NCBI GenBank assembly: GCA_033065855.1
Contig: JAVXUO010000272.1
Coordinates: 226,211 to 290,210, forward strand
DNA: 64,000 bases
Origin: Escallonia rubra
Taxonomy: Eukaryota > Streptophyta > Magnoliopsida > Escalloniales > Escalloniaceae
Direction of reading: 5' to 3'
Made by a program: the position numbers and the translations under genes. Below, piece by piece: positions 1 to 64,000 of this stretch (the stretch's first letter is position 1; every line of letters begins with the position of its first letter). The notes below the pieces were generated by a model that was not told the origin of the DNA, searched no databases, and saw only the letters and a list, made by a program, of their open reading frames with translations.

Positions 1-432
1 TCTCTTGGAGTTAAATCCAAAGTCCATTATCTATAGGGAAAAGTGTGCCTATGTCATCACCTGACACGTGTCATCCTCTGGGAGTGACACGTCACCAGGG
101 GATCCAAAAATACCGGTTTTCTACGAACTGTCGGATCGCATATTCACCCGGCCTGCTCCTCACAGCGTCGCTCTGTTTATCTTGAAAGACTGGCTCCCAC
201 AGAGTCGGTGTGGCCAGAGAACCCCCTTGATTTAGCCGCCAGTCCAAGGCCCTTGCAGAGTCCCACAGGCCTGGCAGCGGTGCGCAAGACCCGACGACGA
301 ACTGCCAGGCAGACTAGGCGCGATGCCCTCAAGAAACCTGCTTCCATCTCAGAGTGACCCGGGGGTCATAGTCCCTAGGGATGCTGATGAATCCTCCAGT
401 GCCAGAGCACGTAGGCCAGTCATGCAGACACC

Positions 433-780
433 TTGGCGGAGATAGTGTCCCGGAGGAATCGCCTATCCCGCGGATGAGTCCTTGTGCCGGAGCACTCGGA
501 GCGCGCCAAGGTAGCATCCCGGAGGAGCCGTCTACCTGACGGGGCAAGGTAGCATCCCGGAGGAGCTGTCTACCTGGCGGAAGGGGAGTTGAAAAACTTA
601 CTGGCAAAGATAGTGTCCCAGAGGAGTCGCCTATCCCTGCGGATGAGTCCTTGTGCCAGAGCACTCGGAGCGTGTCAAGGTAGCATCCCGGAGGAGCCAT
701 CTACCTGGCAGAAAAAGAGTTGAAAAGCTCACTGGCGGAGATAGTGTCCCGGAGGAATCGCCTATCCTCGCAGGATTATG
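433..780. repeat. Diverged tandem repeat, about 2.5 units
   Basis: A block beginning GGCGGAGATAGTGTCCCGGA recurs near 435, 603 and 733, with the sub-motif AGGTAGCATCCCGGAGGAG repeated in between. Spacings of about 168 and 130 bases show unequal units. Open frames across it are by-products of high GC content and change with each repeat, so I see no gene. It probably belongs to a larger repetitive element running in from the left edge. Confidence 0.7.
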
Positions 781-999
781 TACACTCCGGAGAGTGGGTC
801 AAAGCATGTTCCACGACCAAGGCAAGGTGCTCATGGGGTGATCAAATGATGGAACAACGCGAGGAGCTTGGTAGTGTGACAGATAGCCAAGGGGCGAGAC
901 TGTATTAACAACACTGCGCATGGGCGTGACATAGTGTGTATATGGTACCGAGGGCACGGTAATGTGACAGAGAGCCTAAGGGTGCGGCTGTATCAGCGG

Positions 1000-1460
1000 C
1001 ACGGCGAAGTGTTGGAGATGGCATGCCGGGGCAGGTGACGGGTGTCGCGGAGATGACGAGCGACCGTGGGTGACGGGCGTAATGAAGTTGGCGGGCAGGC
1101 GACGACGGGCGTTGCGGATACAGCGCTCGACTGCAGGTGATGAGCACCGCGAAGTCGGCAGCGGGAGTCGCAGAGACGTCGTGCACCGCGAAGGTGACGT
1201 GCAGACGGCAGTGGGCGTCACAGAGACGGTGAGTGTGCGAGCGCGGGTGACGAGCACCGTGAAGTTGATGCGTGGGCGACAGGCACTGCGGGGGTGGCGG
1301 TGGACGTCGCGGAAACGGCAAACGACGCGCGGCCACAGGAGACGAGTACGCAAAGTCGACGTGCGGCGACAGTTGGCGTCGTGGAGGCAGCGCACGACCA
1401 TGGGCGACGGCCATCGCAGTGACGGTGCGGTCGTGAGCGACGGTTGTTATGCGGTCACGG
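1000..1460. repeat. GC-rich degenerate repeats
   Basis: Short imperfect repeats built on GTGACGGGCGTCGCGGAGA and GACGAGCACCGCGAAGT recur every 60-70 bases. The overlapping open frames on both strands, some over 130 codons, have arginine-rich low-complexity translations. That is what stop-poor GC-rich DNA gives by chance, and no protein family is recognisable. Confidence 0.55.
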
Positions 1461-1529
1461 GTGATGGGTGAGCATTGCGGACATGGTGCTTGGAAGAGTG
1501 CGAAGCAAAAATAGGCCGACGACCCCCCG

Positions 1530-1682
1530 TGGGGAAGGTGGCCGACCCCCCCCCCCCCCTTAAGGGAGGTGGTCGACCCCACCCTTAAGGGAGGTGGTAG
1601 ACCCCACCCCCCCTCTCTTAAGGGAGGTGGCCGAGCCTTTTAAGGGAAAGGTGGCCGACCCCCTTAATAGGGAGGTGGCCGA
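1530..1682. repeat. Minisatellite, ~20-35 bp units
   Basis: Five or so units of TTAAGGGAGGTGGYCGACCCC, separated by C-runs of varying length, directly abut the (TA)n tract that follows. No gene content. Confidence 0.75.
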
Positions 1683-1683
1683 C

Positions 1684-1684
1684 A

Positions 1685-1730
<46 letters not shown>

Positions 1731-1745
1731 TATATATATATATAT
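1684..1745. repeat. (TA)n microsatellite
   Basis: A nearly pure TA tract of about 60 bases. A plastid rDNA fragment lies just beyond its right end. Confidence 0.95.
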
Positions 1746-1762
1746 CATATGCTAATACACGA

Positions 1763-1956
1763 CGATAGCGAAGTAGTACCGTGAGGGAAGGGTGAAAAGA
1801 ACCCCCATCGGGGAGTGAAATAGAACATGAAACCGTAAGCTCCCAAGCAGTGGGAGGGGCCCAGGGCTCTGACCGCGTGCCTGTTGAAGAATGAGCCGGC
1901 GACTCATAGGCAGTGGCTTGGTTAAGGGAACCCACCGGAGCCGTAGCGAAAGCGAG
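1763..1956 (+). pseudogene. Plastid 23S rRNA gene fragment in nuclear DNA (NUPT)
   Basis: The segment reads as the part of bacterial/plastid large-subunit rRNA with landmarks AGTACCGTGAGGGAAGGG, AAAAGAACCCC, GAGTGAAATAGAACATGAAA, CAAGCAGTGGGAG and AGCCGTAGCGAAAGCGAG. Details such as GTTGAAGAATGAGCCGGCGA fit plastid rather than bacterial or mitochondrial 23S, judged from memory. About 194 bases of a ~2.8-kb gene are present, so it cannot give a functional rRNA. The match ends abruptly after GCGAG on the right and near the (TA)n tract on the left. This looks like filler DNA inserted when a double-strand break was repaired, which is inference. Confidence 0.85.
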
Positions 1957-3480
1957 TTGTGACTTGAGCATGGTGGTTTGACCGGCTTGAGAGCATTGAA
2001 AAGTTGACCGTTGAATATGTGACGTGTCGTGCAAAAATGGGACCCCTAGTGCGCTCTTGGGTGCGACCAAAGTAGGTTAGGAACAATTGCGTATGTTAAC
2101 CATTTTCATTTATACTTACTTTTTTGAACCTCTTCATGTACATTTACCATTTTCCTCTGTAAATTTTCCGATCGTGTCCTAGCTCATCTTTCCACGGTAG
2201 TAACAACAACATCAACTCTGCCAAGTTACTCTGACCAGTCACCTTCGCCCACCACATCAAATTGCAACCTAATTACACCTACCGTCACCACAACAACAAC
2301 AATCAGCCAAAAATGTTTTTTTCTTTCTTGTAAATTTGTAGTCAATTGATTTTGGAAGTAAGATGACATTGAAGTTTTTCATCGGTAAATAAAGGACCTT
2401 TTACCACACAAAAAAAAAAAAAAAACAGCAATCAGCCAACTACTGTAAGCACCACAACCATAATCAGCAACAAAGATCTAGATCTGAAAATAAAAGCCCT
2501 AAAAACTGACCTTAGTTGTGGACATGACATGGTAGGTCAAGGTCGACCGCAGCAAGGTAGACAGAGATTGCGGTTGGGGGCACATATATTAACAATGAGC
2601 ACCGTCGACATACTCGTCAGGACCATCTCCATCCCCATGTGGTGTCACCATCGCAACACCACTTCCACTTGTCAGAAATACCGGCGGGGAAAGTGAAAGA
2701 TGACAAAAAGGGAGTGAGTGGGGGAGGGGAAAAAACATTTGAGTCACCCGCGGAAATACCCGACCCAAGGTAGGTCGGACATGGATCTAGGAAAAATGTT
2801 GAGTGTACGTAGAATTCAATGTAAATCCTACTCGTATCCACCATGTCTAAGTGTCTCTTCTCTGATGAAAAGGGCCTTTCCCCTCTCTTCTCTTACTCTA
2901 CACCTCTCTTTGCTTCAATAAATTCCGATCCACTTTTCTCACCCTTGTTCATTCCCGGTGTTTTCCTCTGGTTGAGGAGTTTCTTCCTGTTTGTAAGAGT
3001 TTCGACTTCTTCTGATTGTTCTCCAATGGTAGCCGACGGGATCGTTTCATGAGTTTGTGTCGCTGGCTCTGGTTTCTTTGCCTACTCCTTTGGTGGCCAG
3101 GAAAGTTATGACTTGATCGAGTAAAGATGATCTTTGTTGAAGGCATGCTATTTACTTTTGCTTCTAGTATTTGAGACATATCTCTTGAATGTGACTGTCT
3201 CCTCACGGTTTGTTCACCCCTTTACGAAGTAGTGCTTTATACTACTTTCATTTTATCTTCATATATTGTCCTTTGAAAAATCATACTAAAATTGAAATGG
3301 AGAAGAAAATAGGAATACGTTTTTTTGTTTACTTGTTATAAACACTCGAAATCATATCCGTACAAGAAAATTGGATCCTTTTTACGTACAACTCTCTCAT
3401 GAGTTTATTGCATCTACCTCCCCAAACAACTTCCTGGGATGACAATGCCACTACTATACCCACCTGCATAGTTCAATAAC
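1957..3480. other. Intergenic, no gene seen
   Basis: Mixed AT-rich sequence with an A16-17 run near 2408 that could be the tail of an old retroposon. The open frames of 60-85 codons have no recognisable family, no conserved splice structure and no codon pattern that separates them from noise. Confidence 0.5.
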
Positions 3481-3481
3481 A

Positions 3482-3905
3482 ACAAGGTGCTGCTAATGTC
3501 TCGAGAAACATTTGTAGGGACAAAAAATGACAATGTCACTTAATTAGAAGGCAATAAATAACTTAAAACGACAAACTAATGTCACGACTTACTTTTACGC
3601 CAGAACTCTAGAAAAAGGTTTGAACTGTTTGCTAGGCTACCTATGCTGTATATCCGTACCCCGTTCTCTGTTTTCATGAAAACGGAATTTGTGACCGTCA
3701 CAATCTGGACACCATTTTTGTTTAAACTGTTTGCTAGGCTACCTATGCTGTAAGACGAATGAAAATGAGATTAGCGAGGCGGGTCCACATTATAAAGTAA
3801 CGTTGCGCTGCTAATGTCTCGCTAAGCATTTTTAGTAACAGAAGACGACAATGTCACTTAACTATAAGGCAATAAATCACTTGTAACGACAAACTAATGT
3901 CACGT
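3482..3905. repeat. Two interleaved direct repeats next to PG-A
   Basis: A ~105-base block (from GGTGCTGCTAATGTCTCG to ACGACAAACTAATGTCACG) occurs at about 3484-3590 and again at 3803-3905 with scattered differences. A shorter block, AACTGTTTGCTAGGCTACCT, occurs near 3625 and 3725. The arrangement suggests local duplication or a remnant of a small transposon downstream of the broken polygalacturonase. Confidence 0.7.
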
Positions 3906-3955
3906 CTTTCGTTGGTAATGATTGTTTGGCAACAAAGAGGATGCTAGGTGTTTAC

Positions 3956-5870
3956 CTGATGCCAAGTCCAGGGCCGCATCCGATCCGATCAATCCAGACA
4001 TTCTTGGTGTTGGGACCAATGGCAATGCAATCGTCTCCGGTCCTGATTATGCGGCGGGAGATGGTAACGCCCGTGGAGTCCTGCATGATGATGCCGTCTG
4101 TGTTTGGATCCTCAGGTTATTGCACCGGGCAACCGCAAAATGACTTAACTGGCTCTTGTTCGACCTTAAGCCACTGACCACAATGTTATTGCACCACAGG
4201 AACGTTATTGACTGCACAAACACAGTGGAAAATTATTGGCACACATATCGGCATGGAGCCAAAAAACAGACACACACATTACGCGTACCCTTGTTCCATA
4301 GGGACAATTACTTCCGGTTCTGCGGCAGGCCCAGAAGCCAGCTCCTCTTCCATCAACGGTTCCTCCGCTAACAGTCAACCTTGAGACTGGAGCAAAATCC
4401 AGAGTTCCCTAGGGAGCGGTAGTCCCACGGAGCTACAAGAGTTCCTTGAATCTGGAGCAGGATTCTGTTCTTGTATGGACAACTAAAGACTGCATTCTTG
4501 ATCAAAAAATTGTCTCGAGGAACATACACCAAAGCCAGTGCAACCGAGTTGCATGCAGCCATCCAAGACCGAAGGAATGGTAGGTCGAGTCGGATTGACC
4601 ATCTGGTTTGGCACCAAAACTGACTACATTATAGGCTGCATTAAGGGGCGGAACCAGGATTTTATTTCAAGGGCGGCAAAAATTATATCGAATTCACTAA
4701 AAAAATTTGTTAGTAAATAATAGCCAAAAAAATTCTGTTAGTAAAATAATACTATCTTGATTAGACTGCGAGGACGCTGCCAATTTTTCTTTCTTTCTAA
4801 AATCTTTTTCATTCTGAAAAAAAAAAAAAAAACACACGCGCATTAGAATAAAATCTCAGTTCTCAACACAAATTCACATAGTTAAATAACTGTACATTTC
4901 AAGCTCAATATCAAATTCACATTTCCAGATGAACCTCCGCTCCCGAGCTCAAGCTCCACCTCCGAATCTCAACACAATATCAAATTCCAACAAAACAGTA
5001 CATTTTCAACTTCCCAATTTTAAAATTAAATAGTCAAACAAACTCAAGCTCAACGTCACATTCCAGCACAATTATAAACTATCGATGCACTAATTTATGA
5101 ACTAGAAAAGCAATTAACCAATTAAGAATTAGTAAAGCAAATTAACCAAATAATTACGGTGTTCCAACATCCACCAAATCACCAATAATTTATGCAATAT
5201 ATATAATCAAGGCATAATTCATTATTTGGTTTAGCATTTTCATTAGGGAACATAAATATATATAATCAAGGCATAATTTTTGCTTACCAATTAAGAATTA
5301 GCAAGCAAATTAAACGAACATATTTTATAAATTTCTATATAATCCATTACTGAAATTAAACTACAATTTCAAGATAAAGAAGCAGCTTACTTGAAGATGG
5401 GAAGTAACAGCAGTCAGCCAGTCAGCAGAGAATGAGATAAGCTCGCCGGTGACCAGTCGCCCGTCGGTCAGTCGCGGCGTCCCCTGCAGGCTGCAGCTGC
5501 ACAGCTGTTGGCAACTTGGCCGTCGCGGCGTCGCCCGTCACTGTCAGTCGCACAGCGGCACAGGCGCAACTCGAGAAACGATCCGGCGTTCAGATCTGGT
5601 CACAGCTCGTGCTCAGGCTCTCGGGCAATGGCCGTCGCTGTCGTCACGGACTCACAGTCGGAGTGTAGACACCGGTCAGCGGTCACGAAGAGAAAGAGAG
5701 AGACTGAGAGGCAGAGCGGATGGGGTCTCGGGGAACGGGGTCACAGGAGACAGGGTGCAATTTCCCAAAAAAAATTATTTTTTTTTTCAAAATTCGAGGG
5801 GGTGCACTAGCCCCCCTAGTTCCCACGTAGGTCCGCCCTTGGATCCATGAACACCGCATCAAAATATATT
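3956..5870 (-). pseudogene. PG-A: broken polygalacturonase (GH28), split by a transposon
   Basis: On the minus strand the start of a secreted polygalacturonase is readable: the end of a signal peptide (CGVHGS) near 5845-5860, then AAYNVVSFGAKPDG near 4600-4640, VYVPR and QGTLVAPWDYRSLGNSG near 4400-4530, and the second exon with NTDG, TGDDCIAIGP and CGPGLGIR at about 3956-4110. The exon ends in a clean GT donor (GTAAAC). Signal peptide and mature start are separated by a 1.2-kb insertion, and several frameshifts, stops and a scrambled stretch near 4110-4200 break the frame. The catalytic GHG motif reads GLG. Exons 3 and 4 were not found downstream. It differs more from the other copies here than they do from each other, so it is an older member of the cluster. 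Confidence 0.88.
4643..5840. mobile_element. Non-autonomous hAT-like DNA transposon inside PG-A exon 1
   Basis: The ends are imperfect inverted repeats: GGGGCGGAACCAGG on the left and, read inward from the right, GGGCGGACCTACG, followed by a stretch mentioning 'tagtgcaccccctcgaattttg' type sequence shared with the element at 29.3 kb. The exact insertion point is visible because joining the flanks restores the polygalacturonase reading GSNAAYNVV. No 8-bp target duplication of the kind hAT elements make is seen, so the family call is tentative. No transposase is present. The GC-rich inner part near 5450-5760 resembles the same zone of the 29.3-kb element in opposite orientation. Confidence 0.75.
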
Positions 5871-6785
5871 TGTGTGCTGTCGCCACCCCAGGCGAGAGTG
5901 TAGCTGCGTCGTATTCAATGTAGAACCAATGATAGAAAAACTTTGACTCCAAGCACCGCACACACATGGGCATGTACATCCAGCTGGATTACGGCCATTG
6001 CCACCACTCATGCCATCAAAAGCCACAATCACCACAGCCCTGGCTTACACATTATGTGTACAACTAAGTCTTTGCTACAACCATCATGTGCTGCGAACCC
6101 CATTTTGACAAATAACTGTTGCTAGTTATGGTTCATGGCAAATGTTCAGTGATGCAAAAAATATGTTGCTCGAGTTTACGCCCTTCATGTAATAGTAGAA
6201 AGTTTGGGTGGGCTTTGAATAAATACGTTATGTAAAAACCCCGTTACTTTAGTGAGATTACTACCTCAAATAAATACATATGTAATCAATAAACTAAAAT
6301 TGTACCTTTTTCTTAATATTAAATTTTTTTGGTGCATTTTAAATAATGACCTTAAATACGGGGACTCTATGTATTTTCCCACTTTAAGGCTTGATTAAGT
6401 GGTTCTTTCTTCTCTTCAGCAGCCTCCTTGCTTCTGTTTTCTAGGGCACGCACCTCAGTCAAATTTCCGATATCCTACTTCGGTACGAATTAAGTATTCG
6501 TCGCTAGTAGTCGTCTATTTCATTATTGTAGTATTTTGGAGGTTTGATTAATAAGACCTAGAGTTTTTTTTTTTTTTGTTGACTTTTGGTGTTAGGTTTT
6601 GCATGAGTGCAGATCGGGTAACAGTTGCGTTGGGACTTAGTGTTGCCGAATTGCTCGTATAACACAAGGAATTTCTTATATTTTTGCTATGGTAAGTATT
6701 TGACTTGTCGATAGATGGGGTTTTAGCCTCTTTACTTTAGCGACCATTGCCTATTCCTATATGGACAGACCGAGCGGTCGCAGCG
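5871..6785. other. Intergenic between PG-A and the BIR1-like gene
   Basis: This should hold the upstream region of PG-A and the 3' flank of the receptor gene. No open frame, RNA gene or clear repeat is recognisable apart from A/T runs. Confidence 0.5.
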
Positions 6786-7742
6786 TCATGCTACAACCTT
6801 GGTTACCGCTAAAGTTAGTTCGTTATGATATTTAACAACAATTTCATTTTGCATTAACATCTGAGAGTCACTTATGAGGCCATACCTCTCCCCAGCTATG
6901 GTCCTCATTTCGTTGTACACGTCCAACATGGATGGCCTCTGATCTAGAGAGGACTGGACGCATTTGCAGGCAATCACGAGGAACTGATTGATCTCATCTT
7001 CAAATCCCTGCCCAAGCAAAGACTCGTCGATTGCGTCGTATAGACTCGTGAAGTTACTGAAAGTACCACCAGAATTATTGCAAAATAGAATCAGTTTAAT
7101 AGGTTCCTCTCTTGTAACCAACTCAAGAAGCACGATGCCGAATCCGTATACGTCCTTCTTATCACAACCCAGAACCCAAGTTTCTCCACTTCCCAGAAGT
7201 TTTCTACTTGAAACAGTGGAATTTGAGCTCATAATGGTTGCCTCCCCGAAATTTGAAAGCTTTGTCTCAAAAGTATGATCCAGTAAGATACATTCTGAGC
7301 TAATGTTTTGATGAACTACCCGAAGATTTTTGTTACTATGGAGCCATGCGAGGCCTCTAGCTAGCCCCACCGCAATTTTAACTCTCACAGGCCATTCCAT
7401 GATGTTCGTGTCACCCTCCACGGGATGTAGCCACTCATGGAGGTTACCGTTTTTCATATATTTATAAACCAAAAGTCTCTCTTTCAAGTGGATGGAGAAA
7501 CCTATCAATGGCATCAAATTGCTATGCCTTAACCTCCCTAATGTCATTACCTCTGAGATGAACTTTTTTTCTGAGCGTTTCGATTTATTGAACCTCTTGA
7601 CGGCTAGGATCGAACCATTTGGGAGCGACGCCTTGTACATGGTGCCCAGTTTTCCTATCCTATTTGCTTCATTGAAATTTTTGGTTGCCTTCTCGAGCTC
7701 TGCAAACTGAATTCTCGTTGCAAACTTCTCCAGCAAATAGAT
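6786..7742 (-). CDS. BIR1-like: BIR1-like receptor pseudokinase, exon 2 (kinase domain)
   Basis: A 319-codon exon (stop included) reading IYLLEKFATRIQF, then a protein-kinase fold close to BAK1-interacting receptor-like kinase 1. In order it shows a degraded glycine loop (GKLGTMY), the ATP lysine in LAVKRF, an HRD position reading HQN (VVHQNISSECILL), a DFG position reading NFG, then DVYGFGIVLLELVT and the C-lobe arginine in QRPSMLDVY. The APE region is shortened and unrecognisable. Lacking the catalytic Asp and the metal-binding Asp, it should be a pseudokinase; several BIR proteins work that way, holding BAK1 in check at the plasma membrane. The exon begins right after a good acceptor (GCTAGCAG). 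The LRR half lies ~10 kb upstream, across the foldback element. Confidence 0.85.
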   Translation of the reverse strand: MYLLEKFATRIQFAELEKATKNFNEANRIGKLGTMYKASLPNGSILAVKRFNKSKRSEKKFISEVMTLGRLRHSNLMPLIGFSIHLKERLLVYKYMKNGNLHEWLHPVEGDTNIMEWPVRVKIAVGLARGLAWLHSNKNLRVVHQNISSECILLDHTFETKLSNFGEATIMSSNSTVSSRKLLGSGETWVLGCDKKDVYGFGIVLLELVTREEPIKLILFCNNSGGTFSNFTSLYDAIDESLLGQGFEDEINQFLVIACKCVQSSLDQRPSMLDVYNEMRTIAGERYGLISDSQMLMQNEIVVKYHNELTLAVTKVVA

Positions 7743-8851
7743 CTGCTAGCAATGTACCCAGTTTATTGTTGTCAGTTCTCAAAGTACGCACGATTCACGC
7801 GGATGAAAAAATAAATAAATTTAGTAGTATCTAGACTTCAATAAACCAAGATGAAGATGCCAACTTAGTCTTGTATTTAGTGAAACGTCCTCCTGATTCA
7901 GGGTTCAAGTCTCATCAGGAGATACAAAAGCTCGGGACGTTGAGGCATGTTAGACTAGAAATGGTTCCATGACTTAATAAAGACCAAGTTACATACAAAG
8001 ATGGAAAAATTAACTTGGTATGTAGTCAGGGGAATCCTATTCATGCCTGGAACAAAAACGGATGTGGAATTCTCATTCCTATCTTGTATGCATTAGGGGA
8101 GGGTGGATTGGGGAGTGACAGTCGACGACGCCTATTACACAAAAATTGCTGCTGAGGCACTGGAGATACTTGGCTTAAGTTACTTGCGGGGAAAAGGGGA
8201 TCATGTTCCTACACACACACACACACACACACATGGGGGGCTGATCCACATCTATCAGTGAACAAAATAATTATTTCTCCAACTATAATCTGGCTTATTA
8301 CACAAAAGTTGTGAACGACTCAGATTTGATATTTTTTTACTTTAACCGCTACTAAGCGAAGCTAGATAATTCTAGCGTTAAAAATTAATCAGCTCCCATA
8401 TGTGCATAAATAAATCCATAACATATATACATGTCGCTATATACATGTATGTGTGTGTGTATCTATACTACTTATAACGAGGACACCTTTTTTTATTTTT
8501 GGTGAAACGCCCTTTTGGTGTTACACCGAAAGTGATTTTAGTGACGACATGTGTTCAAAATGAGGGTAAAATCGTAAAATATATTTTTGTTGTTACATAA
8601 CTACCTAACTACAATGATGACAAGTGACATTTCAAAAAAATCTTTAAAATGTGACACTAAATAAAAATCTTAATCGGTAAGTAACTAGCTACCTATAATA
8701 ATATGTTTAGATTTCATAAGTTAAAATTCATCAGAAAATATAGTTAAAAAAAAATAAATTTCAGATCAAGTTTGATACAATAATAATATTTTTGCTAACT
8801 TATTTTTGGACATATTACTGAATATGATAATAAATATGTACATGTGATGTT

Positions 8852-8884
<33 letters not shown>
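7743..8884. other. Intron of the BIR1-like gene, 3' part
   Basis: No coding sequence seen. It contains an (AC)n microsatellite at about 8211-8232 and, directly after it, GGGGGGCTGATCCACATCTA, which resembles the terminus of the foldback element at 8885. It ends in a (TA)n tract at 8851-8884 that abuts that element. The segment looks like original intron plus old transposon pieces. Confidence 0.55.
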
Positions 8885-8887
<3 letters not shown>

Positions 8888-8924
8888 GCCCGATCCACAC
8901 CCACCGGTGGAGAAAAAAATTTTC

Positions 8925-9205
8925 TCCACCCAACCGCTTGTAAGACAAGCGGTTGGCTACTGTGTCATTTTCTCGTGGGCCCCACCACAAAAAGCCCAAC
9001 CGCATGTAAGAGCAGCGGTTGGGCATGATTATTTTTTTGGCATGGCCCACCATAAAAAACCACTCCACCCAACCGCTTCTCTTATACGCGGTTGGGACAA
9101 ATTTTTTTTTGCCCAACCGCTTCTCTTAGAAGCGGTTGGTAACCCCTTTTTTTTTTAACAATTTTTTAAAGAACCAACCGCATATAAAAGAAGCGGTTGG
9201 TGGCT
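8925..9205. repeat. Five CCAACCGC hairpins, left arm
   Basis: Five short inverted repeats of the form CAACCGC(T/A)T ... (A/G)CGGTTGG with loops of about 7-10 bases occur near 8930, 8998, 9068, 9113 and 9174. All have the same stem, while the loops vary. The stem is kept though surrounding poly-A/T runs vary, so the inverted motif is probably the conserved part. Confidence 0.85.
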
Positions 9206-9284
9206 TTTATTTTGGGTGGCTCCCACACAACAACTTTCAAATTTTTTGATTGGCTGAGACAAAAAAAAAAAAATCATGCCGAGG

Positions 9285-9745
9285 CTGCCACGTGGCATCA
9301 TCCGCGCCTGCCACGTGGCCCAACCGCGTGAAGGGGCGCCGGTTGGTGCCACGTGGCCTCCTCAGCGTCTGCCACGTGGCCCAACCGCGTGAAGAGACGC
9401 AGGTTGTTGCCGCGTGGCTTACACGCGCCTGCCACGTGGCCACCACGCGCCTGCCACGTGGCCACGCGCGGGAAGGTGGGCCTGTTGGGGCGCCGGCGGT
9501 GCCACGTGGCCTCTTCAGCGTCTGCCACGTGGCCCAACCGCGTGAAGGGACGCCGGTTGTTGCCGCGTGGCCTCCACGCGCATGCCACGTGGCCACCACG
9601 CGCCTGCCACGTGGCCAAACGCGGGAAATTGCGCCTGTTGGTACGATGCGGTGCCACGTGGCCTCCCCCGCTCCTGCCACGTGGCCCAACCGCGTGAAGG
9701 GGCCCCGCGGGTTGCCTCTCCTTCTGCCACGTGGCGCCCCTCCCC
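9285..9745. promoter_or_regulatory. Array of 13 perfect G-boxes, left arm
   Basis: The palindrome CCACGTGGC, containing the G-box core CACGTG, occurs 13 times in about 450 bases, plus two CCGCGTGGC variants. Copies are spaced 15-50 bases apart and linked by CCAACCGCGTGAAG spacers. G-boxes of this form are bound in plants by bZIP (GBF, HY5, ABF) and bHLH (PIF, MYC) factors. The array sits just outside a TATA-like sequence, where enhancer sites would be expected. Long open frames here are by-products of the repeat. Confidence 0.8.
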
Positions 9746-9900
9746 CCACGCGCCTGATGGCTCCCCGTGACTCTGTCCTTCCTCCCCGTGACTGTCCTTT
9801 TTTGCAGTGGTTCCCGCCAAATTTTTTTTTCTGCCACCACTCACGGGTTTTTTCTGCAGACACCAACCCTCTTTTTTCTTCTCTCCTCCTTTTTCTTCTC

Positions 9901-10058
9901 TATTTATAATCCCCTCCCCCCAACCATTCTTCTCCACATTTCTGCTCTGCTCCGCATTTTTTCTCCACAAACCAAAAAATATTAGCGCTAGAAGAAGATC
10001 GGTGAATAATCGCTAGAAGATCGGTAGATTTTTCTTCAAATCCATCAAGTCACAACAA
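9901..10058 (+). promoter_or_regulatory. Left-arm promoter module (TATA-like plus splice donor), reads inward
   Basis: A TATTTATA sequence in pyrimidine-rich DNA is followed by ~150 bases of 5'-UTR-like sequence and a consensus splice donor (AACAA|GTAAGTAT at 10059). It mirrors the right-arm module. Transcription from here would run on the plus strand, antisense to the PMD gene. The TATA-like motif could also be read in the outward direction as TATAAATA; the downstream donor favours inward. Confidence 0.5.
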
Positions 10059-10170
10059 GTAAGTATTTTGAATTTCCTTATACATCAAGTCAGCGTATTA
10101 CACTTAGCGTATTACACTTAGCGTATTACATTTATAGCGATTCAAAATAGCGTATTACATTACATTTATA

Positions 10171-11771
10171 GACAGATTTTTCACGGATTTATAAAAAATA
10201 GCTAGAGCGAGATTTTGCCAAAGTACAAAAAAGAGACCCTAGTTATTCTGAAAGCATCTGTATCAGGTAAAAATTTCAGATTTTTCCAAGCACTGTAGAG
10301 GGGCTAACTGATACGGGGAACCGTGTACCTTCGCAGTCTAATTTAAAATACCAAGCTAGCGCGATTTCGCGCGAAACTTTTACGAGTACCCTAGGATGTT
10401 GGGAAGTTCCATTCCCCAGGATTTCGCGCCATTCCGGAGCCGTTTGCTATTTTTTTGCCCGAACGGCCCTTTCAGCGCTCGCCCTTTAATTAGACAGCTT
10501 TTTCACGGATTTATAAAAAATATCTAGAGCGAGATTTGGCCAAAGTACAAAAAAGAGACCCTAGTTATTCTGAAAGAATCTGTATCAGGTAAAAATTTCA
10601 GATTTTTCCAAGCACTTTAGAGGGGCTAGATGCTACGGGGAACCGTGTACCTTCGCAGTCTAATTTAAAATACCAAGCTAGCGCGATTTCGCGCGAAACT
10701 TTTACGAGTACCCTAGGATGTTGGGAAGTTCCATTCCCCAGGATTTCGCGCCATTCCGGAGCCGTTTGCTATTTTTTTGCCCGAACGGCCCTTTCAGCGC
10801 TCGCCCTTTAATTAGACAGCTTTTTCACGGATTTATAAAAAATAGCTAGAGCGTGATTTGAAAAAAAAAAAAAAAAGAGACCCTAGTTATTCTGAAAGCA
10901 TCTGTATCAGGTAAAAATTTCAGATTTTTCCAAGCAATGTAGAGGGGCTAACTGCTACGGGGAACCGTGTACCTTCGCAGTCTAATTTAAAATACCAAGC
11001 TAGCGCGATTTCGCGCGAAACTTTTACGAGTACCCTAGGATGTTGGGAAGTTCCATTCCCCAGGATTTCGCGCCATTCCGGAGCCGTTTGCTATTTTTTT
11101 GCCCGAACGGCCCTTTCAGCGCTCGCCCTTTAATTAGATAGCTTTTTCACGGATTTATAAACCGTATCTAACGCGTGATTCGGCCAAAGTGTAAAACAGG
11201 GACCCTAGTTATTATGAAAGGATCTGTATCAGGTAAAAATTTCAGATTTTTCCAAGCGCTGTAGAGGGGCTAACTGATACGGGGAACCGTGTACCTTCGC
11301 AGTCTAATTTAAAATACCAAGCTAGCGCGATTTCGCGCGAAACTTTTACGAGTACCCTAGGATGTTGGCAAGTTCCATTCCCCAGGATTTCGCGCCATTC
11401 CGGAGCCGTTTGCTATTTTTTTGCCCGAACGGCCCTTTCAGCGCTCGCCCTTTAATTAGACAGCTTTTTCACGGATTTATAAAAAATAGCTAGAGCGTGA
11501 TTTGGCCAAAGTGCAAAACAGGGACCCTAGTTATTCTGAAAGCATCTGTATCAGGTAAAAATTTCAGATTTTTCCAAGCGCTGTAGAGGGGCTAACTGAT
11601 ACGGGGAACCGTGTACCTTCGCAGTCTAATTTAAAATACCAAGCTAGCGCGATTTCGCGCGAAACTTTTACGAGTACCCTAGGATGTTGGGAAGTTCCAT
11701 TCCCCAGGATTTCGCGCCATTCCGGAGCCGTTTGCTATTTTTTTGCCCGAACGGCCCTTTCAGCGCTCGCC
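10171..11771. repeat. Five tandem 322-bp repeats, left arm
   Basis: The unit start (GACAGCTTTTTCACGGATTT) recurs at 10171, 10493, 10815, 11137 and 11459, giving an exact 322-base period. Every unit keeps a small palindrome, CGCGATTTCGCG, and the block TACGAGTACCCTAGGATGTT. Units differ mainly in one ~60-base window. No long common frame runs through all units. Confidence 0.95.
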
Positions 11772-12416
11772 CCGGACACCGGTTCGCGATTTTTGCGCGA
11801 AAAATCCGTAAAGTACTTTTTAGGCCAATGATGAACTCACGAAGCGTAAAGTAGAATTTCGAGGCACCTTTGAGATTTTTCCTGATGCCAGGGGCATTTC
11901 GGTAATTTGCCACCCCGCGAGGGGTGTTTCGGTGTTTTTCCCGCGCCAAGTTTTTAATTACACAGTTTTAGTCCAGGAATGTAATCACAGAAACTGAAAT
12001 GTTGTTTTGAAGCTGGTTCGGGGGCGTTGGGGTGATAGTGAACCCCCGGGGGCATTTCGGTAATCTGTCGCTCATCGGTGACTATTTTGCTAGGAAGGAT
12101 CCTGCAAGTTAATACATGCCTTAAAATAACTTTTAGTTCGGCAAAGGGTGTCAGACACCCGAAAACTTTTATTGCCCCGGGTGAATTCAGGAACTTGTGA
12201 CGCACCGGCGATGACTGCCAGGGGGTATTTTGCACAAGTAGCGGGTGTTTTGGTAACTTTCCCCCTTTAAAATTTTTCCTGATATATTGGGTATATAATT
12301 GACGTAATACTCCAGCTGCTTGAAAACGTCAGTGGCCTGGTCAACCTAACAAACATGCATAGAAAATATGGCAAATCATTTCATTTGATGGTCGATACGC
12401 GTGTGCAAATAAATTA

Positions 12417-13890
12417 TCAAACAACACTAGCATGACTTACAATGGCCAATGCCCAGAACTGGTCATAGACCTCACGGGGCGCATAGGATTTGGTCCTCAC
12501 TGGGGCAGGGCGAGTCACCCGCGTGCGCGTCACCCTGAGAAACCACTGTAAGTAGTCCTCAGTACTGGTGCTATAGTGCTTCATCGATACAAGGCTGTCA
12601 TACGTTTCCTGCCAGGTATTCCATTGTTGCACCTCGTCACCCAACACAGTCAAGGCATTAGTCACCTCGAAGTTCGGCCCTCGACCACCCCTGTATGGCC
12701 GCATGTCTACAGCGGGTTTCGGAATCCCTTGTGGACAGCCAGCTTGCTTCATAACTCGATCGGGCATCTGAAACTCACATTCTTCGAAGTGAATCAGCGG
12801 CACCCGAACCAAACCTGCAAGCACGTACGACACCGGAAGTTGCCACCACAACTCATCCAACAGATGCATCACCTTGTCGTATGGCTGCCACGCCACCTGG
12901 TATGCATCCAACATCTCTAGTTCCCCCCGATAGAACTGTAGATGGTTGTGAGGGTCTATCCGTCTCCTCCTCCGGTTGGTCGGTGGTCCCCAGTCCCACA
13001 CCCTAGGCCACGTTTCATCGGAATCTACCAACGGTTGTGGACGACCCGTGGGTAGCCTCTCGTAAGACCAAACCTGTGAACGCAAACATTATATGGAATT
13101 AGTAATGAATCCCGAATATATTGACTAAGGATCCGGATAAGAAAATAAATGCTCATACCTGTAATAGAGTCAGGCAGGCGGCAATGGACTTGGCACCGAA
13201 TCTCGTAGCCTTATGCAGTGCTCGATATAGGTGCGCAAGGACAGCTGAACCCCACGAGTACGAGTATACCTCGTCAAGATCCTCCAATAACACCATATAC
13301 CTCGGATGCACTGTGTTTTTCGAGTGCGTCGGAAGTAATATGGCTCCAATAATATACAGAAGGTATGCCCTCGTATACGTCACGAAATCCTGACGAGTGT
13401 ACTCATCCGGTAGCACGCCATACCGCTCTCTCAGCCATTTAAGCTTGACGCCGTTTGTTGTAAGAGCTGCCCTTGGAATTCCCGGAAAATAATGTCTAGC
13501 CATATTCGCTACGGATGCAGACGGCACGCTCAGAGTAACGGGTCTGTCGTGACATGGGATTCCAAGTATATATCCGACGTCCTCTAACGTAACAGTCATT
13601 TCACCAAACCGGAAATGAAATGAGTTCGTCTCGCTCCTCCATCGTTCAACTAGAGCGGATATAAGGCAATCGTCGTGGCGATACCATTTCCCGCAATCGG
13701 TGAACAGGCTTAAATTTTGACCATGTATAAGGGCTTTTTGTTCCTCGTTTAGTACCCACTCTTCAATTCCTCTTGTGGTTTGAATTGTTTCCAAAACACC
13801 CCTATCGACACCGTCAAATACGTGCCTCGCGACGTGGTCATCGTCATCGTATAGGATTGATGTATCATGAGGTCCGGGGTTGAAATCCAT
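12417..13890 (-). CDS. PMD (plant mobile domain, MAIN/PP7-long-form-like) protein
   Basis: Two coding exons, 13890-13159 and 13073-12417, joined across an 85-base GT/AG intron, give 462 residues with no internal stop. The junction restores LLQVWSYERLPTGRP, the expected PMD wording. Visible PMD hallmarks are WRSETNSFHFRFGEMTVTLE, DVGYILGIP, and PYRGG/PDRVMKQAG in the second half. PMD proteins include Arabidopsis MAIN and MAIL1, nuclear proteins linked to transposon silencing, and related domains ride in Gypsy and MuDR elements. The ATG at 13890 is preceded by an acceptor (TTCTTATAG|AT). A perfect GTAAGT near 12437 lies just before the stop, so a longer spliced C-terminus is possible. Intactness in an element without transposase suggests recent function. 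Role inferred only. Confidence 0.85.
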
Positions 13891-14168
13891 ATCTATAAGA
13901 ACAAAATATAATCGTAAACCAACATATCAGGTTATAATATTTACATTCCAAACCAACATATCTGGATGTTTAACCTAGCTTACCAACACATTAGCAATAG
14001 TCATTATTTAAATGTATTAAAACAAATCCTCACTTCCCACCACTCCGAACGGTTAATTACGCCAGTTCTCACTGAATGTAGCGCCAACGTGGTTATATAG
14101 CAATATACCCCCCGACGGCCCCTACACCCCCAAGACCTCAAAACCGCTTTGAAGTCAAGTTTTTAAAT
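13891..14168. other. Core spacer upstream of the PMD start
   Basis: Unique to the centre of the element. It holds the end of the inferred long 5' intron, with the acceptor at 13893-13894. No promoter-like TATA motif stands out, which fits transcription starting farther out, in the right arm. Confidence 0.5.
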
Positions 14169-14708
14169 GTATTACGTCAATTATATACCCAATATATCAG
14201 GAAAAATTTTAAAGGGGGAAAGTTACCAAAACACCCGCTACTTGTGCAAAATACCCCCTGGCAGTCATCGCCGGTGCGTCACAAGTTCCTGAATTCACCC
14301 GGGGCAATAAAAGTTTTCGGGTGTCTGACACCCTTTGCCGAACTAAAAGTTATTTTAAGGCATGTATTAACTTGCAGGATCCTTCCTAGCAAAATAGTCA
14401 CCGATGAGCGACAGATTACCGAAATGCCCCCGGGGGTTCACTATCACCCCAACGCCCCCGAACCAGCTTCAAAACAACATTTCAGTTTCTGTGATTACAT
14501 TCCTGGACTAAAACTGTGTAATTAAAAACTTGGCGCGGGAAAAACACCGAAACACCCCTCGCGGGGTGGCAAATTACCGAAATGCCCCTGGCATCAGGAA
14601 AAATCTCAAAGGTGCCTCGAAATTCTACTTTACGCTTCGTGAGTTCATCATTGGCCTAAAAAGTACTTTACGGATTTTTCGCGCAAAAATCGCGAACCGG
14701 TGTCCGGG

Positions 14709-16312
14709 GCGAGCGCTGAAAGGGCCGTTCGGGCAAAAAAATAGCAAACGGCTCCGGAATGGCGCGAAATCCTGGGGAATGGAACTTCCCAACATCCTAG
14801 GGTACTCGTAAAAGTTTCGCGCGAAATCGCGCTAGCTTGGTATTTTAAATTAGACTGCGAAGGTACACGGTTCCCCGTATCAGTTAGCCCCTCTACAGCG
14901 CTTGGAAAAATCTGAAATTTTTACCTGATACAGATGCTTTCAGAATAACTAGGGTCCCTGTTTTGCACTTTGGCCAAATCACGCTCTAGCTATTTTTTAT
15001 AAATCCGTGAAAAAGCTGTCTAATTAAAGGGCGAGCGCTGAAAGGGCCGTTCGGGCAAAAAAATAGGAAACGGCTCCGGAATGGCGCGAAATCCTGGGGA
15101 ATGGAACTTCCCAACATCCTAGGGTACTCGTAAAAGTTTCGCGCGAAATCGCGCTAGCTTGGTATTTTAAATTAGACTGCGAAGGTACACGGTTCCCCGT
15201 ATCAGTTAGCCCCTCTACAGCGCTTGGAAAAATCTGAAATGTTTACCTGATACAGATCCTTTCATAATAACTAGGGTCCCTGTTTTGCACTTTGGCCAAA
15301 TCACGCTCTAGCTATTTTTTATAAATCCGTGAAAAAGCTGTCTAATTAAAGGGCGAGCGCTGAAAGGGCCGTTCGGGCAAAAAAATAGCAAACGGCTCCG
15401 GAATGGCGCGAAATCCTGGGGAATGGAACTTCCCAACATCCTAGGGTACTCGTAAAAGTTTCGCGCGAAATCGCTCTAGCTTGGTATTTTAAATTAGACT
15501 GCGAAGGTACACGGTTCCCCGTATCAGTTAGCCCCTCTACAATGCTTGGAAAAATCTGAAATTTTTACCTGATACAGATGCTTTCAGAATAACTAGGGTC
15601 TCTTTTTTGTACTTTGGCCAAATCACGCTCTAGCTATTTTTTATAAATCCGTGAAAAAGCTGTCTAATTAAAGGGCGAGCGCTGAAAGGGCCGTTCGGGC
15701 AAAAAAATAGCAAACGGCTCCGGAATGGCGCGAAATCCTGGGGAATGGAACTTCCCAACATCCTAGGGTACTCGTAAAAGTTTCGCGCGAAATCGCGCTA
15801 GCTTGGTATTTTAAATTAGACTGCGAAGGTACACGGTTCCCCATAGCATCTAGCCCCTCTACAGTGCTTGGAAAAATCTGAAATTTTTACCTGATACAGA
15901 TGCTTTCAGAATAACTAGGGTCTCTTTTTTGCACTTTGGCCAAATCTCGCTCTAGATATTTTTTATAAATCCGTGAAAAAGCTGTCTAATTAAAGGGCGA
16001 GCGCTGAAAGGGCCGTTCGGGCAAAAAAATAGCAAACGGCTCCGGAATGGCGCGAAATCCTGGGGAATGGAACTTCCCAACATCCTAGGGTACTCGTAAA
16101 AGTTTCGCGCGAAATCGCGCTAGCTTGGTATTTTAAATTAGACTGCGAAGGTACACGGTTCCCCGTATCAGTTAGCCCCTCTACAGTGCTTGGAAAAATC
16201 TGAAATTTTTACCTGATACAGATGCTTTCAGAATAACTAGGGTCTCTTTTTTGTACTTTGGCAAAATCTCGCTCTAGCTATTTTTTATAAATCCGTGAAA
16301 AATCTGTCTATA
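14709..16312. repeat. Five tandem 322-bp repeats, right arm
   Basis: Mirror of the left-arm array. The block GCGAGCGCTGAAAGGGCCGT begins units at about 14709, 15028, 15350, 15672 and 15995. In the right arm the whole array lies inside the proposed first intron of the PMD gene. Confidence 0.93.
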
Positions 16313-16406
16313 AATGTAATGTAATACGCTATTTTGAATCGCTATAAATGTAATACGCTAAGTGTAATACGCTGACTTGATGTATAAGGAAATTCAAAAT
16401 ACTTAC

Positions 16407-16564
16407 TTGTTGTGACTTGATGGATTTGAAGAAAAATCTACCGATCTTCTAGCGATTATTCACCGATCTTCTTCTACCGTTAATATTTTTTGGTTTGTGG
16501 AGAAAAAATGCGGAGCAGAGCAGAAATGTGGAGAAGAATGGTTGGGGGGAGGGGATTATAAATA
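16407..16564 (-). promoter_or_regulatory. Right-arm promoter and leader exon for the PMD gene
   Basis: Read on the minus strand: TATTTATA at 16564-16557, a C/T-rich stretch, about 120 bases without any ATG, then the donor AACAA|GTAAGT at 16406. The next good acceptor towards the PMD start is TTCTTATAG at 13893, so splicing would remove 2,514 bases, including all five 322-bp repeats, and place two bases before the ATG. Leader free of ATG, consensus donor and well-placed acceptor are seen; the joined transcript is inferred. Confidence 0.6.
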
Positions 16565-16727
16565 GAGAAGAAAAAGGAGGAGAGAAGAAAAAAGAGGGTT
16601 GGTGTCTGCAGAAAAAACCCGTGAGTGGTGGCAGAAAAAAAAATTTGGCGGGAACCACTGCAAAAAAGGACAGTCACGGGGAGGAAGGACAGAGTCACGG
16701 GGAGCCATCAGGCGCGTGGGGGGAGGG

Positions 16728-17245
16728 GCGCCACGTGGCAGAAGGAGAGGCAACCCGCGGGGCCCCTTCACGCGGTTGGGCCACGTGGCAGGAGCGGGGG
16801 AGGCCACGTGGCACCGCATCGTACCAACAGGCGCAATTTCCCGCGTTTGGCCACGTGGCAGGCGCGTGGTGGCCACGTGGCATGCGCGTGGAGGCCACGC
16901 GGCAACAACCGGCGTCCCTTCACGCGGTTGGGCCACGTGGCAGACGCTGAAGAGGCCACGTGGCACCGCCCGCGCCCCAACAGGCCCACCTTCCCGCGCG
17001 TGGCCACGTGGCAGGCGCGTGGTGGCCACGTGGCAGGCGCGTGTAAGCCACGCGGCAACAACCGGCGTCTCTTCACGCGGTTGGGCCACGTGGCAGACGC
17101 TGAGGAGGCCACGTGGCACCAACCGGCGCCCCTTCACGCGGTTGGGCCACGTGGCAGACGCTGAGGAGGCCACGTGGCACCAACCGGCGCCCCTTCACGC
17201 GGTTGGGCCACGTGGCTGGCGCGGATGATGCCACGTGGCAGCCTC
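16728..17245. promoter_or_regulatory. Array of 15 perfect G-boxes, right arm
   Basis: CCACGTGGC occurs 15 times, two more than in the left arm because one unit (GGCCACGTGGCACCAACCGG and its neighbour) is duplicated. It lies upstream of the inward promoter that faces the PMD gene, in an enhancer-like position. Confidence 0.8.
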
Positions 17246-17334
17246 GGCTCGAATTTTTTTTTTTTTTTTTTTTCAGCCAATCAAAAAATTTGAAAATTTT
17301 TGTGTGGGAGCCACCCAAAATAAAAGCCACCAAC

Positions 17335-17605
17335 CGCTTCTTTTATATGCGGTTGGTTCTTTAAAAAATTGTTAAAAAAAAAAGGGGTTACCAACCGCTT
17401 CTAAGAGAAGCGGTTGGGCAAAAAAAAATTTGTCCCAACCGCGTATAAGAGAAGCGGTTGGGTGGAGTGGTTTTTTATGGTGGGCCATGCCAAAAAAATA
17501 ATCATGCCCAACCGCTTCTCTTACATGCGGTTGGGCTTTTTGTGGTGGGACCCACGAGAAAATGACACAGTAGCCAACCGCTTGTCTTACAAGCGGTTGG
17601 GTGGA
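17335..17605. repeat. Five CCAACCGC hairpins, right arm
   Basis: Mirror of the left-arm cluster: the same CAACCGC ... GCGGTTG stems near 17333, 17391, 17438, 17508 and 17574, next to the right terminus. Confidence 0.85.
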
Positions 17606-17636
17606 GAAAATTTTTTTCTGACCGGTGGTGTGGTCG

Positions 17637-17683
<47 letters not shown>

Positions 17684-17704
17684 TTCGAGAGAGAGGGGGT
17701 TTGC

Positions 17705-18568
17705 CTTATCATCCTCCACGCTTGTCTCTATCTTCGTTGGCTGCCGGCTTCTCTGACTTTTCTCTTGTTTCATTTTCTTCTTCATCCGGATTATCATCTT
17801 CTTTACAAAAACAGTGGGCAAAATATACCAAGTAACTGCAAACGCCAAAACGGTAGCGATTGCCCAGCCAACCAGCATCCCCCTTAGAAGAGAATCACGA
17901 TAATCAGTATTTTCCTTGCAGCGTTTTAAAGGATACCCACAGAGCCCCTGATTTTTGGCATAGGCTTCTGCGGCGATTGTAACATGAGGAGAAAACGTAG
18001 GTACGGGACCTGATAAGCGGTTGTTAGCAACACTGAATGTCTTGATCCTACGAAGCATGCCGACTTCTTGTGGAATATGACCCTCTAACCGATTGTTTTC
18101 AAGTTTGAGGACATTGAGGAACGATAAATTTCCGATGCTTATGGGTATTTCGCCGGAGATATTATTGGACGATAGATCAAGAGTTGTAACGTATGGGATC
18201 AATTCTGGGATGTCGGATGGGATTGCTCCAAAGAGCAAGTTGCTGGAAAGGTCTAGACCTGTCAGACTTGAACACATTTCTAACCCTCGCGGGAAGCCGC
18301 CTTTGAGTCCCATGCCTGAAAGCCGGAGGTTCAACACCTTGTTTTCGTATGAATGCCAGCATTCAACGCCAGCAAACCGGCAGATAAAACCTTCGGTGCG
18401 GTTGCTGAAATCCCAAGAAGAGCTTAAGTAATTGAGAGGGTCTTCCAAGGAATCCTTAATGGATTTTAAGCAACGTATATCGTTGCTACCACCATTAGTA
18501 CGTTCGCAGCAAGTACACTGCAAAATAAAGACCAAAACAAGAGTAGGATATCTTTGATTATGCGCCAT
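17705..18568 (-). CDS. BIR1-like: BIR1-like receptor pseudokinase, exon 1 (LRR and transmembrane)
   Basis: About 288 codons from MAHNQRYPTLV; Mets at 18589 and 18598 are also possible. A hydrophobic signal peptide (to about residue 17) is followed by the LRR N-cap (CLKSIKDSLEDPLNYL, FICRFAGVECWH), four to five LRRs (LTGLDLSSN, VTTLDLSSNNISGEIP, LNVLKLENNRLEGHIP, KTFSVANNRLSGPVP), the C-terminal GLCGYPLKRC and a transmembrane segment (GWAIATVLAFAVTWYILPTV) before a lysine-rich stretch. This matches the short ectodomain of BIR1 (At5g48380), a plasma-membrane partner of BAK1 that restrains defence. No GT donor exists before the (TA)n tract; the best is a GC donor (GATAAG|GCAAAC) at 17704, which joins in phase to exon 2. 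Joined length is about 606 residues, near the ~620 of BIR1. Whether the ~10-kb intron is spliced is unknown. Confidence 0.85.
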
Positions 18569-19500
18569 TTCGATGTACAAAACAGCCATAACCAGCAAGG
18601 TATATAATGATGCTCGTAATCTGAAGAGTCAAGATCACACTGACCCGAGGAATTTCGAGGAATTTTCTTCTTAAACCAAAGGATACATACGGGTCAAGCA
18701 TGTAATAACTGAGGGGTGGGTATACGTCAACAGCGCAAGTCCATTCCACTCATTGACCAAGGAGACTTTTCTGCCTTTCTAGTTTCTTCTGCCGACAAAC
18801 TTTTGCTTGCTCGCTTGCGACAATTAAGAATCAATTGATATTTTTCATGATTTTTTTATTAACTTTTTTAAGCGACGATTTTTTATAACAATTTTTAGCA
18901 TCATTAAGCAAACGTCACTAAATATATTTAACGATAAATAATTATTGTTCTATAGGGGATTGTAGGTATTTTCTTATATAATTACAATCCGGGTAGTAGT
19001 AAAAAAAAATTTCTCATTCTTCCTAAGTTCTGTGTCTATTCTGGGATGAAAAAAAACTTTAATATGGCCCCTATCATGTTTATAGGAATATAGTTACAAC
19101 CTCTCATATAACGGCTATTAATGATCGTCAAATATCTTTAGTGGTTCTTATTTAATGACGTTAGAAAAGTACTGTTAAGAATTATCGTTATAAGTATTAA
19201 TAGGATTATCAATAATTATATTTAATTGATCACTAGTTATAGTTATACAAGAGTTTGTAGGTACCTCAAAAATAGTAGCAAAAACCGAATTCTTGTACGA
19301 AGCGTGTTAATAAAAAAGGATGGCAATGTCTAAAGATGTTTTAGAAGGAATATGGTATATTTTTACTACTCTAACCAACACAGTCCTTAAATTCTATCTC
19401 GTGAGTAGCACCAATTTTGTCGTGAACTAGTACATTTTTGCAGTGAATTTTTAAAATCTCCAAAAAACACTGGAGGTGATACTATAGGATAAATAAAGTT
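18569..19500. other. Upstream region of the BIR1-like gene, no gene seen
   Basis: A TATATAATGAT tract near 18600 could be a TATA box for the minus-strand receptor gene. The rest is AT-rich sequence with no recognised element or coding frame. Confidence 0.45.
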
Positions 19501-19831
19501 GATCTTCACTAAAAGGACTGATATTCCGGAGAAAAGAAAACTGTATTGTTGTGTTCAAATCCAAATGTGATACAAAAAATTAATCATATCTATAATGCTA
19601 CAATGTGTACATCAAGCCTAAACTATAATATTACTGTACAAACTTGCTCTAATTATGTATACAACATATTAGTACACCAGTAACCACTGTGCATGGCCAG
19701 GCGAGCCCAATGGGTTGATACAGCCACAGGCTCACGCACGAATCATTAGCTTAATACTACAAGGTGCAAACATTAGAAATTTTCTCCGTCTAGATTCAAA
19801 CTATGATAGTAACTTTAATTGTTCATCTCCG

Positions 19832-20794
19832 CTACAGACAGCTTGTAGGCTCAACTAAGCCAGAACTAGTTCCTCCGGCATTGGCGCAGGATGCTGCGCG
19901 CGGCTGGCTGATTCTGGTATGTGAGCTTTACATCTTCCAACCTTATGCCGCTGCATGGATTGTTCCGACTACAGTCGAATTTCACTGCAACTGGTGTTGC
20001 TGATGTTCCGTGGATGTCCTGGTAGGTTACATCTCTTATTTTTACACACGAAACCTGTGAGAATAGGGGGAAAAACCAATCCAATCAACATTTATTTCCC
20101 GTTGAGCTGTGTGTAATCTGTGTAAACGAAGAGTATTCTTGGTAGAGTCATACATGACCAGGGCAATTTAAATTGTGAGGGTAGTAATTTTGGTCGATAA
20201 CGATAGGGTTTTGGACATTAATCATGACAGCATGCTGGAAAAGAACGCCCTGAACAAATTCAGAGTTAGGTCGACCCCATGCCTTTATTCTCACACCATT
20301 CTATGTACCCTTAAATGTAACTGTTTTAATCGTCACGTTCTGCACACCGGCTTCTTGCAAATCCTTGCCTAGACTCCCAATGCTGCAACACCGGCAAATT
20401 ATCTTAGGCGAGACTACAAATATTGTTAAAGGATTTATCTTTAATTGCCACAGTCTCGGGATCTACTATACACCATTTTAATGACAGTAAGGACATAAAC
20501 TCACCTAATGCCGTGCCCAGGACCGCAAACAACATTTTCTATCCACAAATTGGCAGTTCCAGGGCCAATGGAGACACAGTCATCACCTGTACTGATCTTA
20601 GATCTCAAAATTGCGACTCCTGATGATAGTTGTACGTGAATGCCGTCCGTGTTGGGGCTAGTGCCTGATGCCAAGACTTTCACTCCCTGCATCTGCACGT
20701 TTCGGCAACCATTGATCACAATGTGAAACATTTGGCTGTTTAGTGAAGTTAAGCCACTAATCACGATGTTGTTCGAGTTGACAAAGCCCAGTGT
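19832..20794 (-). pseudogene. PG-B: 5'-truncated polygalacturonase, exons 2-4
   Basis: Exon 2 (20794-20505, 290 bases) carries [17 protein letters not shown] and CGPGHGI and has an intact CAG acceptor. Exon 3 (20382-20154, 229 bases) opens SIGSLGKDLQEAG but has a stop (TAG for Gln) just before the RIK motif, and its last codon lost the usual CAG. Exon 4 (20054-19832) ends in the family's PTSCL tail only in a shifted frame, because about four extra bases (CGCG type) lie near 19895. Exon 1 is missing: intron 1 runs into a copy of the family's 3' flank near 20990. That is what unequal crossing-over between intron 1 and a neighbour's 3' end would leave. Confidence 0.9.
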
Positions 20795-21563
20795 CTGCAA
20801 ATGCACATGGTGAGTATGAAACTTTGGGAAAAGACATTGCTTTAGGAAAAGGTTTGACAGACAACAAAATATTACGACATTGCTTTAGGAAAAGGAAAAT
20901 TTTCCTAGTATACATTTTGTATAAATGCAAAGAAGAAACGGCTTCATATACGTTGATGCTAGAAATAGCACGAGATAAATTTGGTATACTACTGATATTC
21001 CGGCAAAAAGAAAGCTCTATTGTTGTGTTCCAATCAGAATATTATACAAAAAATTAGCCATATTTATGTTGTTACAATGTGTACACTAAGCCTAAACAAT
21101 GGTATTGATTTACAAACTCTAATGCTATATACAACGTATTAGTGCACCAACAACCAGTGTGCATGGCTAGGCGAGCCCAATAGGTTGATGCAGCCACAGG
21201 CTCACGCACGACTCATTAGCCTTAATACTACAAGGTGGAAACATGAGAAGTTCTCTCCGTCGGGATTCAAACTATGCTAATAACTTTAATTGTTCATCTC
21301 CGCTACAGACAGCTTGTAGGCTCAACTAAGCCAGAACTAGTTCCTCCGGCGTTGGCACAGGATGCTGAGGCTGGATGATTCTGATACGCGAGCTTTACAT
21401 CTTCCAACCTTATGCCGCAGCATGGATTGTTCCTACTAGAGTCAAATTCACTGCAACTTGTGTTGCTGATGTTCCGTGGATGTCCTGGTAGGTTACATCT
21501 CTAATTTTTACACCCGAAACCTGTGAGAATAGGCGGAAAAACCAATCCAATCAACATATATTT

Positions 21564-22224
21564 TGTTAGAATTTGCTTTTATTTTATTTACAAATTCTTT
21601 TAGTAAGGCTTTAAAAACCTTACTTAAATTTCTTTATTTATCTTAGTCAATATAACCTATTGTATTAAACTTTGTCATAATTTTATTCATAACGTTTTTT
21701 TACCGTTGTTATTTATTATATGTGTAACCCCTTGTCTTCTTCTACTATAAAAGGAAACCACTCCTACCATGGAGAACACCCACATCAAGATATATGCTTG
21801 ATATTTTACATGTTCTTTACGTTCTCTATAATTTGGTTTTGGGGCAACTTGATTTCGCTAGTTCAACAGTCTTCTTGTGGACGCACACATAGAGAAGGCG
21901 ATGCTGCGAGCCTTGACTTGGATTTTATCTTAGAGAGTTTATCGGTCATTGAAACCCGTATGCAGGGAGATGATAAAGCCTTTAGGACAACGACTTTTTC
22001 GCGACTCTCACAGGCCAGCGTGAATTTACTTTTATTTTTCTATATCTAGAAATTTCATACTTAAAAGTTTATGTATGCTTATGCTTATTTTGCATGTCTA
22101 ACTATTTGTTTAGCCATACGTTTTGATAACTTTCATGGTTAAGCAATTACGTGCTTTAGTCAAAACTTTATGATTAATTATTATCTAAAATTAAAGTAGC
22201 AAATCCAGGCTATATTTTCCAACA
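21564..22224. mobile_element. Solo LTR in intron 3 of PG-C
   Basis: 661 bases beginning TGTTAGAATTTGC and ending TTTTCCAACA, flanked by a perfect 5-bp target duplication TATTT. It has a TATA-like CTATAAAAGG near 21746. The right third of the same LTR is present at the same intron position in PG-E (about 48226-48335), so it was inserted before PG-C and PG-E were duplicated. A fossil of LTR-LTR recombination; family not determined. Confidence 0.85.
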
Positions 22225-23395
22225 TATTTCACGTTGAGCTATGTCTAATTTGTGCAAATGAAGAGTATCCTTGGTAGAGTCATACCTGACCAGGGCAATT
22301 TATGTTGTTAGGGCAGTAATTTTGGTCGATGACGACAAGGTTTTGGACATTAATCATGACAGCATGCTGGAAAATAACGCCCTGAACAAATCCAGAGCTA
22401 GGTCGACCCCATGCCTTTATCCTCACACCATTTTGTGTACCCTTAAACGTTACGGTTTTAATGGTCACGTTCTGTACACCAGCTTCTTGCAAATCCTTGC
22501 CTAGAATTCCAATGCTGCAAAACCGCAAATAGTCTTAGGCGAAACCACAACTGTTGGCAAGGATCTCTTTCTAAGTGCCACAGTCCTGTGATCTACTACA
22601 CACCATTTTAATGACAATACTAATATAATCATGTTGGTTACCTAATGCCGTGGACAGGACCGCAAACAACATTTTCGATCCGCAAATTGGCAGTTCCGGG
22701 GCCAATGGAGACACAATCATCACCTGTACTGATCTTAGATCTCAAAATTATGACTCTGGATGACAGTAATTGTACGTGAATGCCGTCCGTGTTGGGGCTG
22801 GTGCCTGATGCCAAGACTTTCACACCCTGCAGCTTCACGTTTCGCCAATCATTGATCACAATGTGAAACATTTGGCTGTTTAGTGAAGTTAAGCCGCTAA
22901 TCACGATGTTGTTCGAGTTGACAAAGCCCAGTGTCCTCAAATGCACATGGTGAGTATGAAACGTCAGGAAAAGGACATTGCTTTAGGAAAAGGTTTGACA
23001 GACCACAAAATATTACGACATTGCTTTAGGAAAAAGAAATTTTTTCCTAGTATACTTTTTGTATAAATGCAATATCGAGTACATTTTTTGTATAAATGCA
23101 AAGAAGAAACGGCTTTATATACGTTGATACTAGAAATAACAGTTGATGAATTTGTCATACCGTAGCCCCACTCGGGCAAAGCTTGCTGGAGGCTTTGCAT
23201 GCCCATAGACCAGTGCCTTGACGGTCAAGAATGCCCCCGCTAATGGTTACTCCATTGACACCCTTGAATAGGATCCAGTTTCCAACACTCCTGAGTGCAT
23301 TGTAATCAGAAGGAGCCACAAGGGTGCCATCGAAACGAATCGTGATCGCCTTATTCTGGCAGGCACCACGAAAATGCACCTGCTGAACCAAGTAC

Positions 23396-25451
23396 TGTAA
23401 TACCCCATATTTTTTTAATTTTCTATCACTTTAAAATGAATAAATAAGTAAATAACTAATTAAACAAGTTTGTGGTCTTTTTCTAATATTAGGAAAGTTT
23501 TGGTGCCTTTGAATAAGTGGATAAAGTTTAAAGGGGTTTTGTGTAATTTGCCAATTAGGGCTTTGATATAAATAGTACTTTTTTCTCTTCCCGCCTCCCC
23601 TTTTCTTCCGTGTTTGCTGCCTCTTCCATTGTCTCCTCCATTTCAGCCCTAAATTTCTTGCGTTTGGAGAAATTCGTTGTAAATTGAGTGGCGTAGAGCC
23701 AGAGGATTGAGCTTTCGCCGATTTGTGTTTAAGGTAAGGGATTTTAATGCTTTTTGCCGTGGCTTGGGTTTCCTTCTTTCAATCTGAAAAATTATTGGAT
23801 CTCGATCAAGCTTGTTGTGTAAGAGATTTCTTTTATTTTTGCTATGGTAAGGGAATCTGATTTTGTTATTGTAAGGGTTTTCTAGTTTCACCGATGATGA
23901 GGGTTTCCACTATTATTTCCTATCGCTCAAATTCCTACGTTAATTGCCTTTGAAAAGGGTATCCATCTTGTGTCAGATTCATGTTTCCACGATCATTGAT
24001 ATAGTCTGCTTCTTGTTTCTCCTGTTTGAATCTGCTGAAGTGTGGTAAATATGATACTCCCTTACGGGCCACGTGCGGAATTTCCATACCCATTAAACCA
24101 ATGCAAACCCACTGTTTATTTAGCTACCATTTTACCTCAAATTTCATTAGGCAGCTTGTGATTTGGAAGCCTATGAAATGCCTTCTATGTTTGGTTAGGT
24201 TTATAGTATCATTGTTACAGTATTCATCATGCAGTTGCATGAATCAGTTGCATCCCAAGTGTCATTGTCGTTTGCTAATCACCAACAGAAGCCCTAGTCT
24301 TATTATTTCTTTCTTTCATTGCTGGGTTGGCAGAAGGCATGGTCAATGCCTTTCTTCTTTATGGATGGCATCATCTTTTGTCCTTAATCACTTCTTCAGG
24401 CTTTAATTTATTCATAGACATTACATTACATCACAGTTCCTTTCATGTTTTCTAATGCATGTATATATGCCTTGAATTCAAGTCACCTTAGGGAATTCTT
24501 TTGAAATCATTGGACAAACTTCCAAGTTCACGTTACATGCATGACATTGATCATTAAAAAGAAACAGTTCTTGTGCTGTTTTCTTTTTCTAAGTTTAAGC
24601 TTGAATTTGTTTCCTATTTCCTTGTTTAATCATTTTGCCATCAATTATTTGATTTCATGTCATATTGAGCTCAAAGGAACCCGGAGTTGAGTTGTTTCAG
24701 TCCCATTGAATTTGTATTTTTGTACTCGTCAATCTACGACTAATTGATCGACTATGTTTGAACAACTCTCAAATTGAGAGGGTCCTTTTGGACACACGTT
24801 TGATTATATGCTGGCGATTAATAGATGCTTAGCATGCTACCGGTAGCACACGTTTGATGTTTGTACGTTTGGTTCGACGTTTGGGTCTTATGACCAACAT
24901 AGTCATCGTATACTTTTGTTGTGTAGCATTCCCGGCATATTATTTATATGTTCAGGGTTAATGCTTAATCACGTTTGTTTCGGCATTTGATATAAGAATT
25001 TGGTTTACCCATTCTACCAAGTAATGCTGTTTGACTCTGTTAGTTGTTGCTTTGATATCTTGTCGTTTTTGTACCTTACTGAGCTATTTGAGCTCACCCT
25101 TTCACTCTACCTTGCCCCTTGCCACAGGTCATGAAAGTGACTAAGGATCCGTGTGACGGCGTTGGAGCTTTGAGATTTCTTTTTAGTTAATTAGATTGCA
25201 GTTTGTTTTGAGAACTTTACTCGAAAGTGGGTAATTTAATAGAATTGATTTTGTAATTTGTTTAGCCGCTGCGTTTAGTAGATGGTTTTGTAAGGGATTA
25301 TTCAGAGAATGAATTGTTTTAGATTTTTGTTTTATGGAGATATTTTATTTTTAAGGGTTTAGTTGCTCTGTTTATACCGTTGTCACTAGAATAATAGCGG
25401 TATATCATGAAATTTGATTGCAGTCACGGCTTCCGTTTTCAGGGCGTGACA
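23396..25451. mobile_element. Solo LTR (~2.06 kb) in exon 1 of PG-C
   Basis: Begins TGTAATACCCC and ends GGGCGTGACA, with a perfect target duplication AGTAC on both sides (23391-23395, 25452-25456). Length and the TGTAATACCCC terminus recall LTRs of Ty3/Gypsy elements, which is a tentative assignment. No internal region remains. PG-E and PG-F lack it, so it is younger than those duplications. Confidence 0.85.
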
Positions 25452-25718
25452 AGTACCTTCCTGGCGGCACATATATCGTTGCCGGCCTTGGTGAGCCGCA
25501 AGCTGCAGCCCATGCACTAATTAATGACTTGGTTGAATATGTCTTGCCGTCTAGTTTGGCTCCTAGACCTAAAACGTTATACATTATCGGAATTGCTAAT
25601 GATGCATTGAAGAAGTTCAGGAGAAGTGCAATAACAAGCCTACTAATATGTTTTGCCATATTCCTTACGTGCAAGAGAGAAAGAGGTTTCAATTGGTATT
25701 TATAGAGGTTTTGGATGC

Positions 25719-28631
25719 TGTTTGCGCTGCTGGGTAAACTCACTATCGATTAGTGCGCCGACGGCACAACAGATTAAAAATGCGGGATCTTTTTTGCCCC
25801 TCGGGCCCGGGGACTTCCCTGAAAGCGAGAAACTTCGACGAACAGATGGAAATTGCATGTAAAAGACCGGGCGCCCATAAATGACAAAGAGAACTTCGAT
25901 TGATTGTGAATATTTACACATCAATGTTTCCAAGTCTGGAAAATGAACTTCCTATCGATTGCAGCAAAAGCCTCTAAACAAAAAGAAAGAAAAAGACTAA
26001 TTTGTCTAGTTGATGATTGATTGTGTGTTGTTTTCTTTCTTCTTCGACCCACTATTTATACTAAAGGCTTTGTAGAAAATAACTACCATTACAACACTTA
26101 GAAAATAACCACCCACTAATAACTAACCAACCCCACTTATCCCTTATCATGGACACATTTTCAGAAGTTGGTTTCTTTCACTTCTTGAATCTTCCATTAT
26201 CTCTTCAGAAATAATAAAAAGTAAATGCCATTTAGTGACATTTAATCAGAGTAAACTTATTAGTTAGAAAAGATATTTTATTGTGCAAACATTGCCCCCC
26301 TGGCTCAAGCAATTGAATACTTGTAAATTGTGAAGAGTCATCTTTCAAAGGGGTAGTATTTTCTCACTATCGATAGACTTTCACGATCGATATATAGCCT
26401 TTCGCGATCGATAGCCTTTCATTATCCGTAGCCTTTCAGGATCGATAGCATTGTAGAATCAATAGCATTGTACGATCGATAGCCTTTCACGATTGACAGT
26501 CTCTCACTATTGATAGGCTTGTACTTTTCACTATCAATTGTGAAGAGTCATATCTTTCAAAGGGAAAACATTTTATAACTATTGATAGACTTTTACGATC
26601 GATATATAGCCTTTCACAATCGATAGTATTTCACGATCGATAGCATTTCATGATCGATAGGCTTGCATTCTTCAAAGTGATAGTATTTTCGCTATCTATC
26701 AGCCATCGATTGGCTTTTGCTCTCCATATACCGGTGTCAATGACCAAAGTTGACCGAGCCACTAAACAAACCATGACCATTTTTGGTCAAGCTACTAACC
26801 AAATGAAGACCATTTTTGGGCAAGCCATTAACCCAATCAGCATATAAAATGGCTACTGATAAGCCAATCAATTAAGCATTTTTAATTCAAAGTGTATGGA
26901 TAAAAATAAAACAAATAATATTTGTAATTCTTAATAACCATTGAATTAATACTATACCTTGGTGTGCTCCACAAACTCAAATAGCGTATTTTTCTCCAAA
27001 AAATATAACACCGATTGGCTTCCAAAATACATGTTCTTCGTCATTTTTCATGGTGTCAAAAGCTTCAAATTCACCAACAGTGGAGAATTTTAAGTCGACA
27101 GCCACGGTTGGCTTGCTATACACGCCGCATGAAAATGGCTCTTTTTTGCGTGCAGCCAAAATAGGCTTGCAAACTTGCCCCCCCCCCCAGCCATATCGAG
27201 TAAATTTCCTTTTGACATATCAATCTCATATGAGAATGGACATGGATGTTCAACTTTTTCAGCCATTTCTGGCACGATATCGATTTTACAAAAATTACTT
27301 ACACCGCTTTTGGTGTAAGTTTTAGCCAGTTGTATAAATGCATTCAAATGATTTTTCCACGATAAGCACTTTTCACTCAATTCATCGAATAACTCACTTG
27401 AATTGTTTGGAGATAACACTAGAAGTTGGCTATTGTGCAACGACTCCTCTTGATAATTACTCTTGTTATTTTTATTGACCATGAATTGATTGCATTCATC
27501 TTCTAAATATTGTCTTGTTTCAGCCATGTTTGGCATCATCTCATTTGCAATAATCAAAGAATGGCTAGTGCTTTGTAACATTTCAACTTCAGCAAGTGTG
27601 GAAATGAATAATTCCACTTCCTTCCTCATTCACCTTACTCTATGAATTAAAGCCCACCATTCTTTTAATTCATCTTGTACATCTTCTAAAAAAGATGGAT
27701 GATACTCCCATCAAGGTTTTAATATTGTTTTCAAACCGATGTAATTCATTAGAGGTATCTACCAAAATCAATGGTAGAATAGACTGATCATGGTTTGCAT
27801 CAATGGAATCCATTAGATCCTACCAAAATTCCATTAAATCATCCACTGTCGACTTCATATAAAATGAAAGAGACAATGATTTAAAAATTCTAGGCAATAA
27901 TTATGCCGAAGTACGGCATTTCATCAAATTTACCCAGAAATCGGCCCTTAATTCTTCAAATTGGGCCTGAAATTCAGAGGAATTGCTTGGAAACATATTG
28001 TTGGCATTTCCCACTTTCAGGTACAAGGTCTCACTGGGCGTGCCAATGTTTGCGCTGCTAGGCAAACTCACTATCGATTGGTGCACCGGTGGCACAACCG
28101 ATTAAAAGTGCAGGATCTTTTTTGCCCCTCGGGCCTGGGGACTTCCCTGAACGCGAGAAACTTCGACGAACAGACGAAAATTGCATGTAAAAGACTGCGC
28201 GCCCATAAATGACAAAGAGAGGTTCGATTGATTGTGAATGTTTACACAACAATGTTTTCAAGTCTGGAAACTGAACTTCCTATCTATGGCAGCAAAAGCT
28301 TCTAAACAAAAGAAAGAAAAAGACTAATTTGTCTAGTTGATGGTTGATTGTGTGGTGTTTTCTTTCTTCTTCGACCCACTATTTATACTAAAGACTTTGT
28401 AGAAAATAACTACCATTACAAGATAAACTACCCACTTAGAAAATAACTACCCACTAATAAGTAACCAACCCCACCTATCCCTTATCAATAGGACACATTT
28501 TCAGAAGTTGGTTTCTTTCACTTATTGAATCTTCCATTATCTCTTCAGAAATAATAAAAAGTAAATGTCATTTAGTGACATTTAATCAGAGTAAATTTAT
28601 TAGTGAGAAAATATATTTTATGGTGCAAACA
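25719..28631 (-). mobile_element. Short non-autonomous LTR retrotransposon upstream of PG-C
   Basis: Two LTRs, 25719-26291 (573 bases) and 28047-28631 (585), begin TGTTTGC and end GCAAACA and differ at very roughly 7-10% of sites by eye, so the element is several million years old at usual plant rates. A primer-binding-like site (TTGGCACGCCCAGTGAGAC) follows the right LTR and a polypurine-like tract precedes the left one, so it runs on the minus strand. The ~1.75-kb interior has no pol; one open stretch of 179 codons (27090-27629) is of unknown kind. Diverged 5-bp duplications flank it at a site intact in PG-E and PG-F. A fossil. Confidence 0.85.
26370..26720. repeat. Degenerate ~19-bp ATCGAT-centred tandem repeat
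   Basis: Some 15 units of CACGATCGATAGCCTTT and variants (CGATCGATAGCATT, CTATCGATAGAC) lie in the interior of the short LTR element, near its 3' end. The ATCGAT palindrome is kept better than the spacer. Confidence 0.8.
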
Positions 28632-29296
28632 GGTACATAATATCATTTGGTACTTCTGTGTATGAGCCGATTTGTGTTGAAGCGGCAACAATGGGCCAAA
28701 ATGCTGATGCTTCTTTACGGTCAAAACACTCAAGAATCGCAAAAGAATGACCTTTCATTGTAACGAAACTTTCACAAATGATCTTGATGCTACTTTGGCT
28801 AAAAGTGCATGAACTTTTGGTTTTGCTATTGTTCTAACTGATAAAGTACAAGGGACGTGAAACTTAGAGACGTAGGGAAGCAACTAAAATAATTAAGAAA
28901 AAAAGAAGTTCGTTTTGGTGACTCAGCATTCTAACTTTGGACAGCATCGACGGCCTTTATTTGTAAAATACTAATCATTCATGGATCACGCCACTTTCTG
29001 CCCATTTTGTTTCCTTTAAGCGCAAGTCTAGTGCCTTAATGTAAAATACGAATCACTCATGAATTCCTTTAACTACATTTTCGTTGCTGAAAAGTAAAAG
29101 GCGAGATCCATGTGAGGCTCAATAGTGGACACACGACTTCTGTGAACCGCATGTCTACTGGATCCCTTGTTTACCAAAAAAAAAAAAGGAAAAACAAAAG
29201 AAGAAACGGATCGCTTGCATTTAGAATATAATAACAGGGTGCAATCTGTCGCTATAGGGTTTTCAACAACAGGAAAAAACTGTAGAACAACTTCGC

Positions 29297-30823
<1,527 letters not shown>

Positions 30824-31197
30824 CTTCGCTATGATGCAAATCATCACTTTTATATCTCTGGCATTTTGGTTGTTTTGTCACTTAAAGCGTCTTCATTGAC
30901 GCTTTATTGGCGACGCCTCTGTAAGGGAATGAGACATGAATCCCTCGTGTGTACATTTTCGAATAGAAGATGGTCACCTACGGCCAAGTTGCTAGACCGA
31001 CAATCACGTAAGGCATAGTTGCTGAACTTTTCATTTCTAGGTTTTAAAGCTCCTTCTTAGTTAGTCGCCACTGCAATTGTCACGTATGGATAATGTCATG
31101 TTTCATGTCAGCTAATTAAAAGTTACTTTCTATATTTCTTCTAACTACGCCGATCTTTTTTAAGCCATTTAGCAGAACAAGTAAACTTGCATGCAAC

Positions 31198-31758
31198 AAA
31201 GGTGGATCCAGGAAGTCTAACAAAGGGGGACCAAAAGGTGATTAAAAAAATCGAGGGTTAGTATAAAAAACTTCGGAAGATTCAACTTTACATAAGATAT
31301 AATTTATTCAATCCTATAACTTTACCATTCGTAGCGATTTATTTAACTAGGTAAGGTTGGTCAATAACAAGTTACTAATATTGCATGAAAGAAACTTAAC
31401 TCCAACATGTAAATACGTACTACTAATGTGATAATTAGCTATACGAGGATAATAATGCAAGTATAAGTAAACATGCTATAAGAATATAAACTAAAAAAAT
31501 TAACCTTTATCTGTTCGTGTTTTTTTTAATCTGAAGATTTGTACTCTCGAATTTGAAAAAATGAAGATGGAGCAAAAACAAAGACAAAGAGAAAGATTAT
31601 GGTGGCCTGTGGCACAAAAGGTTAAAAACACCCAAAAAAAATAATATTGATACATTAAAGTTGCAATATAGTGACATTTTCGTAAATATTCCGGATATAA
31701 TTTTTTACTATTTAACAAACTAAAAAAAAGTTCAAAAGTTTCATGCATTGGGTCCGCC
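31198..31758. mobile_element. hAT-like MITE, internally deleted copy
   Basis: Ends GGTGGATCCAGGA and, inward from the right, GGCGGACCCAA, with imperfect 8-bp duplications CATGCAAC/CATGCACG. The matching element in the second duplication (57238-58191) is ~400 bases longer, so it was present before the duplication and has since lost its middle here. Confidence 0.65.
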
Positions 31759-33758
31759 CATGCACGGCAGGTGAACCAAACCGGAATGTTCAGCGTTAAA
31801 CAAACATGGGCTTAAAGGATTGGTTGTTTAAGAAGAGGTTCTGCCATAATTTCGGGCTTAAAGAAGCATCAGAAGCAACCCATGTTCAATTGATGGATTT
31901 GATGAATGTGTCTGTGGATAATATAGTCCGGTTAAAAGTATCTCCTTCGACCTGAGAGGAATAGCATGCATCATCATCTATAACTGTATATACCAATAAT
32001 ACATAAACATCTCTGTGATATGAGGAGACAAAGATGGCCTTTTTGGCCAAACATTCTTCGCCCTTATCTTTGTTTTTCTTCCATTCCTTTGAGAGACAAA
32101 GAAGCCAGCACGACGCTTATTCTCATCAAGTCATGTTGCATGATTCTGGGTTTCCATGTTTCTGGCAAATTTTGTTTCTATACTAACAGTGTGTTCACAA
32201 AAGTCCTCTAATGACCAGAAAACGTGCAGGGTAAAACAGAAATGGGACGCATTAAGTGTCTATGAAAATCACTCAGAAAAGGGAAACATCAAACTCTTCC
32301 ACGCGAGTTCAGGTTTCGCTGTAACTTAAGGGCAGACGTAACTGTGGAGTTTGGCAAGAATAGCGCAATGATAATTAATTCGAGCTCCATATTCTCGATC
32401 TGTGGTCAATTGCTTGTTTCCTGCAAACTCTTCAGTGTACAAAGGTGATCAAATAAATCCGCATTCTAACAGTAGACAACAACGCCGCTGCATCCCATGT
32501 TATGGAAAAGGTAGTGAAATCATATCCTAATTGGACAAGAAAAATGTTATCGGTTTCCACTCCCGTTCACCGATGGCTGTTTCTGTAAAACTACGCGTCA
32601 GCAGTAAATAACCATGTTGTCGCATAAAAACAATGAATCTTCGTGATAAGGTCAGTACGATTGTATAGAACAAGTTTTTGTTCGCAGATGTATACATTAT
32701 TCCCATTGAATAGTGGATGATGCACCAATTTATCTATCCAAAAGGAGTGATGCATGATAGTATGGTGTTACAGACCTTGTAACGAGCGATACATTTATCA
32801 TCTATATAACATATAATAAGCGAAGCGAGAAAAGTATTGATAGTTTCTTTGTGCGACATATAATCGTTTCTTTGTATGACACGTCATCAGATCCTTATTT
32901 TAAGATTAATTAACTTCTATCTCTCTATCTTAAAAGTGTGATGTGTTTAGACATGTTTCTAAACATTTTCATCACTAAAATACCCTCCGAAATATTCCAT
33001 AATACCAACTGCCCCCATTTTCAAAACGAGAGGAACATCCTACCACCCGCTCACGCCAACTCGAAGCAGCGCCTTTCGCCAGGCTCTCTCCTTCCTCGCA
33101 CACACACTGTCGTTGCCTCAAAAGGACATCCTTAAACGGCGAATCTCACATCAAGCGATTCCTGCTTTCCGCACTTCAAAGTTCTTCCTACAAGACTTCC
33201 TCCCATGCATCATCTTCAGGTCAGATTTTGAATTTACAGAATCCCATTTCATGGATCAATGAACGGAAACACTAAATCTCCCTTTTGATTCTTCTGTAAT
33301 TATACATTCTGCTCTTCCATGTCGTTTATCTATGACGCATTCGTTTACTCTACGCACATGAGATTGCATCCTTTACCACCACCGTGAGTCTCTCATCAGC
33401 ACAGCATATGATCATGATTTACATATCGGCATATGTATGGCGTACTTCAATCCATTAATTTCAATTCTACAAACAAACATTCTGCTTTGTTCTCTCCTTA
33501 TGTGTCTGCTATATGTTTTTCCTTAATTAAAGGGCTTCATGCTTTCTTCCCCTTTTACCATTGCATGTAAGGTGTTTGATAATATGCAATAACACACTGC
33601 TCAGTTTGCACATTTTAAGCACGTCACATGTGTCTCAATTTTGTTCCAAATTGCCATTTTGCGATACCTAATCGCAGACAAATAACAATGCATAGAAACA
33701 AAGTAGATAGGCAGACTACATATCTACTTTTAAGAAGCATTGGGTGGAGAAAATAGAA

Positions 33759-35690
33759 GGGAATTGCTAATTACCATTGGTACATAGAATAGGCGTAGAG
33801 GATTTAGAACCATTTCTAGGCTGTCTTACTCAGTCCTTGTAGGTTATTTGGTTTGGAGGATTGACGTCAGAAGATGTCTTTATGTGCTTAAAAGAATGCA
33901 TATTTTGGTGTGAATTCTTAGGCCAACGAAATGTCACTAAAGGGACGATGTGTAGTAGGGAATGGAAACAATAGTAATAGCATGCTAGGAATTGTGTTAA
34001 GAGTGGATCCGAATCGCATCAAAATGTCAAAAGCACAAAACTCTTAGATGCGAGTGATATACGATAGTAATGGCATGCCATGAATGTTTATGCTTGAAAC
34101 TACACCTGTTGTTGGCATATGCGTAAAGGCGGCCGCGAGTAGATAGGACAATAACGGCAACCTCAGTATCACAGAGAACAGACAATTCATTGGCCTTCTT
34201 GGATAAGCCATTTTGGCATTTGCAGAAGGTACCTGGGCAATTCGTGCTTTCAATCCTCTTGATATCAATCTTTCTCCTACCCAGTTTTCTTTGTGGAGAG
34301 ATCTCCCTAGAATGATTTTGAAATTCCATAGTTGCAGCTGAAAATCAAGCCCAATTCAAAAAGCACATCAATTACATGGAATTTCATCACATGTAACACT
34401 TTTATTACCATTGGCCCTTTTCGTTTGAAGTCCATGGAACTAAAAGCAAATGGAAAGAAACAAAAGAAGCGTGAAGATTCTTTATAGCATTCAAAGCCTC
34501 TCATTTTGTTATTAGATAAACATGAAGAGAATTAAGTAAGATGAAATAGATTGGTCATAAAAGAGGTTAGTCAGCTGAACTGAAATTATAAGCCGTTGTA
34601 TTTATCTTCTGAGCTCATGTGTAACCTGGTGAAGAAATAAGGGAGGTGTAGGAGGAAATTTAGGGCAGAAACTTTTGAGTAGGAGGAAATTTAGGGCAGA
34701 AACTTTGGAGTTTTTGCCTTTCCACTCTCTATACTTTATTGAAAATCTGAACAGGAAAGAAGCAGAAAATGAAATGGAGTTGCACAAGGAGATCGGTATA
34801 CTTAAAATGAAACAATGACCCTTAAACCATGAAATTAACAAGCACTTGAACTTAATCTCTTGTCTTTATACCCAGATTACTTTACTTATTTCATGCCACC
34901 CAAATAAGGGTGATTGTACAAATGTATATACCAAAGAGGTATTTCTCTTAGTTGGTGGTTTGTATTGAAGAAGCAGGAAAACAAAAGGCTAAATAGGGAA
35001 GCTACATATCAAGATTCGGATCACCCAATCGCCATTCATATTGATCTTCTTTTTAAGATTTCATGTCACAAACGAAAGCATTGGATAGAGATACGGAGAC
35101 AGAGGAGAAAACGACCTCTGAAAGTGAATTTTAGTGGGTGAATGGAACAACACAAAATTGTCCGATATACATCTAACAGGGGCTAAAGTGTTGTTTGCTC
35201 AAACTGCCGCAAGCAGATTTAAGAATCATGAGGAAAATCAAAGAGCTTAAAAAAAGTGTTGCTGGCCATTATGCCTTGGGTGGAGAAAACAAGGGATTTG
35301 CTTATTATTATTGGTACATAGGATAGGCGAACGTAAAAGAGGATTTAAGAACACTTTCCAAACTGTCTTACTCAAGGCAGGAAATTTGCTCATCTGTCCT
35401 GGTTTAGAGGATTGACCCAAGAAGATGTCTCTAGATATTTTGCAAAATGCCTATTTTGGTGTGAATTCTTAGGCCATGGAAATGCCATTTGCTAATTATT
35501 ATTGGTACTTAGGATAGGCATACGTAAAAGAGGATTTAAGAACACTTTTCAAGCTGTCTTACCCAGAGCTTGTAGGAAATTTTCTCATTAGTCTTGGTTT
35601 AGAGGATTGACGTAAGAAGATATCTCTAGGTGTTTTGCAAAATCCCTATTTTGGTGTGAATTCTTAGGCCATGGAAACGTCGCTGAAGTT
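33759..35690. repeat. Three copies of a ~195-bp repeat inside the Helitron
   Basis: Copies start near 33759, 35292 and 35487, sharing TTGGTACATAGRATAGGC, AGAGGATT(G)ACG and TATTTTGGTGTGAATTCTTAG. The last two are tandem. A separate ~160-base block at 34985-35150 is repeated at 41605-41765. The Helitron has therefore duplicated parts of its own cargo. Confidence 0.75.
34106..34329 (-). pseudogene. Captured AGAMOUS-type MADS-box exon 1
   Basis: Reads ATG at 34329, then [38 protein letters not shown], and [10 protein letters not shown] up to the donor AACAACAG|GTGTAG. Apart from substitutions and one lost codon around the R(N)RQVTF segment, this is the N-terminal extension and MADS domain of the AGAMOUS/SEEDSTICK clade, ending at the same donor as exon 1 of AG genes. 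Several DNA-contact residues (RGKIEIKRIE, RRNG) have changed to [10 protein letters not shown] and CQNG, so DNA binding is doubtful. The 74-codon frame is open. No further AG exons were found, so it is a captured exon. Confidence 0.88.
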
Positions 35691-37743
35691 TTAGGCGTTT
35701 GGCAAAATGACTATTTTGGGGTGAACTCTTAGCTACACAATGTTGGAAAAGATTGTAAAAGGTTGAAAAGTTATGCTTCAGAAGCATGACAAGTTGAAAA
35801 CTTGAAGCATTAGAGGGGAGAAACAGTGAAGCAGCAGGAGTTTATTTACCCAAAAAAAGTTTGCAACTAGAGAATGAATAACTGCTGAACAATGGTATGG
35901 CTCTCATCCAGAATAGAGTATGAGTAGAAGGGGGTGAGAACAAGAGACAGCTATGCAAGATATATCTTGTCCACCAGAAAGATATCTTGGTCATTGACAT
36001 CTACTCCTTTCACTTCCATTTTTCAAAGTTATGTTCAAATGCGCAGCTTGAATTAAACGACAAAGTCTTTTAAGGAGTAAAACAAGGGAGAAAGATCGAT
36101 GCTGAAAGGACTGAATACAGATTAAGTGAGGAAATAGAAGAAAAAACAGAGGTATGGAGTCAATGAAGGTAGCAGCAAGAAGGTTCTGTGACAAACTTGT
36201 GTAGCATAGACACTGAAAGCAGAGAAGGGCCATATTGTGATAATGTAGTGAATACGAGGCATCTGTTGCCTCAGTCTAAAGTGGAGCTTATGAATGCATA
36301 ACTGAAGGTAGGGTTGAAATCCGATTATCATGGCTCAATAATATTCCAAGATTCCATTAGAAATAATCGTTGGTCTTAAAAGATAATCAAAGAGTGGCTA
36401 ATTGTCTGAATGATCCATGAGCCTAACTCTGGAGGAGCAATAGAAAGTGGCCTAGCGATTCATTGGTGCGTCAGTGCTTAAACCAACGCGACACTTGCTT
36501 ACTAAGACAGACTTCTTTTCAAGCTCTGTTTTTAATTTTTTTCACTTATGTACCCTATTGGGTACTAAAACTTTTTGATCAATTTGTTTTTGTCTGTATA
36601 GCACTGATCTTTACAAAATTCACAGCTTGCTGTACAATGTAAAGTCTCTAACTTGCCCTCCAATGGCTTTGACTATAATACGAATTTATACTAATCTTTT
36701 GCTTGAACTCATGTCCAAGGATAAAAAAAGTAATTTCAAGGCATCATACTGTTTTGAAGTTTGAGTTTTCTGCCTGCCACGCTTTAAAATTGAGTGCCCC
36801 TAGCTCTTAAGGCTAGGATCTGAGCACAAATGTTAGTAGCCTCTGTTTGATACTTAGAAGTGGCCTTATTCATTTGGGCTTCAAATGATAGGGATTTTCT
36901 TGCATTTTAAAGTAGTTAAAACCTAAAACATCAAAGATGTCGAAGAAATTATCTTTCCCCAGCTACCTTAGCATTTTCAGCTCCCTTGACTAACAACTCA
37001 GATGTTAATATGCAATAATAAGTCTCATAGTTACACTTATCATATTTTTGTGATTGCTCTTATAGTTGGTGATTAATGTCATCATGCTTGGTGGCTGTAA
37101 GAGCTAGGCTGCAGTCACATTTGCTCCCTGAAGTTCGAACTTTGATAGGCTCCCAAAAACTAAGATAGAAATAGAAGATAAGTCACTTGTGGGATTCAAG
37201 AATCTCTGCGTCCATAGAACTTTACACAGGATTGAAATTTGAAGTCGAAATAAGTATCATGTATCGAGATATTCATTTTTCATATCATGTTGTGTACCAC
37301 AATACTCATTCTACTCATGCAATAAGATACAAAAAAATGGATTCGCATAAGCAGTGGCAAATTAACTGATTGACTGCTAGAAAGAAAAACCAAAACATAA
37401 AAGAGAACATAAATTTCATAGCTAAAATAAAATCAATTAGTATATGACGTGAAGTACTTTGAAGATATATATATATATATAAACTGAAGCACATTCTATG
37501 CCATTGTACAAGTCGGGAAGTTCTAAACTTATCACATGCTTTTGAGTGGTTAAATTATAATTATAAATGGTTACGGAATAGATAAAATTAAATTAAGTGA
37601 AGCAAATGTTTAGATAGTGTACAGGTGGCTTGCCGGAGCTGATTGTATCATATCTTAAGATACATATTAGAGTATGGAAAGATGCAGTGTCATTCTGGAT
37701 AGGCACGCTTGTACATATTATTTTTTACATGTAATTTGTATGC

Positions 37744-38475
37744 TTATCTAAGCCATTGGGAAATCCTGTGAAGTGAATATACATATAAACTTGTCGTCAA
37801 CCCATTGTTCCATTGGAAATTGAACAAGATCACTCTCGACATCAGTAGATGATTTAAGATGACCCACTCGAAATCGCAAAGACTTTGCTGAGTATATTGG
37901 AAGGCCTGGCCCTGAAAATAGGCTGCAGAGAACATACATCTTGACATCAATTATGAATGTTAAACCACAGGAAAAAAAATACAAAAGATCAATGGAAAGA
38001 AAAACAATCACCCAGTAGTGATACAAAAACTAGCATTCAATCTATATATCAAAGTCTCAGAACATCAGGATCACTATGACCTTTGCTTGACCAATAGGAA
38101 TAACCCCCAGAAATCTTTCCCTTGGATCCAGAGTATTCACAATACTTTCATCTGGATACCTATCCGTGTTGGAAGCACTGACTGCATCCGTTATGCAATC
38201 AGTAACTGCAAATGCTTTAAGAGCTTGGAATAGAGAAGTATAGGTTCTGAGGTCTCTTTCAAGAACTTCCCATTCCATATGTATGCTAGATCCAATGTCC
38301 ACTTCTTTCTGGAGCTTGTTTCAACCACACCAGCAACAACGGTAAGCTGAGGAAAATATTTCACACACAACTGCTTACAAAGTCCATTTGCAATCACTGC
38401 AAAACGTAAAGTCAACAAGAACCAATTATACAACATCCCATGCAGCCCCTCTACAGGTCTGCTACACATGTACAA
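37744..38475 (-). other. Possible captured exons of an unidentified gene
   Basis: Minus-strand open stretches with non-repetitive protein-like sequence (YFPQLTVVAGVVETSSRKKW; EWEVLERDLRTYTSLFQALK; VGHLKSSTDVESDLVQFPME) lie in overlapping or adjacent frames, with AG and GT at plausible borders, for example before MYVLCSLFSG. They look like pieces of a host gene with frameshifts. I do not recognise the family. Confidence 0.35.
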
Positions 38476-41400
38476 TTACGTTGGCCTGCTTAGACCTTTA
38501 CAAAAGGTCCAACTATCTTTTTCCATCACCTAAACTTCATAAATCAGGAAAGAGTAACTAACATGTAAATGTAAGAAACATAAACCGAAAAAAGGTAAAA
38601 ATCTCTATAATTAATTTTATGAAAATAAAAAAAAAACTTATTTTGCTTCTTTTGGCATTTAGAAAGAGACTGACGTCAAAAGTATCTAACACAGTCATCT
38701 TAGATCAGCAACATTCAAAATGCACCAAAGGATACTCCTTTCAGTTACTACTTCTTTTCTAGCTTTCAATTCTTTGTTTTGTTTAACTGAATGTTCTGTA
38801 TCATTGCAGCTCTTCAACTTAATTATTCCCAATTTCCATTTCTTATTAGGGGTAAAGATTTGAAAGTTCTCAATTAGCCTGCGTCAAAATCATTCCAGAA
38901 ATAGAAAAGAAAAATGCTTAATTTTAACTGCACCAAAACTATAACTGAAAACAATCAAACTGGGCCTAGCGTTCTCTATCACGGTCCTATTTTAGCCCCA
39001 GTTTCCCACTTTGGTTGGTGAAGGTTAGGAACGATTCTTGTTTCCAAACTCTAGAAGACAGCTTCAACTTCCTTGGAAACCTTCCATACTCGTCATCAAT
39101 AAAAAGGAACCTGCTTAAACTAAAAAATAGCAGATTACCTTGACTGCTTTAATAGTAGGTTAATGATTTGTTAATATGGCCTTGAAAGTCCGCAGCATTT
39201 ACAGCAGTGCAGATACTCCCTACCATGTTAGGTCTATACCATGGTATTGACATGTGTAACATTCCAAGGCAGTGTCAGACTTTGTTATTGTTAGATACTG
39301 CGCCACTGACATCTACTGCCTCACATTTCACATATTATTTGGGTATATGTGTCGCAGCTGTAAGCAGACCATCTGAAAGACTTTAGCAAGTAGTACAAGA
39401 TGGAAGAGAAGGTTTGCTATCCTATATCTCTTTGTACTTTCGAAAAGCTAATAATCCAATTGGTTTTCATCTAATGGCATGTAACAAAATGGAAACCATC
39501 GTACTACATGCAGAGAAAAGGAGGATGCTTAATCGTACTTACCAAAAGAATTGATATGAACGACTAACCACTGAAGAAAAAGCACAATACGTTGAGAAGG
39601 TTTCTAAAAGCAGGAAAAGGAGAAGCAGTGATGTAAACTCAATTGTCTTTGCAAGCCTTCGAACCAAAAAAAAGACCAAAGATGACACCAGGTATGTTGT
39701 GTCATTAGTTTCTTGTTTGTTTGATGGATAGCTGAATGTGATTTCTACTCATATTTTATAGATAGTGGTCGACTGATCCAACGTCTTTAGCCTATGAAGA
39801 ATAAGCATTAGGACCATATAATTTGAGATATTGGAGGGGATATGATTTAGCTCGCACACGTTAGATTGTGATTGGCTGATTCATCATATGGGGAGTAATC
39901 ATGAGTGTAGGAGTTCAGCTAGAGGGGGAGAGAGAGAGAGAGAGAGAGTAGGCAGCTAGCAAACTAAAGTTGCATTTTGCTCTAGCATGGTTAATATAAA
40001 GGAAACAGTACAAAGAAAAACCTATAAATATAACTTTTACTTGCAGTTTTCATCAGCCTGAGAATCCTATCTGCTGACTCTTTATGTTGAAGTGCTAGAA
40101 TGAAGCTTTCTGCCCTTGGTAGATCTAGAGATCTAATAATTTCTAAGATCATCATGACAACAACTACACCATCATCACTTTTGGGGTATTATAAATAGGT
40201 GCCATGGTTTGCGTTTGGAAAATATAATACGAAAACGAGTTTTTTGGATTTACACTTAGATGCCATGCACACTAAGCAAATTGTGTCGGTGCACATACCC
40301 AAAGACTTAAAACAAGCTTTTTTGAACTTTAAAGGCTAAGACTCTAATTTTAGTAACTAAAAGGAAACCTTTTTCCTCTAGAAATTGGAGTAATCGATCA
40401 GATTGCCTGGTAGACTTGCCCAGTTTGAGTTCAATTGCATAGCCCTTTTGAAAAAACATTGGTTTGCTACCAACTTTCTCTTGAACTCTGGGGATATATT
40501 TGCTCAATAGTTTTTTCAATAAGGTTTATAGTCTCCAATGTCCAAAATGAAAGGTGGATCCCTGGAAATGGACTAACTTCTAGGTACTTAGCAGTTTCTC
40601 TTAGATCGAGTCAGGCAGGACAAATCCTATTGATTATATCTGTTAAGAAAAACAGATAGAAGACACAGTTTACTTATGAAGTTTGTGGCTTTTTCTTTCT
40701 TGCTGAATTTGCTTTTACAGTTAAGGTGTATTGAACGATTCCAGATTCCTTTTTAAAGGAGAATGGGAACAAAAGGGAAAGTGATTTAAAGCAATCCCTT
40801 CATAGACTTAAGTGCTTTCCAGGAGCAATGGCCTCGTCGAAAGAGTTGAGTTTTGGACTATGGTGTTCAGCAGCCTTCTCTTGAGGACTTTTTTCCTTTT
40901 TCATTTCTGCTAGCATTTCGAATGCTTAGGTTTTTACACGAGACACACAAGCTCTTAGTAATGTTTCATGAATTAACAAAGAATACTAATTGACGAACCA
41001 CTTTTGCTAACAAGCTACGTGGAATGTACGTGAGGAATATGATAACAATTGAGAATTGAGAATTTTTCACACATGTGCAAAGGAAAGAATAGCGTTCAAT
41101 CGTAATTATCGGAGGAATAGATATGTTCAACTCACCAATGAACAAAGAGCTCAGCATATAGACGAAGTGTCCAGAAATAGAAAAAAGGCGAAGCATTAAT
41201 GTAAAATCACTTGCAATCGTACAGATTCAAATGGAAGAAATCCCAGAGATGGCACCAGGTACATTATGTCATTCTTTTACTGTCTTCTTTGTTTTTTGAA
41301 AGGGGGAAGCATTCCGTGGACCACGACGACTAAGGTTTGTGCTCTTTCTTTCTGCTTTGATGACTTTTCTGATATATGTTGGATTTTGGCCTAATATTTC

Positions 41401-43181
41401 TAAATCCTTCCAAACAGATGGCAGTATTAATCAACACACTGATTTTTCTTCACACTCGATCATCTGATCGCAATGGTATATTGATGGACATTTAATGAGG
41501 ATCTGAGTGCTCACCCAGTCAATAATTGCAGGTAGACGACCTTAATCTTACACTAGGCTGTTTTCACATTGCTGGCAACCCACTCTTCCCAAACTTGCCT
41601 TCTGTAAATAAGGAAACCGTATATCAAGATTCAGACACCCATTTGCTATTCATATTGATTGTCTTTTAAAGCTTTCATGTGAGAAATGAAAGCGTTGGCC
41701 AGAGAGGGGGGAGAGAGGGGAAAACAACCTCTGAAAAGGAATTTTAATGGGGTGAATGGAACATTGGACTAATTTGCACTCACGCTGTAGGCTTTTTAGT
41801 ACTTTTGTGGGAGAGGAACTTAGGATAGGACCTCCTTTTCGAAGATGTGATGCCGCATAATTATCCAAGAACTGTAGCCAATATACATTGTTATCGCACG
41901 TTGATATATTCGTGTTTAATTTCAAGTGATTTCAGCATGTGATGAACTGATTGCGAGCTTTCAAAGTATGCTTACACTTGTCTAATAACACCTTAAATGT
42001 TCACTTTTTCATATATGTTGTAGTCTACAAAACCCACTAACCTTGGTGTCTCTCAGTTTTGAGTAAATATAAGTGAAGACATCAAGCTGCGATTTTTTGT
42101 TATAAGCTGCAGGGTCCAGGATTGTGGCAATCCAATTTTTTCTTTAGATATAACTTTCTCTTTCAAGTATTGATAACTGAATTATTGAAGCTATGAAGAA
42201 AGTGAAGGCGATTGGCATGTGACATCCAACCCTCTATTTTCTTCCCAGTGAAATAGAGGACATCAAGCCCTCTATAATTGACGACTTCAATATAATAGAA
42301 TCAATGTAGTTTTCTTTCCATTTTTCCCGTAAACTGGTAATTTGGAATGTTTCATCTGTGTACTAGGAAGTTGCATTTATTGTTTAATACTTAAGTTATT
42401 AACATAGGTCATAGGGACGTGTTGCAAACGAAGGAGTTGTTTGGCAGTTTTACACTATTATAGTTAAAGTGGGTCCTTTTCTTGATTTCGTTAAATGCAA
42501 CTTAAATTTTGTAGGAATTGGCTGCTTGATTATGGGTTTTCTACTATTCTTATTTTTAATTGTTACTGCTGTCGCAAATGAGGTGCATGACGTGTTTAAT
42601 TCAAGTAGTTTTTTGAATGTAGGAAGATTTTATTAACTAAATTCAAAGTTTTCCACAATCTAATGCTTGAATTGTTGTTCCAGGAATAGGGTTTTTGACG
42701 TCTTTGATTTCTACATTTGCTATAATTTCCTACTCTTTTTTCCTGCCTTTCCCTCTCTTCCATTGAAGAATCAGGAAAGATAACCATGAAGTAATGGTAG
42801 TATGATGTATTTTTTCATTATTGAGCTTTGTACCTCTGAAATTTCACCAGTCACCTGACTTTGGTAAATAGCCTTGATTCTGTAATTGTAGCTTATTCCC
42901 TCTTTTTAGCCAATGAAGTTCTTCATGGTACTAATCAGCTTCTAAACAAACTTTACACACATGCTTATTTTTTAGAAACTATTTTCTGAACTATGTTGCT
43001 GCATTAGCCCAAGAACTCTTAATTGGTTCCTATGTCATATGGTTCAATTGTCAATGAATAGCTGATCTGATAGCTCAGAACTAACGAGTCCAATTAAATT
43101 GTTACCACTATTTTCTTATCAGGCATGCGTGTTTATCGATTCTCATGTGGTTTTGATATATAGTGATAGTGATAATTTCAG

Positions 43182-43395
43182 GGTGTGACGCCACACCCAT
43201 CTCAGTGTTTGTTCGGGATGAAAGTGGTATAATAAACTGAATTGCTGGGGTTTTCGCAAGGAGAGGATACAACATTGAGTCTCTTGCTGTTGGTTTAAGT
43301 AAGGATAAGGCTCTCTTTGCAATTGTTGTATCTAGAACTGAAAGGTCTTGCAACAGGTTGTTGAGCAGTTCAACAAGCTTGTGAATTTCTTGAAG
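43182..43395 (+). pseudogene. Captured acetolactate synthase regulatory-subunit exon
   Basis: Reads [33 protein letters not shown] and [15 protein letters not shown], then in a shifted frame [18 protein letters not shown]. This is the first ACT domain of the plant AHAS (acetohydroxyacid synthase) small subunit, which confers feedback control by branched-chain amino acids in plastids. Borders are an acceptor (TTTCAG) and a donor (GAAG|GTTATG). A one-base insertion near the start, a TGA where Arg (CGA) is expected and a later frameshift kill it. It is the only recognisable exon of that gene here. Confidence 0.88.
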
Positions 43396-44488
43396 GTTAT
43401 GTCTCACCTTTTCATCTCCTGGGCTTAGTTGTAATGATATCATAGTTCCTTGTATATGTTTATAGACTCTGGGTTGTCAACACCATCAAATAGAAGATAC
43501 TGGCCAATTGTTCTCTGCTTGTAAAATTATTAGGATTGTTAACGTACACAGCCATTGCTTGGTCAATCCAATCTTATTCCCGTTTAGTATGAGATAGCCA
43601 GCTTGAGTCCTGGATCAGTAACTTTGTGCATATTGTATTGAACGTTAGATTAGGTCTCTATCTGGGTACCTGCCCTCAGGAGCAAGAATGGGTACTTGTA
43701 TCTGGCCAAATGTATGGACCTGCTCATGTATATAGATGTTCTTCTTGCACGCTACAGTTACATGTTTAATACATGCAAAAGAATTAAACCTGACCAAGTG
43801 CAACCATGTATACAACAATCATATAGATGAACGACCAAGTTATTTCATGCTTATAATATTAGAGAAGAAACACCTTGCCCTTTCAAACATCAATTTGGTT
43901 TTATGTGAGGGCCGTAAGTCTGTGTATATGGCGAGATCCTTGATGACTAGAAATGTCAAATCCAACTGGTTTTCACTTTCAATTTTTTCTAAGTGAACTC
44001 GATATCCAAACTGTTGCTCATGTGAAGACTATCTAACTGATGAAATTTATTAGACCAATTTATTAGACTACCGACTTCTTTCTCTTCCGATCTCCATTCT
44101 TTTTTCCTCCACCAAATAAAAGGGATTGCAGATAACTAATATTGTTTTGTCTTCAAACATAAGACACGATGAAAGTACACAATAAATGAAGTAAACTTCC
44201 GAATACATAAAGTCGTGTCTATCTGCATTTTCGCTACTGCTATCTCTTTTCAACTATGTTCTCTTCTATTTATAGCATGTGACTAAGTACTAAACTGCAT
44301 ATTGGAAAATGTAATGCCTCTGACCATTACTGTTAAACATTTTGAGGAACTATGAGTTCTTTGTCACCACGTTGTTTTGCACGGATGTGAAAATCGATTT
44401 CACAATACCTTCCTTTTTAATGGACTATTAAACTATATTGATCACTATAGAAAACAACCCACGTGCAACGCACGTGCATCACGACTAG

Positions 44489-47360
44489 TATTAGTAAGTT
44501 GTTTTTACTTTAAAACCTAATTTTAATCATTTGAAAATTCTACCTAATCAATAAACTAATCTATTAAGACTTCTTTTTTTACTTTTACGTTCTTAAAAGT
44601 TTATAAAAACTAATTCTAATCAATCTAAAACTCTACTTTATCATTATACTAACTTTTTATGACTTAATATTGACTATGATATCTCAAAACTACTTTCTAA
44701 TATCAATATACTAATCTATTAAGACTTCTTTTTTTACTTTTACGTCCTTAAAAGTTTATAAAAACTAATTCTAATCAATCTAAAACTCTACTTTATCATT
44801 ATACTAACTTTTTAGGACTTAATATTGACTATGGTATCTCAAAACTACTTTCTAATATGAATATAAAAACTCATATAAATAAAAAACGAAAATAATACTT
44901 TTGATTTAGAAGAAAAATTAATTTAAAAACTAATGCTAATCATTCTAAAACTCTACCTTATCAATATATTAATCTACTAAGACTTTATTTTGACAATACC
45001 TAATCAATATACTAATCTACTAAGACTTTATTTTGACAATCATGTCCTTAAAGTATTGTATCTTCAAAACTAATTTCTAATATAAATATAAAAACTCTCA
45101 GACCAATAAATGGGGATATTCTCGAAACTCACAAAGACAAAAAGAAAAACCACTTTGACAAAAAAAGAAGTGACTTGGACAAAAAGAAACAAGTGGCTTA
45201 GACGTCAGACTCCGGCACTTCTTTCCATCCTATCTTATTGTTCAGATACTTAAGGCACTCAGTCCATAGCTAAGCAAATAAGAAGATGAAGGCCTCTACG
45301 AAGAAAGAAGGAATAAGAATTATATATATAATAAAAATAGTACTTTTGATTTAGAAAAAGAATTGATGTTATAATTAAGATTAAACAACTTACGAGACTT
45401 AGAAAAAAACAATCTAACAATTGATTTGAATTTTGATAGGAACCTTATTTTTACACTTGATTAATTCTGCAAGAATAATGAGGGTTGTATAATTTAAAAA
45501 TTAATTCTAAACATTTTAGAACTCAACCTAATCAATACACTTACTTATTATGACCTAATTTTTACTATTGTATTCTTAAAATCACTCATTAACGTGAATG
45601 TAAAATTTTATATATTGAAAAAATAAAAAATAACATATTAGATTTAGAAGGAAAAAAATTACGATCTAATTGAGTTAAATGTACTATCATTATTCAAATA
45701 TATTTACATATACGTAATATACATAAGATATCATCGTTAAAAATGAATAATGTGATATATAAAAAAATATATATATAAATCAGAATAAGACCTCACAACC
45801 ACTAAACATTTTATATTCTATATATAAGGATTTAGAAAACAAATCAAACTCTTTACTATGATTTATTGTTGAAAAATTTGTGGTATAATTGTCGCGATAT
45901 TTGTAAACCTTATAAATATAGAAAATTAATTGTACAATGTTAAAAATTTATGCTACAGATATATCTTTACAGATTAGGCTTTGATTTTGACTATTAAAAC
46001 ATGGATTAGATTGTCATGCAATTCTTACGTTATATTTGCATACGCATATATGTTTACTTTAGTTCATCTGAATTATAAGTTGAAAGAATAATGAGTAAAT
46101 TATGTTACTACCGCTTGACGATGTAAAAAAAAGCTAAAAGAATGCAAAAATCTAGCGACGAACATTATAATACAATCTACTCATTGTTCAGAGGAACTAA
46201 AGCAAACATATATACATATACAAATATTCTACAACAATTGCATGACTATCTAATCGATACTGCAATTTTAAATGTGTATGAGACGGACAAATATTCTACT
46301 AGATACCATGTTTGTATCTTAATGTTGGTGATTTCGTGAAACAATGATTTATGAAAATGATAAGAATGAACTATGACATTTACGATTCCGAAAATAAAGA
46401 ACTCTTAACCTCACTTTTCAAGCTAAGAGACTTGATTTTGAAAAGTTATAGGTTGGACAACTAAAGAACTTAATAGTAATATAATCTTGATAAGTTACAT
46501 GAAACTGTTACAAATACAGTAATAAAAATTTCTTATCAACAATTATAATTTTAGTTAAAGTATATTTCTTTTTTCCAAAAGATATTAATCTCTTTTCGTT
46601 TCTTGAAATGTGGTATGTATTGATACACTTTTTATAGCTTTTTAAAATATTTTATTAACTTATTCGAGCTTGACTATGTAGACTAAAATTTAGATTGAAA
46701 AACTTATTATATCTGAAGATAAATCTTACTTAGTAAGCATGGTTATTGTATACTTTGTGAAATCTTGGTTAAAATATATTCAACAATTTCCCTATTACGA
46801 AGTTTTGAACTATCCTATATAGTCATGTTGGTTAAATGTTTTAAACTTTATATAATTACCTCATACATTGATTACTAATTTCTCTGTAGACTTAGTTAGT
46901 GGATTACATTTGCTTCTAAAAATGGCAAATTATCCTTACTTAATTAGTTGTGTTGATTAAGTTTTATAAATCACATGCCATAAACAAATATATGGACCAA
47001 AATTTTCTCTATCAAAATTAGACGAATATGTAATTGACGTTATAGGCAACTCATTCAAAGGTATAAATTATTTTTAAAAAATACTTAGAAAATAATAAAA
47101 ATGTCTTGCGTAATAGCAAACTGATCTTAATATGTTCTCCGTTATCAGTAGAATTTACTTTTTTTGTATATTAAAAAAACTTTTAATTTTTGTTCATCTA
47201 TATAATTATCAAATCAGAATTAAAAAATATGCACAGGGATATTACTTATTGATATTCGCTAGAAGGGTTAATTTATTTTATTACAAGAAAGTTCAAGGTA
47301 AAAATTAAAGTAACTATCTTTGATAAAATAACAATAAAATTATAAATTTTGATAAACTTA
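44489..47360. other. AT-rich stretch, no gene seen
   Basis: About 2.9 kb of very AT-rich sequence with short ORFs only. The left part resembles itself repeatedly (AAACTCTACCTTATCAATAT, AATCTACTAAGACTT). It may be the body of an older Helitron or MITE cluster, but no ends can be placed. It has no counterpart in the duplicated flank at 59.46-59.61 kb. Confidence 0.5.
44556..44865. repeat. Two tandem copies of a 155-bp AT-rich unit
   Basis: The unit beginning CTAATCTATTAAGACTTC starts at 44556 and 44711 and the two are nearly identical. A degraded third version (CTAATCTACTAAGACTT) appears twice near 44970-45030. Confidence 0.85.
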
Positions 47361-48225
47361 GGCATTCCTAACTAGCCTCCAATTTCATAAGATGTGAAAC
47401 AATTAATTGATTTCTAGTTACGTTAGTACTAGTATCATATCTATATTGAGATTTAACAGATCGCTTAGACTCCCCCAAACTCCAAATGACTTTTAGTGAC
47501 ACTTGTTAACAACACAAACACTACCTTCATTTAGTAGTGAGAGAGTCTAAATTTGAAATAATGAATTTATAAATTTCCATAATGCATACCGGGATTTTCT
47601 TAACTTTTTTACTTTATGCTTTAACCAAAGGGCATATGGGCATATATATAAGCAAGTCTAAGTCGCAAATATGGGGGTTGGGTGGTAGAGTCCAATCAAT
47701 AAGAGATTAATTATAGGCGCCATCCCCAATGAATGGGGTTAAATGCAAGCGCGAAGAATGAACTTAAGACCTTGTGCGACAAAAGTTGTTTCACAATGTT
47801 AAGTCATTATCTGCTTTAAAAACTTAGGCAACCATAAGATAGACCCAATATGTGCATGATTGCTTTAACCAATACCATCGAACGAATAATGTTTGTCCTA
47901 TTTAAATGTAGATTTTTCCTTTCCTCTGATTCACATTCTATGCACAATTTGTTTCCAATTAACTGTTGAGTGATGATAGAACCCTATCGTCAACACGCAT
48001 TTCAATTCAACCAATGGCGGGATCTTTCCAACAGTTGATACCTCACATCGATTATAAATAGATATTGAGATCGCTTCTTATATCTGGTGGACCTTTCCTC
48101 CTATTAAACATGCTTCTGAGTTGGACAGGGAACCTTACCACTAACTACAACGGCAGAGAATAGTTCCTTTGAGGCTTATGCTGTAGTTAATTATTATGAA
48201 CAAAAAATAGTTCAGACACGTTTAG
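47361..48225 (+). repeat. Copy of the PG-G upstream region fused to PG-E
   Basis: Runs parallel to 59613-60447 (shared GCATTCCTAACTAGC, CTCCCCCAAACTCCAAATGA, TTTGTTTCCAATT-like sequence, and AGTTCAGACACGTTTA at the end). At about 48225 it stops and the inside of the PG-C-type solo LTR begins. Upstream sequence of one PG copy is therefore joined to the truncated 3' part of another. Confidence 0.82.
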
Positions 48226-48397
48226 TCCATACGTTTTGATAACTTTCACGGTTAAGCAATTACAAGCTTTAGTCAAACTTTAGGATTAATTATTATGTGA
48301 AATTAAAGTAGCAAATCCAAGCTATATTTTCCAACATATTTCACATTCAGCTATGTGTAATCTGTGTAAATGAAGAGTATCCTTGGTAGAGTCATAC

Positions 48398-49758
48398 CTG
48401 ACCGGGGCGATTTATGTTGTTAGGGCAGTAATTTTGGTCGATGACGATAGGGTTTTGGACATTAATCATGACCGCATGCCAGAAAAGAACACCCTGAACA
48501 AATCCAGATCTAGGTCGACCCCATGGCTTTATCCTCACACCATTTTGTGTACCCTTAAACGTTATGGCTTTAATGGTCACGTTTTGCACACCAGCTTCTT
48601 GCAAATCCTTGCCTAGAATTCTAATGCTGCAAAACCCGCAAATAGTCTTAGGCGAAACTACAACAGTTGGCAAGGATCTCTTTCTAAGTGCCACAGTCCT
48701 GTGATCTACTATACACCATTTTAATAACAGTACTGATATAATCACGTTGATTACCTAATGCCGTGGCCAGGACCGCAAAAATAATTTTTGATCTGCAAAT
48801 TGGCAATTCCGGGGACAATGGAGACACAATCATCACCTGTACTGATCTTAGATCTCAAAATTATGACTCCGGATGACAGTAATTGTACGTGAATGCCGTC
48901 CGTGTTGGGGCTAGTGCCTGATGCCAAGACTTTCACACCCTGCAGCTTCACGTTTCGGCAATCATTGATCACACTGTTAAACATTTGGCTGTTTAGTGAA
49001 GTTAAGCCGCTAATCACGATGTTGTTCGAGTTGGCAAAGCCCAGTGTCCTCAAATGCACATGGTGAGTATGAAACTTTAGGAAGAGGACATTAATTGCTT
49101 TAGGAAAAGGTTTGACAGACAACAAAATATTACAACATTGCTTTAGGAAAAGGTTTGACAGACAACAAAATATTACAACATTGCTTTAGGAAAAGGAAAT
49201 TTTTTCCTAGTATACATTTTGTATAAATGCACTATCGAGTACACTTTTTGTATAAATGCAAAGAGGAAACGGCTTCATATACGTTGATACTAGAAATAAC
49301 AATTGATGAATTTGTCATACCGTAGCTCCACTCGGGCAAAGCTTGCTGGAGGCTTTGCTTGCCCATAGACCAGTGCCTTGACCGTCAAGAATGCCACCGC
49401 TAATGGTTACTCCATTGACACCCTCGAATAGGATCCAGTTTCCAACACTCCTGAGTGCATTGTAATCGGAAGGAGCCACAAGGGTTCCATCGATACGAAT
49501 CGTGATCACCTTATTCTGGCAGGCACCACGAAAATGTACATGCTGAACCAAGTACCTTCCTGGCGGCACATATATCGTTGTCGGCCTTGGCCAGCCGCAA
49601 GCTACAGCCCATGCACTAATTAATGACTTGGTTGAGTCTGTCTTGCCGTCTGGATTGGCTCCTAAACTTAAAACGTTATACGTTACGAGAATTGCTAATG
49701 ATGTAGTGAAGAAGTTGAGGACAAGCGCAATAACAAGGAGACTAATGTGTTTCGCCAT
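48398..49758 (-). pseudogene. PG-E: polygalacturonase lacking exon 4
   Basis: Exon 1 (49758-49321, 146 codons) is fully open, from MAKHISLLVIALVLNFF through a signal peptide to SKLCPSGAT. Exon 2 (49047-48755) keeps NTDG and GDDC but reads GDDCVSIVPG, and its acceptor is altered (AGG for CAG). Exon 3 (48626-48398) has SIRILG in place of SIGSLG and a normal RIK motif. Intron 3 runs into the right part of the solo LTR also seen in PG-C, then breaks off, so exon 4 with the C-terminal cysteines is gone. It could still be transcribed from its upstream region, but no functional enzyme is expected. Confidence 0.9.
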
Positions 49759-49957
49759 ATTCCTTACGTGCAGGAGAGAAAGAGGGGGATAGGGGTTTGA
49801 GGAGTTGAAGAGGTTTAGATTTGTATCTATAGAGGTTTTGGGTGCATAATATCTATGGTACTTCTGTGTATGAGCCAATTTGTGTTGAAGCAGCAACGAT
49901 GGGCCGAAATACTGATGCTTCTTCACGGTCAGTACACTCAAGAGCCGTAAAAGAACT

Positions 49958-50192
49958 ATTAATTTTACGCTACACCCCATACTTAGGGGTCAGTTGCACC
50001 CAGCACCCCATGGTTCTAAAATTGGCACCCAACACCAAAAATTTAAAAATCTTGGTATCAAGCACTAATTGATGGTCAAAATGGCCTTTGACTAGACGGT
50101 TGTTAATTTTTTAAAGGCAAATTGGACTTTCCACCTGTGAAATCCTAGTCAGCTCCAACCCTTAAGCCATGTAATCTCTCTCTCTTCCCCAT

Positions 50193-50229
<37 letters not shown>

Positions 50230-51334
50230 GAGTGCCTCTCTCTCCTCTCTTTTGTCGCCTTGTCCGTCCCACCATCTCCACTCCTACAATACACCAAAAA
50301 ACCTTTTACTTGAAGAGAGAAAGCAAGATGGAGAGCCAGCCAAACCCCATTTTCGATTTTTGCTTCCCATCCCAGCTCACTAGTCAAAATTGTTTAATCT
50401 CCAAAACAAAAAGAAGAAGAAGAATACATGAAACACCCATTTCGAAATATGCCTTCATTTGGCATAAAGGAATTGTCGTCCATGAGGATGAAAAAATAAG
50501 AATTTCCCAAAATGAATCTCTGAGGCTTTTGAACTGGGTGTTTTAGTTTTCTGGGTCACATGTCTTGCGCTCTTGATTGATTCAGCAAAGCGGCCTTCTT
50601 CATCTAACGGTCGTCACATGCTCTGTAATTTTTGGTCGATGATTTGAGGCGATTTTGATGGCCGTGGCGGATTGCGGCGATGAGCTCAAGGATCAGAGGG
50701 ACGGGATCATGGAGCGGCTCTACTAGTCCACTATCGTCATTGTGCCGTGACAAATTATCAGATAGGAACCACAATCGTCAAGGCCTAAATTGAGAGGGAA
50801 GCTACGCCGGAACCCGCTGTTAAAGCATGAGGCTCACCGTTGACTTTGCTGTCAGTTCAGAGCCAGAATGAGGAGTTGGATCCGTTTGGTAGGCTATTTG
50901 ATGAAGATCAGACAACGATTCTTAGGATTAAAGATCAGGGGCACGTGGTGATGGGGAGAGTGGTAGTGGCGATGGTGGCACGCCAGGCAATGTCTTTGGT
51001 CAGAGCCAGTGGCCCGTCGGTTAGGGCATGCCATGTGTTAGGAAGACCGAAGATGATTAGTTAGGGAGAGAAAAAGGTGCGAGGAAATGACGTGGAGGGC
51101 TTGATGTTAATTGTTTGTGTCATTTAGAGCTGATGTGGACGAAAGGTGGATAGAACAGGTAAACAGACTACTTTACCCCTTAAAAGTAACAGAAGCATGG
51201 TCAAAAGCCAATTTGACCGTCATTTGGTGTTAGATACCAAGATTTTAAATATTTTGGAGATGGGTGTCAATATTAGAACTACGGGGTGCTGGGTGCAACT
51301 GACCACTAAGTATGGGATTTAACGTAAAATTAAT
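49958..51334. mobile_element. Mutator-like element with ~180-bp inverted repeats
   Basis: Both ends start ATTAATTTTACG and continue as diverged inverted repeats of about 180 bases (CATACTTAGGGGTCAGTTGC on the left, CATACTTAGTGGTCAGTTGC inward from the right). The flanks CCGTAAAAGAA / CCGCAAAGGAA look like a diverged target duplication of about 9-11 bp, the Mutator size. Inside are a (CT)n tract and GC-richer sequence that might be captured gene material, but no transposase. The same element starts at 63641 upstream of PG-F, so it predates that duplication. Confidence 0.8.
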
Positions 51335-51402
51335 CCGCAAAGGAAAACTTCTCATTGTAACGAAACTTGCACAAATGATCTTGATGCTACTTTGGCTAAG
51401 AG

Positions 51403-54400
51403 TGTTGAAGAATGATTCAAAGTTGTTACAGATAATTTGTTCTAGAATTATCTTTTAGTGGCTTAGTGGTGTAGTGGTGTAGTGGTGTAATGGCTTAGTG
51501 GTATAGTGGTTCATGTTTTTAGGAATTCTTGTTATGTGTAAACCTATATAAAGGCGCTAGTGGTTCATCATTTTGTGTGCATCAAATAATTGAATGAAGT
51601 AATCCTCCTATTTCGTTCCTTTCTTTGTCAATTGTCTTTCTCTTAAACTCTTAAATTCTACATTATGGTATCAAGAGCAGATTCCGAGTTCGATTGTGCA
51701 GTGGCTGATCATGCCAGCCAATGGTGGTGCAAATGTTTCATAACCTCTGATTCCCATATTCAAAAGGGAAAGCTACGAGTTTTGGAGCATCAAGATAAAG
51801 ACCTTGTTCAAGTCTCAAGAACTTTGGACTTGGTTGAAAATGGATATGCTAACCAAGATGATGAAGCCAAGCTGAGGGAAAACAGAAAGATGAACTCCAA
51901 GGCACTGTTCTTCATTTACCAAGCAGTGCACGAGACAATTTTTTCCAGAATTGCTGCTGCAGAAACCTCAAAAGATGTTTGGGGAATTTTGCAAAAAGAA
52001 TTTCAAGGCTCTGCAAAGGTAATTACAGTAAAACTTCAATTTCTCAGGCGAGACTTTGAAATTTTATTTATGAAAAGCGATGAGTCTGTACAAGATTTCT
52101 CTCTAGAGTCAATAGTTTTGTGAGTCAAATGAGGTCTTATGGTGAAAAGTTAGAGGATAAAATTGTGGTTGCAAAAGTTTTAGGAACCTGACTACTAAGT
52201 TTGACCATGTAGTAGCTGCAATTGAAGAGTCTAAGGATTTATCCATTTTTTCGTTTGATGAACTAATGGGGTCTCTACAAGCACATGAAGCAAGAATTAA
52301 CACGTCAGCTGAAAAAGTGAAGAAAAGGCATTTCAAGCAAAGGATGAGTCATACAGGCAAAATGACAAATTAATCGTAAGAAGATACGGTAGAGGAGGAT
52401 CTCGTGGCAGAGGTCATGGTCGTGGCAGAGGGCGAGCCGATGGGTTCTTCAACAATCGAGGAATTGAGTGTTATTGGTGCCACAAGTTTGGGCATATAGC
52501 GGCAAATTGCGAAAGCAAGGAGAAAATAACAAATTATGCAGAGGAAGAGGACATAGTAGCAGACGAGGAAAGTAAGTTATTCATGGCATGTTTTGATTCA
52601 ACTGCTACTAATGAAAGTGGAATTTGGTTCCTAGACAGTGGCTGCTCTAATCTTATGTGTGGAGTTAAATCGGTATTCAAAGATATTGACGAATCTGAAA
52701 AGAAGCTGGTCAGGCTTGGCTGCATTAAGCATGTTCAAGTCGAAGGAAAAGGTATCGTTGCTGTCAAAATAAGCCATGGTAATGAGAAATTTCTACGTAA
52801 CGTTTACTTCATTCCTTCAATGGCTCATAATTTGCTTAGCGCTGGGCAATTAATGGCTTATGGCTATTCTATTTTATTTGATGACAGTGTTTGCGTGATT
52901 GAGGATAAGAAATCAGGACAGGTTATGGCCAGTGTTCGTATGGCGGAAAACATGATATTTTCTCTTGAAGTTTCTAACGTTGACAAGAAAGTTCTTGTTG
53001 CAAGTGAGCGAAAATGCAACAAATCTATGGCACTTGCAATATGGGCATCTAAATGTGAGAGGTTTGAAGTTACTGAGTCAAAAAGGTATGGTTCATGGTC
53101 TGCCTAATATCAATATGTGAGGGTTGTATTTATGGGAAGAAATGTCGAAAGTCTTTTCTCATTGGAAATACTTGGAGGGCCACTAGGTGTATATTGAGTT
53201 AATTCCTGCTGATTTATGTGGGCCTATGAAAATAGAATCATTTGGGGAGAGTAAATATTTTCTGTTATTCACTGATGATTATAGTCGTATGAGTTGGGCG
53301 TTTCTTCTGAAAGTTAAGTTTGAAGCATTTGAGATGTTTAAAAAATTCAAGACAAGCATCGAGAAGCATATTGGAAAATCCATCAAAGTTCTTCGTACAG
53401 ATAGAGGTGGTAAATTTACATCTCATGAGTTTGATATTTTTTGTGAGAAAAATGGAATCCAAAGGGGATTAACTGCACCACACACACCAGAACAGAATGG
53501 GGTTGCTGAACAGTTGTTGAAATGGCTAGAAGCATGCTTAAGGCCAGGAGTCTTCCTGATCTGTTTTGGGCAGAAGCAGTAGGCACTGCAGTTTACTTAA
53601 GGAACATTTCACCAACAAGAGCGGTTCCGAATCAAACACCATATGAAGCTTGGAGTGGTAAGAAGCCTTATGTAAGCCATTTAAGAATTTTTTGATGTAT
53701 ATCATATGTTTTGGTTAACTCACAAGTTTGTCAGAAGCTTGGTGACAAGTCTGAAAAATGCATTTTTCTTGGATATTGCTCTCACTCTAAAGCATATCGC
53801 TTATGCAATCCAATAAATAACAAAGTCATTATTAGTAGAAATGTGGTATTTGATGAAGATGAAAGTTGGTCTTTTAGTGAAGATGGCAGAGTTGGAGTTT
53901 CGAGTGAGATTCCAACAGAAAATGATGATGTAGTGGGTGATCCAACACCCATAAACTCAATAGTTTCATCTCCAATGACAAGCGACAGCAACATCAGTAG
54001 TTGCAGTTCAACTTCCTCCGATGAAACTCCCCCAAGGAAGGTTAGATCATTGAGAGAAATTTATGAGAGATGTACTTTCACTTTGTTCGCTTCAGACCCA
54101 ACATATTTTGAAGAAGTAGTTGAACATGAAGAATGGTGCGAAGCGATGAAAGAGGAGATAACAACCATTCAGAAGAATGAAACCTGAGAGCTTGTGGACT
54201 TGCCAGATGGGAAGAATGTCATTGGTTTGAAATGAATATTCAAAATGAAATGCCACGCTGATGGGAGTGTTCAAAGACATAATGCTCATCTGGTAGCGAA
54301 ACGTTATTCGCAACAACAAGGTATTGATTTCGAAGAAACCTTCTCCCATGTTGCTCGATTTGAATCTGTTAGAGTTATCTTAGTCCTTGCTGCTCAGCTT

Positions 54401-55856
54401 AAATTGCCTATTTATCAGTTTGATGTTAAGTCAACTTTTTTGAATGGTGAATTGAAAGAAGAAGTTTATTTGTAATTAGAGGTAAAGAAGAGAAGGTATA
54501 CAGGTTAAAGAAGGCTTTATACGGGTCGAAACAGACTCCACAAGCATGGTACATCAAGATTGATTCATTTTTTCTTGAAAAATGATTTGCAAGAAGTGAA
54601 AATGAGCCTGCATTTTATTTGAAAAGGCAAGGTACGAATGGCTTTATTATAGTATGCCTTTATGTTGATGACATAATATATTTGGGGACTTCTCGTTATT
54701 TGATAGCGAAATTTAAAGATAGTATGATGAGAAAGTTTGAAATGTCGGACTTGGGTATGTTGCATTATTTTCTTCCCTTGGAAATTTAGTAACTTGAAGA
54801 CGGAGTTTTTGTGTCACAAAGGAAGTATGCTATAGAACTGTTGAAGAGGTTTAATATGTTGAATTGCAAGGTAGTTGCTACTCTTATGAATTTGAATGAA
54901 AACCTTCTGTCACAAAATAGTATTGATGTAGCTAATGGGAAAGTTTCAGGAGCATAGTTGGTAGTTTGATTTATTTAACTCATACTAGACCCGATATATC
55001 TTTTTCTGTGAGTGTTGTTTCAAGGTCTATGCACTCTCCCACAAAGCTCTATCCCGGAGCAGCTTAGAGGATCATGAAATATATTGCTGGAACTATTGAT
55101 TTTTGCATGTGTTATTCTCATGTATCTCAATTTAAATTTTGTGGATTCACTGACTGTGATTGGGCAAAGTCTGTTGAAAATAGAAAGAGTAATTCTGGAA
55201 GAGTTTTTATTCTTGGATCAGGTGATGTCTCATGGAGTTCAAAGAAACAAGCAACAATAGCACTATCATCGACTGAGGTGGAGTATGTTGCTGCAACATC
55301 TTGGGCATGCCAAGTGCTTTGGATGAGAAGGTTACTTGGTGATTTTCTTAAGGAGAAACAGAGATTTGGGTGATAACAAAACCACGATTGTAATGACAAA
55401 AAATCTGGTCTACCATGGAAGAACTTAGCATATCGACATTTGACATCACTTCATACGTGAGTTGGTAGCAAAAGACATGATAACATTGATGTATTGCAAT
55501 ACAAATGAGCAGGTGGCTGAAATTTTGACCAAGTCACTTCCTGTTCATAAGCATATTTACTTTAGAAGACGACTTAGAGTGTCCACAATCGAATCAAGGG
55601 GGGCTATTGAAGAATGATTCAAAGTTGTTAAAGATAATTTGTTCTAGAATTATCTTTTAGTGGCTTAGTGAGTTAGTAGTTTAGTGGCTAAGTGGTGAAG
55701 TGGTTCATGTTTTTAGAAATTCTTGTTATGTATAAGCCTATATAAAGGCACTAGTGGTTCATCATTTTGTGTGCATCAAATGATTGAATGAAATAATCCT
55801 CCTATTTCATTCATTTATCTGTCAATTGTCTTTATCTTGAACTCTTAAATTCTACA
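51403..55856 (+). mobile_element. Decayed Ty1/Copia LTR retrotransposon
   Basis: LTRs at 51403-51662 and 55605-55856 (TG...CA), a primer-binding site complementary to initiator tRNA-Met (TGGTATCAAGAGC) right after the first, and a polypurine tract before the second. Gag with a CCHC zinc knuckle, protease, integrase, reverse transcriptase (YVDD) and RNase H follow in Copia order, resembling the TNT1 lineage. About ten or more breaks interrupt the polyprotein, so it is a fossil. LTRs differ at roughly 6% of sites by eye, suggesting a few million years. Flanking 5-bp duplications AAGAG/AAGTG fit insertion into the duplicated flank; copy 1 at ~28797 is empty. Confidence 0.93.
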
Positions 55857-55946
55857 AAGTGTGCATGAACTTTCGGTTTTGCTCTTATTCTAACTGATAA
55901 AGTCCAAGGGACGTGAAACTTAGAGACGTGGGAGAAGCAACTGAAA

Positions 55947-56501
55947 TCTAATTATATATATGAAAGCCGAAGCTGATAGAATATAACGTTCTCTTTCCTA
56001 CTTGACATGCCTCTTTTTATGCCATTTGGCATTCAATCAATCAAATAAGTTTCATTTTTCTCTCTTCTACGTCAGCATGTCCCATTTAAAAATAAATATC
56101 TCTCTCAATTTTAAATTTATATCTCATTTAAATCTTGAAACTTTCCTATATTTTACACAAGTCTAATATATTTTCATAATCTAACAAAATTAATCTCCCT
56201 CCTTTTACTTTATTATAAGTCATATAAAACGTATGTGTATATATATGTTTGTATATATATATAATTATCTCTCATATTGTATCTTCTCTTATGTCGCAAA
56301 AATTTTATACTGTTCTATGTGAGTTTTATTAATAAAAATCTCAACACGTTGGTTATTAATATTGTTTCTAAAAAAGGTAAAAAAAAAAAAACTCATAAAA
56401 ATATGAAAATAACATTATTTGTTATTATTATTCGACATTTAAGTATGAGTTTTTAATTAGCCGTTGTTGGTCTCGTGTGCAACGCACGGGGTTAATACTA
56501 G
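55947..56501 (+). mobile_element. Small non-autonomous Helitron
   Basis: 555 bases beginning TCTAATTATATATATGAAAG after an A, and ending with a GTGC-AAC-GCAC hairpin and ATACTAG before a T. The empty site in the paired duplication (AAAATAATTAAG near 28893) shows insertion between A and T with no target duplication, which is diagnostic for Helitrons. No coding content. Confidence 0.88.
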
Positions 56502-57237
56502 TAATTAAGAAAAAGGCGGTTTGTTTTGGCGACTCAACATTCTAACTTTGGAAAGCATAGACGGCCTTTATTTGTTGTAAAATACTAATCATTCATGGAT
56601 CAGGCCACTTTCGGCCCATTTTGTTTCCTTTAAACGCAAGTCTAGTGCCTTAATGTAAAATACGAATCTTTCATGAATCCCTTTAACTACATTTTCGTTG
56701 CTGAAAAGAAAAAGACGAGATCCATGTGAGGCTCAATAGTGGACACACGGCTTCTGTGAACCGCATGTCTACAGAAATGGATCCCTTGTTTACCAAAACA
56801 AAAAAAAAGGAAAAAGAAAAAAAATAAATGGATTGCTTGCATTTAACAGTATAACAACAGGTGCTGTCTGTCGCTGTAGGGTTTTCAATAACAGCAAACA
56901 ACTATTGAAAAACTTTGCTTTTATATCTCTGGGACTTTGGTTGTTTTGTCTCTTAAAGTGTCTTCATTGAAGCTTTATTGGCAACGCCTCTGTAAGGAAA
57001 TGAGACTTGAATCACTAGTGTGTACATTTTCGACGATATTCGGTTTATTGGCAACGTAAGGCATAGTTGCTAAACATTTTATTTCTAGGTCTCTAAGCTC
57101 CTTATTTAGTCGCCATTGCAATTGTCACGTATGGATAATGTCATGTTTCATGTCAGCAAAAAGTTACTTTCTATATTTCTTCTAACTATGCCAATCTTTT
57201 TTAAGCAATTTAGCAGAACAAGTAAACTTGCACAATA

Positions 57238-58191
57238 GTAGAAGCAGATCGAGAAAGTCTAATCAGGGAGCCCCAAAAGGTGATTAAAAAAATCGAAGGT
57301 TAGTATAAAAAACATCGGAAGGGTCAACTTTACATAAGATATAATTTATCTAATCCTATAACTTTACCATTCGTAATGATTTATTTAACTTGGTAAAGTT
57401 AGTTAATAACAAATTACTAATCTTGCATGAAAGAAACTTAATTAACTTCTACACGTAAATACGTACTATTAATGTGATAATTAACTATATGAGGATAATA
57501 ATGCATGTATAAGTTAACAAACTATAAGAATATAAACTAAAAAAATTAACCTTTATCTGCTCGTGTTTTTTTTAATCTGAAGATTTGTACTCTTGAATTT
57601 TGAAAAATAAAGATGGAGCAAGAAAAAGACAGACTATGGTTGCCAGTGGTAAAAAAAGGTTAAAAACACAACAACAACAAAAAAAGCACTGATACATTAA
57701 TGTTACAATATAGTGACATTTTTCGTAAATGTTCTAGATATAATTTTTCACCATTTGATTGTCGATCCTCAAAAAAAGACCTAAAACTAACGTCATATAG
57801 CCCAATTGAGACATTGTACTCATTTTGGAAATAAGAAGTATTTTTCGTTAGAATTTCATGCTCGATCTAATAGATACATATAGAATTCTTGTATGAGTAG
57901 GTATTACATTTATGCAACCGAAAATCGATAAAATATGAATCTAACAAGTTGCTCATCAACTACGCCTTTCGGCCTGATCTTAGGCCACAAAAAAAAACTC
58001 TAGATATATGATATCCGGGAACGAATTCACCATCGTATGGCTGACCGGCGAAAGCCGTTGGAATTTTTTAGTTTACACACGGAAAAACATCCCCTCATCA
58101 TGAGAGTTGTTTCCTGAATCCGAAAGACAGTACATGCATATAATTTCAGATAAATCGTATTAATAACACAACGCGTGTATCTAGGGAATGT
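57238..58191. mobile_element. hAT-like MITE, longer copy
   Basis: Counterpart of 31198-31758, sharing AAGGTGATTAAAAAAATCGA on the left and GTCCGCCCATGCACG on the right, with ~400 more bases in the middle (about 57770-58170). The left terminus is more decayed than in the short copy. Confidence 0.55.
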
Positions 58192-58875
58192 CCGCCCATG
58201 CACGATAGGTTTGTCCATCCGAACCAAATAGGAATGTTCAGCGTTAAATAAACATGGGCTTAAAGGATTGTTTGTTTAAGAAGAAGTTCTGCCATAATTT
58301 CGGGCTCAAAGAAGCATCAGAAACAACCCATGTTCAATTGATGGATTTGATGAATGTGTCTGTGGATAATATAGTCCGGTTAAAAGTTTGCTGTCAGAAT
58401 GCCTGGTAAGCAAAGCAAATGCAAAACATGCATGTAGTATTGCTATTCTCACGGCCGCCCGATGAAATATCTCCTTCAACCTGAGAGGAATAGGATGCAT
58501 CATCATCGATAACAGTATATACCAATAATACATAAACATCTCTGTGATGTGAGGAGACAAAGATGGCCTTTTTGGCCAAACATTCTTCGCCCTTATCTTT
58601 GTTTTTCTTCCATGCCTTTGAGAGACACATAAGCCAGCACGAAGCTTATTCTCATCAAGTCATGTTGCATGATTCTGGGTTTCCATGTTTCTGGCAAATT
58701 TTGTTTCTATACTAACAGTGTGTTCACAAAAGTCCTCTAATGACCAGAAAACGTGCAGGGTAAAACAGAAATGGGACGCATTAAGTGTCTATGAAAATCA
58801 CTCAGAAAAGGGAAACATCAAACTCTTCCATTCAGGTTTCGCTGTAACTTAAGGGCAGACGTAACTGTGGAGTTT

Positions 58876-58995
58876 AACCACCAAGCGCGTAGGTCAGCTC
58901 GCTTAACCAGTAACAGCTGCGTTAAGGGCAGTGGGCCTGCCCGGATCGAACCCGGATTAGTCGGGTCTCAATGGGGTGTCCGGAAACCGGGTGGT
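58876..58995 (+). mobile_element. Short tRNA-derived SINE
   Basis: A 120-base insertion flanked by a perfect 15-bp duplication GTAACTGTGGAGTTT (58861-58875, 58996-59010). The paired duplication has a single copy of that site (near 32340), so the boundaries are exact. It contains box A-like TAGGTCAGCTCG and box B-like GGATCGAACCC about 45 bases apart, as in RNA polymerase III promoters of tRNA-type SINEs. It lacks tRNA folding arms, so it is not a tRNA gene. Perfect duplications suggest a young insertion. Confidence 0.85.
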
Positions 58996-59461
58996 GTAAC
59001 TGTGGAGTTTGGCAAGAATAGCGCAATGATAATTAATTCGAGCTCCATATTCTCGATCTGTGGTCAATTGCTTGTTTCCTGCAAACTCTTCAGTGTACAA
59101 AGGTGATCAAATAAATCCGCATTCTAACAGTAGACAACAACGCCGCTGCATCCCATGTTATGAAAAAGGTAGTGAAATGATATCCTAATTGGACAAGAAA
59201 AATGTTATTGGTTTCCACTCCCGTTCACCGATGGCTGTTTCTGTAAAACTATGCGTCAGCAGTAAATAACCATGTTGTCGCATAAAAACAATGAATCTTC
59301 GTGATAAGGTCAGTACGATTGTATAGAACAAGTTTTTGTTCGCAGATGTATACATTATTCCCATTGAATAGTGGATGATGCACCAATTTATCCATCCAAA
59401 AGGAGTGATGCATGATAGTATGGTGTTATAGACCTTGTAACGAGTGATACATTTATCATTT

Positions 59462-60754
59462 GTTATAAATGGTTAAGCTATCAAATATGAGCCCGACACG
59501 TACGTAAATCCCGACATCGGGGCAAAAGTTGCAGGTAAAATTTTTTTAAAAAATTTATGGTCTCGAATTCCGTGGTGTTAGAAAAGTGATCTAAGATGAC
59601 CACATTCGGTAAGCATTCCTAACTAGCTTCCAATCTCGTAAGATGCAAAACAGTAATTGATATCTAGTTGGGTTAGTCTTGCTATCACATCTATATTGAG
59701 ATTTAAAAGATTGCTTAAACTCCCCCAAACTCCAAATGACTTTTAGTGACACTTGTTAACAACACAAACACAACCTTCATTTAGTAGTGAGAGAGTCTAA
59801 ATTTGAAATAATGAATTTATAAATTCCCATAATGCAAACTAGGATTTTCTTAATTTTTTTACTTTAGGCTTTAACCAAAGGGCATATAGGCATTATAAGC
59901 AAGTCTAAGTCGCAAATATGGGAGTTGGGTGGTAGAGTCAAATCAATGAGAGATTAATTATAGGCACCACCACCAATGATTGGGGTTAAATGCAAGCGGG
60001 AAGAATGAACTCAAGACCTTGCGCGACAAGAGCTCTTATACAATGTTAAGTCATTATCTGCTTTAAAAACTACACAACCATAGGATAGACCCAATATGTG
60101 AACCATTGCTTTCACAAATACCATCAAATGAATAATGTTTGTCCTATTTAAATGTAGATTTTTCCTTTCATCTGATTCACATTCTATGCACAATTTGTTT
60201 CCACGTGTTGAGTGATGATATATAGAACCCTATTGTCAACAGGCATTTCAACCGTTGATATTTTACATCAATTATAATGAATATTGAGATCGCTTCTTAT
60301 ATATGCTAGACTTTTCCTCCTATTAAACATATTTTTGAGTTGGACATGGAATCTTAACACTAACTACAATGGCAGAGAGTAGTTCCTTTGCAGCTTATGC
60401 GGCTGTTTATTATTATGAACAAAGATAGTTCAGACACGTTTAAAGTTCCAATTGTCCTGTAAAAGAAATATGCGTATGCTATAATCCCTGTCCTGTAGCA
60501 AACATATAAGATCCCACATACTGCTAACCCTGAGGAAGTAATAAGGCCAAAGGATAGGTCATGTATTCAGCCATTTTACTTGTCCTGAAAGCAACCCAAA
60601 GAGCGCACACAAAGAACAGAAAAAGGAAAGATTTCTGCAGCCGTACCGGCAAAACAGTTTATGTTTGTTCCATGTAAACAGTGGATTTGACCAATTACGA
60701 GAAGTAGCCCACAATCTAGGCTAGTTACGTTAAAGCCAACAGTCAAATAAAGCC
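59462..60754. other. PG-G upstream region
   Basis: No coding sequence. The part 59613-60447 is duplicated at 47361-48225. The last ~300 bases before PG-G are unique in the window and should hold its proximal promoter. Confidence 0.6.
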
Positions 60755-60760
60755 TATAAA
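60755..60760 (+). promoter_or_regulatory. TATA box of PG-G
   Basis: TATAAA in the context GCCTATAAATTACCCC, 59-64 bases before the ATG at 60819. That leaves a leader of about 30 bases, normal for a plant gene. Confidence 0.75.
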
Positions 60761-60818
60761 TTACCCCGTTATCTTCCCCACCACTTCCAAACTCAAACGC
60801 TAGCTAGAGCTAAACACA

Positions 60819-62647
60819 ATGGCTGCGATCCTTGCTATGATGTTTACCTTTATCTTCTTCTGCTCATCATCATTAGCAGCTACAATTACCTACAATGTCC
60901 TAACTATGGGAGCGAAACCCGATGGCAAGACGGATTCAACCAAGGCGTTCCTCACAGCATGGGCTTCAGCCTGTGCCTTGGCAAAGCCCGCCACGATATA
61001 CGTGCCGCCTGGGAGGTACTTGCTTCGAGCAGCATACTTTGGTGGGCAAAACTGCAAGAATCCCGCTATCACCTTGCGTGTAGATGGCACCCTCGTGGCT
61101 CCCTCTGATTACCGTGTTATTGGAAATGCCGGTAGCTGGCTTAAGTTCGAGAGCGTTAGTGGAGTTTCCATTTATGGCGGAACGCTAGATGGCCAGGGGT
61201 CTGGTCTGTGGGCTTGCAAAGCTTCTGGCAGGAATTGCCCTAGTGGTGCTACGGTATTGTTAAAACTTCTTTCTAAGTTGACCTAGCTAGTGAGTTACTT
61301 TTATTTTATGGAGCAGGAACTACTCCGCGAAATAGAGATATGCTTTGAACTCGACTTTTTGACAATCTTAACGCCAAGATCCTCTTGTTCTTAAATTTTA
61401 CTTTTAAAGTTTCTAATTGCGACTTTTTTCTCTTTGCTTGAATTGGCTTCAGACACTTGCCTTTTACAGTTCGAACAACATCGTTATCAATGGCTTAACT
61501 TCATTAAACAGTCAGCGGTTTCACATTGTCATGGACGGGTGCCACAATGCCAAGCTTCAGGCTGTCAAGGTCTCGGCTTCAGGCGGAAGCCCCAACACGG
61601 ATGGAATTCACTTGCAATCGTCATCCGGTGTCACGATCCTGAACTCTGATATTCGTACGGGAGACGATTGCATCTCAATAGGTCCTGGGAACAGTAACTT
61701 GTGGATTGAGACTATCTCATGCGGCCCTGGACACGGGATAAGGTGATAAATATTACCTGCAGATTAAAGTTCTAACCATCTTTAAAAGTTTTAAGTGGAT
61801 TCCTTTAACAAATTACAAACCTTATTCTCAACATTGTGAGTGACAAGATTTCTAAAACAATAAGAAAAGAGGTGCGGTAATCGTCCTACCATTTCGTTTC
61901 TCATCTGACTTTCGTCTCACATACATAACCCGAGTTATAAGTAAAATAATAGCATAGAAAACAACAGTAAAGTGAGAAAGCATTATGTTTTTGGACGGAG
62001 GAATTTCGTGCCGTCACTTGAAGCCATCTTAAAGGGTAAATGAACTCGCAAAATGGTGCTAATTAAGGTTTTCTGCACTTTGCTTTTGTTTCAGCATTGG
62101 GAGTCTAGGCTGGGACTTGCAAGAACCTGGGGTCCAAAATGTCACTGTTAAAGACGTTACATTTACTGGTACCCAAAATGGCGTGAGGATTAAGACATGG
62201 TCTAGAGCTAGCAATGGATTTGTTAAGGGTGTTCTCTTTCAGCATATTGTGATGGTTAACGTCGATAATCCTGTCATTATCAATCAAAACTACTGCCCCG
62301 ATGACCACAATTGCCCAAACCAGGTGCGTCAAATTAGTTTGTTTTCCTCTACACCCAGCCATAAAATGCATCAAGAAGTATCTTAAAAGTCAGACGATTA
62401 ACATTTATATTACAAATCTCACTGGCAGGTCTCGGGTGTAAAGATCAGCGATGTGTCGTATGATAATATTCATGGAACTTCAGGCACACAAGTTGCGGTA
62501 AAATTTTACTGCAGTAAAGAACACCCATGCAGTGGGATAAGGTTGGAAGATATTAACCTCACCTACAAGGATCAGACAGCTAAAGCTTCATGCGTGAATG
62601 CTGACGGAACAGCATTGGGTTCAGTTCAGCCTACAAGCTGCTTGTAA
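60819..62647 (+). CDS. PG-G: polygalacturonase (GH28), intact
   Basis: Four exons, 60819-61253, 61453-61742, 62095-62323 and 62429-62647, all with GT/AG borders, give 390 residues, the usual size for plant polygalacturonases. A signal peptide ([21 protein letters not shown]) precedes [15 protein letters not shown]. All four GH28 signatures are present: NTDG (193-196), GDDC (215-218, catalytic Asp pair), GHG (238-240) and RIK (273-275), and the C-terminus PTSCL supplies the last cysteine. The enzyme should be secreted to the cell wall and hydrolyse alpha-1,4-galacturonan in pectin. Overall wording resembles exopolygalacturonases of pollen, which is a weak inference. TATA and poly(A) signals are in place. 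It is the only PG here without a break, facing the PG-F remnant. Confidence 0.93.
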
Positions 62648-62832
62648 TAGCAAAGCGGAAACCACATTACCTATGGTAAGAAAGAATGTGTACCACATTA
62701 CCTATAGATTTGGTACTTCCTCAGATGTCAGTCCGAGAGGCTTTGCTTTTTATATGCTTACTAGCTTAGAAATCGTGCCAAGCATGAGACGGTTTTGTAA
62801 ACAGTAATTTATTGTAATAGTTATGAAATGCA

Positions 62833-62838
62833 AATAAA
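62833..62838 (+). terminator. Polyadenylation signal of PG-G
   Basis: AATAAA in GCAAATAAAATATATTG, about 190 bases past the stop, followed by T-rich sequence. A plausible plant poly(A) region. Confidence 0.6.
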
Positions 62839-62934
62839 ATATATTGCACAATTTTATAATTTCATTGTCATTTCATCAAAGATAGTCACTTTAATTTTTG
62901 GGTTGAACTTTTTTGTAATAAAATAAATTAACGT

Positions 62935-63441
62935 TGTATAAATGCAAAGAAGAAAGGGCTTCATATACGTTGATACTAGAAATAACAGTTGATCAATTTG
63001 TCATACCGTAGCTCCACTCGGGCAAAGCTTGCTGGAGGCTTTGCACGCCCATAGACCACCTTGACCGTCAAGAATGCCACCGCTAATGGCTACTCCATTG
63101 ACACCCTCGAATAGGATCCAGTTTCCAACACTTCTGAGTGCACTGTAATCGGAAGGAGCCACAAGGGTGCCATCGATACGAATCGTGATCGCCTTATTCT
63201 GGCAGGCACCACGAAAATGTACCTGCTGAACCAAGTACCTTCCTGGCGGCACATATATCGTTGCCGGCCTTGGTGAGCCGCAAGCTGCAGCCCATGCACT
63301 AATTAATGACTTCGTTGAGTCTGTCTTGCCGTCTGGTTTGACTCCTAAACGTAAAACGTTATACGTTAAGGGAATTGCTAATGATGTAGTGAAGAAGTTG
63401 AGGACAAGCGCAATAACAAGGAGACTAATGTGTTTCGCCAT
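62935..63441 (-). pseudogene. PG-F: lone first exon of a polygalacturonase
   Basis: Exon 1 (63441-63007, 145 codons) is open from MAKHISLLVIALVLNFF to SKLCPSGAT, one codon shorter than in PG-E (GQGGLW for GQGTGLW). A normal donor follows, then only ~70 bases of intron 1 before the sequence switches to the 3' flank of PG-G near 62935. Exons 2-4 with all catalytic residues are absent. Upstream sequence matches that of PG-E to the window end, including the MULE. It is the reciprocal kind of remnant to PG-B, which kept exons 2-4 and lost exon 1. Confidence 0.9.
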
Positions 63442-63640
63442 ATTCCTTACATGCAGGAGAGAAAGAGGGGGGTGGGGGTATAAGGAGTTGAAGAGGTTTA
63501 GATTGGTATCTATAGAGGTTTTGGGTGCATAATATCTCTGGTACTTCTGTGTATGAGCCAATTTGTGTTGAAGCAACAGCAATGGGCCGAAATGCTGATG
63601 CTTCTTCACGGTCAGTACACTCAAGAGCCGCAAAAGAAAG

Positions 63641-64000
63641 ATTAATTTTACGCTACACCCTATACTTAGGGGTCAGCTGCACCCAGCACCCCATGGTTCT
63701 AAAATTGGTACCCAACACCAAAAATTTAAAAATCTTGGTATCAAGCACTAATTGACGGTCAAAATGGCCTTTGACTAGACGGCTGTTAATTTTTTAAGGG
63801 CAAATTGGTCTTTCCACCTGTGAAATCCTAGTCTGCTCCAACCCTTAAGCCACGTAATTTCTCTCTCTTCCCCATTCTCTCTCTCTCTCTCTCTCTGACT
63901 GCGTCTCTCCTCTCTTTCGTCGCCTTGTCCGTCCCACCATCTCCACTCCCACAATACACCAAAAAACCTTTTACTTGGAGAGAGAAACCAAGATGGAGAG
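63641..64000. mobile_element. Left end of the MULE copy upstream of PG-F (runs off the window)
   Basis: From ATTAATTTTACGCTACACCC to the window edge it follows 49958-50330 closely, including the inverted-repeat arm and a shorter (CT)n tract. It lies at the same position relative to the PG exon, so it was copied together with it. Confidence 0.85.

Follow-up and report, generated by a model that had tools for sequence, protein, structure and literature searches.

Mutator-like elements that target (TA)n are described in Medicago as MuTAnT and its autonomous form AutoMuTAnT (PMC4486113), and the Escallonia rubra family reported here resembles them in (TA)n targeting with a 9-nt target-site duplication (TSD) at non-TA sites, in GGGG ends with variable G loss, in foldback terminal inverted repeats (TIRs) and in the Jittery-like transposase of the autonomous element. 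In contrast, the TIR sequences beyond the GGGG differ, MuTAnT TIRs average 47 bp (144 bp as first described) compared with 3.0-3.6 kb in the family, and the autonomous Medicago element is 4.9 kb long with one ORF while the full-length Escallonia relative, C464, is about 13.5 kb long with two genes. Arabidopsis VANDAL elements with VANC and KIU proteins (PMC5735166, PMC10398659, PMC13317346) share with the family an accessory gene whose DUF1985/PMD-type domain is predicted to fold alike, a repeat-rich variable part, a Ulp1 domain (in KIU) and fast-changing tandem arrays in non-coding parts, although VANDAL TIRs are described as degenerate and those of C464 are very long (3.0 and 3.6 kb).

Plant MULE groups 42 and 45-50 (PMC6446971) also pair their transposase with a PMD gene, in many cases antisense to it, and have a 9-bp TSD, but their listed TIRs reach 421 bp, and the FAR1-bearing Jittery row of the same source (group 36) lists no PMD, unlike the family. 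An earlier note on this DNA had proposed an undescribed family, which may hold for the sequence family but not for PMD genes in MULEs, given these listings. Among ULP1-MULEs, KI-MULEs carry a ULP domain reverse-oriented to mudrA, as the family does, but are non-TIR MULEs, and the term "mobile domain" is absent from the main text describing them (PMC2528002). MAIN and MAIL1 (PMC5418596, PMC7156037) likewise contain a PMD domain and have a role in transposon silencing, but they are host genes. The function of the PMD domain is described as unknown, and so, for the most part, is the way in which MAIN/MAIL1 act (PMC8616336).

Architecture and copies of the family

Within the 64-kb stretch analysed (the window), positions 8885-17639 form a near-perfect inverted repeat around a 1,858-bp core, with (TA)n on both sides (Table 1). 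The layered arms of hairpins, G-box array and 322-bp repeats at a (TA)n site, as first noted, were seen again, with five tip hairpins and five 322-bp units in each arm. The right end lies one base before the 17640 given earlier, and it has only one of the four terminal C that relatives show. When folded, the five left tip hairpins had z values of -5.5 to -7.2, and GCCACGTGGC, with 13 left-arm and 15 right-arm copies, was absent from the remaining window. Comparison of the arms revealed 46 substitutions, nine of them within the terminal 24 nt, and five indels, including a 61-bp G-box unit and a 14-bp unit; outside clusters, 8 of 23 differences were transitions, with no C-to-T excess in these small numbers. 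The inner 538 nt of both arms were identical (P 0.0016; 0.027 by clusters), which we dropped as a separate puzzle because the deletion described below made an explanation superfluous.

Table 1. Features of the window copy, from left to right.
Feature	Position	Strand	Remarks
(AT)n microsatellite, left target flank	8854..8884	.	TRF, 15.5 copies at 100%
Left terminus GGGGCCCGATCC and five tip hairpins (CCAACCGC...GCGGTTGG)	8885..9273	+	
Left G-box array, 13 x GCCACGTGGC	9274..9745	+	
Left putative core promoter (TATTTATAA at about 9900) and ATG-free leader	9746..10058	+	putative function
Predicted splice donor GTAAGTAT, left leader	10059	inward-directed	predicted splicing
Short GCGTATTAC array, 4 copies	10092..10168	+	
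Left 322-bp array, 5 units, three TTTCGCGC (E2F-like) sites per unit	10169..11772	+	
Left TIR, inner part, shortened by deletion	11773..12310	+	
Deletion junction	12309..12310	.	2-bp microhomology AC
PMD exon 3 remnant	12187..12345	-	
PMD exon 2	12441..13073	-	Pfam PMD 1.9e-17; open in 20/20 copies
PMD exon 1, ATG at 13890	13159..13892	-	acceptor motif TTCTTATAG immediately upstream
Right TIR, inner part	14169..14706	-	C464 TIR reaches equivalent of about 13951
Right 322-bp array, 5 units	14707..16310	-	
Right GCGTATTAC array, 3 copies	16318..16373	-	
Right putative promoter/leader	16406..16733	-	TATA-like at 16565; first intron base 16406; putative function
Right G-box array (right arm: 15 x GCCACGTGGC)	16734..17252	-	
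Right tip hairpins and terminus	17253..17639	-	
(AT)n microsatellite, right target flank	17640..17675	.	TRF, 18 copies at 100%

The terminal 401 bp had 519 candidate matches in the genome, and all 40 that were scored matched at 94% identity or more. In 20 flanks fetched from relatives, 12 left tips were found, of which 9 adjoined TA runs, as does that of the window copy. A TSD inside a TA run cannot be read. C2908, at a non-TA site, had a 9-bp duplication (ATGCAACTA/ATGCAACTA), and that of C2186 matched at 8 of 9 positions. The search for copies with termini and PMD that the earlier note had suggested thus revealed a mobile family, mostly in (TA)n. Its terminus is GGGGCCCGATCCACAC, which does not match the MuTAnT TIR sequence GGGGTTTGCTAGAACA. 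The family has the Mutator/MULE features of a transposase (in the full-length relative), a 9-bp TSD and TIRs, and its transposase follows the Jittery-group domain order, with FAR1 N-terminal and SWIM C-terminal.

An internal deletion of a two-gene Mutator element

In C464, an ORF for a FAR1-MULE-SWIM transposase lies inside the left TIR (L011:2711-5047:-; MULE transposase PF10551, 6.6e-33), and a gene encoding PMD, a tandem-repeat linker and a ULP1 (C48) protease lies inside the right TIR on the opposite strand. The full-length PMD-ULP1 protein has 930 residues. Each gene faces a near-identical TIR module, which comprises the tip hairpins, the G-box array, a TATA-like box, a leader free of ATG that has a splice-donor motif, and the 322-bp array. 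In the window copy, the left putative promoter/leader module points toward the position of the transposase gene in relatives, as seen in C464, and the right one toward the PMD gene; the left 322-bp array is predicted to be part of a leader intron.

About 5,538 bp of C464 (element 2751-8288) are missing from the window copy, and the resulting junction occurs once in the 566-Mb assembly. Of 20 left flanks that were fetched, 19 join the core to the missing interior. Core matches on 23 other contigs begin at the junction in 21 cases and within the core in 2. Since only one copy has the junction and relatives retain the interior, the PMD-only state reflects one deletion rather than the design of the family. 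The window element belongs to a two-gene Mutator family of Escallonia rubra, as a non-autonomous copy with an internal deletion. PMD had been suggested to ride alone, but relatives have a transposase as well as the complete PMD-linker-ULP1 gene, and the full-length relative with a transposase that had been sought to fix the superfamily proved to encode a MULE transposase. The supposed "inner stem" layer likewise ends at the deletion junction, the C464 TIR continuing about 220 bp further inward.

The PMD frame is open in the window copy, as originally described, but the gene is not intact: exon 3 retains about 12 true codons (VDQATDVFKQLE) before running into codons derived from the TIR and then a stop, and it has no linker-ULP1 half. 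Having lost ULP1 and transposase, this copy would move only in trans; PMD and the arrays presumed to be its targets are retained, and the copy is probably passive or even interfering.

Fold, constraint and sequence composition

The PMD (PF10536) profile scored 231.3 bits against a gathering score of 34.9, while DUF1985 (E 1.1e-6) reached 29.1 bits, or 26.8 with the spliced protein, compared with a cut-off of 35.1. In the tree, the window PMD fell among 23 rows that were separate from the 98 rows with the MAIN-LIKE 2 proteins (SH-aLRT 100, long branches). Copies were also sought in the protein database through an arm-derived ORF, and none of 1,418 candidates reached E<=0.001. Predicted PMD models matched the DNA-binding fold of VANC21, a DNA-bound anti-silencing protein, with moderate TM-scores (0.33/0.51 for P0001; 0.63/0.44 for exon 1), and no other fold matched at E<=0.001 among the matches listed; the PMD profile matched no PDB sequence at E<=10. 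From these models we infer that PMD may bind DNA and have the fold of VANC21. The predicted link between PMD and VANC is one of fold only, and a common fold does not establish function.

PMD exons 1-2 were open and their splice motifs kept in 20/20 copies, and exon 1 was free of stops in 138 of 150 scored matches, at identities down to 82%. The pN/pS ratio was 0.27 for PMD, 0.31 for the transposase and a weak 0.53 for ULP in seven copies; against divergent copies, chosen to be stop-free, exon-1 dN/dS was 0.40-0.76. Private substitutions of 19 relatives comprised 4 synonymous and 23 non-synonymous changes, indicating that recent copies drift and that constraint is visible only in differences that are older and shared.

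The G-box array may be no more than an enhancer; three divergent stretches contained 1, 4 and 1 CACGTG, the C449 copies lying inside its tandem unit. CpG observed/expected in the two 322-bp arrays (1.28 and 1.20) exceeded that of all 260 windows outside, but fell to 1.07 and 0.99 with E2F-like sites masked, so we set high CpG aside as a sign of hypomethylation. The VANC21 motif YAGTATTAY had no site in the element and one in the window, at 4746. It has the 7-mer GTATTAC in common with GCGTATTAC, a likeness that we treated as possible coincidence; this 7-mer occurs 9 times in the element and 2 times elsewhere in the window.

A candidate anti-silencer and its alternatives

In the mechanism that we propose, each TIR promoter would drive one gene, with the 322-bp array in the leader intron, and PMD-ULP1 would bind tandemly repeated motifs in the TIRs of the family that encodes it. 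Once bound, it would remove silencing marks or SUMO-dependent repressors, and an element with siRNA-prone 3-kb TIRs would thereby remain expressed, like VANDAL elements with VANC and KIU proteins. We consider it probable that the locus is a deletion copy of a two-gene Mutator family with a TIR-promoter-driven, TIR-binding, anti-silencing PMD-ULP1. More tentatively, and somewhat on the doubtful side, this protein may be a VANC/KIU-like anti-silencer built on PMD, a sequence-specific DNA-binding fold common to transposon anti-silencers and host MAIN/MAIL1, that binds fast-changing TIR arrays and brings ULP1 to them.

PMD-ULP1 could instead help transposition from the position of mudrB, a gene whose function is poorly defined (PMC4486113), by acting in integration, in nuclear entry or in assembly of a complex. 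As the second gene of its MULE, it lies on the other strand than the transposase gene, and the pN/pS values of the two are similar. However, the only listed fold match is to an anti-silencing protein, and the ULP1 fusion resembles KIU/VANC (PMC13317346), so we regard a helper as rather unlikely. That PMD-ULP1 is captured host sequence of the Pack-MULE type, without function for the element, appears improbable: gene fragments are frequent in MULEs (PMC8616336, PMC13317346) and recent copies differ by private changes that seem neutral, but the exons stay open with their splice motifs, the window PMD falls outside the MAIN-LIKE 2 set, and the family has its own transposase, unlike Pack-MULE cargo. 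A separate non-autonomous family amplifying PMD alone, as the window copy by itself would suggest, is contradicted in this assembly by the single junction and the interior-bearing relatives, and duplication of an arm in assembly, conceivable because the window is the end of contig C2006, is just as implausible because the arms are not identical and the same TIRs flank both sides of C464 and occur on other contigs.

Since the fold match is to a VANC21-DNA complex, DNA binding by PMD and its motif are directly testable, and the family offers natural material in many near-identical copies, subfamilies differing in PMDs and arrays, and one PMD-only copy without ULP1. Long TIRs have been proposed as a liability that feeds siRNA (PMC10398659), an idea on which the coexistence of extreme TIRs with a candidate anti-silencer bears. 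If true, the anti-silencing reading of PMD-ULP1 would explain the activity of an element with siRNA-prone palindromic ends.

A full-length relative and the deletion in the window copy

A genome search with the whole element, in which the best 24 of 3,348 candidates were scored, matched the core on 23 other contigs; 21 of these matches begin at query position 3425, the arm/core boundary, and two begin inside the core (contig C2908 at 3731, C1546 at 3773). The core was joined to an interior absent from the window in 19 of 20 left flanks fetched, and the stretch fetched from C2908 matched this interior only up to 3,366 of 5,542 nt. The full-length relative on contig C464 spans ~13,544 bp, with terminal inverted repeats (TIRs) at 1-2969 and 9931-13544, and seven further elements measure 10,677 to 13,831 bp from paired termini, the pairing being assumed. 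PMD exon 3 of C464 continues for 475 codons through a linker, where a 20-residue repeat occurs six times, and a Peptidase_C48 (ULP1) domain, giving a three-exon reading frame of 930 residues; since the ULP1 part likely holds one more intron, the actual product could be slightly shorter.

The left TIR of C464 reads TTGACGTAATAC followed by ATTTAAAA and its core AAACGAC followed by TCCAGCTG, while the window copy joins TTGACGTAATAC directly to TCCAGCTG, with microhomology AC at the junction, and lacks ~5,538 bp relative to C464. The 24-nt deletion junction occurs once in the assembly, at the window copy. Thus, the inner stem that the earlier note counted as a layer of the arms is a TIR cut short on the inside, and the core with PMD alone, taken there to mark a possible family in which PMD rides alone, is a one-off.

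The same note had proposed to look for copies at (TA)n sites and for a full-length relative with a MURA-type transposase to fix the superfamily; copies mostly in (TA)n and a relative with a MULE transposase were found. Left tips were recovered in 12 of the 20 fetched flanks, nine of them adjoining long TA runs, and C464 encodes a 779-codon FAR1, MULE and SWIM reading frame with TTTTATTTTTTAG ahead of its start. The element ends in GGGGCCCGATCCACACCCACCGGTGG and its complement; ATGCAACTA flanks the C2908 element on both sides, and the contig C2186 copy is flanked by TTTATCTAT/TCTATCTAT. Together with the transposase, these features make the family a MULE family. It resembles MuTAnT/AutoMuTAnT (PMC4486113) in the targets it prefers, in the variable length of its GGGG ends and in its FAR1-SWIM transposase, but differs in TIR sequence.

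Arms and array turnover

The arms are inverted repeats that differ by 5 indels and 46 substitutions, of which 9 fall within the terminal 24 nt. From the tip inward, each carries five hairpins, a GCCACGTGGC array (13 copies left, 15 right, none in the remainder of the window) and a TATA-like box with a leader; GCGTATTAC repeats follow, then five units of 322 bp and lastly an inner stretch. In both arms the leader lacks ATG (129 nt in the left arm, counted from 30 nt past the TATA-like box) and ends in GTAAGTAT. Mirrored units have variants in common, with L1 identical to R1 and L5 to R5, and 4, 9 and 12 differences for L2/R2, L3/R3 and L4/R4; two change clusters in left units 3 and 4 resemble conversion tracts from divergent copies. 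The GCGTATTAC array and the inner-edge GTATTAC have seven bases in common with the C-type VANC21 motif YAGTATTAC, a likeness possibly due to chance.

In the one 322-bp unit tested, TTTCGCGC has three sites where shuffling expects 0.13, and 1 of 2,000 shuffles reached three. TTTSSCGC, an E2F consensus, occurs 37 times in the element versus twice in the rest of the window. Amplification of E2F sites by plant transposons is described in PMC12595863.

Three divergent copies (C2250, C449 and C2190) can be aligned over the core and the 322-type units at 79-94%; C449 retains the terminus, and each stretch has a TA run. In these stretches GCCACGTGGC is absent (versus 15 in the window's right arm) and CACGTG occurs 1, 4 and 1 times, respectively, other G-rich tandem arrays standing in place of GCCACGTGGC. 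Array turnover of the same kind is seen in VANC targets, although three copies cannot prove co-evolution.

The PMD gene and selection

A splice-acceptor motif lies 2 nt ahead of the PMD ATG. Three Escallonia proteins (45-48% identity) are among the closest database proteins, and in a 121-row tree with long branches flagged the window PMD and fast-evolving PMDs, those of Escallonia and carrot among them, make up a group of 23 rows with support 100, separate from a 98-row group with the MAIN-LIKE 2 proteins. Four database PMD proteins (P0003, P0006, P0008, P0009) end shortly past the exon 2/3 donor position, as though gene callers had read through that donor; alternatively, they may be portions of longer PMD genes.

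PMD exons 1 and 2 lack gaps and stops in all 20 copies (19 relatives and the window), each of which also matches five splice motifs exactly. Mean pN/pS was 0.270 for PMD (190 pairs), 0.307 for the transposase (9 gapless, stop-free copies from 15 full-length; five flanks contained less) and 0.531 for the ULP exon (7 such copies from 11 full-length), the pairs being non-independent and the latter two sets selected as intact. In a search with the translated exon 1, 138 of the best 150 of 4,272 candidates (all at least 82% identical) had no stop. Comparison of window exon 1 with 20 divergent copies, selected for having no stop, gave dN/dS of 0.40-0.76, with pN/pS of 0.42 within the set; changes made at random, to half the divergence seen, would introduce a stop in 78%. 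Private changes in the 19 relatives (4 synonymous versus 23 non-synonymous) show that recent copies drift, which counts against a reading of selection; the window copy has 5 and 6.

Genomic setting and novelty

In a 566-Mb plant assembly, the window covers the final 64 kb of one contig, which is 290,210 bp long. The receptor kinase flanking the element matches Escallonia rubra RJ640_018075 at 100% (290 residues) and 99% identity (291 residues), and the positions of its LRR end and kinase start place the element within an intron of that gene model. Two related proteins are RJ640_018072 and RJ640_018070. Several exons of the polygalacturonase-like cluster appear broken.

Features of the window and their positions
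Feature	Position	Strand	Remark
Arms	8885-12310; 14169-17639		inverted repeats
GCGTATTAC array	10092-10168; 16318-16373
Inner-edge GTATTAC	12304; 14169
Change clusters, left units 3 and 4	10857-10876; 11159-11192
PMD exons	13890-13159; 13073-12441	-	Pfam PMD, 231 bits over spliced protein
BIR1-like receptor kinase (annotated RJ640_018075)	6786-7745; 17700-18600	-	element in an intron of this gene model; LRR part ends at 17720, kinase part starts at 7745
Copia-type gag-pol frames, broken	51647-54187	+	presumed from translation
Stretch with usual decay pattern	51640-54300		CpG o/e 0.49, TG/CA 1.30; foldback element differs
Polygalacturonase-like repeated exons, clustered	20501-25749; 48392-49989; 60804-61286; 63001-63672		presumed identity

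Several plant MULE groups are tabulated with PMD as an additional, often antisense gene, and VANDAL with 'PMD and/or DUF', in PMC6446971; a counter-silencing role for transposon PMDs was proposed earlier (PMC5418596; PMC8616336). As far as the literature searched shows, what is new is the family itself, its 3-kb TIR architecture, the occurrence of PMD-linker-ULP1 together with a FAR1-type transposase, and a modelled link of the PMD fold to DNA-bound VANC.
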